Shown in pieces: positions 1-64,000 of a stretch of 64,000 bases of DNA; within the stretch, counting starts at the first letter, position 1; each line of letters opens with the position of its first letter. The position numbers and the translations under genes are program-made. The stretch comes from Alphaproteobacteria bacterium (GTDB taxonomy: Bacteria > Pseudomonadota > Alphaproteobacteria > Sphingomonadales > Kordiimonadaceae): contig SBGU01000032.1 in the NCBI GenBank assembly GCA_006226495.1, positions 1 to 64,000 on the forward strand, read 5' to 3'. The notes beneath the pieces are model-generated. The model saw only the letters and a list, made by a program, of their open reading frames with translations, did not search any database and was not told the origin of the DNA.

Positions 1-341
1 GTTTGCGGGCAGGCATAACCACACCAGACCCGGCCCGCGAGGCTGGTGACGAAGAAAAGCGCCACCGCCGCCAGGATCAATATGCCGGTGAGGTAATAAA
101 CCTCCTGCGGCCAGATTTCGATGAAGAAGAAATAGGCACGGCGGGCCGGCATGTCGATCAGGATGGCCTGGTCGGGTGCGTGCGGCCCCCTGTCCCACCT
201 GAGGAAAGGTGCAAGATAATAGATGCCAAGAAGGGTAATCATGGCCACCCATTTCAGCTTGCGATATTTACCCCAGACACGTTTGGGGTAAACCCTTGCC
301 TTTTTCTCGAACAGTTTGATCGGGGCCGCACCGTCACTCAT
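1..341 (-). CDS. ccoG: Cytochrome c oxidase accessory protein CcoG, N-terminal part (cut by window edge)
   Basis: About 113 residues are visible, starting MSDGAAPIKLFEKKARVYPK; the rest lies beyond position 1. The protein has the CcoG/RdxA start: a short basic cytoplasmic end, a first membrane segment (about residues 34-46), a periplasmic loop with the motif DMPARRAYFFFIEIWPQE, a second membrane segment, and the opening of the first ferredoxin-like motif (VWCGYACPQ). CcoG is a membrane polyferredoxin needed for copper handling and assembly of cbb3-type oxidase. It follows ccoP by 57 bases on the same strand, so it is probably the distal gene of the ccoNOQP operon. Family and start are seen directly; the 3' part cannot be judged. 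Confidence 0.93.
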   Translation of the reverse strand, partial: MSDGAAPIKLFEKKARVYPKRVWGKYRKLKWVAMITLLGIYYLAPFLRWDRGPHAPDQAILIDMPARRAYFFFIEIWPQEVYYLTGILILAAVALFFVTSLAGRVWCGYACPQ

Positions 342-398
342 TTACAGGGTCTCCTGACAGGGAGTTTCAGACTGAGAGATTCAGACTGGGAGGTTCAG

Positions 399-1262
399 TT
401 ATTCACCACCACCAAGCGCGTGAACATAAATGGCCAGTTCACGGATGGTGTTGGCGTCCAGGCGATGTTCCCAGGCCGGCATCACGCCGTGGCGCGGTTT
501 GCGGATCTGGGCCATGACATCAGCCTTGGTCCCGCCATAGAACCAGATGGCATCCATCAGGTTCGGGGCCCCCAGTTCATGCATGCCGGTTCCGGTGTCG
601 CCGTGGCAGGCGGCACAATTGTCGGCAAATGCCTGGGCACCGGCGCCGTCGTCGGTGCCGTCCTGCACCACGAAGCTGGCGATGGCGCTGATCTCGTCTG
701 CCGACAGCATATCACCGAAGGCCGGCATTTCCGAGAAACGGGCCTCGTCGTCGCCCGAGCGGATGCCGAAGCGGATGGTCTGGTAGATCGCATCCACAGA
801 CCCGCCCCACAGCCAGTCGTCGTCATTGAGGTTCGGATACCCATTGCCGCCGGCACCACCGGTGCCATGGCAGGTGGCGCAATTGTCCTTGAAGGCCGCG
901 GCACCGCCGGCCTGCGCGAACTCGTAAAGCCCCTCGTCCTTTTGGATGTCGGCAAAGCTCGCGTTTTCGAAGCGGGTCAGGTAGGCGGCCTTGCGGGCAA
1001 CGATCTCACCCTGGCTTTCCTTGAGCTGTTCATACTGGGTCCAGCCGAAGCTGCCTTCGGTGCCGCCGCGCACGCCTTCACCCGACAGGGTCGGCCAGGC
1101 CGGGTAAACCACCCAGTAGCCGATGGCCCAGATGATGCTGGCATAGAGGACCAGGAGCCACCAGCGCGGCGCGGGGTTGTTCAGTTCCTTGATACCGTCC
1201 CAGTCGTGGCCGGTGGTCTCGACGCCCGAGATGGCGTCCGTTTCCTTTTGATGTTCGCTCAT
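399..1262 (-). CDS. ccoP: cbb3-type cytochrome c oxidase subunit III (CcoP, dihaem)
   Basis: A 287-residue dihaem c-type subunit of the high-affinity cbb3 terminal oxidase; it passes electrons from the bc1 complex or soluble cytochrome c to CcoO/CcoN. The N-terminal half has the typical aromatic PRWWLLVLY membrane anchor (about residues 32-55) and the periplasmic half carries two haem c motifs, CATCH (128-132) and CAACH (216-220), each followed by a plausible Met ligand (SEMPAFG near 177-183, GVMPAW near the C-terminus). Length is normal. The start ATG overlaps the ccoQ stop codon (ATGA), which shows translational coupling in the ccoNOQP operon. Confidence 0.97.
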   Translation of the reverse strand: MSEHQKETDAISGVETTGHDWDGIKELNNPAPRWWLLVLYASIIWAIGYWVVYPAWPTLSGEGVRGGTEGSFGWTQYEQLKESQGEIVARKAAYLTRFENASFADIQKDEGLYEFAQAGGAAAFKDNCATCHGTGGAGGNGYPNLNDDDWLWGGSVDAIYQTIRFGIRSGDDEARFSEMPAFGDMLSADEISAIASFVVQDGTDDGAGAQAFADNCAACHGDTGTGMHELGAPNLMDAIWFYGGTKADVMAQIRKPRHGVMPAWEHRLDANTIRELAIYVHALGGGE

Positions 1263-1417
1263 GCCTCATCCCCTTCGAGAGGAATGTTTTTGTAGGATTC
1301 CAGGCGTTCCTTCACCTGCGGCCGGTAAGCCCAGACCGCGATGCCGATGAACACAAGGAAGAAGAACAGGAGGCCGGTCAGGCCCGCACCCGTGTGATTG
1401 GTCAGCCAGTCCATCAT
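1259..1417 (-). CDS. ccoQ: cbb3-type cytochrome c oxidase small subunit CcoQ
   Basis: A 52-residue single-span membrane protein read from the gap between ccoO and ccoP. It starts [20 protein letters not shown], has one hydrophobic helix (about 12-30) and the conserved YRPQVKER motif just after the helix, then an acidic tail ending in GDEA. CcoQ stabilises the cbb3 complex. Two adjacent ATG codons (1417 and 1414) are possible starts; both overlap the ccoO stop, and the stop overlaps the ccoP start. Position, length and the RPQ motif make the assignment firm. Confidence 0.93.
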   Translation of the reverse strand: MMDWLTNHTGAGLTGLLFFFLVFIGIAVWAYRPQVKERLESYKNIPLEGDEA

Positions 1418-2142
1418 TTGCGGCCTCCCTCGGGTTCATAGTCCTTCAGTTCGGCCATGGTGCCCAAAACCTGCAGGTATGCGATCAGCGCATCCAGCTC
1501 GGTCGTGACCTCCTGGCCGTCGAAGTTGCGGGCAATGACCTTGTCGCCGTACCGTTCGATCAGGCCGTCGAGGCCGTCACTGTCAAGCTGCGCCTGTGCG
1601 AGCGCATCACGGTAGGCATTTTCGATCATTTCGTCGGTGTAGGGCACACCCGCCATGCGAAGCGCCTTCATATCGTCGGCGATCTCATTGAGCGCGGCAC
1701 CCTTGCGGGCGAGGTGCGCATAGGCCGGCATGATGCTTTCCGGCACCACATTCTGCGGCTTTTCCATATGCTGGACATGCCAGAGGTCGGAATATTTACC
1801 GCCAACGCGCGCCAGGTCCGGCCCCGTGCGTTTGGAGCCCCACTGGAACGGGTGGTCATACATGCTTTCTGCCGCCAGCGAATAGTGGCCATAGCGTTCA
1901 ACCTCGTCCCGCAAGGGACGGATCTGCTGGCTGTGGCAGTTGTAGCAGCCTTCGCGGATATAGACATTCTGGCCCGCCAGTTCGAGCGGGGTGTAGGGCC
2001 TGACGCCCTTCACCGGCTCGATCGTGGTTTCCATGCGGAACAGCGGCAGGACCTCGATGATGCCCCCGATCGAGATGACGACCACAATCAGGATCAGCAT
2101 CAGGAACGAGTTTTTCTCGACAACAGCGTGTTTGTTAAGCAT
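1414..2142 (-). CDS. ccoO: cbb3-type cytochrome c oxidase subunit II (CcoO, monohaem)
   Basis: A 242-residue membrane-anchored cytochrome c subunit. An N-terminal helix (about 12-33, ending [11 protein letters not shown]) anchors the protein; the periplasmic domain has one haem c motif CYNCH (66-70) followed by the family hallmark [18 protein letters not shown] and the segment [19 protein letters not shown]. The axial Met is likely in [10 protein letters not shown]. The gene start lies inside the 3' end of ccoN (8-base overlap) and its stop overlaps the ccoQ start, so subunits are made in a coupled order N-O-Q-P. Confidence 0.97.
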
Positions 2143-3559
2143 GGACCGGCTCCTTCACGTCTTGCGTGCTGGGCACGGCATCGCCGCAGATGGTTTTATA
2201 GATGTTATAGACCATGATCAGTGCCCCACTGAGGAACATCAGGCCGCCCAGCGCCCGGATCAGGTAGAAGGGATGCATGGCATACACGGTTTCGACGAAG
2301 CTGTAGGTCAGGAAGCCCATGTCGTCATAGGACCGCCACATCAGGCCCTGCATGATGCCGGATACCCACATGGCCGCGATATACAAGACGATCCCGATGG
2401 TCGCGACCCACAGGTGGGTGTTCACCAGTTTCATGCTGTAAAGGCCTTCTTTTTTCCACAGCCCCGGCACCAGGTGATAAAGCGCACCGAAGCTGATGAA
2501 GGCCACCCAGCCAAGGGCACCCGAATGCACGTGACCGATGGTCCAGTCCGTATAGTGGCTGAGCGCATTCACGGTCTTGATCGACATCAGCGGGCCTTCA
2601 AACGTGCTCATGCCGTAGAAGGCCAGCGAGATGATCATGAAACGAAGCACCGGGTCCTGCCTGAGTTTGTGCCAGGCGCCAGAGAGGGTCATCATACCGT
2701 TGATCATGCCACCCCAGGACGGCATCCACAGCATGATCGAGAAGGTCATGCCCAGGGTCTGCGCCCAGTCCGGCAGCGCGGTATAATGCAGATGGTGCGG
2801 ACCGGCCCAGATATAGATGAAGATCAGCGACCAGAAGTGCAGGATCGACAGGCGGTAGCTGTAGACCGGACGGCCGGCACGTTTGGGCACAAAATAATAC
2901 ATGATGCCCAGGAAACCCGCGGTCAGGAAAAAGCCCACGGCATTGTGGCCGTACCACCACTGGATAAGGGCCGACTGAACCCCCGCCCACACCGAATAGC
3001 TTTTGGTGGATGTCAGCGATACCGGGATCGAGATATTGTTGCCAAGGTGCAGAACCGCGACCGTGACGATGAAGGCCAGATAGAACCAGTTGGCCACATA
3101 GATATGCGGTTCACGCCGGTTCTTCATGGTCATCAGGAACACGATCAGGTAGGCCACCCAAACGAAGGTCAGCCACAGGTCGGCATACCATTCGGGTTCG
3201 GCATATTCCTTGCCCTGGGTCACGCCGGTCAGGTAGCCGACAGCCGCCATCACGATGAAGGCCTGGTACCCCCAGAAGGTGAAGTTGGCGACCCCGTCGC
3301 CCCACAGCCGGGTGCGGCAGGTGCGCTGCACCACAAAATAGCTGGTGGCGAACAAGGCGTTGCCGCCGAAGGCGAAAATCACGGCTGACGTGTGCAGCGG
3401 ACGCAGGCGCCCGAAGGTCAGATATTCGCCGATATTCAGTTCCGGGAACGCCATCTGCAGCGCGATGAAAACACCCGCTGCAAAACCGGCGACACCCCAG
3501 AAAATGGTCGCGATCGTAAATTTCTTCACGATCTCGTCGTTATAGTCAGGCTTGTCCAT
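2135..3559 (-). CDS. ccoN: cbb3-type cytochrome c oxidase catalytic subunit I (CcoN)
   Basis: The 474-residue haem-copper oxidase core, reducing O2 to water with low-spin haem b and a haem b3-CuB centre in a 12-helix membrane bundle. Seen motifs: the low-spin haem His in [20 protein letters not shown], the CuB His and cross-linked Tyr region [18 protein letters not shown], the His pair in [16 protein letters not shown], and the haem-ligand region [11 protein letters not shown]. The open frame continues upstream, but the ATG at 3559 ([16 protein letters not shown]) matches the family N-terminus; the upstream extension overlaps the next gene and is spurious. Twelve bases separate it from the upstream HCxGMCGP membrane-protein gene, which suggests one operon. 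Confidence 0.97.
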
Positions 3560-3570
3560 TGGCCCTGTCC

Positions 3571-4299
3571 TCACAAGATCATACCCCCAGCAATCACAAA
3601 CAACACGACACCGTTGAAGGCCATAAGCCCCCGGCTGACGGCGCGTACCTTTTCCGGAAACCGGTTGAGCGCCACCTGGGCGCCACCGGCCACGAGAAAG
3701 AGCGCCGGCACGGTGCCAAACGCATAGGCCGCCATGGCCAACGCCCCCTTGAGGGGCGAGCCGGTGGCGGCAACGGCCATGAGGGCGGCAAGAAGCATCC
3801 CGCATGGCAGAAATCCGAGCAGGAGGCCGAGCACATAACGGTGCCCCGCCCCGGTTTCATGGAAAAACGGCCGGGCAACCCGGCCGATGGCGGCACCCAG
3901 CCGCCGCGCGATGCCGGTTTCCGGCAAAAAGCCCGGCTTCAGGTCCGGCAGCGCATTGACGATGAACAGCACACCGGCAGCCACCAGAAACAGCACGGTC
4001 GCGGCGCGCTCGAACGGCGTGCTGAACACAAACTGGGAAAAACCGCCGGCAAAGGCGCCCAAAAGCATATAGGTGGTCATGCGGCCAAAATGGTACGGCA
4101 ACAAGGCCGCGCCGCGCACACGCTGCAGCATGCCGCCTTCGGGCGCCTTGCCGCGTGCGGTGACCTGCGCCATCACAAACGGCCCGCACATGCCCGCGCA
4201 GTGGGTGAAACCGGCCAGCAAACCGGCCAGGAAAAGCGCGGCCACGATACCGCCGCCGCCTTCCAGCACTGCCTGACATTGTTGAATGAAAATATCCAC
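3571..4299 (-). CDS. TauE/SafE-like (DsbD_2 family) membrane protein of the cco operon
   Basis: A six- or seven-helix membrane protein of about 242 residues. It carries the family motifs [13 protein letters not shown] after the first helix and [18 protein letters not shown] in the middle, typical of the DsbD_2/TauE-like proteins commonly found beside cbb3 oxidase genes and thought to act in metal or thiol handling during oxidase assembly. The exact substrate is unknown. The longest frame starts at 4365, but that ATG sits inside the FNR-type box. I therefore prefer the GTG at 4299, preceded by GGAAAGAA and about 25 bases from the inferred transcription start. Last base is 12 bases before ccoN. 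Confidence 0.82.
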
Positions 4300-4324
4300 C
4301 TGGCTTCTTTCCACGCGCGTTGAA

Positions 4325-4372
4325 CAGGCACAACATACTGGGTGGTAAAAAAGCCGCTTTGACATATGTCAA
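4325..4372 (-). promoter_or_regulatory. FNR/FixK-type promoter of the cco operon
   Basis: A perfect palindrome TTGACATATGTCAA at 4359-4372 fits the FNR/FixK consensus TTGAY-N4-RTCAA. On the minus strand a -10-like TATGTT lies at 4337-4332, giving a transcription start near 4325. The box centre (4365.5) is then about 40.5 bases upstream of that start, the spacing expected for class II activation. This predicts low-oxygen induction of the membrane protein gene and ccoNOQPG. The box is seen; the start site and regulator are inferred. Confidence 0.8.
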
Positions 4373-4416
4373 TCTGACGTCCGGCCTGCGACAGCTTGCC
4401 TCATTTCGGGCCAGGA

Positions 4417-4446
4417 TTACAGAAAAAACGGGATATTTTTCTGTAA
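4417..4446. terminator. AT-rich perfect inverted repeat after the dioxygenase gene
   Basis: Arms TTACAGAAAAA (4417-4427) and TTTTTCTGTAA (4436-4446) are perfectly complementary over 11 bases with an 8-base loop, one base past the dioxygenase stop on the minus strand. A terminator separating the dioxygenase from the cco promoter is the simplest reading; it could also be an operator about 100 bases upstream of the cco start. Confidence 0.5.
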
Positions 4447-4447
4447 C

Positions 4448-5263
4448 TTAGGAGCGGAAGTCCCCGAAGGCGATGCAGGAATAGGCCTTGCCGCCGATCA
4501 CCGCGCGGAAGGGCGCTGTGCCGGCATCGGCGCCGGCCGCACCGGCGGCCACCATCAGGGGGATCAGGTGTTCGGCGCGCGGATGGCAGGCCCTGGCACC
4601 CGGTGCTGATTCCCACGCCACGAGCTGCCGGTCGCGCGCGTCCCGGTCGGGCAATGCCACGGTGTCCACCAGCCAGCCGTCGAACGCGACCGACGCACCC
4701 GGGCCGGGCGTGAAGATGCCGCGCAGGTCGTGATAGCTGCTGCCGCTTGCGACAATCAGCACATTGCGCTCGCGCAGGGCTTCCAGCGCCCTGCCGATGG
4801 CCAGGTGTTTGCCGGCATCAAGGCTGCGGTCCAGCGACAGGGTCACCACCGGGATGCGCGCTTCCGGGTCGATGATCAGCATGGGCACAAACACCGCATG
4901 GTCGAACCCGCGTGTGCCGTCCGCGCCCGCCTCGATGCCGGCAGCCGCCAGCAGGTCCATCACCTCATGCGCCAGCGCGGGCGAACCGGGCGCGGGATAC
5001 TGCAGCTCATAGGTGTGGGGCGGAAAACCGTAATAGTCATACAGCATGCCGGGCCGTTCGGCACTCGCCACGGTCGGGCGCGCCGCTTCCCAGTGGGCGG
5101 ACACCACCAGAATGGCATCGGGCCGCGCCGGCAGCCGGCCCAACAACCCCTCGAACCAGACACGCAGGCTTTCATAGGCTTTGGGCCCCAGGGGCGGCGG
5201 CATGTCCATCCAGAAACAGGGGCCACCGCCATGGGTGATATAAAGTGTGGGTTGGCGGGTCAT
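4448..5263 (-). CDS. Class III extradiol dioxygenase, DODA/YgiD type
   Basis: A 271-residue member of the LigB-like 4,5-DOPA dioxygenase family, non-haem iron (or zinc) enzymes that open catechol rings. The expected His clusters are present: THGGGP (H11), VVSAHWE (H57), GFDHAVFVPM (H122) and ASGSSYHDL (H178). Length is normal. The frame extends far upstream, but MTRQPTLYITHGG at 5263 is the family N-terminus; the extension runs through the divergent promoter into the HxlR gene. The natural substrate is unknown. It is divergent from an HxlR regulator with shared repeated operator-like sequence between them, so it is probably the regulated target. Confidence 0.88.
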   Translation of the reverse strand: MTRQPTLYITHGGGPCFWMDMPPPLGPKAYESLRVWFEGLLGRLPARPDAILVVSAHWEAARPTVASAERPGMLYDYYGFPPHTYELQYPAPGSPALAHEVMDLLAAAGIEAGADGTRGFDHAVFVPMLIIDPEARIPVVTLSLDRSLDAGKHLAIGRALEALRERNVLIVASGSSYHDLRGIFTPGPGASVAFDGWLVDTVALPDRDARDRQLVAWESAPGARACHPRAEHLIPLMVAAGAAGADAGTAPFRAVIGGKAYSCIAFGDFRS

Positions 5264-5330
5264 GCGGGCCTCCGGACACGATGCACTGGCCGGCCCATCG
5301 CCGGCGTTTCCTGATTGATATTTATGGCCT

Positions 5331-5369
5331 ATACTTACTTTTTGTAAGTACGCACAAAAAGGTAAGTAT
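5331..5369. promoter_or_regulatory. Repeated GTAAGTA operator between dioxygenase and HxlR genes
   Basis: Three copies of one heptamer occur in 39 bases: ATACTTAC (5331-5338, inverted), GTAAGTAC (5344-5351) and GTAAGTAT (5362-5369). Copies 1 and 2 form a 7-bp inverted repeat around TTTTT; copies 1 and 3 form an 8-bp inverted repeat; copies 2 and 3 are direct repeats 18 bases apart. The block lies just before the HxlR start at 5373, in the divergent promoter region, as expected for HxlR/MarR-like winged-helix operators. Confidence 0.65.
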
Positions 5370-5372
5370 AAA

Positions 5373-5779
5373 ATGCCCGATCCGGAAATCGTGCCAGCCA
5401 ACTCCAGCCTGTCGGACCTGTTGCGCCGGGGTGACCTTGTCTCCGCCGAATGCCCGTCGCGCGGCGTGTTGAAACATGTCACCAGCACCTGGGCGGTGCT
5501 GGTCTTGATCGCGCTCCGCGACGGCACGCACCGCTTCAGCGAACTTCGCCGCAAGGCATCGGGTGTCAGCGAAAAATGCTGGCCCAAACCCTGCAGGCGC
5601 TGGAAGCCGACGGTTTCGTGCTGCGCACCGCCCACTCCGTGATCCCACCCCATGTGGACTATAGCCTCACCCCAATGGGCGAAGAAGTCGCCGCCCATGT
5701 CGCCACCTTGGCCGACTGGGTCGCCATCAACCTCCCCCGCGTCATGGCTGCCCGCGCGGCACATGCGGAACGGGGGTGA
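5373..5779 (+). pseudogene. HxlR-family transcriptional regulator, frameshifted in an A-run
   Basis: The N-terminal part starts MPDPEIVPANSSLSDLLRRG and has the HxlR features CPSRGVLKHVTSTWAVLVL and FSELRRKASGVSEK in frame 1. The family then expects K-M-L-x-Q-T-L, and exactly that (MLAQTLQALEADGFVLRT, then VDYSLTPMGEEV) continues in another frame from about 5577. The break lies in the five-A run at 5572-5576; one extra A would give a single protein of about 136 residues with normal HxlR length. Either a sequencing error or a true one-base deletion explains this; transcript slippage is also possible. It sits opposite the dioxygenase gene, its likely target. Confidence 0.82.
5725..5768. repeat. 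Left copy of imperfect direct repeat (HxlR 3' end)
   Basis: The last codons of the HxlR frame share about 43 bases with 6869-6910: CCTCCCCCGCGTCAT is identical in both, followed by a diverged five-base stretch and then CCCGCG and GGCACATG blocks. The two copies bracket the lower-GC gene at 5991-6767. This suggests that a second HxlR-like tail was left after an insertion or recombination. Confidence 0.6.
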
Positions 5780-5784
5780 CGGAA

Positions 5785-5807
5785 GACGAGGCGGCTAGGT
5801 CCTCGTC
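5785..5807. terminator. Hairpin after HxlR gene
   Basis: Perfect 7-bp arms GACGAGG (5785-5791) and CCTCGTC (5801-5807) with a 9-base loop, six bases past the HxlR stop codon. No T-run follows, so it may be a weak terminator or a transcript-end stabiliser. Confidence 0.35.
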
Positions 5808-5990
5808 AGCTAGACACCCTAATCCAGTAAATCAACCGCTAGACGCGACTAAAAATACTGAAATCGCTGCCACCGGCGCATAGTCAACGCTTGGTACACA
5901 TTGGACGCAAATATTTCGCTCAAAAAGACACCTAATGAAGCAGCATCTCCTGATAGACGTACCTAAAGCACAACTGTGGAGTGATCGGAC

Positions 5991-6767
5991 ATGGAAAAGG
6001 TACTGAGGGAAATCCAAGAGGACTATAGGTCGAAGAATATCTGGCCAAGCACAACCGCACTAGTCGACATTCTTCTTTCTCGGGGTGTCGAGATGATCGA
6101 GGTGCATGACGAGCTTTCACGTAAGTTAACCAGCTACCAAGCCTATTCATTTTGGGATGCCATCCTTGTAGCCGCGACTTTCTGGAATCCAGAAAACTCA
6201 AAAGAACTGCTCGATGAACAAAGGCAATTGCTGAAACTCAATCAAGATATCGTAACGGCCTCCCGAAAGCTCTCAGAACTCCTGAAAAAGCGGCAGGAAC
6301 TGCAGGAGAAGGGGAGATTCCAAGCACATGACGACCTGCATGTTGTAGATTGGATTGACCGAGCCGCGGCAGCAAACGGCAAATATATGACATTTGTCCA
6401 GCAGCCTATCCAAATCCTTGCTTCGAGGTATGAACAACGATACTGGCCGGAAATGTATGAAGTAATTGAGGCCATTGGAGCATTTGCGTCTGAGGCAGAG
6501 GTTGAACCAACGGACGAATGGACAGAAGAACTGATATCTTCACGAAAATGTTCTGTCGCTGACTATGTCAGAGTTTTGCTGATAGCCATTACTGAGCGCA
6601 AAGAACATCAAGCACCAGGTTATGATCTTCCGCAGAAATTTCGGCTGACAGATCGCGCAATGGCAACATTAATCAATTGCACCCTCAATCTTGCACCGGA
6701 TGACCTTCTTTCGACCGAGTACGTGAAGCGACTGAGGCATCTAGTCCGTAAGAAAAACACCTCATAG
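5991..6767 (+). CDS. Orphan hypothetical protein in a lower-GC insert
   Basis: A 258-residue protein I do not recognise. It begins MEKVLREIQEDYRSKN and has no signal peptide or membrane segment. It looks mostly helical, with a probable coiled coil at about residues 78-108 (rich in Leu, Lys, Glu, Gln; LSELLKKRQELQEK) and a basic end (RLRHLVRKKNTS). A GGAG ribosome site lies 9 bases before the ATG. Base composition is close to half GC in a sampled line, well below the flanking genes, and codons are AT-richer, so it was probably acquired. It is bracketed by imperfect repeats of the HxlR 3' end. A cargo or defence role is possible by context only; nothing in the sequence shows a catalytic motif. 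Confidence 0.7.
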   Translation: MEKVLREIQEDYRSKNIWPSTTALVDILLSRGVEMIEVHDELSRKLTSYQAYSFWDAILVAATFWNPENSKELLDEQRQLLKLNQDIVTASRKLSELLKKRQELQEKGRFQAHDDLHVVDWIDRAAAANGKYMTFVQQPIQILASRYEQRYWPEMYEVIEAIGAFASEAEVEPTDEWTEELISSRKCSVADYVRVLLIAITERKEHQAPGYDLPQKFRLTDRAMATLINCTLNLAPDDLLSTEYVKRLRHLVRKKNTS

Positions 6768-6868
6768 CATCCAAATACTCACATCGCCCTACTTCACTGG
6801 CTTTCAGTAGGCGGTAATAGCCAACGGTAGTTTTCCCGAAAGATTCTGCCTGCGAGACTCGCATATTC

Positions 6869-6910
6869 CATCGGCCTCCCCCGCGTCATAACCACCCGCG
6901 GCACATGAGG
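6869..6910. repeat. Right copy of imperfect direct repeat (HxlR-like 3' remnant)
   Basis: This stretch matches the HxlR gene end at 5725-5768 and still reads as a relic of the same peptide (LPRV preserved) before a stop. No gene runs through it now. It lies 22 bases from the 3' end of the shortened siroheme-synthase gene, marking the right border of the lower-GC insert. Confidence 0.6.
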
Positions 6911-6931
6911 CAGAGAAAAAGATATCTCTCT

Positions 6932-7366
6932 TCAATTGATGGCAACAATGATGCCGCTGCTGCGCTGTTGTTCTGACACCTTACGGTCGGGTTCCGGCGA
7001 CGAGACGGGCGGCTCGCCTGCTTCCACCAGCGCTGCCGTCGCCAGATCCACGCCACCCGCGGCGATCACGGGCACGCCGCGGCCGAAGGCGGCGGCATAG
7101 ATGCGGTGGTTGAGCATGTCGTCGCCCGGCGTCAGGAGCACAAGGGCCGCGCCGTCGAGGTCGGTGGCGCGGAAGGCGCCGGCGGCATGGATGAGGGCGC
7201 CACTGGCCGCAAGGGCCTGAAGGCCCGGGGTCAGGCTGTCTGCGATCACATAAGGGATGGCGCCGGCTTTCAGGATCAGGCGCGCCTGCGCCTCGGCATC
7301 CGGCCCGCCACCCGAGACAATGGCCTTGCGGTCGCGGACATCGAGCATCAGGGGCAGATACTCCAT
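6932..7366 (-). CDS. Shortened siroheme synthase N-domain (precorrin-2 dehydrogenase-like)
   Basis: A 144-residue protein starting MEYLPLMLDVRDRKAIVSGG, closely like the NAD-binding part of CysG/Met8. The family makes sirohydrochlorin and siroheme for nitrite and sulfite reductases. The nucleotide loop is GGGPDAEAQARLILKAGA, where most relatives have GGGxVAxRK. After VPVIAAGGVDLATAALVEAGE the usual FIxPAxxxR and S-S-G-G-x-SP segments and the dimerisation helices are missing, and the end (EQQRSSGIIVAIN) matches nothing in the family. So the C-terminal third is lost or replaced. It lies 14 bases after the NasA-like gene. Function as an enzyme is doubtful. Confidence 0.72.
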   Translation of the reverse strand: MEYLPLMLDVRDRKAIVSGGGPDAEAQARLILKAGAIPYVIADSLTPGLQALAASGALIHAAGAFRATDLDGAALVLLTPGDDMLNHRIYAAAFGRGVPVIAAGGVDLATAALVEAGEPPVSSPEPDRKVSEQQRSSGIIVAIN

Positions 7367-7380
7367 GAACCGCGCTCCCG

Positions 7381-9513
7381 TCAGGCGGCGGTTTCGGCCC
7401 GGGCCGGCGCCGGACGGCGGCCTGCCCTGGGTTCGCATGCGGAAAGACGCACTGGTGCCTGCCTGGGAAGGGCCGCTGCAAGGTCCAACACGGCAGGCAC
7501 CAGCGCATCTACCCTCGCCTGATCGGCAAAGGTTCCGCCGGTGTTCATCGACACGCTGAGCGTGCCTTCTTCCTGGGTGCGCAGGATGCATACCCGCGCG
7601 ACCATATGACCGTGCGGGCTTTCGAGGCGCACCATGTCATCCTCCCGGACACCATGGGCCGCCGCATCTGCGGGACTGATATCAACTGTCGCAACAGGGG
7701 CCGTGCGCGCGGTGGCCGCGACGCCGAACACAGACGTGCTTTCCTGCACACGCCCGGTGTTGAGGACAAGGGGAAATTCCTCGTCCTCACACCGGGCCGG
7801 GCCGCTGGGGGTTGTTGCGATAAAGCGGGCACAAAGGTCCGCATGATAATAGGTGCCGTCGCCCAGAAGCCGCTTGCTGCCTTCCGAGCCGCGGTAACGC
7901 ACCGGCCACTGAAGCGGCCTCAGGGCGTCATAGTCGGCATTCGACAGGTCGGCGAGGCCGGAGATGTCGAACGCGCGCTCGCCGTCGTTGCGGTAGCCAC
8001 TGAGGGCGGCATGTTCGCGGAAAATCTGCGCGGCGCCATTGAAGCCGAAAGCGTCCGCGAAACCCATGGCGCGGGCAACACCGGCCAGTTGCCACCAGTC
8101 GGCCCTGGCTTCGCCGGGTGCGGGCAGGAAAGCACGCTGGCGGTTGATGCGGCGTTCGGCGGTGGTGACCGTGCCGTCCTTTTCGCCCCAGGCGAGCGAC
8201 GGCAACAGCACATCGGCGTGCGCGGCGGTGGCACTGCCCGCGTGGCAGCCGGAAACCGCGAGGAAATCACAGCGCTTGAGCGCGTCGGCAATCGTGCGGC
8301 CTTTTGGCATGTTGGCCACCGGGTCGGCGCCAATGACCCACAGCGCCCGGATGCGGCCATCGGCCACGGCGCGGAACAGGTCCCGGGCCTTGGGACCCCT
8401 GCCGCTGGCGATTGTGGGGGACTGCCAGAAATCCTGCAGCAGTTTTTCATCCGCGCTTTCACCCGCGCGCAGGTGGGCGACCAGCCCGCCTGTCAGGCCG
8501 GCGGCTTCGCGCCCGCCCATGGCATTCACCTGCGACGGCAAGGGCAGCGGACCCCGGCCCGGCAGGCCGATGCGGCCGGTGGCCAGATGGCAATTCAGGA
8601 TCGCGGAAATGCTGCCCTTGGCGCCCGGGGTGGCCTCAAGCCCGGTGCCATACAGGCTGACCGTGCGGTCGGTTTCCGCGAACCAGCGGTAGAAACGCTC
8701 CACATCCACGGGCGCGAGGCCACAGCCGCTGGCGACGGCATCGAGGCCCGGTGCGGCCCGGCGTGCGGCCAGAAGCGTGGCTTCAAAACCGCTCGTGTGG
8801 TTTTCAATGAAATCGGTATCCAGCGCGCCGGTTTCGGCCAGATGCACCAGAAGCCCCGCGAACAGCAGGCCCTCGCTGCCCGGGGTCAGCGCCAGATGCA
8901 GGTCGGCCCCCGTGGCCGGCGCGCCGATGGCGACAAAACGCCGGCCCGGCTGGGCGGCGCGCGCGGCGCGGATACGGTCATGCAGCACCGGTGCGTCAGT
9001 TTCGACATCCGCACCCACCAGGACCACAAGGCCGGCTTCTTCGATATCGTCAAAACAGCCGGGCACGATGTCTTCGCCAAACGCGGCGGCCTGCGCCTCG
9101 GCCGCAGCCGAAAGACAGGCCGCCGGGTTGGCGGTCAGGTTGGCCGAGCCGATGAAACCCTTCATCAGCTTGGCGGCAACATAAAAATCCTCGGTCAGGC
9201 AGGTGCCCGACATATAGATCGCCACCGCGCCCGGACCATAGTCCCGGACCGCACCGGCGAAATTACGGGCAACCAGGCCGAGTGCATGCCCCCATCCGAC
9301 CTGGTTGCCCGCCACCTCAGGGTACAGGAGACGCCCCTCCAGACCCAAGGTATCGCGGGGCGCCGCCCCCTTTGAACATAGGCGCCCCAGATTTGCCGGA
9401 TGCTCAGGGTCCCCCGACACCTTCGGCGCGTGTTCCGCGCCGCCTCCGGCGACAATACCGCACCCGACCGCGCACTGGGCGCAGCTCGTGCTGGTATGTT
9501 CGTAAAAATTCAT
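7381..9513 (-). CDS. nasA: NasA-like molybdopterin oxidoreductase, short form
   Basis: A 710-residue member of the assimilatory nitrate reductase branch of the Mo-bisMGD family. The N-terminal [4Fe-4S] ligands are C11, C14, C18 and C45 (CAQCAVGC, GRLCSKG); the probable Mo ligand is C132 in NPAACLS. Other NasA blocks are intact: SQVNAMGGREAAG, VIGADPVANMPK, WGEKDGTVTTAERRINRQR. It is shorter than the usual 850-900 residues and lacks the C-terminal BFD [2Fe-2S] domain. The usual GRVRDQWHTMTRTG is replaced by GRVQESTSVFGVAATA, and the W-C-H after the GSN/GAD block is absent (GADVETDAP). The start overlaps the nirD-like stop (ATGA). Nitrate as substrate is the default guess, but the altered cofactor-site motifs leave doubt. 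Confidence 0.8.
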   Translation of the reverse strand: MNFYEHTSTSCAQCAVGCGIVAGGGAEHAPKVSGDPEHPANLGRLCSKGAAPRDTLGLEGRLLYPEVAGNQVGWGHALGLVARNFAGAVRDYGPGAVAIYMSGTCLTEDFYVAAKLMKGFIGSANLTANPAACLSAAAEAQAAAFGEDIVPGCFDDIEEAGLVVLVGADVETDAPVLHDRIRAARAAQPGRRFVAIGAPATGADLHLALTPGSEGLLFAGLLVHLAETGALDTDFIENHTSGFEATLLAARRAAPGLDAVASGCGLAPVDVERFYRWFAETDRTVSLYGTGLEATPGAKGSISAILNCHLATGRIGLPGRGPLPLPSQVNAMGGREAAGLTGGLVAHLRAGESADEKLLQDFWQSPTIASGRGPKARDLFRAVADGRIRALWVIGADPVANMPKGRTIADALKRCDFLAVSGCHAGSATAAHADVLLPSLAWGEKDGTVTTAERRINRQRAFLPAPGEARADWWQLAGVARAMGFADAFGFNGAAQIFREHAALSGYRNDGERAFDISGLADLSNADYDALRPLQWPVRYRGSEGSKRLLGDGTYYHADLCARFIATTPSGPARCEDEEFPLVLNTGRVQESTSVFGVAATARTAPVATVDISPADAAAHGVREDDMVRLESPHGHMVARVCILRTQEEGTLSVSMNTGGTFADQARVDALVPAVLDLAAALPRQAPVRLSACEPRAGRRPAPARAETAA

Positions 9514-9803
9514 GAAGCCAGGACCTCGAAGCCCATGCCGGCCATATTGAGGAGGATAACCCCGTCCGACACATGCACATCGAAGAAGCGGCGCGTGTCC
9601 GCCATCTCCGTGGCCGGGCTCGGCTTGCGGTCGGCGGTCACCAGTTGGATGTCCCCCTGTCGCGCCTGGCTACTGTCCTCCACCGCATAGATCCTGTCGT
9701 CGGCGGTGCGATGCACGGCAATGTCGCCCATCGGGGTCGCCACCCGGCGCGAGCCGAGCACAGGAATATCACGCAGGTTAAAGACAACACGCCAGTCGCT
9801 CAT
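9510..9803 (-). CDS. nirD: NirD-like small subunit without Rieske ligands
   Basis: A 97-residue protein starting MSDWRVVFNLRDIPVLGSRR; GDIAVHRTADDRIYAVED is close to NirD, the Rieske-fold small subunit of NADH nitrite reductase. Where relatives have CPH...CPxH the protein reads EDSSQARQGDIQLVT, so no [2Fe-2S] cluster can bind. Some NirD proteins, such as that of E. coli, also lack ligands, so this alone does not mean decay. It is coupled by ATGA overlaps to genes on both sides. Confidence 0.78.
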   Translation of the reverse strand: MSDWRVVFNLRDIPVLGSRRVATPMGDIAVHRTADDRIYAVEDSSQARQGDIQLVTADRKPSPATEMADTRRFFDVHVSDGVILLNMAGMGFEVLAS

Positions 9804-10264
9804 GGGTACGTCTCCTTTTTTGCGGTGGAATTGTCGGATGCCGCGACATGCGGCGCCTTGAGGCTGTCGCCCGCCTGGCCCACGGGGGCGTGCGGGCCTG
9901 CGCGCAGGTGTTCGTCGGAGACATAGGTCCCTGGCCAGGCGCACAGGAGATAATAATTGAGGGCCGTGCGGCAGGTGGCACAGCCGCCGGGGCGCGACCA
10001 GCCAAGCGCGGCCTGAATGGCCACCACGGTCCTGAAACCGCGGTCGGCAATGGCCTTGCGCACGGCATCGTGGCCCAGGAGCGTGCAGCGGCACAGCGGC
10101 ATGTCGTCATCGGCGCCGGCATACATCTGGCCGGACTTCATATGGCAGGACTTCATCTGGCTGGCACCATACGCGGCGGCCATGGGCACAAAACGGTCGT
10201 CGGCCGACCGCGGCACTGCCGCACTCCCACCGGTGACAAAAACATCCTGCCTCATATACACCAC
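9800..10264 (-). CDS. BFD-type [2Fe-2S] protein, remnant or derivative of NirB middle region
   Basis: Residues 56-120 carry a BFD-like [2Fe-2S] pattern C58-x-C60 ... C95-x2-C98 and then TALNYYLLCAWPGTYVSDEHL, a stretch typical of NirB between its BFD domains and its sirohaem domain. The FAD/NADH domain that should precede it and the sirohaem catalytic domain that should follow are absent; the N-terminal 55 residues are unlike NirB and include a QMKSCHMKSGQM repeat. It overlaps nirD by ATGA. It may be a deletion relic of nirB, or a small ferredoxin serving the NasA-like enzyme, whose own BFD domain is missing. An ATG three codons in is an alternative start. Confidence 0.7.
   Translation of the reverse strand: MVYMRQDVFVTGGSAAVPRSADDRFVPMAAAYGASQMKSCHMKSGQMYAGADDDMPLCRCTLLGHDAVRKAIADRGFRTVVAIQAALGWSRPGGCATCRTALNYYLLCAWPGTYVSDEHLRAGPHAPVGQAGDSLKAPHVAASDNSTAKKETYP
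10124..10164. repeat. 15-bp in-frame tandem repeat in the BFD gene
   Basis: Units at 10124-10138, 10139-10153 and a partial third from 10154 (CATCTGGCCGGACTT, CATATGGCAGGACTT, CATCTGGCTGG). Fifteen bases equal five codons, so copy-number change keeps the frame and lengthens the QMKSC/HMKSG stretch. Confidence 0.6.
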
Positions 10265-10464
10265 ATCCTACTGACGAGACCGCCCCAGCCGGCGGCACAT
10301 TGACCCTTCTATCAGCAAACCGCGTGCCAGACCCGAATATGGGCCGATCACAAAAAATTCAGGAGATTCCAGAAGCACTTGGCGGCCATTGACCCAAAAT
10401 GATGCATGTTCTTGCTGCCCTGTTGACAACGATTGCATGTATATTTTTTAATCAGTGACTAAAG

Positions 10465-10470
10465 TATAAT
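10465..10470 (+). promoter_or_regulatory. Possible -10 element for the macroglobulin gene
   Basis: A perfect TATAAT in the AT-rich part of the intergenic region, about 195 bases before the macroglobulin ATG. No good -35 is found 17 bases upstream, so support is weak. Confidence 0.3.
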
Positions 10471-10625
10471 CACATGCATTAAGCCCGGTCGGCCCGATGC
10501 GACTCCGGCAGGCCGCGACTGTCGGTTGCAGCGGCTTCCGGTGCCCTGAAAAAATATGCAAACGCCCGCCCAGAGCCGCATTGCTGCCCCCGTTTGACCA
10601 TGTTTGGCGCCAAGTGTAGCGTTTC

Positions 10626-10657
10626 ATCATTGCAACTTCCGATCATTGCATCTTCCG
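10626..10657. repeat. 16-bp tandem duplication before the macroglobulin gene
   Basis: ATCATTGCAACTTCCG (10626-10641) is followed directly by ATCATTGCATCTTCCG (10642-10657), one mismatch. It ends just before the GGGGGAT ribosome site of the macroglobulin gene, so it sits in the leader and could affect translation or bind a regulator. Confidence 0.75.
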
Positions 10658-10666
10658 GGGGATATC

Positions 10667-13600
10667 ATGCCTAAAGCCGTTGCCGCCTTGTTTCTGCTCG
10701 TCGTCGCCTGGGCAGGTGCCGCTGTCGCCCAGGACACGGACACCGAACTGCCCATCGCAAGGGACTTTACCCTGGAGGACAGATCGGCGGCGGCAGGGCG
10801 GATGCTGGAAAATGCCAAACGGCTGGAGGCCGAACTTGCGGCCATGAAGGACATGCTGGGCGCCGACACCGGCACCAAGGATATCCTGAAGGAACGGCCG
10901 AGCCTGGAAAGCATCCGCAATTTCCGCGAACGGTATGCCACCGAGCTTCGCCTTGCGCGCACCGGCGACACACCGGAAGGCTGGCACGCCGCGGCGCAGG
11001 ACTTCCGCAACCTGAACCGGTTCGACGACGCCCTGACCGCCGGCTGGAAGACGCATGAAATGTCCGACAAGGCCAGCGTGAAGACAGACGCGCTGTCGAT
11101 CATGTCCGCCGCCGCGCTGGCGGGGGGCGATCTTGAACAGGCCTATGGCCTGTTGCAACTGGCCATCAAGCAGGACCCCAACAATCGCAAGGACCTGCGC
11201 ACCCGCAGCGCACAGGTGCGGGACCGGCTTGTGCTTCGGGTGATCGGCACACAGGCGGATACCGAAGCTGCCCTGCCCGGCGCCTGCCTCGAGTTTTCGG
11301 AAGCCCTGAAACAGAAGATGCCGCTTGAACTTGGGGACTATATCCGCATCGAGGGTGCGAGCGACTATACCGTGCGCGCCGAAGGCACCCGCCTGTGTGT
11401 AAGCGGCCTCAAATACGGCACCAGCTATGAGGTGACGGTGCTTGCCGGCCTGCCGGGCGAGCTGGGCGGCAAGCTTTATACCGATACCCGCCGCACGGTC
11501 ACGATCCCCGACCGCACGCCGCGCATTACGCTCGGCAACGGCACCTATGTGCTGCCGCGTGTTGGCGACGATGTTGTGCCCCTGACCACGGTGAATATGG
11601 ATGACGTGATGCTGGCCCTGTACCGCGTGCCGGACCGCGGCCTGGTCCCCTTCCTGTCGACCGGCAGCATGGGCGAAAACCTGAACCGCTACCGCCAGAA
11701 TGAATTGCAGAACGATATCGGCACCCTCGAATGGCAGGGCGCGGTAACGGTGAACAACCGCCGCAACGAAGAGGTGGTGACCCTCTTGCCCCTGAAGGAC
11801 ATGGTGAAATCGCGCGCGCCCGGGCTTTATGCCCTGGTGGCCGAACCGCCGCGCAAGGACGACGAGGAACGGGGCCGCGAATACTGGCGCGCCCAGCAGA
11901 CCCAGTGGCTGGTGGTATCCGACCTGGGCCTGATGAGCATGAAGGCCGGCGACGGCCTGCATGTGTTCGTGCATTCGCTCGAGACCACCAAAGCCGTCCG
12001 CAAGGTGAAACTGAAGCTGGTGGCCCGCAATAACGAGATACTGGGCGAGGTCGAAACCGGTCGCGACGGCCGGGGTGACTTCGCCGCCGCACTTTTGAAG
12101 GGTGACGGCGGCAACCGCCCCGTGGCCCTGACCGCCGAAACCGAGGACGGCGATTATGCCTTCCTCAGGCTGGACGGCCCGGCCCTTGACCTCAGCGACC
12201 GCGGCACCGGTGGCCGGCAGGCCGCGGGCGACCTGGATGCCTTTGTCTATACCGAACGCGGCATCTACCGCCCGGGCGAGACCGTGCATATTGCCACGCT
12301 CTTGCGGAACACAAACGCCATGGCGGCACCCGACCTGCCGCTGACATTCGTGGTGCGCCGCCCGGACGGGGTCGAAAACCTGAAAAGCACCATCAAGGGC
12401 GACGCGCTGGGCGGGTACGGCCTTGACCTTCCGCTGTCGGTCGCGGCGCGCACCGGCATGTGGAACATCCAGGTCTTTGCCGCCGAAGAAAACCGCTTCG
12501 TTGGTTCGGCCCAGTTCCAGGTGGAGGATTTTGTGCCCGAACGGGTGGCCGCCAGCCTGAAGGTGGAAGGCGACACCTTGCGCGAAGGCCAGACCGCCGA
12601 CGCCCAGATCGGCGCCGATTTCCTGTATGGCGCCCCCGGCGCCGGGCTTGAAGGCGATATATCGGTTACCCTTGCGGTCGACCCCAGCCCGTTCAAGGAC
12701 TTTGCGGATTACAGCTTCGGGCTGGTGCAGGAAGATTTCCAGGCCACCCACCTGAACACGGAAAGTTTCACCACCGACGCCGGGGGCAAGGCCCGTGTCG
12801 GCCTTCTGATCGAAAAACTGCCGGAAACCACCAAACGCCTGCGCGCCCTGTTGCAGGCCGAAGTGCGCGATATCAGCGGGCGGCCGGTAACGGTCGCGCT
12901 GGCCAAACCCATTGTGAACCATGCGCTGGAACTGGGCATCAAGGCCGGCGACGACGGCCATTTCGACGATGGCGAGGCCGCCAGCCTTGATATCGTATCC
13001 CTGACACCCGAAGGCGCGCCGCTGCCGAACCAGCCGGTGACCGTGACCTTGGTCAAGGAACATTACAGCCATTACTGGTTCCTGCGCGGCGACACCTGGC
13101 AGTACCGCGACACCAGCTTTGACGAAACGGTCGCAAGCGAAGACCTGATGACCGACGCCACGGGCCACCTGGGCTTCAGCCGCAAGCTGGACTGGGGCCG
13201 CTACCGGCTCGAGGTCACGGACAAGGATGGCGCCACGGCGTCGAGCCGGCGTTTTTATGTCGGCTGGTGGTCGACCGGCTCGTCGCCCGACCTGCCGGAC
13301 GCGCTGGAGATGACCGTCGAACAGACCGCGCTGAAGGCCGGCGACACCGTGCGCGGCTTCGTGAAGGCGCCCTTCGCCGGCAAACTGATGCTGGCGGTGG
13401 TGAACAACAACAGCCTGGTGGACACCAAGACCGTCGACCTTGCCAAGGACGGCAGCCGTTTCGAGATGAAGGTTGGCAAAAACTGGGGGCCGGGTGGGTA
13501 TATCCTGGCAACCGCGCTCAGGCCCGATGCCGGCGCCGTATCGCGCCTGCCGGTGCGGGCCACCGGCCTGACCTGGTATTCGGTCGACCGCGCGGCGCAC

Positions 13601-15949
13601 GACCGCACCCTGTTGATGGCGGTGCCCGACGTGGCCCGCCCGCTGACCAGCATCACCGTGCCGGTGACCGTGAAGGACGGCAAGGCCGGTGAAGCCATGA
13701 AACTGATGATCGCGGCGGTGGATGAAGGTGTGCTGCGCATCACCCGGTACCAAAGCCCGAACCCCGGCGAGCATTATTTCGGCCAGCGCGCTTTTGCCGC
13801 CGACCTGTATGACATCTATGGCCGGCTGATCCGGTCGCAGGAAGGCGAACGCGGCACCATCCGCACCGGCGGCGACGCCCGGCTTGCCATGGAAGAAATG
13901 ATGGTGTCCGGCATGCGCAAGGCGGGTGACAATGCGGTCAGTCCGGTCCTGAAGACCGTGCGCACCGTGGCGCTGTTTGAGCGCGATGTCACCCTGTCGG
14001 CGGACGGCACGGCGTCGGTCACGCTCGACCTGCCCGATTTTGCCGGCAGCCTGCGCCTGATGGCGGTGGCCTACGGCAAGGAAACCGTGGCACAGGGCAA
14101 CACCAACCTGATTGTGCGCAACCCGGTGGTGACCGAACTGTTGCTGCCCCGCTTCCTGGCGCCGGGCGACAAGGCCAAGGCGCTCCTGAGCGTGCAGAAC
14201 CTGTCGGGTGCGGCGACCAAAGTTGCCATCGGCCTCAAAACCCGGTCCGGGCATGTGGGGCTGGATACCACCAGCTTCGACCTGGACCTGAAGGACGGTG
14301 AACGCCGCGACCTGCCGGTGATGCTGAGCGCAGACGCGGTCGGCGACGACGGCTTCGACCTGAGTGTGCAGTATGGCGACGAAGCGCCCCTGACACGCGG
14401 CTGGGACATCAGCGTGCGCGCGGCCTGGCCCTATGATACCGACCGCAATGTCATGGCGCTGGGTGTGGGCGAAAGCTTTACCGTGAAGCCCAACAACACG
14501 GCCTATATCCCCGGCACGGTCAGCCGGCACCTGATGGTGACAACCCGGCCGGAACTGGATGCGGCGCGCCTGATGTCGGACCTTTATGCCTATGGCTACT
14601 GGTGTTCGGAACAGACGGTGTCGCGGGTGTTCCCGGCGCTTTTCTACAAGGGCCTGAGCCAGTATTACGACCTGCCGAAAACCGCCGATGACGCACAAAA
14701 CCTGATCGAACGCTCGCTTGTCATCCTGACCGACAGGCAGCGTGCGGATGGCGGCTTCGGCATCTGGAACAGTTACGGCAGCCAGAGCAACTGGCTGAAC
14801 GCCTATGTGACCGACTTCCTGTTGCGGGCCCGCGAGGCCGGGCATTATGTGTCCGACAATATGATCGAACTGGCGGTCGGCCGGCTGAAACAGCAGGTAA
14901 CCCGCCGCAGCCAGGGCATGGAGGACAGGCCCGGCACAGCCTATTCGCTTTATGTGCTGGCCCGCATCGGCGAGGTTTCAGCCAGCGAGGTCCGCTATTT
15001 CGCGGAACGCACCGGACGGCATATCCCGTCGGCGCTGGCGCGCGGCCAGGTGGCGGCGGCCCTGATGCTGGTGGGCGAAAAGGACATGGGCGAAAAAATG
15101 TTCAGGGATGCCCTGAACACCAGCCGCGGCAAATATGCCGACCTGTATGATTATGGCAGCGTGCTCAGGGACCGCGCAGCGCTGGCGCGGCTGATGAACG
15201 AGGTTGCCCCAGACAGCGCCGCCATGGCCGACATTGCCGAATCCGTTGAAAAGGAACTGGGCGAAAGCCGCTATCTTTCGACCCAGGAAATGAGCTGGAT
15301 CGCCCAGTTGGCGGCAAGCTATGCCCCCGAAGGCACCGGCGGTGTGGGCCTGTTGGTGAACGGCGAAGAAACCGGCCTCAAGCGCGGCACCTGGTCCATT
15401 TTCGATGAAACCGGCACCAGGCTGGGCGCCACGCGGCTGACCAACAGCGGCAGCGTGCCGGCGCGGGTGATCGAAGCCGTGCGCGGCGTGAAAGCCACGC
15501 CGCCCGAAGCTTCGAGCAATGGTATCAGCATCGAACGGCAGTATTTCACGCTTGACGGCACACCGGTGGACCCCAAAACCGTCAAACGCAACACACGCCT
15601 TGCCGTGGTGCTGACCGGCACCGTGTCGGCGGGCGGGGCCCGCAACCTCCTGGTCGTGGACCTGCTGCCGGCGGGCTTCGAGATTGAAACCACCGACACG
15701 GTCCGCCTGCCCTTTGTCAATTACCGCGCCTATGCCGACTATACCGACGCGCGGGACGACCGGTTCGTGGCGGCGGTTGATGTTGGCGGCCAATGGTTCC
15801 AGAACCAGGAACGCAAGTTCACGGTGTCCTATATCGTGCGCGCGGTCACGGTGGGCAGCTATGTCTTGCCGGGGCCGTTTGCCGAAGAAATGTACCAGCC
15901 CGCGATCCGGGCCCAGGGCGAAACCGGCACCATGACAGTGGAGCCATAA
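10667..15949 (+). CDS. Bacterial alpha-2-macroglobulin with thioester motif
   Basis: A 1760-residue exported protein. The signal peptide MPKAVAALFLLVVAWAGAAVA ends in AVA-Q with no lipobox Cys, so unlike E. coli YfhM it is probably free in the periplasm. A GIYRPGETVHIA macroglobulin-domain motif lies near residue 530 and the thioester motif CSEQ at 1313-1316 inside YGYWCSEQTVSR, followed by a helical toroid (GGFGIWNSYGSQSNW). The family traps attacking proteases at the envelope by covalent capture. The start at 10667 was chosen because the ATG has a GGGGGAT ribosome site and begins the signal peptide. pbpC follows after 4 bases, the pairing known from many proteobacteria: the macroglobulin defends while PBP1C repairs the wall. 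Confidence 0.95.
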   Translation: MPKAVAALFLLVVAWAGAAVAQDTDTELPIARDFTLEDRSAAAGRMLENAKRLEAELAAMKDMLGADTGTKDILKERPSLESIRNFRERYATELRLARTGDTPEGWHAAAQDFRNLNRFDDALTAGWKTHEMSDKASVKTDALSIMSAAALAGGDLEQAYGLLQLAIKQDPNNRKDLRTRSAQVRDRLVLRVIGTQADTEAALPGACLEFSEALKQKMPLELGDYIRIEGASDYTVRAEGTRLCVSGLKYGTSYEVTVLAGLPGELGGKLYTDTRRTVTIPDRTPRITLGNGTYVLPRVGDDVVPLTTVNMDDVMLALYRVPDRGLVPFLSTGSMGENLNRYRQNELQNDIGTLEWQGAVTVNNRRNEEVVTLLPLKDMVKSRAPGLYALVAEPPRKDDEERGREYWRAQQTQWLVVSDLGLMSMKAGDGLHVFVHSLETTKAVRKVKLKLVARNNEILGEVETGRDGRGDFAAALLKGDGGNRPVALTAETEDGDYAFLRLDGPALDLSDRGTGGRQAAGDLDAFVYTERGIYRPGETVHIATLLRNTNAMAAPDLPLTFVVRRPDGVENLKSTIKGDALGGYGLDLPLSVAARTGMWNIQVFAAEENRFVGSAQFQVEDFVPERVAASLKVEGDTLREGQTADAQIGADFLYGAPGAGLEGDISVTLAVDPSPFKDFADYSFGLVQEDFQATHLNTESFTTDAGGKARVGLLIEKLPETTKRLRALLQAEVRDISGRPVTVALAKPIVNHALELGIKAGDDGHFDDGEAASLDIVSLTPEGAPLPNQPVTVTLVKEHYSHYWFLRGDTWQYRDTSFDETVASEDLMTDATGHLGFSRKLDWGRYRLEVTDKDGATASSRRFYVGWWSTGSSPDLPDALEMTVEQTALKAGDTVRGFVKAPFAGKLMLAVVNNNSLVDTKTVDLAKDGSRFEMKVGKNWGPGGYILATALRPDAGAVSRLPVRATGLTWYSVDRAAHDRTLLMAVPDVARPLTSITVPVTVKDGKAGEAMKLMIAAVDEGVLRITRYQSPNPGEHYFGQRAFAADLYDIYGRLIRSQEGERGTIRTGGDARLAMEEMMVSGMRKAGDNAVSPVLKTVRTVALFERDVTLSADGTASVTLDLPDFAGSLRLMAVAYGKETVAQGNTNLIVRNPVVTELLLPRFLAPGDKAKALLSVQNLSGAATKVAIGLKTRSGHVGLDTTSFDLDLKDGERRDLPVMLSADAVGDDGFDLSVQYGDEAPLTRGWDISVRAAWPYDTDRNVMALGVGESFTVKPNNTAYIPGTVSRHLMVTTRPELDAARLMSDLYAYGYWCSEQTVSRVFPALFYKGLSQYYDLPKTADDAQNLIERSLVILTDRQRADGGFGIWNSYGSQSNWLNAYVTDFLLRAREAGHYVSDNMIELAVGRLKQQVTRRSQGMEDRPGTAYSLYVLARIGEVSASEVRYFAERTGRHIPSALARGQVAAALMLVGEKDMGEKMFRDALNTSRGKYADLYDYGSVLRDRAALARLMNEVAPDSAAMADIAESVEKELGESRYLSTQEMSWIAQLAASYAPEGTGGVGLLVNGEETGLKRGTWSIFDETGTRLGATRLTNSGSVPARVIEAVRGVKATPPEASSNGISIERQYFTLDGTPVDPKTVKRNTRLAVVLTGTVSAGGARNLLVVDLLPAGFEIETTDTVRLPFVNYRAYADYTDARDDRFVAAVDVGGQWFQNQERKFTVSYIVRAVTVGSYVLPGPFAEEMYQPAIRAQGETGTMTVEP

Positions 15950-15953
15950 GACC

Positions 15954-18182
15954 ATGACCATAGGGGGCTGGTTTCGGAAACACTGGAAGGGCGTGGCGGT
16001 GCTGGCTGCCGCCGTGCCTGCCCTCATGTTTGCCGGCTTCCTGTGGTTCGACCGCACGCACCCTGTGGACCTCGGCCGCTATGAAGCGCGCTCCATGCGT
16101 ATTGCCGACCGTGGCGGCGAAACCCTGCGCATCTTCCCGGTCGAAGACGGGCGCATCAGGCTCGCGGCCCCCCTCGAAGACATCGACCCCGCCTTTACCG
16201 CCATGCTGCTGGCGTTCGAGGACCAGCGGTTTTTCGACCATGGCGGGGTGGATTTCCGCGCGCTGGTGCGTGCCACCTGGCAGGCGGCCACCACTGGCCA
16301 TGTGGTGTCGGGCGGGTCGACCATCACCATGCAGACCGCGCGGCTGTTGATGCCAAAACCGCGCACGTTCGGCGCCAAGCTTACGGAAATGGTGCATGCC
16401 TGGCAGCTTGAACGCCGGTTCAGCAAACAGGAAATCCTGCAGATTTACCTGACCCTCGCGCCCTATGGCGGCAATATCGAGGGTGTGGCCGCGGCCTCGA
16501 CCGTCTATTTCGGCCATATGCCACGGCAGCTTGCACCGCACGAAGCCGCGCTTCTGGTCGCCCTGCCGCAATCGCCCACCAGCCTCAGACCCGACCGGGC
16601 GCCAAAGGCCGCCTTCGCCGCCCGCAACAAGGTGCTGCACCGCACCGCCCGGTTCGTCGGCATGGATGCCGATGCGCTCAGGCTCGCGCTCAAGGCGCCG
16701 GTGCCGACCGCACGCCGCGACCTGCCGCTCATCGCCCCCCACTATACCGACCGGCTGTATGCCGCGCACCGGGGCGCCGATACGGTTGAAACCGCGATCG
16801 ACGGCCTGCTGCAGAAAAAGCTCGAGACCCTGGCCGCACGGGCGGCGGGCACGCTCAACGCCCATGCCAGTGCCGCCATCCTGGTTGTGGACAATAAAAC
16901 CCGGCAGGTGCTGGCCTATGTCGGCTCCGCCGGGCTTGACGCCACCGACCGGGACGGTTTTGTTGATATGGTCGCGGCCACCCGCTCGCCGGGCTCGACC
17001 CTCAAGCCCTTCATCTATGGCATGGCCTTCGACCGGGGCCTGGCGCGGCCCACCACCATCATCCGGGACGAGCCGAAAGATTTTCACGGCTATGCCCCCG
17101 CCAATTTCATGGACCGGCATTATGGCGACATCACCATCGCCGAAGCCTTGCAGCGCTCGCTCAATGTGCCTGCGGTCGCTGTGCTCGACCGGCTGGGTGC
17201 GGTGTCCTTTACCGAACGGCTGCGGGATACAGGGGTGCGGCTCGCGCTGCCCGGCGACGAGGTGCCGGGCCTTGCCGTCGCGCTCGGGGGTCTCGGCATG
17301 CGGCTCGAGGATCTGGTCGCCCTCTATGCCGCGCTCGCCGACGACGGCACCGTGCGGCCCCTGATGCCGGGGTCGGGCAGCGATCCAGCCGCTTTTGTTG
17401 CACCGGAGGTCCCTTTTGTTGCATCTGCAACAGGTTCGGACCCGGTTTTGTTGCATGATGCAACAAAACTGCTGGACACCCGATCCCGCGCCGCGCTGAC
17501 CCGGATTCTGGCCGGCATTGCCGCGCCCGATGGCCGGCTGTCCGCCGATTTCCGCATGCAGAACAGGGAGATAGCCTACAAGACCGGCACCAGCTATGGT
17601 TACCGCGACGCCTGGGCCATCGGCTATGATGCCGATCATACCATCGGGGTCTGGCTCGGTCGCCCCGACGGCACGCCGCTGCCGGGTCATTTCGGTAGCA
17701 ATACGGCTGCACCCTTGTTGTTTTCGGCCTTTGAACTGTTACCCATGCCCCGGCATGCCCTGGTGCAACAGGCTGAAAACTATGGGGAATTACCGCCGGG
17801 CCTCAAATATTTCGACCGCCCGGCACGGCTGATGCGCGCCCATGCCGGCACACCAACCCTCGCGATCCGCTTCCCGATCGACGATACCATCATCGAACTT
17901 TCGCCCGACGATCCCTACCTCACCCTCGAAGCCGCTGGTGGCCGCCGCCCCTTGCAATGGTTCGTCAATGGCCGGCCGGAACCGCAGAAACGCTGGGCCC
18001 AGACCCTGACAACCCGGCTGCCGAGCGCCGGTTTCTACAGCCTTGTGGTGGTCGATGCCGACGGCAGGCGCGCGGCAGCGCAGGTGCGTGTCCGGCTGGG
18101 CACCGCGTCGGGCTTCGGACCGGGCACCGGGCCGGGCATCGGGCCGCAAGCCGCTGAAATTAAAGAGATTCCCGCCGGATAA
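15954..18182 (+). CDS. pbpC: Penicillin-binding protein 1C (transglycosylase/transpeptidase)
   Basis: A 742-residue bifunctional peptidoglycan synthase. There is an N-terminal membrane helix (13-32), a GT51 domain with catalytic Glu89 in FEDQRFFDHGGVD and the GGSTITMQ motif, then a transpeptidase domain with S348-T-L-K351 (SPGSTLKPF) and K543-T-G-T-S, and a C-terminal domain of the kind that ends PBP1C proteins. Acts at the outer face of the inner membrane. It is four bases after the macroglobulin gene and probably cotranscribed. An odd stretch at about residues 480-505 (AAFVAPEVPFVASATGSD) is encoded by three TTTTGTTGCA copies with codons unlike the rest of the gene. Confidence 0.96.
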   Translation: MTIGGWFRKHWKGVAVLAAAVPALMFAGFLWFDRTHPVDLGRYEARSMRIADRGGETLRIFPVEDGRIRLAAPLEDIDPAFTAMLLAFEDQRFFDHGGVDFRALVRATWQAATTGHVVSGGSTITMQTARLLMPKPRTFGAKLTEMVHAWQLERRFSKQEILQIYLTLAPYGGNIEGVAAASTVYFGHMPRQLAPHEAALLVALPQSPTSLRPDRAPKAAFAARNKVLHRTARFVGMDADALRLALKAPVPTARRDLPLIAPHYTDRLYAAHRGADTVETAIDGLLQKKLETLAARAAGTLNAHASAAILVVDNKTRQVLAYVGSAGLDATDRDGFVDMVAATRSPGSTLKPFIYGMAFDRGLARPTTIIRDEPKDFHGYAPANFMDRHYGDITIAEALQRSLNVPAVAVLDRLGAVSFTERLRDTGVRLALPGDEVPGLAVALGGLGMRLEDLVALYAALADDGTVRPLMPGSGSDPAAFVAPEVPFVASATGSDPVLLHDATKLLDTRSRAALTRILAGIAAPDGRLSADFRMQNREIAYKTGTSYGYRDAWAIGYDADHTIGVWLGRPDGTPLPGHFGSNTAAPLLFSAFELLPMPRHALVQQAENYGELPPGLKYFDRPARLMRAHAGTPTLAIRFPIDDTIIELSPDDPYLTLEAAGGRRPLQWFVNGRPEPQKRWAQTLTTRLPSAGFYSLVVVDADGRRAAAQVRVRLGTASGFGPGTGPGIGPQAAEIKEIPAG
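17393..17468. repeat. Triple TTTTGTTGCA repeat with two palindromes inside pbpC
   Basis: TTTTGTTGCA occurs at 17393-17402, 17414-17423 and 17446-17455. The second copy forms TGTTGCA-TC-TGCAACA (17417-17432); the third pairs with TGCAACAAAA (17459-17468) as a perfect 10-bp inverted repeat with a TGA spacer. GTT, GCA, TTG and ACA codons are unusual in this GC-rich gene. The same palindrome is in xseA. Confidence 0.75.
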
Positions 18183-18186
18183 ACAA

Positions 18187-18214
18187 AAAGGGCCGCCCCT
18201 TGGGGCAGCCCTTT
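18187..18214. terminator. Bidirectional terminator between pbpC and sapC-like gene
   Basis: Arms of 13 bases (18187-18199 and 18202-18214) pair with one mismatch around a two-base loop, with A-rich and T-rich ends. It lies between convergent genes and can serve both. Confidence 0.85.
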
Positions 18215-18236
18215 CCCTGTAAATCCGGAACGCGGA

Positions 18237-18995
18237 TCAGGCCGCCGCTTCGGCGTCGAGGTCGCGCACATGCACCTTGGCGATCTGCAGGCCACCGCTT
18301 TCGTTACGGTACTGCAACAGGCGCTTCAGTTGGGCGAACGAATGGTTGATGGCATAGGCCCCGCCCAGGAAACCGCGCTCATGCAGTTTGGCAAGCTTGT
18401 CCGCGGGCAGTTCATGCAGGCGCTTGCCATCGACCGTCAGCAGGCCATTCAGCTCGCGCAACTTGTTTTCACCATCCACCATCTGGATCGCGATCGGCTT
18501 CAAAAGGTTTGCTTCTTCAAGGGCTTGCACAAAGGCCGTGGTGATCGCTTCCTGTGCGACCAGTTGCTCCAGCATCGCCTTGACACGCTGCAAGAGCTCG
18601 CTGTCGGTGCCGTCGGCGTTATAAAGCGCTTCGCCTTCGTCGCCAATCAGCGGGCTGCCTTCTTCAAGGCACACGGCATATTTGTGGCCTTCTTCCACGG
18701 CGGCGGCGGCAAACGGCATGCGCGCAACATGCGCCGGGATATAGGTCCCCAGCCAGCGACCGTCCTTCACAAACAGGTTTTCACCCGGTGCCAGGCCCAG
18801 GATGGCCACCACGCGGGTGCTGTTGTTGGCTTTGTCCTTGACAAAGACAATCGGGAAATTCGCCTGAACTTCCGCGAATTCGTGTATCGTTACGGGAACG
18901 ATATGAATATTGGCCGCATGGGCGAAACCGCCATCGGTCTTGATTTTGACATTGGCATGATCAGCCACCGTAATCGGCTGCAAACTGTTGGCCAT
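18237..18995 (-). CDS. SapC family protein
   Basis: A 252-residue protein starting MANSLQPITVADHANVKIKT, of the SapC family (named after a Campylobacter S-layer-associated protein and common in alphaproteobacteria near TonB receptors and tryptophan halogenases). Matching features are HAANIHIVPVTIHEFAEVQANFPIVFVKD near the N-terminus and the PFAAAAVEEGHKYAVCLEEGS block. It has no signal peptide or membrane segment. A GGGAGGG ribosome site precedes the ATG. The molecular role of the family is not known; no TonB receptor or halogenase is nearby here. Transcription ends at the terminator at 18187-18214. Confidence 0.88.
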   Translation of the reverse strand: MANSLQPITVADHANVKIKTDGGFAHAANIHIVPVTIHEFAEVQANFPIVFVKDKANNSTRVVAILGLAPGENLFVKDGRWLGTYIPAHVARMPFAAAAVEEGHKYAVCLEEGSPLIGDEGEALYNADGTDSELLQRVKAMLEQLVAQEAITTAFVQALEEANLLKPIAIQMVDGENKLRELNGLLTVDGKRLHELPADKLAKLHERGFLGGAYAINHSFAQLKRLLQYRNESGGLQIAKVHVRDLDAEAAA

Positions 18996-19120
18996 GAGGC
19001 CCTCCCTTTTTTATTGGCCGGCAAACGTCCCGGCACCTGTGTCTTTTTTAGTGGCTTGGCGCGCGATCGCAACTGTTTCCTGCCCAAAAATGCGCAGAAA
19101 CACAGGCTTTTCTCCAGATA

Positions 19121-19618
19121 TCAGGAATCCCTGAGCTTTTTCAGCAGGTCAAGCAACTGGTCGCAATTGTCGGCCCCGACCTGGCGCATCAGGTCGCCTT
19201 CCAGTTTGGCCTGCACATCACGGAGCGTACCCACCAGCGCATGGCCCTTCTCGGTCAGCTCAAGCGTATGGGAACGGCGGTCCCGCGCGGACGGCATGCG
19301 GCCCACCAGGCCACGGCCTTCAAGTTCGTTGATCAGGGTGACCATATTGGCGCGCTTGACATCAAGCGCCTCACCAAGCTGCGACTGGTTCAGGCCCGGG
19401 TTGCTGTCCACAAGCGTAAGGATGGCATATTGCACCGGCCGGATATCGTAAGGCCCGAAATAGGACGCAAAGCGCTGTAATTCCACCATTTGCGCCCGCC
19501 TGAGATTATAGCCCAGCAAGCCTTCAAGCCCGCTGATATCCACTTCCCGGCGCGACTTTCTCACGCCGCGCACTGCCTGTTCCGGCATCTGCGCGTTCAT
19601 TTTTTCGTTCTTGTTCAT
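19121..19618 (-). CDS. MarR-family transcriptional regulator
   Basis: A 165-residue winged-helix repressor. Helix-turn-helix NQSQLGEALDVKRANMVTLINELEGRGLV and wing MPSARDRRSHTLELTEKGHAL are typical MarR. The frame stays open upstream to 19741, but that extension (a Phe-rich stretch) reads through an intrinsic terminator, so MNKNEKMNAQ at 19618 is preferred; an ATG six codons later is also possible. It is followed by the SapC gene. A 12-bp palindrome at 19737-19748 upstream could be its operator. Ligand unknown. Confidence 0.9.
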   Translation of the reverse strand: MNKNEKMNAQMPEQAVRGVRKSRREVDISGLEGLLGYNLRRAQMVELQRFASYFGPYDIRPVQYAILTLVDSNPGLNQSQLGEALDVKRANMVTLINELEGRGLVGRMPSARDRRSHTLELTEKGHALVGTLRDVQAKLEGDLMRQVGADNCDQLLDLLKKLRDS

Positions 19619-19684
19619 ACCCAAAACCGGCCTGTACTTGTTCCCACCCCAGAAATAACCGGATTGCCCGGCACTGAAAACCCA

Positions 19685-19721
19685 AAAGAAAAAGAAAAAG
19701 CAGGCGAAAAGCTGCCTGCTT
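19685..19721 (-). terminator. Intrinsic terminator upstream of marR gene
   Basis: On the minus strand an 8-bp stem (AAGCAGGC and GCCTGCTT, 19714-19721 with 19698-19705) is followed by a T-rich run TTTCTTTTTCTTTT (from about 19697 down). It ends the transcript of the sigma factor operon before marR, and shows that the marR coding region cannot begin above it. Confidence 0.85.
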
Positions 19722-19736
19722 GCTTGACTGGACCAG

Positions 19737-19748
19737 GACACCGGTGTC
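19737..19748. promoter_or_regulatory. 12-bp palindrome upstream of marR
   Basis: GACACCGGTGTC is a perfect palindrome about 120 bases before the marR start, outside coding sequence. A MarR-family autoregulatory operator is possible; only its symmetry and place support this. Confidence 0.3.
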
Positions 19749-19790
19749 TGTCACCTTGATTGCGGCAGCAGAATATTGAAGCCGCAAAAC

Positions 19791-19813
19791 CACCTGTCCC
19801 CAAAAGACAGGTG
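19791..19813 (-). terminator. Hairpin after the small membrane protein gene
   Basis: Arms CACCTGTC (19791-19798) and GACAGGTG (19806-19813) pair perfectly around a 7-base loop, 13 bases after the stop of the 128-residue gene on the minus strand, followed by GGTTTTG. With the stronger hairpin at 19698-19721 it makes a tandem end to the sigma factor operon. Confidence 0.55.
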
Positions 19814-19826
19814 ACGGGAGTTGTCC

Positions 19827-20213
19827 CTATGGCCCGCCGACACGGTTGCGCATGCGCTGCCGGAGCGCCTGCCAGCGCGCCAACTGTTCGGGGGTCAGCA
19901 CCACGGACAGTTGGGCCTCCATATCGTCAAGGGCCAGCATAAGCTCGGTCCGGCGCCCGTCCAGAGCGTTTTCCACTGTCCGCCCGGTCGCAAGAAGGAT
20001 CGCCTGCACATCACCACGACGCGCTTCCGGAACCGGGCCGATGATCTCGGACATATGCCGGGCAAAGCCCTCCGCAGTCCTGAAATCCCGCAGATTTTCC
20101 ACCCGATGGCGGATGACCGCGCCCGTGAGCACACCGCCGAGCACGATACCAACCACCAGGGTCGCGAGCATCAGGCCGGCCATCTTGAATATCGGTTTCC
20201 TGTCGTTTTTCAT
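19827..20213 (-). CDS. Small membrane-anchored Spy/CpxP-like (periplasmic heavy-metal sensor) protein
   Basis: A 128-residue protein with a basic start (MKNDRKPIFK), one membrane helix (about 11-34, rich in Gly and Val) and a helical periplasmic domain that contains ARRGDVQAILLATGRTVENAL and LTPEQLARWQALRQRM, a pattern seen in Spy/CpxP-like and heavy-metal-resistance (CzrP/CnrX-type) sensors. It follows the sigma factor and probable anti-sigma genes by 9 bases, so it may be the periplasmic sensor of this ECF system. No metal-binding Cys or His cluster is visible. Confidence 0.7.
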   Translation of the reverse strand: MKNDRKPIFKMAGLMLATLVVGIVLGGVLTGAVIRHRVENLRDFRTAEGFARHMSEIIGPVPEARRGDVQAILLATGRTVENALDGRRTELMLALDDMEAQLSVVLTPEQLARWQALRQRMRNRVGGP

Positions 20214-20222
20214 GGGACTGTC

Positions 20223-20546
20223 CTAAAGGCTGAAGGCGGTGTCTGGCGTGGCAGGCGGAATACTGAAGGCGGCTTCCACGAAAGTGCCGACTGTCTCAAA
20301 CGGCGCGCTGCCGGCACCAACATTATAGGCCGCAATCATGAGCGACAGCACGGCTGCGGGCACAGCCACACGCCGGCACGCCTGCGCCATGCGCTCGGCC
20401 ATGTCGGCAAGACCGCCCTGGGCCTGAGCCGCCCGCACGGCCGCCATGGCGCGGGTATCGAAGTGCGGCGCGAACCGGTCCCTGAGCCCCGCAGCCAACA
20501 GGGCGGCGAGCTGTCGTTCCTGCCAGTCTTCATGCATTTCAGCCAT
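20223..20546 (-). CDS. Probable anti-sigma factor, single-span
   Basis: A 107-residue protein (MAEMHEDWQERQLAALLAAG) with an acidic cytoplasmic part, one predicted membrane helix near residues 60-76 (VAVPAAVLSLMIAAYNVG) and a short outer tail. It lacks a zinc-finger HxxxCxxC motif. Its start overlaps the sigma factor stop by 8 bases, the classic layout for an anti-sigma factor. The assignment rests on context and shape, not on sequence family. The longer upstream frame lies inside the sigma gene and is not used. Confidence 0.65.
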   Translation of the reverse strand: MAEMHEDWQERQLAALLAAGLRDRFAPHFDTRAMAAVRAAQAQGGLADMAERMAQACRRVAVPAAVLSLMIAAYNVGAGSAPFETVGTFVEAAFSIPPATPDTAFSL

Positions 20547-21099
20547 CGAGATAATCCTCCAGTTCCGCCGCAAGCAGTGCCTTGGCACGGGCGAGGCGTG
20601 ACAATACGGTGCCAACGGGAATGCCAATGATATCGGCGGTTTCTTCCGTCGAATAGCCATGCAGCAGGCGCAACAGCACAACGGCCCTATAGTCCGGCTT
20701 CAGGGCCACAAGGGCCCGCTGCACCGCCTGTGCAGCCTCGATGGCAGCCCCCGTATCATGAGGATCGGCGAGCCCGACCTGTTCGTCTTCGTCCGCCTGC
20801 CAGAACTGCCAGGCCTGGCGCCTGCGACGCTTCAACTGGTCGAAACAGACATTGAGGGCGATGCGCGTGACATAGGTGCCAAGGCTGGCCTCGCCCCGGA
20901 AAGTGGCGAGTGCCCGATAAAGCCGCACCATCACTTCCTGGCCGGCATCATCGGCGTCTGCGGTGTTGCCCAGCATGCCATGCACGGTTCTGGCTACCGT
21001 TGCTTCATAGCGGCGCACCAGTTCACGAAACGCGCATGGGTCGCCACCCGCCGCAAGGTCGATCAGGTCCGCATCGGTGCTCGCTGGGCCAATATCCAT
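20539..21099 (-). CDS. ECF RNA polymerase sigma factor
   Basis: A 186-residue sigma-70 family factor with only regions 2 and 4. Region 2 includes DADDAGQEVMVRLYRALATFRGE followed by the TYVTRIALNVCFDQLKRRRR segment; region 4 is the helix-turn-helix GYSTEETADIIGIPVGTVLSRLARAK. The start MDIGPASTDADLI at 21099 has a GGAAA ribosome site; longer frames run into the hydroxylase gene region. It heads a three-gene operon with its probable anti-sigma factor and a small periplasmic sensor, suggesting envelope or metal stress control. Confidence 0.92.
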   Translation of the reverse strand: MDIGPASTDADLIDLAAGGDPCAFRELVRRYEATVARTVHGMLGNTADADDAGQEVMVRLYRALATFRGEASLGTYVTRIALNVCFDQLKRRRRQAWQFWQADEDEQVGLADPHDTGAAIEAAQAVQRALVALKPDYRAVVLLRLLHGYSTEETADIIGIPVGTVLSRLARAKALLAAELEDYLDG

Positions 21100-21218
21100 T
21101 CTTGTTTCCGCGCCTTTGGCCGGGCCATGCGTGGCGAACCCTGCCGCCAGCCACCCGCGCCAGCCTATCAAAGGCCGGCGCGCCTGACAAAGAGACTGCT
21201 GCTGCCAATGGATCGCCT

Positions 21219-22094
21219 TCATGCCGGGCGCTCGGGCAGGGGGGCGGGCCTGTTTGCCGCAGGCGCCGCCACGGGGCGCCAGCCAGGGCGGCCGAACATA
21301 TGCAGGAACCGGTGCCATGGCCTTTCCGCCGCGCGCACGTCCGCCACCATTTTCAGCCATTCGTGAAAGGCGATCCTGACCGGGTTCAGGTGCCGGTGCG
21401 GGGTCGCAAGCCCGTACCGTGGCTGTTCGGTTTCCGGCATAAAGGTGCCAAACAGCTTGTCGAAGATGATCAGCACGCCGCCAAAATTCCGGTCAATATA
21501 TTGATAGTTGCAGGCATGGTGAACCCGGTGGTGCGATGGCGTGTTGAAAACCCGTTCAAGCGGCCCAAGCCTGCCGATCACCTCGGTATGCAGCCAGAAT
21601 TGGTAGAACAGGCTGAGGGCCAGAGTGCCCACGACCAGAAGCGGCGCATAACCAAGCCAGACCAGCGGCGCATAGAACAGGGTGTGGCCGGAAATTAGCC
21701 CGGTCCAGCCCAACCGGCCTGCTGATGTGAGGTTCATATGGTTCGACGAATGATGCACACTGTGGGTGGCCCAGAACCAGCGTATCTGGTGCGACAGACG
21801 GTGGTGCCAATAATAGGCAAACTCGACGCTGAGGAAAAACACCAGGCCGTCCAGCCAGCCCTTGATCTCCAGGGTCTGGATGCGGTGTTCATACACCCAG
21901 TAAAGCATGGCCAGCGCACCACCCGCGAGCCCGGCATCCAGAAGCCGCTTGATCAGGTTCACCCCCAGGGACGCCAGCGCTTCACGCCACGGATATTGGC
22001 GGCGGCGGTACAGTATCCAGCCGGCTTCCAATAGCATCGCCGACAGGATGATCAGCGGCAGCATTGTGCCGGTGGTGCGGATGGCCGTTTCCAT
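21219..22094 (-). CDS. Sterol desaturase / fatty acid hydroxylase family protein (first copy)
   Basis: A 291-residue integral membrane di-iron enzyme. The histidine boxes are HHRLSH, HSVHHSS and HRVHHACN, in the right order and spacing, between four membrane helices; the C-terminal tail is Pro/Ala-rich. The family hydroxylates or desaturates fatty acids, carotenoids or sterol-like lipids at the membrane. The substrate cannot be told. It lies between the Spy-like gene and the sigma factor on the same strand. A relative with the same boxes is at 45713-46594. Confidence 0.9.
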   Translation of the reverse strand: METAIRTTGTMLPLIILSAMLLEAGWILYRRRQYPWREALASLGVNLIKRLLDAGLAGGALAMLYWVYEHRIQTLEIKGWLDGLVFFLSVEFAYYWHHRLSHQIRWFWATHSVHHSSNHMNLTSAGRLGWTGLISGHTLFYAPLVWLGYAPLLVVGTLALSLFYQFWLHTEVIGRLGPLERVFNTPSHHRVHHACNYQYIDRNFGGVLIIFDKLFGTFMPETEQPRYGLATPHRHLNPVRIAFHEWLKMVADVRAAERPWHRFLHMFGRPGWRPVAAPAANRPAPLPERPA

Positions 22095-22137
22095 GGCTCT
22101 TTCCTTCTTTCGCTGTCCTGACCGGGGCTCTGTGCGC

Positions 22138-22569
22138 CTAACGCGCCTTCATGCGGGCTTTCATGCGCTCGCGGTTCTCGTCCTGGATTTTGCGGTATTC
22201 CTTCATCTGGGCATCGCTCAGGTATTGGGACAGGGACTTTTCCGTATCCTCGCGCACCGCCTTCATTTCCTTTGCAAGCGCGATTTTATCGCGCAGGCTG
22301 AGCGCCGGTTTGGCGCCGCCGCTGAAACCATGTTTTTCCAGAATGGCCAGGCGTTTTTCCCGGCTGGCCTGCATGATCGGCTGGATCTGCGTTTCCTGCT
22401 CGGGCGACAGCTTCAGCCGCGCCCTGGCTTCTTCCATGCGTTCCATGAATTCGGCCAGCCGGTCTTCATCGACCTTGCGGCCATCGTCGGCCTGCACGGC
22501 CATGGCACCGGCCACCACAAGGAAAGCGGCCATCAGGGCGGTTTTGAAAAAGGTGATGCTGTCGCGCAT
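22138..22569 (-). CDS. Spy/CpxP-like periplasmic protein
   Basis: A 143-residue exported protein: signal peptide to about residue 27 (AMAVQA-DD), then an all-helical, highly charged domain with LKLSPEQETQIQPIMQASREKR and SQYLSDAQMKEYRKIQDENR, the LTxxQ-type pattern of Spy/CpxP chaperone-like proteins that meet misfolded periplasmic proteins. The end is a Lys/Arg/Met repeat. It is upstream of the hydroxylase (43 bases) and may be cotranscribed with it and under the same envelope-stress sigma factor, which is inference. Confidence 0.75.
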   Translation of the reverse strand: MRDSITFFKTALMAAFLVVAGAMAVQADDGRKVDEDRLAEFMERMEEARARLKLSPEQETQIQPIMQASREKRLAILEKHGFSGGAKPALSLRDKIALAKEMKAVREDTEKSLSQYLSDAQMKEYRKIQDENRERMKARMKAR

Positions 22570-22735
22570 GAAACAAACTCCATAAGGTCGGGCGCCAACG
22601 CGCCATGGTCATTTGCAGCATTAGACGCCCACGCCCGGCCCCGCATTCCCGCCCCCGAAACTTTTTTTTCGCCCGGCACCCCTGTCAAAAATTGTATCAG
22701 GCGGCGCCGGCATGGTTGACAGGTGCCACCATCCC

Positions 22736-22749
22736 GCCAAAGCTTTGGC
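22736..22749. promoter_or_regulatory. 14-bp palindrome before the symporter gene
   Basis: GCCAAAGCTTTGGC is a perfect palindrome 32 bases before the symporter ATG and 14 bases after a TTGACA (22716-22721). It could be a repressor site overlapping the promoter. Confidence 0.35.
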
Positions 22750-22781
22750 TCACAAGGGGACACGCCGCTTCAGGGGGATTT

Positions 22782-24182
22782 ATGGCCGCGCTCAGTTTTG
22801 TCTTTTTCCTCGTGGTGTTTGCCGCGATCGGCCTTTTGTCGACCCGGCGCGCACAAACGAGCGACAGCGATTACCTGCTGGCCGGCCAGTCGGTGCCGCC
22901 CGCCCTCGTGTCCCTTTCTGCGGCGGCGACCAAATACAGCGGTTACATGTTCATCGGCCTGATGGGCTATATCTACAGTTTCGGCCTGTCGGCCATCTGG
23001 CTGGGGGCCGGGTTCCTGTTCGGCGACCTGATTGTCTTCAGCTTCGTACACCGGCGCCTGCGCACGGCAGCGGCGGAAACCGGCGCGCTCAGTTTCGCGG
23101 ACCTGATCAGCCGCTGGCATGGTGGCGATTACCGGCTGCTTCGGCTGGTGATCGGGCTCGTGAACCTGATCTTCCTCTCGACCTATGCCGCGGCGCAACT
23201 GAACGCCGGCGGCAAGGCCCTGTTTGTGCTGTTCGGCTGGCCCTATGCGACCGGTGCCATGGTCGGCGCGGGGGTGATCCTGCTTTACTGTTTCAGCGGC
23301 GGGCTCAGGGCCTCGATCTGGACCGATGCCGGCCAGTCGGGCCTGATGATGCTGGCCATGGCGCTGTTACTGTTCGCCGCCATCAGCGCAAGCGGCGGCT
23401 GGAGCGCTTTCACGGGTGCGCTGAACGGGGTTTCCGATACCTATATGGACCTCGGGTCCGAACGCTTTGGCGGCCTGGGCGCGGCGGCGCTGTTTGCGGT
23501 CGGCTGGCTGTTCAACGGCATCGGTGTCACCGGCCAGCCGCAGGTGATGGTGCGTTTCATGGCGCTGGACCGGCCGGAACATACCTTCCGCGCGGGCCTC
23601 TGGTATTTTGGCTGGAGCGGGCTTTTCCTCATACTGACCTTCATGGTCGGGCTGGCGACCCGCCTTTTCATTCCCGATGCGGCGGGGTTCGATGCTGAAC
23701 TGGCGCTGCCGACCCTTGCCCAGGGCCTGCTGCCGGGCGTTGGGGTCGGCATCATTGTGGGCGGTGTGTTCGCAGCGTCCATGTCGACCGCCGACAGCCA
23801 GATCCTGAGCTGTGCCGCGGTGCTGAGCCAGGATTTCAAGCTGGATTTCGGCCGGCGCAGCAAACAGATCGCCACCCTGTTGGTGGCCATCAGCGCACTT
23901 CTGATCGCGGTCTTTGCATCCGCCAGCGTGTTCACCCTCGTAATCGTCGCCTGGTCGGCGCTGGCGGCATCCTTGGGGCCCCTTGTCATCATCCAGGCGC
24001 TTGGGCGCAGGCCGCAGCAGGCCACCATGCTGGTGATGATGGCAACAGGGCTTGTCGTTGCCCTTGGCTGGCGCGCGGCAGGATTGGGGGCGCGGGTTTA
24101 CGAAGGCCTGCCCGGCATCCTGTCGGCGCTCCTCGTCTATCTGCTACTGGACCCGGTCATCCGCCGGCTGGGCAGGAACTGA
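22782..24182 (+). CDS. Sodium:solute symporter (SSS family, PutP-like)
   Basis: A 466-residue inner-membrane transporter with about 13 helices. Family features are the early DYLLAGQSVPPALVSLSAAATKYSGYMFIG segment, QLNAGGKALF and the helix with GIIVGGVFAASMSTADSQIL, where Ser residues help bind sodium. It is closest in pattern to sodium/proline symporters, but the solute is not proved. The ATG at 22782 follows an AGGGGGAT ribosome site; upstream frame extension is not supported. It is convergent with the SDR gene, with only 6 bases between them. Confidence 0.9.
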   Translation: MAALSFVFFLVVFAAIGLLSTRRAQTSDSDYLLAGQSVPPALVSLSAAATKYSGYMFIGLMGYIYSFGLSAIWLGAGFLFGDLIVFSFVHRRLRTAAAETGALSFADLISRWHGGDYRLLRLVIGLVNLIFLSTYAAAQLNAGGKALFVLFGWPYATGAMVGAGVILLYCFSGGLRASIWTDAGQSGLMMLAMALLLFAAISASGGWSAFTGALNGVSDTYMDLGSERFGGLGAAALFAVGWLFNGIGVTGQPQVMVRFMALDRPEHTFRAGLWYFGWSGLFLILTFMVGLATRLFIPDAAGFDAELALPTLAQGLLPGVGVGIIVGGVFAASMSTADSQILSCAAVLSQDFKLDFGRRSKQIATLLVAISALLIAVFASASVFTLVIVAWSALAASLGPLVIIQALGRRPQQATMLVMMATGLVVALGWRAAGLGARVYEGLPGILSALLVYLLLDPVIRRLGRN

Positions 24183-24188
24183 CCTGCC

Positions 24189-25244
24189 CTAGATTTTCTG
24201 GCCGGATGCCAGACACCAGTCGATGCTGCGGCGCATGCCTTCCCGAAGGTCGCAGATTGGCCGGAACCCGAGCTCGCGTTTGGCCTTGCTGATATCGCAG
24301 GCAATGGTCTTGTTCATTTCCGACAGGACGTGGATCTTCTGCTGGTAGAGGCCGGTTGCCTGCAGGATCGCGTCGGCAAGCTGGGCGAAATCGCCAATGA
24401 TCGCGGGCGCATGCAGGTTCTTGTCGGCCACCTGCATGCCGAAATCTTCCTTCAGTACCGCTTTGACCGTGTCGATTATTTCGACCATCGGATAGGGGCG
24501 TTCGTCCGCCAGCCAATAGGTTTCACCCTTGGCTTTTTCACTCAGGCAGGCCAGCAGGATGCCCTGTGCCAGGCTGTCGACATACCCCATGGAACGCTGG
24601 TTCAGCCCCGCGCCCAAAATTGGGAAACGACCGGCTTTGACCATGCGGAAAAAGTCGGTCTGGCGCGGCGGCTGGCCGGGGCCATAGAACCAGGGCGCCC
24701 GGATGATGGTGATACCGGGATAACCGGTGGTTTCCATCGCGGCCCGAAGCAACAGTTCCATGTTCATCTTCGACTTGCCATAGCCCATGTAGGGATTGAA
24801 GGGCGAGTCTTCATCGAACCGGTGTTCGGGTGCCGGGTTGCAGCCGATTGGTGAGTTAGAGGATACCACCAGCATGCGCCCAACCTTGGCGGTGGTTGCC
24901 GCCAGCAGCAGGTTTTTGGTGCCGCCTTCGTTGACCGCGAAAAAGTCCTTCGTGAACAGGGACGGGTGAATGAGGCCGGCGGTGTGGATCACACAGGCAC
25001 CTTCGCCGTCCTGCATCAGCTTGATCAGGCTGTCGCTGTCGCGCACATCGCCTTCGACGATCTCGACCCCCATGGCCTTCAGCCTGGAGGCGTCTTCGCC
25101 CGGGAACACCAGCGCCCGCACCCGCGCGCCCTTGACGCCCGCGACATCGCTGACCCCTTCCAGGCCTTCCGTGAGCGCAAGCGCGATGCGGCGGCCAAGC
25201 CAGCCGGTGGCCCCTGTCAGGATATAAAGCGGATAGCTGGTCAT
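24189..25244 (-). CDS. NAD-dependent epimerase/dehydratase (extended SDR)
   Basis: A 351-residue extended short-chain dehydrogenase/reductase. The nucleotide motif is TGATGWLG near the N-terminus, the active-site Ser lies in LVVSSNSPIG and the YxxxK pair in YGKSKMNME. The C-terminal half is the substrate domain. It is the last gene of the minus-strand cluster from 31609, after the UbiA-family gene (9 bases). In a polyprenyl-phosphate pentose pathway it could be the reductase that follows sugar oxidation, or could act on a nucleotide sugar. It is not close to any sugar-epimerase subtype that I can name. Confidence 0.85.
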   Translation of the reverse strand: MTSYPLYILTGATGWLGRRIALALTEGLEGVSDVAGVKGARVRALVFPGEDASRLKAMGVEIVEGDVRDSDSLIKLMQDGEGACVIHTAGLIHPSLFTKDFFAVNEGGTKNLLLAATTAKVGRMLVVSSNSPIGCNPAPEHRFDEDSPFNPYMGYGKSKMNMELLLRAAMETTGYPGITIIRAPWFYGPGQPPRQTDFFRMVKAGRFPILGAGLNQRSMGYVDSLAQGILLACLSEKAKGETYWLADERPYPMVEIIDTVKAVLKEDFGMQVADKNLHAPAIIGDFAQLADAILQATGLYQQKIHVLSEMNKTIACDISKAKRELGFRPICDLREGMRRSIDWCLASGQKI

Positions 25245-25253
25245 GGTCTGGCC

Positions 25254-26123
25254 TCAGTAATAAATGATGAAAACGAAGGTGATGAGATAGGCAAGCACCG
25301 AAAGCCTTATGGCATTGCTGGACAGGATCAGGGTCGAAGGATCGTCGCCCACACCTTCGACGACCATCAGCCGCATGTAGCTCATCAGCCCAAACAGCAC
25401 GATGGGTGCGGTGATCAGCACCTCCTCGCCAAAGCGCGCAACCGCGTAACCGGAGGTGCAGAAAATCAGGTAGGCCGCGAAGGTGGAGGTGGCCAGCAGC
25501 ATGTTCGACTGGTCAAGGAACGCGACCGTGTAGCTGGAGAGCGAGCGCCGCTGGTCGCCATTGTCCAGCCCCTGCACCAGGTCGCCCCGGCGTTTGCCGA
25601 CCGTGATCATCATGGCCAGAAGCCCGGTGCAAATAACAATCCAGGACGACAGTGTGACCCCGATGATGAAGGCACCGAACAGCAGCCGCAGGATGAACCC
25701 GCTGGAAACCAGCATCAGTTCGAGCACAGCAACATGCTTCAGGCCCAGCGAATAGGCGATGTTGAACAGGGCATAAAGAAGGATAACCACAAGCGCCGGC
25801 ACAGGCGCCTGCAACAGGAACAGGGATGCAGCGAGGGCGATCAGTCCCCCGACCAGCAGCATCATGCCATGCGATACCGGCACGGCACCCGAAGCCATGG
25901 GACGGTGCTTTTTCTTGTCATGCGCGCGGTCGGCCTCAAGATCCCGGAGGTCGTTGAGGATATAGACGCAGCTCGCCAGGATGCAGAAGGCAACCAGGCT
26001 CAGGACCAGGCTTTTCAGGTGGCTGATTTCCAGATTGCCGGAAAAGAAGGCCGGTGCCAGCACAAACCCGTTCTTCACCCATTGTTTCGGGCGCACCAGT
26101 TTGATGTATGGACCCAGTTTCAT
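25254..26123 (-). CDS. UbiA-family polyprenyltransferase, decaprenyl-phosphate phosphoribosyltransferase type
   Basis: A 289-residue membrane prenyltransferase with about eight helices. The first Asp-rich site reads NDLRDLEADRAHDKKKHRP, the variant known from the mycobacterial DPPR synthase (Rv3806c) rather than the NDxxDxxxD of quinone enzymes, and the second region ITVGKRRGDL...RRSLSSYT also fits that subgroup. DPPR synthase joins polyprenyl phosphate and phosphoribosyl pyrophosphate to make polyprenyl-phosphoribose 5-phosphate. Neighbours (DUF212 phosphatase, GMC oxidoreductase, SDRs, small transporter, GT-C protein) fit the later steps. A GGGG ribosome site precedes the ATG. Subfamily from motif memory; the true acceptor is inferred. 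Confidence 0.86.
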   Translation of the reverse strand: MKLGPYIKLVRPKQWVKNGFVLAPAFFSGNLEISHLKSLVLSLVAFCILASCVYILNDLRDLEADRAHDKKKHRPMASGAVPVSHGMMLLVGGLIALAASLFLLQAPVPALVVILLYALFNIAYSLGLKHVAVLELMLVSSGFILRLLFGAFIIGVTLSSWIVICTGLLAMMITVGKRRGDLVQGLDNGDQRRSLSSYTVAFLDQSNMLLATSTFAAYLIFCTSGYAVARFGEEVLITAPIVLFGLMSYMRLMVVEGVGDDPSTLILSSNAIRLSVLAYLITFVFIIYY

Positions 26124-26137
26124 TCAGTATCCCCCTT

Positions 26138-27610
26138 TTATGCCCCAGGCGTCCGGTCCAGGAAGGCCCGGGCGTTCCGAAGCGCAAGCGCCATCACCGT
26201 GGCCTGCGGGTTCACGCCCGGCGCCTCGGGTATCAGGCTTGCGTCCGCAATATACAGGTTTTCAAGCCCGTGCAGGCGGCCATATGAACTGGTGCCCGCC
26301 ACCTTGTCGTTTTCGCCGATACGCACACTGCTGAACAGGTGAATCGTCATCAGATTGCTTTTGCCGCGCGGCAGGCCGTTCGCCAATGCCTTTTCCACAT
26401 CGTCCATCGTGCGCCAAGCCGGCATACCGGCGATCGACGGCTGGATACGGCGCGCGCCGATATCGAACAGCGCGCTGCAAAGCTGCGTCAGGCCGAAAGC
26501 CAGATGGGTCCAGTCCTCGTCCGACAAGCCGTAGCGCGTGATCGGCGCATCCAGAAACGGCAGGCTGGAGACCTTGCCCGCGCCCGTGCCGCGCGCCATG
26601 GCATAATACATCACCATATTGCGCCAGGCCGGGGCCATATAGCCGCGCGCCGCCCAGTCTTCCGCCAGAAACATGCTGTAGGTCGGCAAGGTGAAGACCG
26701 AGCCACCGATGCGCACATCCGGCAGGAATTCCGTGATGGCATACAGCGGCAGCCGGTGGTTCGGGGCATCGACAGGCTCGTCAAATTCCGCCAGCGCCCG
26801 GATGGTCGGGTGCAGTTTGAACCCGGCCCCGACACCGCGGCCCAGCCCGCTTTTCTGCAGCAAGGCCGGCGTCTGGATGGCACCCCCCGAGACAAACACA
26901 TGGTTTGCCTGGATGCGTATACGTTTTGTGGCACCGTCCGGTGTGCGGCTGGACACCAGCACGGACGTCACCTTGCCGCTTTTGTATTCAAGTTTCAGCG
27001 CCCGCGTTTCCGGCAGGATACGGCCGCCGTTCTGCACAAATGACCGGAGAAGGGTCGTGGACATAGACTGTTTGGCGCCCGTGGGGCAGCCAAGCGAACA
27101 ATTGTTGGTGCCAACACAGTTTTTCTGCCCGCGCTCAAGCGCCAGCGCCCGCCAGTTTTTTGCCTCTGCCGCCTTCAGCAACAGGTCCGACGGCGGCCCA
27201 AGCGGTCCGGGTGTCGTGGAGGCGTTCACCAGCCTTGCGACATCGTCATACAGGCCTTCCATCACCGCGGGTGAGAAGGTGTCGATGCGGTAGCGTTCCG
27301 CCCAGACGTCAAGAAGCGCATGCGGCGCGCGCTGGAAAATGGCGCTGTTGATTTCGGTCGAGCCGCCGACACAGCGGCCTTCGGCATAGACGGTCGGCGG
27401 TTTGCCAAATGCCATGGTCATGCCGCCCGCGCGCCAGATGGACTGGAAACTGTCGGACAGGGTCTCGTTCGCCGCTTCAGCCGGCACATGCGGCCCTTCC
27501 TCGAGCATCAGTACATCGCGACCGTTTTCGGCCAGGGTATGGCCAACGGTGGCACCACCGGCGCCAGAGCCGATGATCAGAACATCACAGTCCATGGTAT
27601 CCATTGCCAT
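26138..27610 (-). CDS. GMC-family FAD oxidoreductase
   Basis: A 490-residue flavoprotein with the N-terminal FAD motif VLIIGSGAGGATVGHTLAENG, the ligand segment GRCVGGSTEINSAIFQR and the C-terminal GMC block NLYIADASLIPEAPGVNPQATVMAL, where the catalytic His/Asn pair seems partly replaced (GVNPQAT). It also has a Cys-rich bend (CVGTNNCSLGCPTG) seen in a subgroup of GMC enzymes. GMC enzymes oxidise alcohol groups of sugars, sterols or alcohols. In this cluster it could oxidise the sugar hydroxyl of a lipid-linked pentose, the job of DprE1 in mycobacteria. It follows the 122-residue gene by 15 bases. Confidence 0.88.
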   Translation of the reverse strand: MAMDTMDCDVLIIGSGAGGATVGHTLAENGRDVLMLEEGPHVPAEAANETLSDSFQSIWRAGGMTMAFGKPPTVYAEGRCVGGSTEINSAIFQRAPHALLDVWAERYRIDTFSPAVMEGLYDDVARLVNASTTPGPLGPPSDLLLKAAEAKNWRALALERGQKNCVGTNNCSLGCPTGAKQSMSTTLLRSFVQNGGRILPETRALKLEYKSGKVTSVLVSSRTPDGATKRIRIQANHVFVSGGAIQTPALLQKSGLGRGVGAGFKLHPTIRALAEFDEPVDAPNHRLPLYAITEFLPDVRIGGSVFTLPTYSMFLAEDWAARGYMAPAWRNMVMYYAMARGTGAGKVSSLPFLDAPITRYGLSDEDWTHLAFGLTQLCSALFDIGARRIQPSIAGMPAWRTMDDVEKALANGLPRGKSNLMTIHLFSSVRIGENDKVAGTSSYGRLHGLENLYIADASLIPEAPGVNPQATVMALALRNARAFLDRTPGA

Positions 27611-27625
27611 CCTGTGCCCCCTGCC

Positions 27626-27994
27626 CTAGGCCTTGTCCGCGAAGCGGGCACGGAACTGGCTGAGGCGGGTCTCCGGGTCGATCTGGTTCAGGGTTGCCAG
27701 CACCTGTGCGTTTTCAAAAAAACACAGGGAGACGAGCGAGCGGTAGAATCGTTCGACCATGTCGCCCCCCGGCATGCGCGCCACCAGCCTGAGCACACCA
27801 CGACCGAACAGCCGCATCAAAACATAGAGCATGATGGACAGGATGCGCAGCGGCAGCGCGATATAGAAAGGCTGCAACGCCAGTTGGCCCCGAATGAACC
27901 CCGCCGCCCGCGCGGCAATATGCTGCCGTTCCGTCGTAGGCACGACCGGATATTCGGGCATATAGGCCTGGGCTATGGTCAAATAGGGTTCCAT
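27626..27994 (-). CDS. Unknown small protein linked to the GMC oxidoreductase
   Basis: A 122-residue protein starting MEPYLTIAQAYMPEYPVVPT. It has one amphipathic or weakly membrane-like stretch (about 46-66, IALPLRILSIMLYVLMRLFG), then RMPGGDMVERFYRSLVSLCFFENAQ. I do not recognise a family. The ATG at 27994 lies just after the EamA/EmrE-like stop; the longer frame overlaps that gene and is unlikely. Since it lies directly before the GMC gene, it may be a partner subunit or membrane tether for the oxidoreductase, as small subunits do for some GMC dehydrogenases; this is inference. Confidence 0.65.
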   Translation of the reverse strand: MEPYLTIAQAYMPEYPVVPTTERQHIAARAAGFIRGQLALQPFYIALPLRILSIMLYVLMRLFGRGVLRLVARMPGGDMVERFYRSLVSLCFFENAQVLATLNQIDPETRLSQFRARFADKA

Positions 27995-28001
27995 AGCCGC
28001 C

Positions 28002-28373
28002 TTACGTACCGGCCCCGTCGGTACTGACGCCGTTTGCCAGCAGGAAGATGCCGGCCACCACCAGGACAAGGCCGCCGATCTGCATCATCGACAGCCGTTC
28101 GCCAAACGCGATCCAGGTGGTGACGGTCAGGAGCGTGAAGCCGCTGGCCGCCAAAATCGGATATCCCACATTCACCGGCATATGGTCCAAGGCCCGGGCA
28201 AACAGGAACACATTGATGGCATAAAAGCCGATGGCGCCGATGAAGAAAGGCGACATGACCTCGGTCAGGAAGCCGGCGTCGGGCGCCAGCGAACGGCGGC
28301 TGAGCTTCAGAAGCACATTGCCCACTGTCGAATTGACGGCAGCCAGCAGGACATAAAGGATGGCATGGTTCAT
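28002..28373 (-). CDS. Small EmrE/EamA-like four-helix transporter
   Basis: A 123-residue protein with four hydrophobic segments and the DMT-type pattern NVGYPILAASGFTLLTVTTWIAFGERLSMMQIGGLVLVVAG. Size and layout match SMR/EamA half-transporters such as ArnE/ArnF, which flip undecaprenyl-linked sugars. The N-terminal NSTVGNVLLKLSRR is also ArnE-like. Within a lipid-linked sugar cluster, a flippase for the polyprenyl-phosphate pentose is the best guess. A GGGAGG ribosome site precedes the ATG. Confidence 0.82.
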   Translation of the reverse strand: MNHAILYVLLAAVNSTVGNVLLKLSRRSLAPDAGFLTEVMSPFFIGAIGFYAINVFLFARALDHMPVNVGYPILAASGFTLLTVTTWIAFGERLSMMQIGGLVLVVAGIFLLANGVSTDGAGT

Positions 28374-28392
28374 TGGCTTCGACCTCCCACGA

Positions 28393-29427
28393 TCAAAGGA
28401 AGTATGGCACCAGGGTCAGGATGCGCTGTTTCATGGCCGACTGGTGCTTGGACCCCGACAGGCTGCCCGACAGGATCTGGTCGCGGTTCGCGCAGTACCA
28501 GTCGTAGGTGGCGGCAAACATCTCGTCGTTCGAATAGACCGGCTTGTAACCCAGCTTCGCCTGCGCGTCGGCAATATCGAAATACATGCTGCGGCCATAC
28601 ATCAGTGAATGGTACGGGCCGAGGGGCGACAGACCAATGGCGCTTGTCACCTTCATGCCGAATTCGGCCAGGCCCGCCGGTACCGATTTGACGCGGCTTT
28701 TGCTGCCGGCATGCTGCACCAGCTTTTCCAATACGTCGCGCATCGAGCCAAACCGGTCGGTGCCGATATTGAAGGTGCCGGCTTCTTCGGCTTCGCCCGC
28801 CGCAATGCAAGCGTCGGCCAGGTCGTCCGAATGCACAAACTGATAAATATTGTCGCCCTTGCCCAGGACCGGCACATTGCGACCCTGATAGATCCATTCG
28901 AACAGGATCTGGAAAATGCCCAGCCGGCCGGTGCCCAGCACCGTGCGTGGCCGGATGATCGAACAGCTCAGCCCGCGCTCGGCATAGTCATGGCACAGGT
29001 GTTCACCCGCCAGCTTGGCTTCACCATAGGCTTCGCGCGGGGCCGGGCTTGTGGCCGCCGTCACAGGGTTCTGTTCCGGCACACCGAACACAGCGCTCGA
29101 TGACGTATAAACAAACCGGCGCACGCCTTTTTCGGCGGCCTTTTCCAAGAGGTTGCGCGTGCCGTCGCGGTTGACGGACCAGAACAGGTCGCGGTCCTTC
29201 GCAACCGGCACCTGCGCCACGTTATGGTGGACAACATCAACACCTTCAAGCGCCTGTTCAACCGCCGCCACCTCGCGGATATCGCCTTGCAGAACGGTCA
29301 GGTTCGCATGCTCGAAGTGCGGGCGGTTGAGGTCGAAACAGACCACCTTTTCGCCGCGTTCGAGAAGTTTCCGGACCAGCACCTCGCCAAAAAAGCCTGC
29401 CCCGCCTGCCACCAGATATGTCGTCAC
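28393..29427 (-). CDS. NAD-dependent epimerase/dehydratase (second extended SDR)
   Basis: A 344-residue extended SDR with NAD motif GGAGFFGEVLVRKLLERG, Ser in YTSSSAVFG and YGEAK for YxxxK. Motif IIRPRTVLGTGRLGIFQILFEW resembles 3-beta-hydroxysteroid-dehydrogenase-like and nucleotide-sugar epimerases. The start codon is GTG at 29427. It differs from the SDR at 24189, so the cluster holds two distinct enzymes of this fold. The role is likely in making or modifying the lipid-linked or nucleotide sugar; substrate unknown. Confidence 0.86.
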   Translation of the reverse strand: MTTYLVAGGAGFFGEVLVRKLLERGEKVVCFDLNRPHFEHANLTVLQGDIREVAAVEQALEGVDVVHHNVAQVPVAKDRDLFWSVNRDGTRNLLEKAAEKGVRRFVYTSSSAVFGVPEQNPVTAATSPAPREAYGEAKLAGEHLCHDYAERGLSCSIIRPRTVLGTGRLGIFQILFEWIYQGRNVPVLGKGDNIYQFVHSDDLADACIAAGEAEEAGTFNIGTDRFGSMRDVLEKLVQHAGSKSRVKSVPAGLAEFGMKVTSAIGLSPLGPYHSLMYGRSMYFDIADAQAKLGYKPVYSNDEMFAATYDWYCANRDQILSGSLSGSKHQSAMKQRILTLVPYFL

Positions 29428-29564
29428 TGTACCACCATATAGCTAAATAGGACTGCGGCCCGGAAGCCGGGCCTCAGTCGGAATAAACATCGAATTTATC
29501 TGCCTTGTCAGGCCTGAAATGTGCCCTGCGCGGGGCCGATTTGACCATTATTCGTTCCAGACTG

Positions 29565-29990
29565 TCAAACGACAAAATTGAGACCGAGGCCGATCAGCAA
29601 GCCGAGCAGGTAACCCGCCGCCACCTCGATCGGTCGGTGCCCCAGTTTCGAGCGCAGGGCCTGCACGGCTTCATTGTCCGGGCAGGCGTCTTTGAGGGCC
29701 TTCACGGTTTCGCCGAACCTGTTGCGCAGGTCCATGGAATCGATGGCGACAATGGTCGCAAAGCCAAGCGCCACAGTCGTGGTGGTCGCGGTCCAGCCAT
29801 CCGCGAAACCAACCGTAAACAGGCAACTGCCGGCAATGGTATTGTGTGTGCTGGGGATGCCGCCCAGCCCGATTTCCTTGAAAGCACCGCCCTTGAAACG
29901 CAGGAAATTGAGTGCGAACTTCAGGGAACCTGCTGCCAGGTAGCCAATGATCGGTGCCAATATGTAAAGCTGCAGCCCCATCGCCATCAC
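29565..29990 (-). CDS. Divergent PAP2 family membrane protein (DUF212)
   Basis: A 141-residue membrane protein with the DUF212 signature GGIPSTHNT and the end motif KLGHRPIEVAAGYLLG, which stand for the SxxxH phosphatase patterns of the PAP2 family, plus about four helices. It overlaps the GT-C gene stop by four bases (ATGA type), so the two are coupled. In this context it could remove the 5-phosphate from polyprenyl-phosphoribose 5-phosphate, a job done by a PAP2 protein in mycobacteria. Relatives are widespread with no proven role, so this is inference. Confidence 0.85.
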   Translation of the reverse strand: MMAMGLQLYILAPIIGYLAAGSLKFALNFLRFKGGAFKEIGLGGIPSTHNTIAGSCLFTVGFADGWTATTTTVALGFATIVAIDSMDLRNRFGETVKALKDACPDNEAVQALRSKLGHRPIEVAAGYLLGLLIGLGLNFVV

Positions 29991-31609
29991 TTCCCGCTTT
30001 CGGCCTTGCGTGTGAACAGGAAATCGAACACCTCGTTCGTGGTGTCGACATTATAATGCGTGAACAGATACTGCACGACTTCCGAGCCCAACAATTCATG
30101 TTCGCGGTTCGAGGCGATGATTTCGTACCGGCCCGAAAGGATGTTGGCCTTGATGCGCTCTGTCGGCTCCATGATGCCGGCCTGCGCGAATTCATAAACC
30201 GCATCGCCGATGTCGTCCTCGGGCACCCGGTCGTTCGCCAGCAGGAAACCCTGCCGGCGCGCCAGCATGATCGGACCCTTGGTCTCGGCTACCAGCTTGG
30301 TCATGTAAGCGGCACTGACGGGTGCGATCTTGTGGAAAGGCGCATAGGTGCGCAGCATCAGGTTGGTGGGCCCGGCAATAACAAAGGCGATAATGATCAG
30401 CCGCCGCCATTCGACCGGACGGCTGCCCCACACCAGCGGCAGCGCCAGCGCAACCGGCACCAGATAGTTCGTATAGCTGCCATACCCGCCCTTGGCGTGC
30501 GCGAGCACTGCCAGCGGAACCGAGCCGATCAGCGCCATGAAAACGGGATTGCGCGCCAACTCCATGGCTGGGCGCCCTTTCACGAACAGAAGGCTGCCGG
30601 CGATCAAAAGCGCCAGCGGCATGTCGGTCAGCGCACCGCCCACAAAGGCGATACGCAGGCCGTGGCTTTTGCCCAGAAGCATGGTTTTCATCAGCCAGTG
30701 ATTGGTTTCGCCGTCCAGTATCCACAAGGGCACCACCACCAGAAGCGCAGCAACTGCGCCAAACAGCACAGCAGCCAACACCTGCCGCTGCGCCAGCAGG
30801 CACACGGCCAGGGTGACCAGCACAACTGCGGCATGGTGTTTGGCAAGGATCGCAAGCCCCATCGCCACGGCGGACAGCAGCAGGACCAGCATGTTACCGC
30901 GCGCCAGATATCGGCCGAGCAGCGCCACGCTGGCACAGGTGAAAAACACCAGATAGGCATCCGGGCGCACCGTGTAGGGATAGGCCGAAAAATAGATCGG
31001 CACGGTCAGCCACACCAGGAACAGGCTCAGCTTCTGGCCCTTGTCGTTATCGCCTTTATAGAGCGAGAGCAGGATACCACCGGTCGCGAGCGACAGCACA
31101 ACCGACGCGCCCCGGGCCCAGGCGAAGGAATGGTCGAACACATCGAACAGGAAACCGGAAACCGCTGACACCAGTGGCGGATACATATAGGCAATGGCGC
31201 TGCCGTTCACCGGATCGGGATAGCTTTGTGCTGGGTCGCGGAACAGGGCCAGGCCTGTCTGGATCAGGTTCGCTTCCATGGTGCCGATTTCATAATTGTA
31301 GAAGGCATATTTGGCAGCCGCAAAAACACCGATAGATGCCGCGCCACCCAGCGCCAGCAACAGGGCCTTGTCCATCAGCGGCAGGGGGGCTTCGGGCGCC
31401 TTCAGGCCAAAATGCAATTTGGGTGCGTTGAAGAAAAAGCGCGCGGCCCACATGACATAGGCCACACCGAAGAAGAAGACCGCAGCCAGTTCAGGCGCTG
31501 TCACGAATGACGGCCGGTCGGCAGCCCCAAGCAGACGCACCGGAAAATAGAGCGCAGTTATCGGCACAAGCAGAAACGCGCCCAAAAGAATAGCGTAACG
31601 AAACAGCAT
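29987..31609 (-). CDS. GT-C-like integral membrane glycosyltransferase
   Basis: A 540-residue protein with about 11 membrane helices. After the third helix a periplasmic loop begins YNYEIGTMEANLIQTG, with the acidic residue expected for GT-C transferases, and SAIAYMYPPLVSAVSGFLF resembles PMT/ArnT-type proteins; the C-terminal about 100 residues form a soluble domain. Such enzymes move a sugar from polyprenyl phosphate to an acceptor at the periplasmic side. The start MLFRYAILLGAF at 31609 has a GGGGGAC ribosome site; the longer frame is not needed. It heads the eight-gene cluster. The donor could be the pentose lipid made by the other genes; acceptor unknown. Confidence 0.8.
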   Translation of the reverse strand: MLFRYAILLGAFLLVPITALYFPVRLLGAADRPSFVTAPELAAVFFFGVAYVMWAARFFFNAPKLHFGLKAPEAPLPLMDKALLLALGGAASIGVFAAAKYAFYNYEIGTMEANLIQTGLALFRDPAQSYPDPVNGSAIAYMYPPLVSAVSGFLFDVFDHSFAWARGASVVLSLATGGILLSLYKGDNDKGQKLSLFLVWLTVPIYFSAYPYTVRPDAYLVFFTCASVALLGRYLARGNMLVLLLSAVAMGLAILAKHHAAVVLVTLAVCLLAQRQVLAAVLFGAVAALLVVVPLWILDGETNHWLMKTMLLGKSHGLRIAFVGGALTDMPLALLIAGSLLFVKGRPAMELARNPVFMALIGSVPLAVLAHAKGGYGSYTNYLVPVALALPLVWGSRPVEWRRLIIIAFVIAGPTNLMLRTYAPFHKIAPVSAAYMTKLVAETKGPIMLARRQGFLLANDRVPEDDIGDAVYEFAQAGIMEPTERIKANILSGRYEIIASNREHELLGSEVVQYLFTHYNVDTTNEVFDFLFTRKAESGK

Positions 31610-31889
31610 GAAAGTCCCCCGAACGGTGCAGGCGCAAGCGCCCCGTGTCCCCCTGATGCCCCATGGCCAACCCTGCAATCCGCACAGTCCCGGCCCGGCG
31701 ACACCCCGTCAAAAGATACCCATATTGGAAACTGGCACAAGCATCAATGCCCGGCCCACCAAACATTGGAAAAGGCGGCAGAAATACGGGCGCGCAAAAC
31801 CATTGGCCAGCAGTTCATTCAGTCTGATTATTTCTTTGGGGGTCTCTCGGGGCCGGAAACGCCATGTTTCGCATGCCCCTTGAGGCAGA

Positions 31890-31979
31890 TGGCGGAGAGG
31901 ACGGGATTCGAACCCGCGAGGGGCGTTAGCCCCAACTCGCTTAGCAGGCGAGCGCCTTAAGCCACTCGGCCACCTCTCC
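31890..31979 (-). tRNA. tRNA-Ser (anticodon GCU)
   Basis: On the minus strand a 90-base class II tRNA with acceptor arms GGAGAGG (31979-31973) and CCTCTCC (31900-31894), G discriminator and encoded CCA (31892-31890). The anticodon stem CTCGC/GCGAG encloses CTGCTAA, so the anticodon is GCU (codons AGC/AGU). A long variable arm GTTGGGGCTAACGCCCC and the T loop GGTTCGAATCC are clear. Confidence 0.97.
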
Positions 31980-32226
31980 GCCGCCGTGAATAGCGGGAGC
32001 CGACGGACGAGTCAACGAACTGTTTAAAAAATTTCACAAACGCCCTGTCAGCAAGGGTTTGGGCAGCCTTCGGACCGCGCCGGAGCCGGGTGTGCCGCCT
32101 GCTCACATTTCCCGGAGCAGGCAGGATCGCCCCTTGCCCGCCCCGAAAGTTTATGCAGGAATGGGGTCCGAAAATGGCCGGCCTGTCCGGCCCATACTGT
32201 TCAAACCAGCGTATCAGGGGGAATAT

Positions 32227-33549
32227 ATGATCCGTACCACACTTGCCACCGCCGCCATCGCCCTGTTGGCCGCCCTGCCCGCCCATGCCGATGACGCGCT
32301 CGAAGCCGCCATTGGCAAGGACTATGGCTATCTCGAAAACCTGTTCCTGGATTTCCACGCGCACCCGGAGCTTTCCTACATGGAAACCCGGACTGCGAAA
32401 AAAATCGCGACTGAGCTTTCTGGCCTCGGGTTCAAGGTCACCGAAGGGGTGGGTGGTACCGGCCTTGTGGCCATGATGAAAAATGGCGACGGCCCGACCG
32501 TGATGATCCGCGCCGACATGGACGGCCTGCCGCTCGAGGAAAAAACCGGCCTTCCCTATGCCTCCAAAGTCACCCAGGTGGATGTCGACGGCGTTGAATT
32601 CCCGGTCATGCATGCCTGCGGCCATGATGTGCATATCACGTCGCTGATCGGCACCGCGCGCCGCATGGCCGCGATGAAGGACAAGTGGCAGGGCACATTG
32701 ATGCTGATCGGCCAGCCGGGCGAAGAACGCATCGGCGGCGCCGATGCCATGCTGAAAGACGGCCTGTTCAAGCGCTTCCCGGTGCCGGACTATGCGCTGG
32801 CGCTGCATGTGGCCGCAAACCTGCCGGCCGGGCACATCGCCTACCGGCCCGGCATCATGTACAGCTCGTCCGATAGCGTGCGCATTACCGTGCATGGTGT
32901 CGGCACCCACGGCGCGGCCCCGCACCAAGGCATCGACCCCATCGTCTTGGGCGCCACCATCGTGAATTCGTTGCAGACCCTGGTCTCGCGCGAGATTTCG
33001 CCGCTTGACCCGGGTGTGGTCACCGTCGGCACCTTCCATGCCGGCACCAAGGGCAACATCATATCCGACGAAGCCGTGATGAACCTGACCGTGCGCTCGA
33101 ACGACGAAGCCGTGCGCGCGACCCTGTTGCAGGGCATCAAGCGCATCGCTGAAAATGCCGGCCGCATGGCAGGCCTGCCCGAAGACAAACTGCCGACCGT
33201 GGAACTGTCGATCGAATCTGCGCCCGTGACGGAAAATGACGAAGCCCTGACCGAACGGCTGGACCCGGTGCTGCGCGCAGGCTTGGGCGACGGCAAGGTC
33301 ATCAAATATGAACAGCGCAATATGGGCGCCGAGGACTTTTCCTATTTTGTGCAGACGCCCGAAGATGTGCCCGGATTCTATTTCCTGGTGGGTGGCACGC
33401 CGAGCGAAGATATCATGGCTGAAAAAGCGGGCGGCCCCAAGGTTGCCGGCCACCATTCGCCCCTCTTCAAGATCGCACCCGAACCCTCGATCAAGCTGGG
33501 CGTTGAAGCCATGACCACGGCGGCCATGGAACTTCTGGCCAAAAAATAG
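32227..33549 (+). CDS. Exported M20-family amidohydrolase
   Basis: A 440-residue metallopeptidase of the M20D amidohydrolase group (hippurate/IAA-amino-acid hydrolase type). It starts with a signal peptide (cleavage near AHA-DD, residue 21). Metal-site motifs: [35 protein letters not shown] and [12 protein letters not shown]; a dimerisation domain follows ([14 protein letters not shown]), and the last metal His is in [11 protein letters not shown]. It probably cleaves N-acyl amino acids or a similar amide in the periplasm. The ATG has a GGGGGAA ribosome site. It is followed by a VOC gene after 13 bases. Confidence 0.93.
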
Positions 33550-33562
33550 CGGAGAAACCTTC

Positions 33563-33976
33563 ATGGTGCAGCCCTTCCACCTTGCCGTCCCTGTCGACGA
33601 CCTCCAGGCCGCGCGGGATTTTTATGGCGGCGTGATGGGCTGCCCCGAAGGCCGCTCCAGCGAACGCTGGATCGATTTCGACTTTTTCGGCCACCAGTTC
33701 GTGGTGCATCTGGGCACGCCTGTGGGCCAGCCGGACTGCAACGACGTCGATGGCAAACAGGTGCCCAGCTTCCATTATGGCGTGGTGCTGGATTGGGACG
33801 ACTGGCATGCGCTGGCCGTCAAACTTGCGGCGGCTGAGATCGAATTCATCATCGAACCGGGCATCCGCTTCGAAGGGGAGGTCGGCGAGCAGGCCACCAT
33901 GTTTTTCCTGGACCCCGCCGGCAACGCCCTGGAATTCAAGGCGTTCCGCGACATCGGGCAACTGTTTGCGCGTTGA
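33563..33976 (+). CDS. VOC (glyoxalase/bleomycin-resistance) superfamily protein
   Basis: A 137-residue protein of the vicinal oxygen chelate fold: [23 protein letters not shown] starts the first beta-alpha-beta unit, and [18 protein letters not shown] carries the last metal-ligand Glu. The whole protein is a two-module unit with likely ligands His6, His62-type and Glu. It is coupled to the amidohydrolase (13 bases). Substrate unknown; small-molecule dioxygenase, lyase or resistance roles are all possible. A strong terminator follows. Confidence 0.88.
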
Positions 33977-34007
33977 ATCCCGGTTCGGTCTTCGGACCCA
34001 CAAATGC

Positions 34008-34039
34008 AAAAGCCCGGCGCCAAAAGGCACCGGGCTTTT
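34008..34039. terminator. Bidirectional terminator between VOC and RTX genes
   Basis: Perfect 10-bp arms AAAAGCCCGG (34008-34017) and CCGGGCTTTT (34030-34039) with an inner GCC/GGC pair and a short loop. It lies between convergent genes. Confidence 0.92.
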
Positions 34040-34062
34040 ATCTGTTTCAGAACAATCCGCAT

Positions 34063-36327
34063 CTAGACAAAGTCGGCAGTGCTGATATCTCCGACATCGA
34101 TCCCGATCAGGGTAATGGAATTCCCACTGCCATCTTCAATCAGTACGTTACTGCCAAGTTGGGTAATTGTAAGATCACCAAAGTTCAACCCGGACGACGA
34201 GATGTCCAGGACATCTGCACCATCCTCGAAGTCGGTGATACTGTCATCGCCCCAGCCACTGTCAAAGACGAAGGTATCGCCGTTTGCACCACCGGCGAGG
34301 GTATCGTCGCCATTGCCGCCGTTCAGCGTGTCAGCGCCTGCGTCGCCGTTCAGCGCATCATTGCCGTCGGCTCCATAAATGAAGTCATCACCGATCCGGC
34401 CACGCAGATTCTGGCCATTGCCATCGCCAATCAGCGTATCGCCGTAGTTGCTGCCGCTGAAACGTTCGACGCTGGTCAGGGTATCGCCGGCGGCGTCGCC
34501 GCCGGTATGGATGCCGGTCGCCAGATTTACAGAAACAGCAGCGCCGGAATTGAGATAATCGACCCAGTCCGTGCCGTTGCCGCCATCCACGAGGTCAGCG
34601 CCGGACCCGGGCGCGAAAACATCGTCGCCGTCCCCGCCATACATTGTATCGGCGCCGCTTTCGCCATAAAGGCTGTCGTTGTTTTCGTTACCGTACATAA
34701 GATCGCCACCACTGCCGCCACGCAGGATATCGCCTCCCAAACCACCGACCAGTTTATCGTTGCCGTCGCCGCCGGAGAGGCTGTCATTGCCTTCGTCGCC
34801 ATTCAGGCCATCGTCGCCGCCGTCCCCGGCAATGGTATCGTTGCCATCACGCCCACGCAGGTTCTGGGCGTTGTCGTCTCCCGTCAGCGTGTCATTGTAA
34901 TTGCTTCCAAGGATGCGCTCTACGCTCGTCAGGGTATCGCCTGCGGCATCACCGCCGGTATGGATACCGGTCGCCATGTTTACGGAAACAGCAGCGCCGG
35001 AATTGAGATAATCGACCGTATCTGTTCCATCGCCGCCATCAAGGACATCGGCACCGGCACCGCCGGTCATCTCATCGTCGCCGTTACCGCCAAAGATAGT
35101 GTCGTCCCCGGCCTCACTATGCAGGAAATCATCGCCATCGCCGCCAGCCAACAGGTCGCCGCCATAGCCGCCGCGCAGCGTATCATTGCCGCCGCCGCCC
35201 GACAGGGTATCTGCACCGTCCCAGCCGTAGAATTCGTTGGCATTCGCATCACCTGTCAAGCTGTCGGCATAATTGGAGCCATAAAGGCCCTCTATACTGA
35301 TCAGCGTATCGCCGATTGCTTCTCCTGCTGTACCGGCGCCGGTGGCCAGGCTGACTGTCACTCCAGCCGTTGCACCATAATAGCTGGCGCGATCGGTCCC
35401 GGCGCCACCGTCAAGCGTGTCGGCCCCGGCACCCCCCACAAGGGTATCGCGGTCGTTATCGCCAAACATGATATCGTTATCGTCGCCACCGACCAGGGAG
35501 TCGGTGCCATCACCGCCATATAGCGTGTCGTTGCCATCGCCTCCTGAAAGCGTATCGGCACCTATGCCGCCCTCAAGGAGGTCGTCACCAGTCAAGCCAT
35601 AGATTGCGTCGGCAGAGCCAGACCCGATTATGGTCTCGGAGCGGTAGCTTCCGTCAATATGATCAATATCTGTCATCAGTACGGATGAAAAGTCCGTCGT
35701 ATGGCCCAAGTTCAAAGAGAGATCACCCGTCAGCACAACAACCCCTGCATGCCCATTCCCGGATATCTCGTCGATATTGCTGAACTGGAGTATGCTAATT
35801 TCAGTATTATTGTCCGCGGCCAATATGCGGTTTACCCCCGCACCACCGTCGAAGATGTCACGTTCGTCGTCATCTTCCATCAGGAAGATATCGTTACCGT
35901 CACCGCCTAAAAGCGTGTCGGCTCCGTGCCCGTTTATGAGGACGTCGTCACCATTTCCACCTGATATATAGTCACTGCCATAGCCGCCATTCAGGGTATC
36001 GGCGCCATCTCCACCGTACAGAACGTCATTGCCTGTACCGCCAGTGATCTGGTCGTCACCATTGTCGCCATAGAGTGTATTGTTGCCGTTATTGCCTGAA
36101 ATCTGGTCGCTGCCGTTGCCGCCATAGACGAGGTCGTTGCCCCAGCTACCCGTCAGGGTGTCGTCCCCGTTGCCGCCATAGAGCGTGTCGTTGCCGCTTT
36201 GGCCTAAAATCTGGTCATTGTCGTCGTTGCCATAAATGACATCGTCACCGTCAAGACCCTCGATAGTGTCCGCGTTACCTGTACCTAGTAGCGTGTCGTC
36301 GTTTGACGTGCCAGAAATGTATCCCAT
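34063..36327 (-). CDS. RTX protein made only of calcium-binding repeats
   Basis: A 754-residue acidic protein composed almost entirely of GGxGxDxLxG nonapeptides (parallel beta-roll calcium binding), in three repeat blocks separated by three copies of a 50-60 residue spacer (GAAVSVNLATGIHTGGDAAG type). The C-terminus ends in a DUF-like region (FDSGWGDDSITDFEDGADVLDIS, about residues 685-754), as in type I secretion substrates. No catalytic domain is present and no ABC/HlyD/TolC export genes are close by. It has no Sec signal. A GGGGG ribosome site precedes the ATG. It could be an adhesin, a surface coat or a biofilm matrix protein. The upstream 222 bases are AT-rich. Confidence 0.85.
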   Translation of the reverse strand: MGYISGTSNDDTLLGTGNADTIEGLDGDDVIYGNDDNDQILGQSGNDTLYGGNGDDTLTGSWGNDLVYGGNGSDQISGNNGNNTLYGDNGDDQITGGTGNDVLYGGDGADTLNGGYGSDYISGGNGDDVLINGHGADTLLGGDGNDIFLMEDDDERDIFDGGAGVNRILAADNNTEISILQFSNIDEISGNGHAGVVVLTGDLSLNLGHTTDFSSVLMTDIDHIDGSYRSETIIGSGSADAIYGLTGDDLLEGGIGADTLSGGDGNDTLYGGDGTDSLVGGDDNDIMFGDNDRDTLVGGAGADTLDGGAGTDRASYYGATAGVTVSLATGAGTAGEAIGDTLISIEGLYGSNYADSLTGDANANEFYGWDGADTLSGGGGNDTLRGGYGGDLLAGGDGDDFLHSEAGDDTIFGGNGDDEMTGGAGADVLDGGDGTDTVDYLNSGAAVSVNMATGIHTGGDAAGDTLTSVERILGSNYNDTLTGDDNAQNLRGRDGNDTIAGDGGDDGLNGDEGNDSLSGGDGNDKLVGGLGGDILRGGSGGDLMYGNENNDSLYGESGADTMYGGDGDDVFAPGSGADLVDGGNGTDWVDYLNSGAAVSVNLATGIHTGGDAAGDTLTSVERFSGSNYGDTLIGDGNGQNLRGRIGDDFIYGADGNDALNGDAGADTLNGGNGDDTLAGGANGDTFVFDSGWGDDSITDFEDGADVLDISSSGLNFGDLTITQLGSNVLIEDGSGNSITLIGIDVGDISTADFV
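34396..35400. repeat. Three long repeats within the RTX gene
   Basis: Copies at about 34396-34570, 34849-35020 and 35221-35400 encode the same spacer module. The first two are nearly identical in protein (YLNSGAAVSVN-[L/M]-ATGIHTG) and close in DNA; the third is diverged (ATAGVTVSLATGAGTAGEAIG). The layout points to internal duplication, and unequal recombination could change the length of the gene. Confidence 0.7.
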
Positions 36328-36549
36328 TGCATGACCCCCATTTGATCAAGTTGCACCTGATGCCAGATGAATACCCTGCTGGGTTGATAATCCGACCTAA
36401 AAACCATGCAGGCGTGTACATACACAATTCAAGAGATACGGAAAAATTCAACAATTTTTGCCGAAATTGCAATTTTACAGCAAAAAATTGCGCACAGGCG
36501 CCCCATCATTGTGGTGACACCTGCGTGGGCTATCGATCGGGAAGGCGCG

Positions 36550-37347
36550 CTAAAGGGACGGCTGCCAGTCCAGCATTGCCTGAACCATATGGCGAATAAC
36601 GGCCACTGCCGCCTCCGCCAGATCGGGGCGATAGGCGAAGGGGTGGGTTTCGTCCATATAGGTGCATTGCGCCAGTTCAAGCTGGACCGCGTGCACACCG
36701 TCCTGCGGCTGGCCGAAATGGCGGGTGATATAGCCGCCCTTGAAACGGCCGTTCAGCACGGCACTGAAACCGGGCGCGGCATCTGCCACCGCCAGCAGGC
36801 GTTCGCCCAGGCCCGGCCCGCAGGTTTCGCCGCCATTGGTGCCCAGGTTGAAGTCCGGCAGCCGGCCTTCGAAGAAGCGCGGCACGTGGGAGCGGATGGA
36901 ATGGGCGTCCCACAAAAGCGCATACCCATGTTCGGCCTTCACCCGTTCGATTTCCGCGGCCAGCGCGGCATGATAGGGCTGCCAATAAAGTTTCACCCGT
37001 TCGGCAATCTCGTCACCGGTCGGGCTTTCGCCGGCATCATACAGGGGTTCGCTGTCAAAGGTGCTGGTTGGGCACAGCTCGGTAACGCTCTGGCCCGGGT
37101 AAAGGCTTTTGCCGCTCGGGTCCCGGTTCAGGTCGACCACATAACGCGAATAACGCGCCGAAAGGGTGGTGACATCGAGGTCAGCCAGGAAGTCATACAG
37201 CCGCGGCAGGTGCCAGTCGGTATCGGCAATGCGCCGGGCGACGGCGGTCATGCGCGGGGCAAAGGGGCCCAGGCTTTCGCCCGCATGCGGCATGGAAACA
37301 ACGAGGGGGGCGGACCCCCGTCGCAGATTGTAGATGGCTTGGCTCAC
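36550..37347 (-). CDS. hutG: N-formylglutamate deformylase (HutG)
   Basis: A 265-residue zinc amidohydrolase that splits N-formylglutamate into glutamate and formate, the last step of the five-enzyme histidine pathway. Family features: [11 protein letters not shown], the [13 protein letters not shown] block, [29 protein letters not shown] and ADFN-like [15 protein letters not shown]. The start GTG at 37347 overlaps the hutH stop (GTGA), so it is coupled. Its partner HutF, which makes the substrate, is in the same operon. Confidence 0.95.
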
Positions 37348-38897
37348 AGCGCCTGGCTCCCGAAACTGGCCGAGGGCAGCAGTTCATCCACATGGGCATT
37401 AAAAATGCCCGTGGCCACCAGCGCACGCACGGCTTCGATATCCGGCGCAAAATAGCGGTCTTCCTCGTAAAAATCCACTCGGGCCCGAATTTCCGCATGA
37501 ATCTTTTCTAATGTGTCGCTGGATTTCAGCGGGCGGTGGAAATCCACACCCTGCGCGGCAGCCAACAGCTCGATTGCGATCACGGCACCCGAATTGAAGG
37601 CCATGTCAAGAAGCCGGCGGCCGGCGAAGGTGGCCATCGATACATGGTCTTCCTGCCCCGCCGACGTGGGGATCGAATCAACACTGGCCGGGTGGGCATA
37701 GGTCTTGTTTTCGCTGACCAGCGCCGCGGTGGTGACCTGCGCGATCATGAAGCCTGAATTCAGGCCGCCATCCTTCACGAGAAACGCCGGCAGGCCCGAC
37801 ATTTTGGGGTCGACCAGCAAGGAGGTGCGCCGTTCGGAGATCGAGGCGATTTCCGAAACCGCGATCGCCAGCATGTCGGCGGCCATGGCAACCGGTTCGG
37901 CATGGAAGTTGCCGCCCGAGAGGATATCGCCCTCGTCCGGGAAAATGAGCGGATTGTCCGTCACCGCATTGGCTTCAGTCAGAAGGGTTTCCGCCGCCTG
38001 GCGCATGACGGTCAGCGCCGCGCCCATCACCTGCGGCTGGCAGCGAAGGCTGTAGGGGTCCTGCACCTTTTCGCAATCGTCGTGGCTGTGGCGAATTTCG
38101 CTGCCGGCCAGAAGCGCACGGTACATGGCCGCCGTGTCGATCTGGCCCCGCTGGCGCCGGACCGCATGGATGCGCGGGTCGAACGGCACGTCAGACCCCT
38201 TCATGGCATCGACCGACATGGCACCCGCCACCATGGCGGCAGCGAAGACATTCTCGATCTCGAACAGGCCCGCGAGCGTGAGGCCGGTAGATACCTGCGT
38301 ACCGTTCAGAAGCGCCAGGCCTTCCTTGGCCTGCAGCTTCATGGGCGCGAGGCCGGCGATGGCAAGACCTTCGGTGGCCGGCAAAATTTTGCCCATGTGG
38401 CGCACATCGCCGACACCCAAAAGCACGGCGGACAGATGCGCGAGCGGCGCCAGGTCGCCCGACGCGCCAACCGAGCCCTTGGCCGGGATAACCGGATACA
38501 CCTCAGCCGCCAACAGCGCCAGCAGCGCCTCGATCACCATCGGGCGCACACCGGAATGGCCCTGCGCCAGCGAGGTGGATTTAAGCGCCAGGACAAGCCG
38601 CACCACACCGTCCGACAGCGGTTCACCCGTGCCGGTCGCGTGCGACAGCACCAGGTTTTCCTGCAGCTTTTCAACATCCGCCGCCTTGATGCGGGTATTG
38701 GCCATCAGGCCGAAGCCCGTGTTGATGCCGTAAGCGGTTTCACCCCGGGCAATCAGCCCGGTGACGGTGTCGCGCGCGGCATCGATGCGGGCATGGGCCG
38801 ATTTATCGAGTTCAAGCACCGTCGGGCGCTCATAGATGTGCCTGAGGTCCTGCAGGCTGAAATGCCCTGCTTTCCTGATCATTTTATGGTCGGTCAT
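37344..38897 (-). CDS. hutH: Histidine ammonia-lyase (HutH)
   Basis: A 517-residue lyase that removes ammonia from histidine to give urocanate. The MIO electrophile is formed from Ala145-Ser146-Gly147 in [30 protein letters not shown] (about 56-70) and [15 protein letters not shown] are further family blocks. ATG at 38897 ([13 protein letters not shown]) is preferred; the upstream extension overlaps hutU. Gene order hutF-hutC-hutU-hutH-hutG on minus, with hutH 13 bases after hutU. Confidence 0.96.
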
Positions 38898-38910
38898 GAT
38901 CCTGTACTCT

Positions 38911-40569
38911 TCACTTCGCCAGCATGGGCAGGTTGAGGCCCTTTTCACGGGCACATTGGGTTGCGATGTCGTAGCCCGCGTCGGCATGGCGCATGACACC
39001 CGTTGCCGGGTCATTCCACAGCACACGGCCAATGCGCTTGGCGGCGGCGTCCGTGCCGTCGCACAGGATCACCACACCCGAATGCTGGCTGAAGCCCATG
39101 CCGACCCCACCACCATGATGCAGGCTGACCCACGTCGCCCCCGATGCGGTGTTCAGAAGCGCGTTCAGAAGCGGCCAGTCGGACACGGCATCAGAGCCGT
39201 CCTGCATGGCTTCGGTTTCGCGGTTGGGGCTGGCGACAGAGCCGCTGTCCAGATGGTCGCGGCCAATGACCACCGGCGCTTTCAGTTCGCCGTTTTTCAC
39301 CATTTCGTTGAAGGCAAGGCCGAGGCGGTGCCGGTCGCCGAGTCCGACCCAGCAGATACGGGCCGGCAGGCCCTGGAACTGGATGCGTTCGCCCGCCATA
39401 TCCAGCCAGTTATGCAGGTGCGGGTTGTCGGGGATCAGTTCCTTCACCTTGGCGTCGGTCTTGCGGATATCTTCGGGGTCACCCGACAGCGCGGCCCAGC
39501 GGAACGGCCCGATGCCGCGGCAGAACAGGGGCCGGATATAGGCCGGCACAAAACCCGGGAAATCGAAGGCGTTTTTCACGCCTTCATCAAACGCCACCTG
39601 GCGGATGTTGTTGCCATAATCGAAGGTCGGGATACCCATGGCATGGAACGCCAGCATGGCTTCGACATGGCGTGCCATCGACGGTTTGGCGGCGGCGGCC
39701 ACCGCCGCCGGGTCTGTCTCGCGCTTCGACACCCATTCCGCCACGGTCCAGCCGATGGGCAGGTAGCCGTTCACCGGGTCGTGGGCCGAGGTCTGGTCGG
39801 TCACCGCATCCGGGCGGATGCCCTTCTCCACCATCTGGGGCAGGATTTCAGCGGCATTGCCCAGCACGCCGACCGACACGGCACGCCCTTCGGCATGGGC
39901 CTTTTCCACAATGGCCAGCGCGTCTTCGATGGTGTCGGCGCGTTCATCCAGATAACGGGTGCGAAGGCGGTATTCGATGCGGCTTTCCTGGCATTCGATG
40001 GCAATGCAAGATGCCCCCGCCATGGTGGCCGCCAAAGTCTGGGCGCCACCCATGCCGCCAAGGCCCGCGGTCAGAATCCATTTGCCCTTCAGATCGCCGC
40101 CAAAATGCTGCCGGCCCATTTCAACGAAGGTTTCGTAGGTACCCTGCACGATGCCCTGACTGCCGATATAGATCCAACTGCCGGCGGTCATCTGGCCATA
40201 CATCATCAGGCCTTTTTTATCGAGCTCGCTGAAATGCTCCCAGGTCGCCCAGTGCGGCACCAGGTTCGAGTTGGCGATCAGCACACGCGGCGCGTCGGTA
40301 TGGGTTTTGAACACGCCAACGGGTTTGCCGGATTGCACAAGAAGGGTTTCGTCCTCTTCCATGCCCTGCAGGGTGCTGACGATACGATCGTAACATTCCC
40401 AGTTGCGCGCGGCGCGGCCAATGCCGCCGTAAACCACCAGTTCTTCCGGGTTTTCGGCCACGCCGGGGTCCAGGTTGTTCATCAGCATGCGCATCGGCGC
40501 TTCGGTTGCCCAGCTTTTGCAGGAAAGCTCGGTCCCGTGCGGGGCGTGAATATCGGGGCGATTCTTCAT
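38911..40569 (-). CDS. hutU: Urocanate hydratase (HutU)
   Basis: A 552-residue NAD-containing hydratase that turns urocanate into 4-imidazolone-5-propionate. Motifs: [25 protein letters not shown] in pieces, the NAD loop GLGGMGGAQ and the active-site segment [19 protein letters not shown] with Cys ligand region [10 protein letters not shown]. Length is normal. It lies between hutC (20 bases upstream) and hutH, so it is under the HutC operator at 42701 or a nearby internal promoter. Confidence 0.97.
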
Positions 40570-40589
40570 TCTATTTGTCCCTCTCTCTT

Positions 40590-41318
40590 TCAGGAGTTAT
40601 TGCTGGCGCCGACGTTCGAAAAACGTGCGCTCAGTTCATAGCGGTCGCCCGGGTACAGAAGGCGGGCGTAGCTGGCCACGCGCTCGCCGGTCCAGGTGCG
40701 GCGATTGATTTCAAGGCAGGCGGTGCCGGCCTTCACGTCCAGTTTGCGGCTTTCGGCGGGCGTAGCGGCGACCGCGCGCACCACATGTTCTGCCCTCAGG
40801 AGCGGCGCCACCATCAACAGGTAATCGGTTGGTGTGGTGGCGCAGAAATCCTGTGCCAGCAGGTCTGGCGCGATGTCCGGGTTGACCCAGCGTTCTTCCA
40901 GTTCGACCGGCACGCCGTCGCCCTTGTGCAGCACCAGCAGGTGGAAAAGCCGCGTGCCCGGCGCCACGGCAAAATGCGCGGCAATGTCCTTGTCGGCCTT
41001 GAGGGCAGCAAGGGCCAGCACATCGGCGGACCAGGCCTCGCCCCGGTCGGCCAGTTCGGCCCGGATGCTGACAATATCGGCGGCATGGCCGCGCATGCGG
41101 CGCCCGGCGACAAAACTGCCAAGGCCGGCACGGCGCAGGATATGGCCCTCTTCGGTCAGTTCCCGTAGCGCGCGGTTCACGGTCATGCGCGAAACACTAA
41201 GGGCGCGCACCAGTTCATTTTCGCTCGGCAACCGGTCGCCGGCTGTGTAGGTGCCGCCTTCTATACCGTCGAGGATATGGCGTTTCACCTGTTCATAACG
41301 TGGCAGCGGTTCGTTCAT
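40590..41318 (-). CDS. hutC: GntR-family histidine utilisation repressor (HutC)
   Basis: A 242-residue GntR/HutC repressor: N-terminal winged helix ([45 protein letters not shown]) and a UTRA effector domain that normally binds urocanate (TPTDYLL and [16 protein letters not shown]). It represses the hut operons. The start ATG overlaps the hutF stop (ATGA). A perfect 16-bp palindrome of the HutC type is present before hutF, consistent with autoregulation. Confidence 0.95.
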
Positions 41319-42688
41319 GCGCCTTCCCCCAGGCTGGCGGCAATGCCCGCGACCACATCGCGGTAGCGACCGTATATTTCGGCCTCGTCCTTGTGGCGGC
41401 CATCAAGGATGGCCCAGTCGCCCGCGACCATCACGTGCTGCACGGGGTTCGGCTGGCCCGCGAAAATGAAGGCATCGGGCACGGCGGCACCGCGCGCGGC
41501 CACAAAAGCCGGGGCCTCGGCGTCCAGCACCACAAGGTCGGCACGTTTGCCGACAGCGATTTCACCGACCGGCTGGCCCAACGCCTGCGCGCCACCCGCC
41601 GCCGCATCGGCCCACAATTGCAGGCCAGTATGGCCGCCGTCTGCGCCGGTCAGCAGAGTACGGGCCCGGTGTGTCAGCCGCTGGCCATATTCCAGCAGCC
41701 GCAATTCTTCGCGGGCATCGACACTGACATGGCTGTCGGACCCGATGCCGTAGCGGCCGCCTGCGCGCACATAGTCAGCCGCCGGGAACAGGCCGTCGCC
41801 CAGGTTGGCCTCGGTGGTCGGGCACAGGCCGGCGATCGCCCCGCGTTCGGCCATGCCACGCCACTCGGCTTCGGTGACATGGGTTGCGTGCACAAGGCAC
41901 CAGCGTTCGTCCACGGCCTGGGTGTCCAAAAGCCATTCGACCGGGCGTTTGCCGGTGGCCGCGAGGCAGGCTTCCACCTCGCGCACCTGTTCGGCGATAT
42001 GGATATGGATAGGCGCCTGCAGCGAAATATCCTCAATCGCCGCAATGGCCGGCGCGAAGCTTTCGGCAGGCACGGCGCGCAAGGAATGGAAGGCCATGCC
42101 CAGCCGGTGCCGGCCTTCCAGGCGGGCGTCCAGCACCTTCAGAAGCCGGACATAGTCAGCCGTGTCATGCAGGAAAGGTTGTTGCGCGGCGACCGGTGCC
42201 TTGCCGCCAAAGTCGGACGCCTGATAGAGAACCGGCAGGTGCGTGAGCGCAATACCGGTTGCCTCAGCCGCCTGGATGATGGCGCCGGACATGGCCAGCG
42301 CCTCGTCCCGGTGGCTGTTGTGCAGATAATGGAATTCGCCCGCCGTCGAATAACCTGCCTTCAGCATTTCCAGATACAGTTGTGCCGCGATGGCTTCGGC
42401 CGCGGCCGGGCTCATGTGCGCCGCGAAATGATACATCGCCTGCCGCCAGCTCCAGAAATCCGAGGCGCCTGGGGTCTTCAGTTCCGCGAGCCCTGCGAAA
42501 GCGCGCTGAAAGGCATGGCTGTGCAGGTTGGCCATCGCGGGCAGCACAGGGCCCTGAATATCGGTGCCCCGCGGCGGCTGGATACCGGCCTCGACGGCCG
42601 TGATCACACCGTCCGGCGCCACGGTCAGGCACAGGTCCTGGCGCCATTCCCGACCGACCAGGCCTTCCTTGAAATAATGCTTTTGCAT
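41315..42688 (-). CDS. hutF: Formimidoylglutamate deiminase (HutF)
   Basis: A 457-residue amidohydrolase that converts formimidoylglutamate to N-formylglutamate and ammonia. Metal motif NLHSHAFQRAFAG, further blocks FHSLRAVP, HIHIAEQVREVEA, LVHATHVTEAEW and GSDSHVSVDAREELR give the usual TIM-barrel metal ligands. Start MQKHYFKEGLV at 42688 is chosen because the longer start would lie within the HutC operator. With HutG this makes the pathway the five-step form (HutH-U-I-F-G). Confidence 0.95.
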   Translation of the reverse strand: MQKHYFKEGLVGREWRQDLCLTVAPDGVITAVEAGIQPPRGTDIQGPVLPAMANLHSHAFQRAFAGLAELKTPGASDFWSWRQAMYHFAAHMSPAAAEAIAAQLYLEMLKAGYSTAGEFHYLHNSHRDEALAMSGAIIQAAEATGIALTHLPVLYQASDFGGKAPVAAQQPFLHDTADYVRLLKVLDARLEGRHRLGMAFHSLRAVPAESFAPAIAAIEDISLQAPIHIHIAEQVREVEACLAATGKRPVEWLLDTQAVDERWCLVHATHVTEAEWRGMAERGAIAGLCPTTEANLGDGLFPAADYVRAGGRYGIGSDSHVSVDAREELRLLEYGQRLTHRARTLLTGADGGHTGLQLWADAAAGGAQALGQPVGEIAVGKRADLVVLDAEAPAFVAARGAAVPDAFIFAGQPNPVQHVMVAGDWAILDGRHKDEAEIYGRYRDVVAGIAASLGEGA

Positions 42689-42700
42689 GCGCGACTCCCA

Positions 42701-42726
42701 ACTTGTATATACAAGTTCATACAAGT
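42701..42726. promoter_or_regulatory. HutC operator between hutF and hutI
   Basis: ACTTGTATATACAAGT (42701-42716) is a perfect palindrome that fits the known HutC site core TGTATATACA, followed by an extra half-site TACAAGT (42720-42726). It lies 13 bases from the hutF start and 69 bases before hutI, so binding could block both directions; urocanate would relieve it. Confidence 0.85.
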
Positions 42727-42780
42727 TGGACTTTCTGTCAAGGCGCCTTTATGCTGGCCCACGGGAAGGGACAATCAAAA

Positions 42781-42787
42781 GGGGAGG
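42781..42787 (+). promoter_or_regulatory. hutI: Ribosome binding site that decides the hutI start
   Basis: GGGGAGG sits 7 bases before the GTG at 42795. The longer frame beginning at 42687 would translate through the HutC operator and has no such site, so the GTG is chosen. Confidence 0.75.
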
Positions 42788-42794
42788 AACATTC

Positions 42795-44000
42795 GTGTTC
42801 GACACGCTTTACCGCAATATTCATATCGCGACGATGGTCGGGGGCGCCGCGCCCTACGGCGCCATAAGGGACGGCGCCATCGGGGTGACGGACGGCAAAA
42901 TTGCCTATGTCGGGCCCGCATCAGGGCTGGACGCCGACGCTGAGGTGAAAGAGATCATCGACGGCGGCGGCCAGTGGGTTTTCCCCGGTTTTATCGACTG
43001 CCATACCCACATCGTGTTCGGCGGCAACCGCGCCCGGGAATATGAAGAACGGTTGAACGGTGCCTCCTATGAAGACATTGCGCGCCGGGGCGGTGGCATC
43101 CTGTCGACCGTGCGCGCCACCCGCGACGCCAGCGAGGCGGAACTTGTTGCATCGGCAACAAAACGGCTCGCACGACTGGCGGCTGACGGGGTGACCACGG
43201 TCGAAATAAAATCGGGTTACGGCCTGACCCTCGATGATGAGATGAAAATGCTGTCTGCGGCAAGGAAGGCCGGCGAACAGGCGGGCGTGTCGGTCACGAC
43301 CACTTTCCTGGGCGCCCATGCCCTGCCGCCCGAATATGCCGACGACAAGGATGGCTATATCGACCATGTGGCGGATGTGATGATCCCGGCGGTGGCCGAG
43401 GCCGGCCTCGCGGACGCGGTGGATGCCTTCTGTGAAGGCATCGGCTTCACACCGGAACAGACCGCGCGGGTGTTTGACGCCGCGGCCAACCACGGCCTGA
43501 AGGTCAAGCTGCATGCCGACCAACTGTCGGACCTGGCGGGCGGTGCCCTGGCCGCGCGTTATGACGCCCTGTCGGCGGACCATCTGGAATATGCGAGCGC
43601 CGGCAGCATCCGGGCCATGAAAGAAGCCGGCACGGTGGCCGTGCTGCTGCCCGGCGCCTTTTATGTGCTGAAGGAACACAAACGCCCGCCGGTTGAAATG
43701 CTGCGCAGCCAAGGCGTGCCGATGGCGCTGGCAACCGACGTGAACCCCGGCACGTCGCCCGTGCTGTCGTTGCAGTTGATGCTGCATATGGGCTGCACCC
43801 TTTTTGGCATGACCCCGGAAGAAGCCCTGATGGGCATCACGGCGCACGCGGCCAAAGCACTGGGCATGGCGGCAGACCGCGGCACTCTTGAAGTCGGCAA
43901 ACGCGCCGACATGGTGTTTTTCGATATCGAGGAACCGGCTGAACTGGCCTATTGGGTTGGTGGCGTGACACCCGCAAAGATCGTGCGTGCAAACGCATAA
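42795..44000 (+). CDS. hutI: Imidazolonepropionase (HutI)
   Basis: A 401-residue metal-dependent hydrolase that opens the imidazolone ring to formimidoylglutamate. Seen motifs: DCHTHIVFGGNRAREYEER, TTVEIKSGYGLTLDDEMKML, KLHADQLSDLAGGALA and ALATDVNPGTSP. Start is GTG (MFDTLYRN), with GGGGAGG upstream. Divergent from hutF with the HutC operator between. A short palindrome TTGTTGC-ATCG-GCAACAA lies inside at 43144-43161. Confidence 0.96.
   Translation: MFDTLYRNIHIATMVGGAAPYGAIRDGAIGVTDGKIAYVGPASGLDADAEVKEIIDGGGQWVFPGFIDCHTHIVFGGNRAREYEERLNGASYEDIARRGGGILSTVRATRDASEAELVASATKRLARLAADGVTTVEIKSGYGLTLDDEMKMLSAARKAGEQAGVSVTTTFLGAHALPPEYADDKDGYIDHVADVMIPAVAEAGLADAVDAFCEGIGFTPEQTARVFDAAANHGLKVKLHADQLSDLAGGALAARYDALSADHLEYASAGSIRAMKEAGTVAVLLPGAFYVLKEHKRPPVEMLRSQGVPMALATDVNPGTSPVLSLQLMLHMGCTLFGMTPEEALMGITAHAAKALGMAADRGTLEVGKRADMVFFDIEEPAELAYWVGGVTPAKIVRANA
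43144..43161. repeat. Weaker TGTTGC/GCAACA palindrome inside hutI
   Basis: TTGTTGC (43144-43150) pairs with GCAACAA (43155-43161) with ATCG between them. It resembles the pbpC and xseA palindromes and reads LVASAT in frame, using GTT, GCA and ACA. Confidence 0.45.
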
Positions 44001-44001
44001 A

Positions 44002-44021
44002 AGGCGCAGAATCCTGCGCCT
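44002..44021 (+). terminator. Hairpin after hutI
   Basis: Arms AGGCGCAG (44002-44009) and CTGCGCCT (44014-44021) pair perfectly around a 4-base loop just after the hutI stop. No strong T-run follows. A TATAAT at 44051-44056 could then start the next gene. Confidence 0.55.
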
Positions 44022-44084
44022 GCAATATGGGCAAGGCACACAGCCTGTGGTATAATTGTCCCAAAATGGGAGGAAGTTCCCCTA

Positions 44085-44879
44085 ATGGGCCAACACAGGT
44101 TGCGTGTCACCCGCCTTCTTGCGGGTCTGTTGTTTGTTTGCCTGCCCCTTAAGGCAGTGGCGGAAGACGAGGTGCGCCTGTATTTCATCGCCATCGACGG
44201 CCTGCTGTCGGATGACGGCCACAAGGGCCCGCTTGCCGAAATGCTGAGCGAGATCGGCACTCGCGCGGGTGTGCATTTCGACCTCAAACAACTGCCGGTC
44301 AACCGCATGATCCGCACCCTGGTGCAGGAAGACGCACCCGCCGCCGGTGTGCCGCAGATGCTGGATGTCGTGCGCGAAAAATACCCCGAGGATGTGCGCC
44401 TGTCGCCGCCGCTCATCTTCCGGCGCGATTATGTATTTGTGCGCAAGTCGCGCAGCATCCCGGACACGCCCGACCAGGTGGCGGCGATGGTGATCGCCAA
44501 ATCGCCGATCAACAGCCTGCCTCCCAATATCCGGCACCGCAACGACCTGACCGTGATCGAGGCCCGCGACATGGTCTCGGCCCTGAGGCTGCTGTCACGC
44601 GGCCGTGCCGACGCCTGGATCAGCGACGAAACCTCCACCCTCGAACTCTTGGCCGAAACCGGGATCGACAATGTGCATTACGACCGGGCCAGGCCCTTTT
44701 ATGTCTGGCCGGCACATATCGTCTATTCCGCCGCGCTCGATCAGTTGATTGCCGAACGCATCGACAATGCCATCCTGTCCGCCGCGCGCGACGGTACGGC
44801 CCACCGGCTGCTGCCCGGCAATTTTGTCGATGATTACGACAGCTACCTGTCGGTCGAGCCGGAGATGGTCAGGCAATAG
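44085..44879 (+). CDS. Periplasmic solute-binding (family 3-like) protein
   Basis: A 264-residue exported protein: signal peptide to about residue 26 (LPLKAVA-ED), then a two-lobed binding-protein fold of the amino-acid (SBP family 3) type: IRTLVQEDAPAAGVPQMLDVVREK, FVRKSRSIP, SRGRADAWISDETST. No permease or ATPase gene is nearby, so it may be a lone sensor or scavenger rather than part of an ABC importer. GGGAGGAAG ribosome site 8 bases before the ATG, and TATAAT at 44051. A link to histidine uptake is possible only from position beside hutI. Confidence 0.8.
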   Translation: MGQHRLRVTRLLAGLLFVCLPLKAVAEDEVRLYFIAIDGLLSDDGHKGPLAEMLSEIGTRAGVHFDLKQLPVNRMIRTLVQEDAPAAGVPQMLDVVREKYPEDVRLSPPLIFRRDYVFVRKSRSIPDTPDQVAAMVIAKSPINSLPPNIRHRNDLTVIEARDMVSALRLLSRGRADAWISDETSTLELLAETGIDNVHYDRARPFYVWPAHIVYSAALDQLIAERIDNAILSAARDGTAHRLLPGNFVDDYDSYLSVEPEMVRQ

Positions 44880-44891
44880 GCCGTGGCAGTG

Positions 44892-45614
44892 TCAGCCCTG
44901 CCCGAGAGCGGGGAACAAGGGCACCAGCGGCGCGATGCTCTCCACCGCGGCGAAGGTACCAAGCCAGTCACGCAGCGCCGCTTCATCGGCAATTTCGAGC
45001 CCGCCATAGACCACCCGCACAAAACCGCGCCGCCTGTAGTCGGCCAGGACTTTGGCAACCGCCACCCGGCTGACGCCCATGATCTCGCCGAGCGCGCCCT
45101 GGGTGATGTCGATCCGCCCTGTCCCGGCTTCCGCCTGCATCATCAACAGAGTTTTTCCGAGCCGGTATTTCAGCGGGTAACGCCTCAGATCGTCCAGCCA
45201 TTCCAGCAGATAATGCATGCGGATGGTCAACAGCGAATTATAGATGCGCCCAAGCGAGGGTTCTTCGTCCAGGAGCTGGTCGAACCGGGCCTTGGACACA
45301 TAGCTGATGACCGTATCGCCCTCGGCATAGCCGTCGTGGGTGCGCGGCAAGCCGGCAAACAGGGTGAATTCGCCATAACACTGGCCGGCTTCGAAAACGG
45401 CCGCCGTCATGAAACGGCCTTCACTGTCGACCTTGCCAAAACAGACCGCGCCGGACTGGATGATCGAAAGCCCCTGCGTGCGGTCGCCCCGGCTCTGGAT
45501 ATGCTGTTTGTCGCGGTAGCGCAGCGGCACAGCAAGCGCGACCAGCCGGGTGCGCAAGGCCGATGGCAACAGGGCAATAAGCCCCGGCATGCCATAGTTG
45601 AAAATAACGCTCAT
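44892..45614 (-). CDS. Crp/Fnr-family transcriptional regulator
   Basis: A 240-residue regulator with an N-terminal cyclic-nucleotide-binding-like beta roll (SRGDRTQGLSIIQSGAVCFGK, FEAGQCYGEFTLFAGLPRTH), a dimer helix and a C-terminal helix-turn-helix (ITQGALGEIMGVSRVAVAKVLADYRRRG). It has no N-terminal Cys cluster for [4Fe-4S], so it is not an Fnr oxygen sensor. The PREA-type Arg-Ser cAMP contact (RS/RT) is not clear, so the ligand is unknown. It is divergent from a fatty acid hydroxylase-family gene, and the palindrome at 45628-45643 between them is probably its operator. Confidence 0.9.
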   Translation of the reverse strand: MSVIFNYGMPGLIALLPSALRTRLVALAVPLRYRDKQHIQSRGDRTQGLSIIQSGAVCFGKVDSEGRFMTAAVFEAGQCYGEFTLFAGLPRTHDGYAEGDTVISYVSKARFDQLLDEEPSLGRIYNSLLTIRMHYLLEWLDDLRRYPLKYRLGKTLLMMQAEAGTGRIDITQGALGEIMGVSRVAVAKVLADYRRRGFVRVVYGGLEIADEAALRDWLGTFAAVESIAPLVPLFPALGQG

Positions 45615-45627
45615 TGCCGCCCCAAAC

Positions 45628-45643
45628 TGTAAACCGGTTTACA
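45628..45643. promoter_or_regulatory. Crp-like 16-bp palindrome between regulator and hydroxylase
   Basis: TGTAAACCGGTTTACA is a perfect palindrome. Its TGTAA-N6-TTACA shape matches the half-site spacing of Crp/Fnr-family operators. It is 14 bases before the regulator start (minus) and 70 bases before the hydroxylase start (plus). Confidence 0.7.
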
Positions 45644-45697
45644 TTCTTATTCAGCCACACCTGTTATCTCTTGTCACGGGAATAGGTGTCATCGGGA

Positions 45698-45705
45698 AGA
45701 AGGGG
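45698..45705 (+). promoter_or_regulatory. Ribosome binding site for a TTG start
   Basis: AGAAGGGG lies 7 bases before TTG at 45713. The ATG at 45708 is out of frame and the GTG at 45686 has only a weak site, so the hydroxylase start is probably TTG 45713. Confidence 0.6.
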
Positions 45706-45712
45706 CAATGCA

Positions 45713-46594
45713 TTGCCGAGCTCGCTTGTCATTCTCATGATCTTCGCCGGCTTCGCGCTGGCGGAGGCCATGCAGTCGAAGCTGATCAACATCCGAACCG
45801 CAAAACCGGAAGATAAATGGGTCGAACTGGTCAGCAGCCTGTTTCTGGTGGCGCTGACCCAGCCGGCGGTGCTGTTTGCCGCGGCCTGGCTTGCAGGTGT
45901 GCTCGCGCCCGGCTCAGCCGGCATGCTGGCCGATATTCCGGCGTGGCAGGCGGTGCTCCTGTTCCTGCTGTTCGATGACATGATGCAATATTGGTGGCAC
46001 CGGGCCTCGCACAGCTTTCCCTGGCTTTATGGCCTGCACCGGGCGCACCATAATGCGGAATATATGAGCATCCGCATCGTGTACCGGAACAACATCCTTT
46101 ATTACCTGTTCATGCCGTCGCTGTGGCTGTCGGGTGTGTTGATCCACCTTGGCCTGGCCCACGTGTACGCGGTCTATATCATCGTCAAACTGCTGGTGAT
46201 CTTCGGCGCACATTCCAGCGTGCGCTGGGACGCGCCCTTGTATCGCACCCGGTGGCTGTCGCCGGTCATGTGGGTGGTCGAACGCACCATCAGCACACCG
46301 GCCACCCATTTTGCCCATCATGGCAAATATGCGTCCGACACGGCGACCAACTACCGCGGCAACTTCGGCAACCTTCTGTTTTTCTGGGATGTGCTGTTCG
46401 GCACGGCGGTGATTACCCGCAGCTACCCGAAGGAATATGGCGTCGAAAACCTCGCGCCCATGAGCCTGGGTGCCCAGCTTCTGTGGCCGGTGGTCAGGGA
46501 CGCCACCACACCTTACGCGGAAATCCCCGAAAGCGCCGCACCGGGCGGCGCCACCACGCCCGAGCAGGCACCGCCTGTGACAATTTCGCCGTAG
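45713..46594 (+). CDS. Sterol desaturase / fatty acid hydroxylase family protein (second copy)
   Basis: About 293 residues with His boxes HRASH, HRAHHN and HFAHHG and a set of membrane helices, so a di-iron membrane oxygenase. The C-terminus is Pro/Ala/Glu-rich. It differs clearly from the family member at 21219, so the two have different substrates. The start is uncertain between a GTG at 45686 and a TTG at 45713; AGAAGGGG favours the latter. Likely controlled by the Crp/Fnr-like regulator on the other side of the 16-bp palindrome. Confidence 0.87.
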   Translation: MPSSLVILMIFAGFALAEAMQSKLINIRTAKPEDKWVELVSSLFLVALTQPAVLFAAAWLAGVLAPGSAGMLADIPAWQAVLLFLLFDDMMQYWWHRASHSFPWLYGLHRAHHNAEYMSIRIVYRNNILYYLFMPSLWLSGVLIHLGLAHVYAVYIIVKLLVIFGAHSSVRWDAPLYRTRWLSPVMWVVERTISTPATHFAHHGKYASDTATNYRGNFGNLLFFWDVLFGTAVITRSYPKEYGVENLAPMSLGAQLLWPVVRDATTPYAEIPESAAPGGATTPEQAPPVTISP

Positions 46595-46627
46595 CACTTT
46601 TGCCCCGGCTCCAGTATATGCCCATGT

Positions 46628-48136
46628 ATGGCATACGATTCACTCAGAGATTTCATCGACAGGCTTGAGGCCGAAGGCAGCCTTGTGCGCGTGACCGAAC
46701 CGGTCTCGACCGAGCTTGAGATGACCGAGATCCAGACCCGCGTGTTGCATGCGGGCGGCCCCGCGATCCTGTTCGAGAATGTGATCAACGAACGCGGCGA
46801 AAAGTCGGACATGCCGGTGCTGGTGAACCTGTTCGGCACGGTCGAGCGTGTGGCCTGGGGCATGAACCGCGAACCGCACGAGCTGCGCGAAGTGGGCGAA
46901 ACCCTGGCGTTCCTGCGCCAGCCCGAACCGCCGCGCGGCATCAAGGACGCGCTCGAGCTGTTGCCGCTCGCGAAACAGGTTCTGGCCATGCGCCCCAAGC
47001 GGGTGAAAAAGGCCCCGGTGCAGGAAGTGGTGCTGACCGGCGACGATATCGACCTGTTCAAACTACCGATCCAGACCTGCTGGCCCGGCGAACCGGCGCC
47101 GCTGATCACCTGGCCCCTGGTTGTGACCAAAGGCCCGACCGACAAGGCCGAGGATAATTATAACCTTGGCATCTACCGCATGCAGCGGCTCTCGAAAGAC
47201 CAGACCCTGATGCGCTGGCTGAAGCACCGGGGTGGTGCGCAGCAATACCAGCGCTGGAAGGACAAGAAGCGCGAGCCCGTGCCCGCCGCCGTGGTGATCG
47301 GCGCCGACCCCGGTACCATCCTGGCCGCCGTGACCCCCGTGCCCGACACCCTGAGCGAATATCAGTTCGCCGGCCTGTTGCGCGGCAAGAAGGTACCGCT
47401 GGTGAAATGCAAGACCGTGCCCTTGGAAGTGCCGGCCACCGCCGAAATCGTGCTCGAGGGTTACGTGAGCCTCGACGATTACCGCGACGAAGGCCCGTAT
47501 GGCGACCACACGGGTTATTATAATTCGGTCGAAAAATTCCCGGTTTTCACCATCACCGCCATCACCATGCGGAAAGAGCCGATCTACCTGTCGACCTATA
47601 CCGGCCGCCCGCCGGACGAACCGGCGATCCTCGGTGAAGCGCTGAATGAAGTGTTCATTCCGCTTCTGCAGCAGCAGTTCCCGGAAATCACCGATTTCTG
47701 GCTGCCGCCCGAAGGCTGCAGTTACAGGATTGCGGTGGTCAGCATGAAAAAGGCCTACGCCGGCCACGCCAAACGCATCATGCAGGGCGTGTGGTCGTTC
47801 CTCAGGCAGTTTGTCTATACCAAGTTCGTGATCGTGGTGGACGACGATATCAACGCGCGCGACTGGAAGGATGTCATGTGGGCGATTTCCACCCGCATGG
47901 ACCCGGTGCGCGATATCGTTACGGTGGAAAACACGCCCATCGACTATCTGGATTTCGCCAGCCCCGAAAGCGGCCTTGGCGGCAAACTGGGCCTGGATGC
48001 CACCAACAAGGTCGGCAACGAAACCCACCGCGAATGGGGCCGCCAAATCGAAATGGAAGACGCCGTCATCGAGAAGGTGGACGCGCTGTGGGATAAGCTG
48101 GGGATTCCGGGCGACGGGACGAAGATTTGGAAGTAG
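46628..48136 (+). CDS. ubiD: UbiD-family decarboxylase (3-octaprenyl-4-hydroxybenzoate decarboxylase)
   Basis: A 502-residue prenylated-FMN decarboxylase, normally acting on the polyprenyl-4-hydroxybenzoate step of ubiquinone synthesis. Family blocks: [40 protein letters not shown], the active-site region EIVLEGYV and [12 protein letters not shown], and [11 protein letters not shown]. Normal length for proteobacterial UbiD. No ubiX partner gene is in the window. The ribosome site is weak. Confidence 0.95.
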
Positions 48137-48155
48137 GGGGCCCCGCCTCCCCTTT

Positions 48156-48541
48156 CGTCACCCGCCGACTTGATCGGCGGGCCCAGGAACACCGGCCTGA
48201 GACTGCGCGCCGCTAATACGCTCAAACAGATCATCCCAATTCGGGTTTTCGGCTTCGATCAGTTCGACCTTCCAGTCTCGCTTATATCGTTTCAGGCGTT
48301 TTTCACGCCTGATGGCCGCCTCGGCGTTTGCATGCACTTCAAACCATACGAGACGGGATACGGCATAGTCTTTGGTGAAGCCTTCAACCACATGGTTGCG
48401 GTGCTCCCATACCCGGCGGACCAGATCGGACGTTACACCGATATAAAGCGTGCCCTTGTAAGCACTTGCGAGCATGTAGGTGTAATATTGCATGGTAATC
48501 GTCGGTGTTCCTGGGTTCGCCGGTCAAGCCGGCGAATGACG
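48156..48541. mobile_element. REP-like inverted repeats around a GIY-YIG gene
   Basis: The 41-base ends (48156-48196 and, inverted, 48501-48541) match at 34 positions. Each folds into a perfect 8-bp stem with the same CTTGA loop, and the differences are compensatory: both arms change together, so pairing is kept. They share the tail CCCAGGAACACCG. The gene between them is the GIY-YIG frame, whose last codons and stop lie in the left repeat. This looks like a small REP-type element with its own nuclease gene. Confidence 0.75.
48158..48493 (-). CDS. GIY-YIG nuclease family protein
   Basis: A 111-residue single-domain nuclease. The GIY-YIG core is YYTYMLASAYKGTLYIGVTSDL, followed by Arg in RRVWEHRN, a His/Glu-rich stretch WFEVHANAEAAIRREKRLKRYKRDWKVELIEAEN with the metal-binding Glu, and an Asn/Pro end. 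The tail (GVPGPADQVGG) is encoded by the left inverted repeat. Genes of this type are often linked to dispersed palindromes in alphaproteobacteria. It probably nicks or cuts DNA; the target may be the repeat itself. Confidence 0.88.
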   Translation of the reverse strand: MQYYTYMLASAYKGTLYIGVTSDLVRRVWEHRNHVVEGFTKDYAVSRLVWFEVHANAEAAIRREKRLKRYKRDWKVELIEAENPNWDDLFERISGAQSQAGVPGPADQVGG

Positions 48542-48545
48542 AGTC

Positions 48546-48767
48546 TTATTCGGTAGGCATATCTGTCTTGCCCTTTTTCTTCCGGTGGCTGGCGAAGACC
48601 CAGCCGAGCACAAAGCCGACGATGAGCGAGAAGGCGATCACGACAATGCGGCTGGACTGGAAGGACCAGACGAGGAAATAAAGCTCGACCCGCGCCATAT
48701 TCTGGATGGCGAACAGCACCAACAGGCCGCCGGCCACTGCCGCGAGTGTGTATTTTGTCTTGTCCAT
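48546..48767 (-). CDS. LapA-domain small membrane protein
   Basis: A 73-residue protein with two helices and the LapA pattern FAIQNMARVELYFLVWSFQSSRIVVIAFSLIVGFVLGW. LapA proteins (with LapB) help control lipopolysaccharide assembly in some proteobacteria. Its stop lies 5 bases from the right REP-like repeat, which marks the element's border. No lapB gene nearby. Confidence 0.85.
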   Translation of the reverse strand: MDKTKYTLAAVAGGLLVLFAIQNMARVELYFLVWSFQSSRIVVIAFSLIVGFVLGWVFASHRKKKGKTDMPTE

Positions 48768-48921
48768 GCCGCTTCTCCCTTTGCTGATACAACCAGTCTA
48801 GCACGCCCGGCGGGGTGGCGACATGGGCATGCAGTCGCATTGCACAGCTTCACCCTTGCCCCCTGCCCCCAATCTGTGGCTAAGTGCGGGCACGAGTTTT
48901 CTGCGCTTTTCAGGATGATTT

Positions 48922-50262
48922 ATGCCCGATACTTCCCTTGAGCTTCTGAACGACCTTGTCGCTGCCGCCATGAAGGGCGGGGCCGATGCCGCCGATGCTG
49001 TTGCGGTCGAGGCCACGAGCCGCGGCGTAAGCTGGCGCGAAGGCAAGCTGGAGGATGTGGAAGGGTCTGAGGGCGAAGATATCGGCCTTCGGGTCCTGAT
49101 CGGTAAAAAACAGGCGATGGTATCCACGTCCGACCGTCGGCCCCAAAGCCTGAAGGCGCTGGTGGACCGCACGCTCGCGATGGCACGCGCGGTGCCCGAG
49201 GATGAATATTGCGGCCTGGCACCCGAAGAAGCCCTGCACACCGGCCCGCTGGCCGAGCTGGATCTCTATGACGACACCGATGTATCCGCCGACACCCTGG
49301 CCGACCTGGCACGCGAGGCCGAGGATGCCGCACTGTCGGTGAAGGGGGTCACCAACAATGCGGGCGCGGGCGCCAGCGCCGGCAGTTGGGCTATTGCGCT
49401 GGCCACCAGCCACGGCTTCGCGGGGGCCTACAAGGGCAGCAGCTTTTCGGTGTCCATTTCCGCGGTCGCCGGTGAAGGCACCGCCATGGAACGGGATTAT
49501 GACAGCAGTAGCACCCGTCATTTTGCCAACCTGGAATCGGCTACCGCCGTTGGCCGGTCTGCGGGCGAACGCGCGGTGGCACGCCTTGGCGCCGGCCGCA
49601 TGAAAAGCGGCAAGCTGCCGGTGGTGTTCGATCCCCGCGTGTCGCGCAGCATGCTGGGCCATTTTGCGGGTGCGATCACCGGCACCAGTGTCGCGCGCGG
49701 CACCAGCTTCCTGAAGGACGCCATGGAGACCGAGATTTTTGCGCCCGGCGTCAGCATCATCGACGACCCGCTGCGTGTGCGCGGGCTGGCGTCGCACCAG
49801 TTCGACGGCGAAGGTGTGCGGGTGCAGAAAACCGCGCTTGTTGAAAATGGCGTACTGAAGACCTGGCTGTTGAACAGCGCCGCCGCGCGCCAGTTGGGCC
49901 TGCCGGTCACCGGGCACGCGAGCCGCGGCACCTCGTCCGCGCCGGGCATATCGACCAGCAATCTGTATTTTGCGCCGGGTGCGATGAGCCCCGCCGAGCT
50001 GATGGACGATATCGAGGACGGCATTTATGTGACCGAACTGATCGGCATGGGCGTGAACGGGGTGACGGGCGACTATAGCCGCGGCGCCGCCGGTTTCCGG
50101 ATCGAGAAGGGCCGCATCACCAGCCCGGTCAGCGAAATCACCATCGCCGGCAATCTTAAGACTATGTTCAAACATCTTGTGCCAGCATCTGACCTTGAAT
50201 TCCGCTATGGCACCAACGCGCCAACCGTGCGGATTGATGGTATGATGGTCGCCGGGGCATAA
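48922..50262 (+). CDS. pmbA: TldD/PmbA family metalloprotease-like protein (PmbA)
   Basis: A 446-residue PmbA/TldE-type protein. Family blocks: the early VEATSRGVSWREGKLEDVEGSEG, LPVVFDPRVSRSMLGHFAGAI, LASHQFDGEGVRVQKTALVENG and GINGVTGDYSRGAAGFRIEKG-like near the C-terminus. With TldD it forms a heterodimeric protease that matures microcin/RiPP peptides and degrades unfolded short proteins; PmbA itself lacks the HExxxH metal site, as here. No tldD is present in this window. AGGA ribosome site. Confidence 0.93.
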   Translation: MPDTSLELLNDLVAAAMKGGADAADAVAVEATSRGVSWREGKLEDVEGSEGEDIGLRVLIGKKQAMVSTSDRRPQSLKALVDRTLAMARAVPEDEYCGLAPEEALHTGPLAELDLYDDTDVSADTLADLAREAEDAALSVKGVTNNAGAGASAGSWAIALATSHGFAGAYKGSSFSVSISAVAGEGTAMERDYDSSSTRHFANLESATAVGRSAGERAVARLGAGRMKSGKLPVVFDPRVSRSMLGHFAGAITGTSVARGTSFLKDAMETEIFAPGVSIIDDPLRVRGLASHQFDGEGVRVQKTALVENGVLKTWLLNSAAARQLGLPVTGHASRGTSSAPGISTSNLYFAPGAMSPAELMDDIEDGIYVTELIGMGVNGVTGDYSRGAAGFRIEKGRITSPVSEITIAGNLKTMFKHLVPASDLEFRYGTNAPTVRIDGMMVAGA

Positions 50263-50306
50263 ACACGCGCCACACACACCGGGCACCTGACTGTGAGTTG
50301 ATTGGA

Positions 50307-51158
50307 ATGAACCAGGCCCAACCGTTTGACGAAGATAGCTGCCCCTGGTCGCTGGCCGATGATGTCAAGCTGGTGCGGCGGGTCACCGAAGAAGCCGGGC
50401 GCATTGCGCTGTCCTACTTCGCGCGCGACATCCATGCCTGGGAAAAATCCCCCGACAATCCGGTTTCGGAAGCCGACCTTGCGGTCGATGAATTCCTGCG
50501 CACGACCCTGACCCAGAATCGCACCGGTTATGGCTGGCTGTCCGAAGAAACCGAGGACCAGTCCGACCGGCTGCGCTGTGGCCGCTTGTGGATCGTCGAC
50601 CCGATCGACGGCACCCGCGCATTCCTGCGTGGCGGCGACGACTGGGGCATTTCGGTCGCGCTGGTGCAGGACCGCAAACCCGTGGTGGCCGCCTTTTATG
50701 CCCCAGTGAAAGACGCCTTCTATTTTGCTGAAGTGGGGCGCGGCGCCACCAAAAACGGCCTTGCGATCACGGTTTCGGGCCAGACAGACCTTTCGTCCGC
50801 CCGCATGATGGGCGACCCCGGCGCGTTCAAATCCAAGAAAATCTGGCCCACGCCCTGGCCCGACAGCATGCACACCGAACAGGCCAATTCGATTGCGCTC
50901 AGGCTGTGCCAGATCGCGGACGGCCAGTTCGACTGTTGCGTGACCCTGAGGCCCAAGAACGACTGGGACGTGGCCGCCGCCAACCTGATCCTGATGGAAG
51001 CGGGCGGGCACATGACCACAGGGGCAGGCCGCGGCCTGGTCTATAACCGCAAGAAACCGCTGCATGACCATATCATCGGCTGTTCGCCGGCCCTGTTGCC
51101 CGCGATCATGGAACGGGTGGAACCGGCGCTGGCCGAATGGTGCCATGTGGCAGCCTGA
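50307..51158 (+). CDS. Inositol monophosphatase family protein (CysQ-like)
   Basis: A 283-residue Li-sensitive phosphatase of the IMPase/CysQ fold. Metal motifs are WLSEETEDQ, DPIDGTRAFLRG and DWDVAAANLILMEAGG. It may hydrolyse 3',5'-phosphoadenosine phosphate, histidinol phosphate or inositol phosphate. ATG at 50307 (MNQAQPFDED) preferred over TTG three codons upstream. It follows pmbA by 44 bases, so it may be cotranscribed. Confidence 0.85.
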   Translation: MNQAQPFDEDSCPWSLADDVKLVRRVTEEAGRIALSYFARDIHAWEKSPDNPVSEADLAVDEFLRTTLTQNRTGYGWLSEETEDQSDRLRCGRLWIVDPIDGTRAFLRGGDDWGISVALVQDRKPVVAAFYAPVKDAFYFAEVGRGATKNGLAITVSGQTDLSSARMMGDPGAFKSKKIWPTPWPDSMHTEQANSIALRLCQIADGQFDCCVTLRPKNDWDVAAANLILMEAGGHMTTGAGRGLVYNRKKPLHDHIIGCSPALLPAIMERVEPALAEWCHVAA

Positions 51159-51280
51159 CGCGGGACCGCCTGGCATGCTGGCACCGACACAAAGATTCTG
51201 GTAAGTCCCGCGTTAACTTTCATTTTCCTTTTTTGTGGCTGAATAGCTATATCCAGTACGCTAGGAGGGACTGTCGGTTC

Positions 51281-53395
51281 ATGCCGGTAATCTTGAGGCA
51301 GTTTGGACGTCTGTTTACAGGCTTGCTGATGTTGTGCATCAGCGGTGCTGCTTTTGCCGCGTCCGGCCTCAGTGACGAAGGCCGCGCCCGTGCCCTGGCG
51401 CTGTTGCCGGAGCTGGTTTCCGCGGCCAACGCGGATGCGCATCTGCATGTGGCCGCGCTCAGGAACCGGCTTGCCCAGACGGCGGACCCCCAATCCCGCG
51501 CTGAAATCCTGAAAGAACTGACATTCCACGCCATCGACATCGCCGAAGCTGGCCTTCTGGATGATGTGGCCGCCTGGGACCGGGATGTCGCCCGCACCAC
51601 GGGTGATCAGGATCTGCTGCTGTATGGCGACCTCGCCGAAGCCAGCGCGCTCGCGCTCAATGGCGACCTTGAGGCCGCAAAGAACCTTGTATTGACCACA
51701 CGCGCGGGGGCCGAAGCACGCGGCGACACCCTGGGGGTGTTTTTTGCCGATGCCGTGATGGCCATCATGGGCCCGGAGCTTGGCAATGTGCTTGAGGGCC
51801 TGAGCACCATGGCGCAAAGCACCATCACCCTGCCGGACACGAAGCGCGGCAATCATATGCGCATGCTGGCGTACCTTACCCTCGCCTATACCTACACGAG
51901 CGTGGGCGAGATCGATCCGATCGTCGACTATTATGGCAAGGCGCTTGAGCTGGCGGAACGCGAAGGCATCGCCTTCGACCGGGAATCGGCGCTGTTCAAC
52001 ATGGCCTCCACCCTCGACGACCTTGAGGAACGCGACCTGGCCCGGCAATATTATCTGGCGCTGGAAACCGTGATCGAACAGACCGGGCGCGTGCAGGGGC
52101 GCTATTATGTGCTCTATGGCCTGGCCTGGATCGATTATGACGCCGGGGATTTCAAATCCGCGATCGCGCGCGCGACCGAAGCGCTCGACAATTTTGCCAG
52201 CGACCCGACCTTCGACACCTCGCTCTATGACCTTGTGGCCATGAGCTATGCCCGCCTTGGCAACCCGAAGGAAGCCCGTCGCTATTTCGAAATGAACCAG
52301 GCCTATTTCGACGGCCATCCGGAAGCCAGGGCCTATGCCTCGGACGCCGAGGGGCTGCTGACCCAAGCCTATATCCTGCATGCGGAAGGCGATCTTGAAC
52401 AGTCTTTCATGATGCTGGAAAAAGCGCGCAAGGCGCAGGTGCAGTCGCAGTATGAGCGTTTCAAGCACAGCATTACCGACTTGCGTTCGGGCCTGGAGAC
52501 CATGCTGGCCAAACAGCGGGCGGAACAGGCGCTCAAGGAAGCACGGGCCGATTATAACCGGCTGATCGCGCTTCTGGCCGTGTTCGTGGCGGTGATGACC
52601 GTGGGGCTGATGCTGATGCAGCGCCGGCATACCCGTGCGCTGCGCCGCAGCATGCGCGATGCCGAGATCGCCAACCAGTCAAAATCGGAATTCCTCGCGA
52701 ACATGAGCCACGAACTCAGGACTCCGCTGAATGCCATCCTGGGTTTTTCGGAAATGATGCAGCATCAGGTGTTCGGCAAGCTGGGCGCCCGGCAATATGA
52801 GGAATATGTCGGCCATATCAATGAAAGCGGCAGGCACCTTCTGGACATCATCAACGATATCCTGGACCTGTCGAAAATTGAAAGCGGTCGCCTGACCCTG
52901 AAGGAAGAATATATCGATATCGCGCCGGTTTATGCCGATGTGCAGACATTGCTGACCCCCAGGGCGCGCGAACGCGGTGTGAATATCGAATGCGACGTGG
53001 CTGCCAGCCTGCCGCGCCTGTATGCAGACCGCCGGCTGATCAAACAGATCCTTCTGAACCTGTTATCCAACTCGGTCAAATTCACCGAAAAAGGCGGCAC
53101 GATCTTGATGAGCGCGCGCATGGCGGACGATCGCTCCATGCGGCTGGTGATCAGCGATACCGGCATCGGCATGACCCGCCAGGAACTGGAAGTCGCACTG
53201 ACCCCCTTTGGCCAGGCTGGCACGACAACCACTCGCAGCCACGAAGGCACGGGCCTTGGCCTGCCGCTTGTCAAGAACCTGGTGGAACTGCATGGCGGCG
53301 AACTGATCATCCAGTCGGTCAAGGGCAAGGGCACCACCGTCACCGCCAGCTTCCCGCCGCGCCGCACCTTCGGCGAAGAAACGGACGCCGCCTAG
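51281..53395 (+). CDS. TPR-domain sensor histidine kinase
   Basis: A 704-residue membrane kinase. A signal peptide (to about residue 24) leads a periplasmic domain of about 400 residues made of TPR-like helix pairs, then one membrane helix (about residues 427-446, IALLAVFVAVMTVGLML), and HisKA with phosphate-accepting His477 in NMSHELRTPLNAILGF. The ATP domain has the N, G1 and G2 boxes (LLSNSVKFTEKGG, DTGIGM, GTGLGLPL). No response regulator is nearby, so it is an orphan. AGGAGGG ribosome site 10 bases before the ATG at 51281. Senses an unknown periplasmic signal. Confidence 0.93.
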   Translation: MPVILRQFGRLFTGLLMLCISGAAFAASGLSDEGRARALALLPELVSAANADAHLHVAALRNRLAQTADPQSRAEILKELTFHAIDIAEAGLLDDVAAWDRDVARTTGDQDLLLYGDLAEASALALNGDLEAAKNLVLTTRAGAEARGDTLGVFFADAVMAIMGPELGNVLEGLSTMAQSTITLPDTKRGNHMRMLAYLTLAYTYTSVGEIDPIVDYYGKALELAEREGIAFDRESALFNMASTLDDLEERDLARQYYLALETVIEQTGRVQGRYYVLYGLAWIDYDAGDFKSAIARATEALDNFASDPTFDTSLYDLVAMSYARLGNPKEARRYFEMNQAYFDGHPEARAYASDAEGLLTQAYILHAEGDLEQSFMMLEKARKAQVQSQYERFKHSITDLRSGLETMLAKQRAEQALKEARADYNRLIALLAVFVAVMTVGLMLMQRRHTRALRRSMRDAEIANQSKSEFLANMSHELRTPLNAILGFSEMMQHQVFGKLGARQYEEYVGHINESGRHLLDIINDILDLSKIESGRLTLKEEYIDIAPVYADVQTLLTPRARERGVNIECDVAASLPRLYADRRLIKQILLNLLSNSVKFTEKGGTILMSARMADDRSMRLVISDTGIGMTRQELEVALTPFGQAGTTTTRSHEGTGLGLPLVKNLVELHGGELIIQSVKGKGTTVTASFPPRRTFGEETDAA

Positions 53396-53410
53396 GCGCC
53401 CGCCAGAGTG

Positions 53411-54091
53411 TCAGAAATAATATTTGGCCCCGAAGACCACGGCACCCTTGCCGTAACCACCGTTCAGGCTGGAATTTTCATACATCAGGGTCAACTCGAC
53501 GGATTCGATGAAAGCCGACAGGCCGATGCCATAGTCCCACAGGTTGCGGAAGTCACCACCGCGCATGTCATAGCCCAGCCGGCCGATGATGGTCAGCTCC
53601 GGCAGGTTCGGGACCGGCACCTCAAGGTCGGTAAAGGCATAGAGGCTCTGCTGGGTCGGCAGCGACCAGCGGCCATCAGGCGCATAGACAAGCCCGCCCC
53701 GGATGAAGGCAAGGCCGAAGTCGCGCGCAATCGTGCCCCGGAATTCCGGATAGAAATTGCTGTCGTCGCCGTGTGTGCTGTCCAGCTCGGCCGAAAAATC
53801 ATAGATATAGTCGCCCTTGTCGATGCGGTAACCGGCGAAACCGCGCACCCGGGCATCGATACCCGCCCAGCCGACACTGGCGCCAGAGACGCCAAAATAG
53901 AAACCATTGTCCTGATAGGCACCAACGGAGGCAACAACTGCCGGGTCCTTGCCCGACAGGCTGAGCCCGCGGTCGCGATAGTCGGTCACGCCGCCGACAT
54001 ACCCGTCGATGCTGAAACCTTCATCCTCAGCAAACGCTGTGGTGCCAATGGCCATGGTTGCGACCAGGGCCGCCAATCCTTGTTTGATCAT
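53411..54091 (-). CDS. TorF-like putative outer-membrane protein
   Basis: A 226-residue exported beta-barrel: signal peptide to about residue 21 (AFA-ED), alternating beta strands and a C-terminal aromatic residue (AKYYF). The pattern GYVGGVTDYRDRGLSLSGKDPAVVASVGAYQDNGFYFG is that of the TorF/Gcw_chp family, common in alphaproteobacteria. The strand number and cargo are unknown; a small porin is likely. It is convergent with the TPR kinase gene. Confidence 0.85.
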   Translation of the reverse strand: MIKQGLAALVATMAIGTTAFAEDEGFSIDGYVGGVTDYRDRGLSLSGKDPAVVASVGAYQDNGFYFGVSGASVGWAGIDARVRGFAGYRIDKGDYIYDFSAELDSTHGDDSNFYPEFRGTIARDFGLAFIRGGLVYAPDGRWSLPTQQSLYAFTDLEVPVPNLPELTIIGRLGYDMRGGDFRNLWDYGIGLSAFIESVELTLMYENSSLNGGYGKGAVVFGAKYYF

Positions 54092-54969
54092 TTTTTATCC
54101 TTCCCGTCGTCTTTTTCTAAAAGGAGCTGCGGGTCAAGCCGCAGGCTGCCGATATTGATGCGCCAGTCCACATGCGGGCCGCTGGCACGCCCGGTGGCGC
54201 CGATGGTGCCGATGCGCGCGCCCTGTTCGACCCGGTCGCCTTCCTTCACGTCCACCGTGTTCATATGGAACAGGGTCGAGGTAACGCCAAACCCGTGATC
54301 GATGATCACGATGCCGCCTTCCAGGAGGAAATCGGGGGCAGCAAGGGTCACCACACCGCCCGCAGGCGCCACAATCGGCGTGCCCGTGGGACCGGCGATA
54401 TCCAGGCCATAATGCGGGCTGCGCGGTTCACCGTTCAGGATGCGCTGGCTGCCGTAAAAGCCCGAGAAACGGCCTTCGGCGGGACGGACAAAACCGGCCA
54501 GCCAATCCAGTGCGTCGCTGTTAAGCGCACGGCCCCTGGCAACACGGGCGGTTTCCGTTTTGCGGCGCGCGGCCCATTCGGGCGGCGGGGTCACGGTTTT
54601 GGGCGGCAGGCCGTTCACCCGTTCGATATCAAAATCACGCGCAGCAACCGTCAGGGTCTGGCTTTCGGTCTTGCCGGCCCTGGTGACCGTCAGTGTGTGG
54701 CTGGCCACCGCCTCGCGCGCGAAGCCGATGACAAAATGGCCATCCGGGCCAACTTTCACAGTCTCGCCGTCCAGGCTGACCACCGCACCAGGCGCCACCT
54801 GGCCCCAGGCCATGCCGCCCTGGGTCAGGCTGCCGTGCAGGTCAACAGCCGCCACCGGCAGGCTGGCGGCAAGGCAAAGGCAGAGGGCTGAAATCACAAG
54901 TTTTTTCATGGTGCGCAATGGAGCAGGAGAAGCGGGCAAAATTGCGGCGACGATGCGGGACAGGATCAT
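54088..54969 (-). CDS. M23-family peptidase (LytM domain)
   Basis: A 293-residue periplasmic protein with a C-terminal LytM domain: [22 protein letters not shown] with His/Asp zinc ligands, and [13 protein letters not shown] with the catalytic His. An N-terminal part has Ig-like beta structure. The ATG at 54969 overlaps the xseA stop (ATGA) and has an AGGGG ribosome site; an internal ATG at 54909 begins a cleaner signal peptide ([21 protein letters not shown]), so either may be used. It cuts peptidoglycan cross-links or regulates amidases. Its stop overlaps the TorF-like start by 4 bases. Confidence 0.9.
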
Positions 54970-56414
54970 AACAAGGTCCCCTGCCGGTCGCTGCCACCTG
55001 TCGGCTTTTTGGGTTTTGGTTTGGGCACGGGTTTTGGGGCCGGGGCCGGTTCGGGCGCGGCACCGTTCAAAACCTGCATGGCGGTGGCCCCGTCCGCGAA
55101 GCGCACGGTGACCTGATCGCCGGTCGCCAGACTTGTTGCACGTGCAACAGGTTTGCCGCCCGCGTCGGTGACCAGCGCATAACCGCGTTCCAGCACCTTG
55201 GTATAGGACAGGCTTTCAAGCATGCGGCCCGACGCCTCGAGCCGCGCACTGAGGTCGGCAAGACGGCGGCTGTAGGCCGGGGTGATGCGGTTTTCGGTCG
55301 AGCGCAACTGGCCTTCGCGGTATGCCAGCAACTGTTTCAGCCGGCCGACACCCAGCCCGCCCACCAGGCGGTTCAGTTTCGCCGCCTTGATCTGGGCTAC
55401 AGCCATCAGGCCGCGCGGCAGGCGTTCCGACAGGTCGTCAAAGCGCTGTTCGGCAAGACCCAGGATATCCCGCGGGCTGGGCAGGCCGCGCGCAAGGCCG
55501 CGCAAGCGTTCGACCCGGTCGCGGATCATCAGGCCGCGCAATGTGGCCAGCCGGCGACCAAGGTCGGTGACGCTGTAAAGCAATTCCTCGCGCACCGGCA
55601 CGGCCTTTTCCGCCGCACCCGTTGGCGTTGGCGCGCGCAGGTCGGAGACATAATCGATGAGGGTAGTGTCGGTTTCGTGCCCGACCGCAGAAATCAGGGG
55701 AATCCGGCTTTCGGCGGCGGCGCGCACCACCACTTCCTCGTTGAAGGACCAGAGGTCTTCAATCGAACCGCCACCGCGCGCGACGATCAGCACATCGGGG
55801 CGCGGCACACTGCCCGTGCCGTCGATGGCATTGAAGCCGCGAATGGCGGCAGCCACCTGTTCCGCCGCCCCCTGCCCCTGCACCAGCACGGGCCAGACAA
55901 GCACATGGCGCGGGAACCGGTCATTCAGCCGGTGCAGGATATCCCTGATCACGGCCCCGGTGGGCGAGGTCACGACCCCGATCACCTTCGGCAGGAACGG
56001 GATCGGGCGTTTGCGCGCGGGGTCGAACAGACCCTCTGCCGCCAGCTTTTTCTTGCGTTCTTCCAGAAGCGCCATCAGGGCGCCGGCGCCCGCCGGTTCC
56101 ATATGGTCGACCACCATCTGGTACTTGGACCGCGCGGGGTAAGTGGTCAGTTTGCCGGTGCAGATAACTTCCAGCCCGTCTTCCGGCACGAAGGTGAAGC
56201 GGCTGGCGACACCACGCCAGCATACGCCGTCCAGCACAGCCTGGTCATCCTTCAGGGCAAAATAGACATGGCCCGACGAAACCCGCTTCACGCCCGAGAG
56301 TTCGGCCCGCACCCGCACATAACCGAACTGGTCCTCGACCGAGCGCTTGAGCGCGCCCGAAAGCTCCGACACGGTGAATTCATATGTGTTGCTGCCGGTT
56401 TCCGCGTCTGACAT
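54966..56414 (-). CDS. xseA: Exodeoxyribonuclease VII large subunit (XseA)
   Basis: A 482-residue nuclease subunit that with XseB degrades single-stranded DNA. The OB-fold N-terminus ([25 protein letters not shown]), [29 protein letters not shown] and the DTTLID motif are typical. The C-terminus has a Pro/Ala/Lys linker ([18 protein letters not shown]) before the end. A palindrome TGTTGCACGTGCAACA lies inside its coding sequence at 55134-55149. No xseB in the window. Confidence 0.96.
55134..55149. repeat. TGTTGCACGTGCAACA palindrome inside xseA
   Basis: A perfect 16-bp palindrome in the xseA coding region, the same arms as in pbpC (17417-17432) with a different 2-base spacer. It encodes PVARATS with GTT, GCA and ACA codons. 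Confidence 0.65.
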
Positions 56415-56529
56415 GCCGTTCCCTTTTTTGCGAATTGCGCACCCTGGCCCATTCGGGCTTGAGTGAACAGGAACCTATGATACAAGGGGGCAGCCTTCAA
56501 GCAACCCTGCCGCAACACAGGTGAAAAAT

Positions 56530-57807
56530 ATGAATATCCTCGTCATTGGTTCCGGTGGCCGCGAACATGCCCTGTGCTGGAAAATCGCGCAAAGCCCGCT
56601 CATCGGCTCGCTTTACTGCGCCCCCGGCAATGGCGGGATCGCCGATGTCGCCACCTGCCTGGACCTGGATGTCACCGACCATGCCGGTGTGATCGACTTC
56701 TGCAAGAGCCACGAGATTGCGCTGGTGGTGGTTGGCCCCGAAGCGCCGCTGGTTGCCGGCCTTGCCGATGACCTGGAAGCCGCGGGGCTGATGGTGTTCG
56801 GCCCATCGAAGGGCGGCGCGCAGCTTGAAGGCTCCAAAGGCTTCACCAAGGATATCTGCGCCAAATATGGCATCCCGACCGCCGCCTACGGCCGGTTCGC
56901 GGATGCCGTCGCCGCCAAGGCCTATGTCGAGGCGCAGGGCGCACCGATTGTCGTGAAAGCCGATGGCCTTGCTGCCGGCAAGGGCGTGATCATCGCGCAC
57001 ACCGTGGCCGAAGCCCTGGAGGCCATCGACACCATCTTCGGCGGCGCCTTTGGCGACGCGGGCGCGGAAGTCGTGGTCGAAGAATTCATGGAAGGCGAAG
57101 AAGCCAGCTTCTTTGCGCTTTCGGACGGCAAAACCACCCTGGCGCTGGCAACGGCGCAGGACCACAAGGCCGTAGGTGACGGCGACACCGGCCCCAACAC
57201 CGGCGGCATGGGTGCCTATTCGCCCGCGCCGATCATGACCGACGCCCTGTGCGCGCAGGTAATGACCGAGATTATCGAACCGACCGCGCGTGCCATGGCC
57301 GACATGGGCCACCCCTACAAGGGCGTGTTTTTCGCAGGGCTTATGATCACGAAGGACGGCCCCAAGCTGATCGAATATAACTGCCGCTTCGGCGACCCCG
57401 AATGCCAGGTACTGATGACCCGCATGGACAGCGACCTGGTGCCGCTGTTGCTGGCATGCGCCAAAGGTGAACTGGCCGGCCACAGCATCAACTGGAAGGA
57501 CGATGTGGCGCTGACCGTGGTGATGGCCGCAAACGGCTATCCCGGCAACTATAAAAAAGGTACGGAAATCAAGGGTGTGGACCGGGCGAGCGAAGGCACG
57601 GGCGCGAACATCTTCCATGCCGGCACCAGACAGTCGGACGGTCGCCTGCTGGCTACCGGTGGCCGCGTCCTGAACGTGACCGCGACCGGCAAAACAGTGA
57701 CCGAGGCACAGGCCAAAGCCTATGCCGCGGTCAAGCTGCTGGACTGGCCGGAAGGTTTCTGCCGGTCGGATATCGGCTGGCGCGCGGTTGCCCGCGAAAA
57801 GGCCTGA
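56530..57807 (+). CDS. purD: Phosphoribosylamine-glycine ligase (PurD)
   Basis: A 425-residue ATP-grasp enzyme, the second step of purine synthesis. The start [23 protein letters not shown], the ATP loop [29 protein letters not shown] and FCRSDIG end motifs are all present. The ATG at 56530 is preferred over the GTG at 56521. It is divergent from xseA and convergent with fumC. Confidence 0.96.
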
Positions 57808-57820
57808 GCCCTTTACCCGG

Positions 57821-57838
57821 AGGGGCGTCAGCGCCCCT
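57821..57838. terminator. Hairpin between purD and fumC
   Basis: Arms AGGGGCG (57821-57827) and CGCCCCT (57832-57838) with a 4-base loop, lying in the convergent gap and touching the fumC stop. It can end both transcripts. Confidence 0.65.
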
Positions 57839-59231
57839 CGGCCATGGCACGGGGGTCGACCCAGGTGTCATAGTCGCTTTCCGACAAGGCCCCCGATGCC
57901 AGCGCGGCATCCCTGAGGGTCAGGCCCTCCTTGTCCGCCTTCAACACAATCTCTGCCGTTTTGTCGTAGCCGATGCGCGGCACAAGGGCCGTTGCAACCA
58001 TCAGGCTGCGCGCCACATTGTCGGCAAGGCGCGCCCGGTCGGCCTCCAGCCCTTTCAGGCAACGGTCCGTGAAACTGGCCATGCCCTCGCCCAGCAGGAT
58101 CATGCTTTGCAGCAGGCTGTAGGCAATGACCGGCTTGTAGGCATTCATCTGGAAATGACCGCCCGCCGCCGCCTGGGTGACCGTGTCATGGTTGCCGAAG
58201 ATACGCACGCAGATCATGGCCAGGCTTTCACACTGGCTGGGGTTCACCTTGCCTGCCATGATCGACGAGCCGGGCTCGTTCTTGGGCAGGATCAGTTCTC
58301 CAAGGCCGGCACGCGGGCCGGACCCCAGAAGCCGCACATCATTGGCATATTTGAACAGCACGGTTGCAAGGCCCGACAGGGCGGCAGACACCGCAAACAG
58401 GTCCTGATGCCCTGCGATCTTGCTGAAACGGTTGGCGGCACTTTTGAAACCGATACCGGTCAGGCCCGCAAGCGTATCTGCGTAGGCCGCGCCAAAATTC
58501 GCGGGGGCATTGAGGCCGGTGCCCACCGCCGTGCCGCCCTGCGGAATTTCATGCAGCGCATCAAGGGCATGGTGCAGGCTTGCGGCGGCAGCCTTCAACT
58601 GGTCGGCAAATGCCGCGAATTCCTGACCCAAGGTCATGGGCACCGCATCCTGCAGATGAGTGCGCCCGACCTTCACAAGGCCGGCGAAGCGCGTGGCACA
58701 GGCCATGGTTTCGCCAATCAGGCCATCAAGCTGCGCCTGCCCCTGGTCCTGCCAGCACAGAAGCGCAGACAGGTTCATCACGGTCGGGATACTGTCGTTT
58801 GACGACTGCGCCATGTTGACATGGTCGTTCGGATGCACCGGTGCCTTGGCCCCCAGGGGCGCGCCCGCCAGTTCGTTGGCGCGGTTCGCAATCACCTCGT
58901 TTGCATTCATGTTGAACTGGGTGCCCGAGCCGCTTTGCCAGACCGGCAACGGGAAATGCGCCTCAAGGCGCCCATCCGCAACTTCCTGCGCCGCGCGGAA
59001 AATCAGGTCCGCGAGTTTGCTGTCGAGGTCGCCGTTCGCGGCGTTCGTTTTGGCCGCAGCCAGCTTGTGCAGCCCGAGCGCCCGCACGAACACCGGCGGC
59101 ATGCGGTCAGTGCCCATCGGGAAATTGCCGCGCGCCCGTTCGGTTTGCGCGCCCCAGTAACGGTCCGCCGGCACGGCGACGGCGCCAAGGCTGTCGCGTT
59201 CTTCACGGGTGTTTGCTGATTTGCTGGTCAT
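57828..59231 (-). CDS. fumC: Class II fumarate hydratase (FumC)
   Basis: A 467-residue iron-free fumarase converting fumarate and malate. Signature regions: SGSGTQFNMNANEVIANRA, HPNDHVNMAQSSNDSIPT, GGTAVGTGLN and GSSIMAGKVNPSQCE. The usual Pro in GSSIMPGK is replaced by Ala here. ATG at 59231 has a GGAGGCG ribosome site; the longer start is not needed. Convergent with purD. Confidence 0.95.
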   Translation of the reverse strand: MTSKSANTREERDSLGAVAVPADRYWGAQTERARGNFPMGTDRMPPVFVRALGLHKLAAAKTNAANGDLDSKLADLIFRAAQEVADGRLEAHFPLPVWQSGSGTQFNMNANEVIANRANELAGAPLGAKAPVHPNDHVNMAQSSNDSIPTVMNLSALLCWQDQGQAQLDGLIGETMACATRFAGLVKVGRTHLQDAVPMTLGQEFAAFADQLKAAAASLHHALDALHEIPQGGTAVGTGLNAPANFGAAYADTLAGLTGIGFKSAANRFSKIAGHQDLFAVSAALSGLATVLFKYANDVRLLGSGPRAGLGELILPKNEPGSSIMAGKVNPSQCESLAMICVRIFGNHDTVTQAAAGGHFQMNAYKPVIAYSLLQSMILLGEGMASFTDRCLKGLEADRARLADNVARSLMVATALVPRIGYDKTAEIVLKADKEGLTLRDAALASGALSESDYDTWVDPRAMAEGR

Positions 59232-59285
59232 AACGGCGCCTCCATGGAAGGAGACCATTCCAGCATAGAAACAAGACAGATGATA

Positions 59286-59307
59286 GACACCCCTTGGTAT
59301 GGGTGTC
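59286..59307 (-). terminator. Hairpin after the PAS kinase gene
   Basis: Arms GACACCC (59286-59292) and GGGTGTC (59301-59307) pair around an 8-base loop in the gap between the PAS kinase stop and the fumC start, on the transcribed strand. No T-run. Confidence 0.5.
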
Positions 59308-59319
59308 CGGGGCGGCGGC

Positions 59320-60864
59320 TTAATCCTCGCCCTTCAGCTTCACCTTGAAGGGCGGGAAGACGATGCTGACCCGCGTGCCCACGCTGGGCTGGCTGTCGAT
59401 GGTCATGGTCGCGCTCAGTTTTTCTGCAAAAGCGGAAATCAGCGGCAGGCCGAGGCCCGAGCCTTCATGCCGGCGGCTGAGGCTGCTGTCCACCTGCCCG
59501 AACGGGCGCTTGGCGATCTTGATCTCTTCGGCGGTCATGCCGATGCCGGTGTCGGTAACACTGAGGCACAGGCCGCCGGGCGCGGTTTTTTCAAGCCCGA
59601 CCGTAACCTTGCCACCGGGTTCGGTGAACTTGATCGAGTTCGAAAGCAGGTTCAGCGTGATCTGCTTGATCAGCCGCTCATCGGCCTCGAGCAGGACCGA
59701 GTTGTCGAACCGGTGCTCGAGCGTCAGGCCGGCCTCGAACGCACGCTGCTGCACAAGGGTCACGCACATCTCGAGCGCTTCGAGCGGGTCGATCCAGGTC
59801 AGATAGGCTTCCAGCCGCCCGGCTTCCACCTTCGACAGATCGAGGATGTCGTTGATGATGGACAGGAGGTGCGTGCCACTTTCATGGATGTCGCGGGCAT
59901 ATTCGGCATAACGCGGGTTGCCGATCGAGCCCAGCATCTGGTCCTGCAGGATTTCGGCAAAACCGAGGATGGCGTTCAGGGGTGTCCTGAGTTCATGGCT
60001 CATGTTGGCGAGGAATTCGGATTTGGCGCGGTTGGCAAGCTCGGCGGTATCCCGGCTGCGCTGCAGTTCCTGCGCCTGCACCAGGTCTTCTGTCACGTCG
60101 CGACCGATCAGCAGCAGAAGCTGTTCCGATCCCTGTTCGATCTTTTGGGCAAAGAGCCGGAAATGCCGGATCAGGTTGCCCCGCGTCCGAACCGTGGTCG
60201 GCACGTCGGTCATTGAGGCATTCATCTTCAGTTCTTCGACAAAGCGGCTGAGGAAGGTCGGGTCGGCCCAGATCCCCAGCATGTGGGAGGTCTGGCCGAT
60301 GACATCGTCGCGCCGCCTGCCGAACACATTCAGGAACGCCGGGTTTACATCCAGGATGCGGCCATCCCTGAGGTTGGACAGGATCATGACCTCGGGCGTC
60401 AGGCGGAAGACATTGTGGAACAGGTGCTCGCTGTTCTGTCGCGCCTCGGCGGCTTGCATACGGTCGGTAATATCATAGACACAAGCGACGATGGCCGGTT
60501 CGCCCTGCCAGTCAACCACATTGGCGCGGCAATTGACCCAGCGGGCCTCGCCGTCTGCGCGCCGCAGGCGGAATTCGTAATTTTCGGGGGCATCACCGCC
60601 GCCCATGCGCAGGCGGTAATTCTCTTCGACGAGGGCGCGGTCCGCTTCGTGAATCCAGGTGGCCAGCGGTTCATTGCAAAGCTCGGCGACAGTCCCATCA
60701 AAGCCCAGAAGCTGGCGCAACGGTTCGTTGGCAAAAAGCACCCTGTTGCCCTGGCGGACCATTACTCCTTCCGCAAGCGCATCCAGAAGCGCAACCCGGC
60801 TGGTCTGCGTGTCGTCACTTGCCGGCACGGGTATATCCTTTTCCAACAACATGTTCCTGGTCAC
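59320..60864 (-). CDS. PAS-domain soluble histidine kinase
   Basis: A 514-residue cytoplasmic kinase. Two PAS domains occur (about residues 25-130 and 145-255; motif DITDRMQAAEARQNSE links them), then HisKA with His290 in NMSHELRTPLNAILGF and the ATP boxes LLSNSIKFTEPGG, DTGIGM and GSGLGLPL. No membrane helix is visible. No response regulator is close by, so it is an orphan like the TPR kinase at 51281. PAS ligands cannot be named. Confidence 0.92.
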   Translation of the reverse strand: MTRNMLLEKDIPVPASDDTQTSRVALLDALAEGVMVRQGNRVLFANEPLRQLLGFDGTVAELCNEPLATWIHEADRALVEENYRLRMGGGDAPENYEFRLRRADGEARWVNCRANVVDWQGEPAIVACVYDITDRMQAAEARQNSEHLFHNVFRLTPEVMILSNLRDGRILDVNPAFLNVFGRRRDDVIGQTSHMLGIWADPTFLSRFVEELKMNASMTDVPTTVRTRGNLIRHFRLFAQKIEQGSEQLLLLIGRDVTEDLVQAQELQRSRDTAELANRAKSEFLANMSHELRTPLNAILGFAEILQDQMLGSIGNPRYAEYARDIHESGTHLLSIINDILDLSKVEAGRLEAYLTWIDPLEALEMCVTLVQQRAFEAGLTLEHRFDNSVLLEADERLIKQITLNLLSNSIKFTEPGGKVTVGLEKTAPGGLCLSVTDTGIGMTAEEIKIAKRPFGQVDSSLSRRHEGSGLGLPLISAFAEKLSATMTIDSQPSVGTRVSIVFPPFKVKLKGED

Positions 60865-61118
60865 AAGTTTAGACCCTGCCCTGAATTTGGTAACAAATCA
60901 TAAAAATAGCGATTAAAATTGCAATCATCAAAAGTCCATACGGAATGAGCCGCCGCCGGGACGCCGCAAGCTGTGGTAACAAAAGCCAAAACCATGCCAG
61001 GGCCTTGCCAAGAGCATGAAGGAAATGGCCGGCGGCCATTGAAAAGCGCGGGACTAAACCATAAATAAACGAGTGACATCTATATAGACTTGATATATAT
61101 GGATTCACATAAGCAATA

Positions 61119-61132
61119 GTGGCTTAAGCCAC
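61119..61132. promoter_or_regulatory. 14-bp palindrome before the RND efflux genes
   Basis: GTGGCTTAAGCCAC is a perfect palindrome 20 bases before the adaptor start codon, after an AT-rich stretch with TATATAT (61094-61100). It could be the operator of a TetR-like repressor; none is in the window. Confidence 0.5.
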
Positions 61133-61152
61133 ATTGAAAAGCGAGGAAGACA

Positions 61153-62337
61153 GTGAGGAAAATTCTCAAGATCGCCGCACCGGTCGTGGTGCTGGGGGTT
61201 GCGATCGGTTCCGTTGCGGGCCTTTCGGCAGCCAAAGATGCTCCGGCAAAAACCGAAGAAGAAGCGCGCCCCGTGTCGCTTTATGTCGATTCGGTTCAAT
61301 CTGAAAATGTGAAACTGACCGTGCGCACACAGGGTGAAGTCCGTCCCAAGACGGAAATCGACCTGATTCCGCAGGTTTCCGGCCGGATCGTTTCAATCAA
61401 TGACGTGTTCGCCGAAGGCGCCGGTTTCGACCAGGGCACGACCCTGATCCAGATCGAAGATGCTGACTATCAGCTCGCCGTGGCAAGCGCCGAGGCACGT
61501 GTGGCCGAAGCCGCCGTGAACCTTGAAAAACAGATGGCCGACGCCCGCATCAAGCGCAAGCAGTGGCAGGAATGGGTGAAAGACGGCGAACCGACGCCGC
61601 TTGCCCTGAACCAGCCGCAGGTTGCCGAAGCACAGGCCAAGGTACGTGCCGCCAAGGCCGACCTGGACAACGCCAAACTGAACCTGGACCGTACCAAGAT
61701 CCGCGTGCCCTATCAGGGCCGTGTGCTTGAGCGCAAGGTTGGTGTTGGCCAGTATGTTTCGGTCGGCACCACGCTTGGCCGTGTCTTTGCCACCGACAAG
61801 GTTGAAATTCGCCTGCCGCTGACCGACGACCAGCTTGCCGAGTTGGCCCTGCCGATCGGTTTTGTCGCCAAAGCCGACAATGCGCCTGCAGTTACCCTGC
61901 ATGCCACAGTGGCCGGCGTGCCTCATGAATGGACCGGTCGCATCGTGCGCACCCATGCCGCGATCGACCAGCAGACCCGCCTGATCTATGCCGTTGCCGA
62001 AGTGCAGGACCCGTATGGTGCCGCATCCGACCAGGGTGTGCCGCTGGCGGTCGGCCTGTTTGTCAGCGCCGAGATCGAAAGCGTCGTACCGCAGCATGCC
62101 TTTGTCATGCCGCGTACCGCCCTGCGCGGTGACGACCAGGTTTATGTGATCCGCGACGGCAAGATGGAAGTGCATACGGTTGAGGTCATGTCCACCACTG
62201 CAGACCATGTTTATGTTTCGGCTGGTGTCGCTGCAGGCGACCAGGTCGTGACCTCTGCAGTACGTGCCGCCTATGACGGCATGGCAGCGACCGCAATCAC
62301 CCGCAGTGCCCAGAACGACGCATCTGCGTCGCGCTAA
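61153..62337 (+). CDS. RND efflux periplasmic adaptor (membrane fusion protein)
   Basis: A 394-residue adaptor of the HlyD/AcrA type: N-terminal signal or anchor helix (KIAAPVVVLGVAIGSVAGL), beta barrel and lipoyl domains, a helical hairpin (about residues 95-195; VAEAAVNLEKQMADARIKRKQWQEWV) and a barrel-end ending with a Ser/Ala-rich tail. It joins the inner-membrane pump to an outer-membrane channel. GTG start with a GAGGAAG ribosome site. The pump gene follows after 11 bases. Confidence 0.92.
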   Translation: MRKILKIAAPVVVLGVAIGSVAGLSAAKDAPAKTEEEARPVSLYVDSVQSENVKLTVRTQGEVRPKTEIDLIPQVSGRIVSINDVFAEGAGFDQGTTLIQIEDADYQLAVASAEARVAEAAVNLEKQMADARIKRKQWQEWVKDGEPTPLALNQPQVAEAQAKVRAAKADLDNAKLNLDRTKIRVPYQGRVLERKVGVGQYVSVGTTLGRVFATDKVEIRLPLTDDQLAELALPIGFVAKADNAPAVTLHATVAGVPHEWTGRIVRTHAAIDQQTRLIYAVAEVQDPYGAASDQGVPLAVGLFVSAEIESVVPQHAFVMPRTALRGDDQVYVIRDGKMEVHTVEVMSTTADHVYVSAGVAAGDQVVTSAVRAAYDGMAATAITRSAQNDASASR

Positions 62338-62348
62338 GGGGAAGCAGC

Positions 62349-64000
62349 ATGAACAAGATTATTGAATGGTGGGCCCGCAACACCGTTGCCGCCAACCTGT
62401 TGATGCTCGGCATTTTCCTTGCCGGTATCCTGGGCTTCACGGCCATGGAACGGGAAATGGAACCGCAGGTGCGTTTCCCGGGTCTGCAGATTGAGGTTTC
62501 CTGGCCGGGCGCAAGCCCGCAGGAAGTGGAAGAACAGATCGTTGCCCGGATCGAGGAATCGGTCCGTGACCTCGACAATATCGACTGGGTGCGCTCGTCA
62601 TCGGGCGAAGGCTTCGGCGGCGTCTATATCCTGGCCCGCCAGAGCGCCGATTTCGCCCAGTTCATGAATGACGTGAAAATCCGTGTCGACTCCATCGCCA
62701 GTTTCCCGCGCGATATCGAGCCCCCGCGGGTTCAGCAGTGGGTGAACCGGGACGAAGTGATCCGGGTGGCCGTGCATGGCAACCTCGAGGAACGCGATCT
62801 CAAGAACCTGGCCGAAAAACTGCGCCGTGAAGCGGCCCAGCTTGAAGGCGTTTCGATTGTCGACCTCTTCGGCACCCGCCGTGAGGAAGTCTCGATCGAG
62901 GTAAGCGAAGAAGCCCTACGCCGCTATAACCTGAGCTTTGCCCAGGTGGCGACCGCCGTGCGCAACAACTCGCTCAACAGCTCGGGCGGTTCGGTACGCA
63001 CCAACGCCGGTGAATTCCAGTTGACCGCGCGCAACATGGCCGACACCAAACACGACTTCGGCAACATCATTGTTCGTCAGACCACCGACGGCGGCACCAT
63101 CCGTGTGCGCGATATCGCCAATGTGGTCGACGGTTTCGAGGACGAGGACATTCTGGCCACCCTGAACGGCGAGCCGGCGATCCTGTTGCAGGTCATGTCG
63201 ACCGACAATATGGACATTGTGAAGATGTCCAACTCGATCTCCGAATGGGTGAAAGAACGCCAGGCAACCCTGCCGGCCGGCGCCAAACTGACCCTCTGGA
63301 CCGACGCCAACGAAGCCTTTGAAAGCCGCATGAACACCATTGGCGGTTCAGCCTTCCAGGGCCTGGTGCTGGTGCTGATCGTGCTGATCCTGACCCTGCG
63401 CCCGAAAGTCGCCTTCTGGGTGGCCATCGGTATCGCAACCGCCTATGCCGGCGCCTTCATCCTGTTGCCGGCCCTCGATATCTCGATCAACATGCTGTCG
63501 ACCTTCGCCTTCCTGCTGGTGCTCGGCATCGTGGTGGATGACGCCATCGTGGTGGGTGAAAGTATCCATAGTGAAAGCCAGCGCACGGGTGGTGGCATCA
63601 CCGCAGCCGTGTTCGGCACCCAACTGGTGGCCAAGCCGGTTATCTTTGCGGTCCTGACCACCATTATCGCCTTCCTGCCCTGGGTATTGCTGGATGGCAG
63701 CACGTCCGAGTTCACCCGCCACATCACCTGGGTGGTTGTCACCGCGCTCAGCTTCTCGCTGATCGAGGCGCTCCTCATTCTGCCGGCGCACCTGTCGAAG
63801 CTGAAGCCGCGCACGAACCTGGGTCGCTTCGGTCGCTTCCAGAAGCGCATCGCCGACAGCATCACCAACTTTGCGCAGTTCAAATATCGCAAGATGGGCA
63901 ACTGGGCGATCCGTAACCGTTACCTGACCTTCACCTTCTTCGTCGGCCTGTTTGTCGTGTCGATCTTCGGCATTTTCGGCAACGACTATGTGAAAAAGTC
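62349..64000 (+). CDS. RND efflux permease, N-terminal part (runs off the window)
   Basis: About 550 residues are visible of an AcrB-type permease starting MNKIIEWWARNTVAANLL. Present are the first membrane helix, the periplasmic porter segments (FPGLQIEVSWPGASPQEVEEQI), and helices 2-6 with VVDDAIVVGESIH, the transport helix with the Asp pair that carries protons. The 3' part is beyond the edge. Forms a drug or metabolite efflux pump with the adaptor upstream; substrate unknown. Confidence 0.93.
   Translation, partial: MNKIIEWWARNTVAANLLMLGIFLAGILGFTAMEREMEPQVRFPGLQIEVSWPGASPQEVEEQIVARIEESVRDLDNIDWVRSSSGEGFGGVYILARQSADFAQFMNDVKIRVDSIASFPRDIEPPRVQQWVNRDEVIRVAVHGNLEERDLKNLAEKLRREAAQLEGVSIVDLFGTRREEVSIEVSEEALRRYNLSFAQVATAVRNNSLNSSGGSVRTNAGEFQLTARNMADTKHDFGNIIVRQTTDGGTIRVRDIANVVDGFEDEDILATLNGEPAILLQVMSTDNMDIVKMSNSISEWVKERQATLPAGAKLTLWTDANEAFESRMNTIGGSAFQGLVLVLIVLILTLRPKVAFWVAIGIATAYAGAFILLPALDISINMLSTFAFLLVLGIVVDDAIVVGESIHSESQRTGGGITAAVFGTQLVAKPVIFAVLTTIIAFLPWVLLDGSTSEFTRHITWVVVTALSFSLIEALLILPAHLSKLKPRTNLGRFGRFQKRIADSITNFAQFKYRKMGNWAIRNRYLTFTFFVGLFVVSIFGIFGNDYVKK

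Follow-up and report, generated by a model that had tools for sequence, protein, structure and literature searches.

How might a bacterium remodel a lipid-linked pentose with a flavoenzyme other than DprE1? The question is raised by eight minus-strand genes at positions 24,189-31,609 of a 64,000-nucleotide stretch of a Kordiimonadaceae contig (SBGU01000032.1), here called the window. Their products resemble the mycobacterial decaprenyl-phospho-arabinose pathway (Rv3806c, Rv3807c, DprE1 and DprE2) in comprising a DPPRS-type first enzyme, a phosphatase, a redox pair, a small flippase and a GT-C enzyme. They differ from it in that the oxidase is of the GMC family and not of the FAD_binding_4/ALO type, the candidate reductase is an extended SDR, and the phosphatase is a DUF212 protein, whereas Rv3807c is a classical PAP2 enzyme. 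On balance, the cluster probably makes and uses a polyprenyl-phosphate-linked pentofuranose, with the GMC protein oxidizing and the first SDR (SDR1) reducing lipid-linked ribose.

All eight open reading frames lie where the preliminary description placed them, and Pfam recognizes a family in each except the small protein, which has no match above any cut-off. Intergenic gaps along the cluster are -4, 137, 19, 7, 15, 14 and 9 bases. The GT-C and DUF212 genes overlap, and the short gaps that follow the 137-base one leave the last six genes tightly packed; the 137-base gap may split the cluster into two units. A terminator-like hairpin predicted on the plus strand beyond the SDR2 stop (24,170-24,189) counts as weak, since the region has no excess of sites of this kind (10 observed, 8.0 expected). 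Just upstream of the cluster, ARAGORN places a minus-strand tRNA-Ser(GCT) gene (31,890-31,979), a possible island edge. In 12 of the 13 congeneric loci examined, a tRNA-Ser(GCT) gene is situated at most about 1.2 kb from the M20-like gene; within the window, no second copy of the tRNA end was found.

The UbiA-superfamily protein (289 amino acids, 25,254-26,123) is a predicted polyprenyl-phosphate phosphoribosyltransferase. It scores 63.9 bits with Pfam UbiA, 205.3 bits with the NCBIfam DPPRS model (1.7 bits under the curated cut-off of 207) and 153.7 bits with the HAD-UbiA type. Quinone, haem-O and other prenyltransferase models in NCBIfam all give 59.2 bits or less (haem O synthase 37.1, 4-hydroxybenzoate octaprenyltransferase 27.9), which rules out a quinone or haem-O type. 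Together with a match to PDB 8j8j (E 5.2e-35), these scores bear out the DPPRS-type assignment made earlier. Of the nine PRPP/Mg-site residues of Rv3806c named in the available text of PMC10994848, an alignment read by eye shows seven to be identical in the window protein (K28, N73, D77, K87, R90, Y138 and K143) and two to be replaced conservatively (Q135 by N121, K208 by R193). The enzyme is predicted to use PRPP to make lipid-P-ribose-5-phosphate. UbiA proteins of related loci, numbered here with an L, fall on both sides of the DPPRS cut-off (L093 at 215.8 and L086 at 222.2 bits pass; L071 at 187.0 does not), and that of L103 is far under (67.8 of 234).

Removal of the 5-phosphate is the candidate role of the DUF212 divergent PAP2 protein (141 amino acids, 29,565-29,990; PF02681, 71 bits versus a cut-off of 26.5). 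A divergent-PAP2 gene also follows the DPPRS gene in Marivivens. The putative phosphatase slot is filled differently among loci: DUF212 occurs in one of 34 loci of the clade described below, that of the window, and most other members carry a HAD-UbiA fusion, as in pNGR234a, where UbiA has an N-terminal HAD domain (PRK08238, 617.5 bits). A separate HAD gene adjoins UbiA in Ensifer (L103), and a PHP-domain gene is present in haloarchaeal UbiA/SDR1 loci. Formation of lipid-P-ribose has been demonstrated for a HAD-UbiA fusion of Citrobacter (PMC11127046, in part).

The candidate flippase (123 amino acids, 28,002-28,373) had been described as ArnE/F-like. It is indeed a small transporter of the SMR/EamA superfamily (Multi_Drug_Res, 37.5 bits versus a cut-off of 23.7), but NCBIfam ArnF and ArnE scores of 23.8 and 22.4 bits, against cut-offs of 99 and 92, speak against membership in either family. 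The candidate pentosyltransferase is a GT-C-like membrane glycosyltransferase (540 amino acids, 29,987-31,609) that scores 35.4 bits with PMT_2 (cut-off 26.1) and has six hydrophobic segments in a simple Kyte-Doolittle scan and one match in its own genome at E ≤ 0.001; a sequence search of the PDB gave nothing at E ≤ 1. By sequence it is not homologous to the GT-C-like proteins that other members carry (hhalign probability 25% at best). Among those proteins, homology was confined to the pair from L082 and L103 and to the two genes of L071. UbiA, SMR and PMT_2 proteins, the three components of a pentofuranose system, thus lie in one gene run, with flippase and transferase assigned by family.

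The GMC flavoprotein (490 amino acids, 26,138-27,610) is a candidate lipid-linked ribose oxidase or dehydrogenase. GMC enzymes oxidize ring and primary hydroxyls. Both domains of the superfamily are present (Pfam GMC_oxred_N, 135.6 bits; GMC_oxred_C, 54.5 bits), as are the glycines of the FAD-binding GxGxxG motif and the residues H424 and N467, presumably catalytic, which are present in all 26 rows of the alignment (24 rows are cluster members). Its structural model (pLDDT 88.0) has fructose dehydrogenase 8jej as top Foldseek match (E 2.5e-31), and the nearest folds, which include fructose dehydrogenase, pyranose 2-oxidase and HMF oxidase, have sugar-oxidizing enzymes among them. No signal peptide was seen by eye, and a search of viral contigs with this single GMC as query found no relative.

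Immediately upstream lies a small protein (27,626-27,994) whose most probable start, 27,994, gives 122 amino acids and corrects the preliminary description. An AlphaFold2 model shows it as entirely helical (mean pLDDT 93.2). By tblastn, a homologue precedes GMC in 21 of 24 loci with a GMC at least 42% identical to that of the window, and 20 open reading frames align with it at 16-28%. A known GMC small subunit was rejected because there is no Pfam match above any cut-off, no PDB fold match at E ≤ 0.001 and, in a sequence search of the PDB with its profile, nothing at E ≤ 1. The protein is a candidate GMC partner or membrane-docking subunit.

Two extended SDRs complete the set: SDR1 (344 amino acids, GTG start, 28,393-29,427; Pfam Epimerase, 149.4 bits), a candidate lipid-linked pentose reductase or epimerase, and SDR2 (351 amino acids, 24,189-25,244; Epimerase, 92.6 bits), a candidate further epimerase or reductase. 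The Tyr and Lys of the SDR1 motif YGEAK are invariant in 42 of 42 rows, SDR2 has Y..[AS]K in 26 of 26, and SDR2 forms a separate clade in the tree. For both, the best NCBIfam model is the hopanoid-associated HpnA, at 118.6 and 75.9 bits; both scores are under one third of the cut-off of 367.65, and assignment to hopanoid synthesis is rejected on that ground.

The genes travel together. When GMC, SDR1 and SDR2 were used separately as tblastn queries on 72,556 plasmids, the same nine rhizobial records came out on top each time. On plasmids, each of the five SDR1-like matches at 34-36% (E ≤ 1e-40) has a UbiA match at a distance of 0.25-3.4 kb. In a contig scan that kept the best 80 of 95 matches, SDR1 was present in 24 of 24 loci with a GMC of at least 42% identity and in 5 of 5 at 36-38%; two GMCs at 34-35% (L108, L111) lack it. 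The GMCs that adjoin SDR1 form one clade of 34 of 84 rows (support 100/99) in a tree made without L062, L067, L068, L069 and L070. Near copies are included in the 34, L098 being the same record as L069. The clade requires one label change, whereas shuffled labels needed 26.6 on average and 0 of 500 shuffles were as low, so that the co-occurrence claimed earlier is not due to chance. Members include rhizobial symbiosis plasmids (pNGR234a), Bradyrhizobium, Palleronia and Polynucleobacter.

Within the clade, SDR1 is found in 34 of 34 loci (cut by a contig end in L105), SDR2 in 25 and the SMR gene in 24, with 10 lacking the latter. UbiA is whole in 25 and in fragments in one more; nine have no whole UbiA in the stretch fetched. 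Contig ends account for some of the missing UbiA and SDR2 genes, including three of the nine absences of SDR2 (L090, L100, L105). The conserved core is SDR1, the small protein and GMC with UbiA, often with SMR and SDR2; SDR2 and the transferase are the variable parts of the pathway. The expectation that all eight genes stay together is therefore borne out for the core and not for the whole, since the complete set was found in the window alone among the 34 loci.

The proposal that GMC takes the place of DprE1 likewise holds in part. Beside UbiA it stands: DprE1 occurs in 0 of 34 GMC stretches, each reaching at most about 9-12 kb per side, and GMC in 0 of 19 DprE1 stretches, neighbourhoods having been fetched for 20 of 43 DPPRS-type matches. 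Eighteen loci have DprE1 and a DprE2-like gene beside UbiA, and hence the same first enzyme with an adjoining redox pair and no GMC (L035-L041, L043, L046-L050, L053, L076, L077, L079 and L081; the L038 DprE2-like match is weak at 49 bits). The one further DprE1 locus, L044, pairs DprE1 with a distant SDR1. HMMs of DprE1 (seeded with L044, L076, L077, L079 and L081) and DprE2 found no match in 22 kb around the window cluster, DprE2 has no significant blastp similarity to the window proteins, and the genome of the window contains no DprE1 at 1e-20, with only partial FAD-domain matches at 26-28%. Weak DprE2-like matches of 22-39 bits occur in L086, L091 and L092.

Genome-wide, the replacement does not hold. 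Eight of 24 cluster-carrying genomes have a DprE1-like gene elsewhere, so GMC is not a simple stand-in for DprE1 there; this survey covered 24 carrier genomes and 3 carrier plasmids, without the genomes of L088, L090, L092, L098, L104, L105 and L112. In Bradyrhizobium algeriense, reading the next 8 kb beyond the counted stretch (L089) revealed two DprE1-like genes just outside it, on the contig that carries SDR1 and 7.3 and 9.6 kb upstream of that gene (span 7-11 kb). One of the two is broken into two frames and has a DprE2-like gene after it. An SDR1 relative is paired with a DprE1-type flavoenzyme on contig C280 of this species (4,229-6,973), as in L044.

The rhizobial copies have a regulatory feature that appears to be new. 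TGT-N10-ACA is the NifA site and -24/-12 the sigma54 element. With the former required 35-130 bases before the latter, a promoter of this type precedes SDR1 in 14 of 20 rhizobial loci (all except L068, L069, L091, L092, L095 and L107) and in 0 of 20 other loci, among which are four Ensifer loci from a second GMC group and two GMC-free UbiA loci. The 14 amount to about nine distinct sequences because of near copies (L061/L067/L090, L062/L070/L094 and L087/L088, each counted once); a set of nine regions compared had been selected for carrying the NifA motif. The scan is incomplete: in the nif region of pNGR234a it found two sites but neither of the nifH promoters; it found none in two other 49.9-kb stretches of pNGR234a and none in 11 UbiA control loci. 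Many rhizobial copies thus look to be under a putative nitrogen-fixation (NifA) switch. The observation concerns these copies and not the window cluster. Control by a nod box was rejected: among 21 loci scanned, none has a nod-box-like site near SDR1, and the sole such site (L061, at 3,578) is just upstream of nodS. In the literature, one GMC gene, blr7491, is lowered in microoxia (PMC6515984, in part). The available text of PMC3538637 and PMC4999443 mentions no GMC or prenyltransferase and that of PMC3732241 no y4n or GMC.

From the gene families, the kept active-site residues, the conservation of the genes as a set and the absence of DprE1 from the gene run we infer the reactions, their sequence, the sugar and the acceptor. 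UbiA would transfer 5-phosphoribose from PRPP to polyprenyl phosphate, and DUF212, or the HAD domain in most other members, would take off the 5-phosphate. GMC, for which the small helical protein may serve as a membrane anchor, would oxidize the lipid-linked ribose at a ring hydroxyl (C2 or C3), and SDR1 would reduce the ketone with opposite geometry, the pair being a counterpart of DprE1 and DprE2. SDR2, in most but not all members, may add a further change. The SMR protein would flip the lipid-linked sugar, and the GT-C enzyme would pass it to a periplasmic acceptor that differs among organisms.

The closest worked-out system is that of Citrobacter youngae O2, described with the O1 system in PMC11127046 (in part). 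Like the window cluster, these are three-component systems with a PRPP-using UbiA, a phosphatase, an optional SDR epimerase, a flippase and a GT-C enzyme. The O2 locus has one SDR, no flavoenzyme and a MATE flippase, whereas the window has GMC with its small protein, two SDRs and an SMR protein; the words "GMC" and "oxidoreductase" are absent from the main text of that paper. Since the GalE-like SDR of O2 makes xylofuranose, xylose or lyxose is as open as arabinose for the window. In open-licence PMC papers, searches on GMC enzymes with decaprenyl or polyprenyl sugars, lyxofuranose, y4n genes and NifA regulons found none on this cluster.

The same O2 enzyme, ORF13, alone decides between Xylf and Ribf (PMC11127046, in part), which suggests the most serious rival: SDR1 could be a self-sufficient C3 epimerase converting ribose to xylose on the lipid, with GMC and SDR2 performing a second inversion or other change to yield a doubly altered pentose. 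SDR1 may be a complete epimerase, given that its relatives adjoin UbiA without DprE1 or GMC in six loci (L042 and L160-L164; L042 and L164 are short). However, the nine GMC loci without SDR2, including L071, L109 and the Ensifer/Geminicoccaceae group, keep GMC with SDR1, and the flavoenzyme-free SDR1s fall outside both GMC-linked groups, though on long branches. Self-sufficiency is possible but rather unlikely. A still less probable role for GMC is to make a stably oxidized lipid sugar, a keto-pentose or a C5 aldehyde or acid, the SDRs acting elsewhere in the path; the chemistry of its nearest folds, with fructose dehydrogenase, pyranose 2-oxidase and HMF oxidase among them, would accommodate this, but an oxidation that SDR1 then reverses by reduction better explains why the two genes are paired in 34 of 34 loci.

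Arabinose for a Nod-factor-like acceptor, as made by NoeC(N)HOP, is improbable, despite a shared UbiA and use in symbiosis (PMC5080398 and PMC2443382, in part). The window UbiA is 31% identical (E 1e-30) to the gene in the NoeC position of IRBG74, where names follow operon order; rhizobia are numerous among the carriers, and on pNGR234a about 7 kb separate the cluster from nodSU. Against this, the genes in the NoeN, NoeH, NoeO and NoeP positions have no homologue in the cluster, which upholds the earlier statement that the two sets differ, and the rhizobial promoters look NifA-type, with no nod box near SDR1. A chance neighbourhood, or one of genes with separate functions, is scarcely credible and already contradicted by the plasmid searches and the GMC clade; the absence of a GMC homologue from 18 of 18 congeners searched shows only sporadic occurrence.

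Oxidation by GMC and reduction by SDR1 would constitute a third route for altering lipid-linked ribose, beside DprE1/DprE2 and the single-SDR ORF13, and one that includes a small helical candidate partner for which the PDB search returned no matching fold. An unassigned gene block, found on pNGR234a and on related plasmids and genomes of rhizobia, thereby receives a function that can be tested, and its NifA-type promoters allow a prediction of the time of its use. A bolder and doubtful extension is that the full set, GMC and SDR1 plus SDR2, inverts both C2 and C3 to give polyprenyl-phosphate-lyxofuranose, under NifA control in rhizobia. According to PMC11127046 (in part), two inversions would be required for lyxofuranose, which no solved carbohydrate structure contains, and the cluster is a natural candidate for testing its formation. 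If this were true, members without SDR2 would make a singly inverted sugar, and bacteroids would bear a pentofuranose glycan whose synthesis is restricted to the period of nitrogen fixation.

The cluster comprises eight minus-strand genes at 24189-31609 of the window, each located as the preliminary description had it. They encode a GT-C-like protein of the PMT_2 type (29987-31609), a DUF212 protein (29565-29990), SDR1, an extended SDR (28393-29427), an SMR/EamA small transporter (SMR; 28002-28373), a small protein (27626-27994), a GMC flavoprotein (26138-27610), a UbiA-superfamily enzyme (25254-26123), and SDR2, a second extended SDR (24189-25244), with successive spacings of -4, 137, 19, 7, 15, 14, and 9 bases. 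Upstream lie a tRNA-Ser and a gene that by eye resembles an M20-type peptidase. Of 13 congeneric loci examined (from 18 congeners), 12 have a tRNA-Ser(GCT) no more than about 1.2 kb from the M20-like gene. A search of all 18 congeners, several of them incomplete, did not recover the GMC; the match in one reaches 31% across 272 residues. In five of the congeneric loci, 0.35-1.3 kb on the far side of the tRNA could be compared and, outside the tRNA edges, shows no similarity to the window's cluster side; three other loci were oppositely oriented and uninformative. The cluster probably entered the genome beside the tRNA, and no repeat supporting insertion there was found in the window. Elsewhere on the minus strand are a 754-amino acid protein with RTX-like glycine/aspartate repeats, recognized by eye (34063-36327), and an FA_hydroxylase-family protein weakly similar to the OlsE ornithine-lipid hydroxylase (21219-22094; 67.5 bits, cut-off 475).

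The proposed assignment of the UbiA enzyme to the decaprenyl-phosphate phosphoribosyltransferase (DPPRS) type is supported. With the NCBIfam DPPRS model it reaches 205.3 bits, just under the cut-off of 207, and it scores 153.7 bits against the type with an N-terminal HAD phosphatase domain (HAD-UbiA). Its strong PDB relatives, 8j8j and 8j8k, are both DPPRS entries, and of nine PRPP/Mg-binding residues named in the available text of PMC10994848, seven are identical and two conservatively exchanged. A quinone- or heme O-type enzyme is ruled out by scores of at most 59.2 bits against the quinone, heme O, and other prenyltransferase models. In its own genome (4.32 Mb, 60 contigs) the enzyme matches only itself at E ≤ 0.001.

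The core of the gene set recurs in other genomes. A plasmid search with the GMC returned 12 records, nine rhizobial (48.8-49.6%) and three at 30-32%; the same nine head the searches with SDR1 (54.2-55.7%) and SDR2 (55.0-58.5%). On pNGR234a, SDR1, SMR, small protein, and GMC genes are followed by a convergent "hypothetical"-SDR2-(HAD-UbiA) set; all of these together are genes y4nG to y4nM. When a GMC alignment was scanned against genome contigs, the best 80 of 95 matches yielded 78 loci. SDR1 is present in all 24 with a GMC match of at least 42% and in all five at 36-38%; in the remaining 49, two of which lie at 34-35%, neither SDR1 nor SDR2 gave a match better than E 1e-19. GMCs adjoining SDR1 form one clade (34 of 84 tree rows, support 100/99). 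The expectation that the genes stay together holds for SDR1 (34/34) and largely for SDR2 and UbiA (25/34 each) and SMR (24/34), but not for DUF212, which occurs in the window alone (1/34). Contig edges account for four of the nine loci lacking a whole UbiA (L085, L090, L097, and L105) but not for L089, L092, L095, L098, which retains UbiA fragments, and L106. In Rhizobium altiplani (L092, 10585-13040), SDR2 is shortened to 151 amino acids and the adjoining membrane gene is split into two ORFs, a sign of decay. In Rhizobium gallicum M101 (L068, NZ_CP092345.1, 10001-11403), the match to the GMC is broken in two, with two annotated CDS beneath.

The small protein is poorly conserved (16-28% to the window copy), with a homologue before the GMC in 21 of 24 closer loci by tblastn; the corresponding ORF of the Ensifer/Geminicoccaceae loci is assigned from its position and alignment only. 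The high-confidence model of the small protein is all-helical (pLDDT 93.2), with neither fold nor sequence match in the PDB, and one moderately hydrophobic helix suggests that it may dock at the membrane.

In its working the cluster would resemble the pathways of mycobacteria and Citrobacter, with a redox type unlike either. Its only gene in common with the IRBG74 NoeCHOP operon for Nod-factor arabinosylation is UbiA, so the gene set is indeed distinct from that system, and searches of the open-licence PMC literature yielded no publication about it. The IRBG74 gene at the NoeN position, placed by gene order only (L077, 8861-9283), is annotated as GtrA family; a flippase would fit this better than the phosphatase put forward in the available text of PMC5080398.

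Replacement of the mycobacterial flavoenzyme DprE1 by the GMC, as first suggested, holds within gene stretches but not genome-wide. DprE1 is absent from the stretches compared around the 34 clade GMCs, at most about 9-12 kb on a side, and DprE2-like genes occur in four (L089, 349 bits; L086, L091, and L092, 22-39 bits). Conversely, among the 31 UbiA loci that do not belong to the clade, 19 have DprE1, none of them with a GMC; one (L044) also has a remote relative of SDR1. Six others have an SDR1-like gene with neither DprE1 nor GMC (L042 and L160-L164), and six have none of the three (L034, L045, L051, L052, L078, and L080). No DprE1 was detected in the window's genome at 1e-20 or in three carrier plasmids; the same search recovered a control plasmid with a NoeCHOP-type operon. 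Yet DprE1-like genes turn up in 8 of the 24 carrier genomes. In Bradyrhizobium algeriense, such genes lie 7-12 kb before the GMC cluster of L089 on the same contig (L200, G484:C280, 4229-10143): one, which is split over two frames and has a DprE2-like gene after it, ends 7.3 kb before SDR1. The second, on the opposite strand, lies 9.6 kb before SDR1 and next to a remote SDR1 relative (30%, E 4e-43). The two routes can therefore coexist in one genome, suggesting that they differ in product or in time of use.

The window GMC has the expected fold, as modeled, and H424 and N467 of an active enzyme. SDR1 and SDR2 are well separated families that keep the YxxxK motif (42/42 and 26/26 rows). SDR1 is the likelier redox partner of the GMC, because SDR2 is missing from nine loci and SDR1 from none, and because SDR1 relatives also adjoin DprE1-type flavoenzymes. 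Since SDR1 relatives also occur without any flavoenzyme, the main rival is that SDR1 is self-sufficient, like ORF13, the single GalE-like epimerase of Citrobacter youngae O2.

The rhizobial copies look like NifA-sigma54 targets, judged by a promoter scan for TGT-N10-ACA followed 35-130 bases on by a -24/-12 element, which we take to be NifA-site and sigma54-type elements. Among 20 rhizobial loci, 14 (about nine distinct sequences) have the pair ahead of SDR1, whereas none of 20 others does, the window among them; random sequence of the same first-order make-up gave 0.00-0.10 pairs per locus. It was not found in two 49.9-kb pNGR234a stretches or 11 UbiA control loci, and occurs twice in the pNGR234a nif region, where the scan missed the nifH sites. 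The nine motif-bearing upstream regions, aligned as such, have invariant TGGCAC and TGC at a mean identity of 56%. HAD-UbiA operons have TGT-N10-ACA about 300-315 bases upstream in seven of nine cases and a strict -24/-12 element in none; in the six of the seven read further on, a weaker element, TGGCAC-N5-TTGAT, was recognized by eye about 100 bases later. The available text of the NGR234 bacteroid paper does not name the cluster genes. A further pair (L066, 4920) precedes a HAD gene and a phosphoribosyltransferase-family gene (5223-6693) in Sinorhizobium garamanticum.

Related gene sets occur elsewhere. In haloarchaeal plasmids (L160, L161, and L162), UbiA is accompanied by genes for a PHP-domain protein, a flippase-like protein, a relative of SDR1, and a GT-C protein, likely an archaeal pentofuranose set with a different phosphatase. 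On an unverified, phage-labelled gut scaffold (L164, MT837543.1, 844 to about 3700), UbiA, SMR, and SDR1-like genes lie together as a possible mobile pentofuranose cassette.

Within the clade, the phosphatase slot is filled by DUF212 in the window, in pNGR234a by a HAD domain at the N terminus of UbiA itself, a fusion that most other members share, judging by their similarity to the pNGR234a protein, and by a HAD gene adjoining UbiA in Ensifer L103. A HAD-UbiA fusion, Citrobacter ORF15, was shown to produce lipid-P-ribose from PRPP when supplied with farnesyl phosphate, according to the available text of PMC11127046. The large membrane protein near the core is of the PMT_2 type in the window, L082 (below cut-off), and L103, whereas the proteins of pNGR234a, L101, and L102 are unclassified and have 7-10 hydrophobic segments; similarity was seen for the L082/L103 pair only. 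Such variation is consistent with a donor module that stays the same while transferases and acceptors change.
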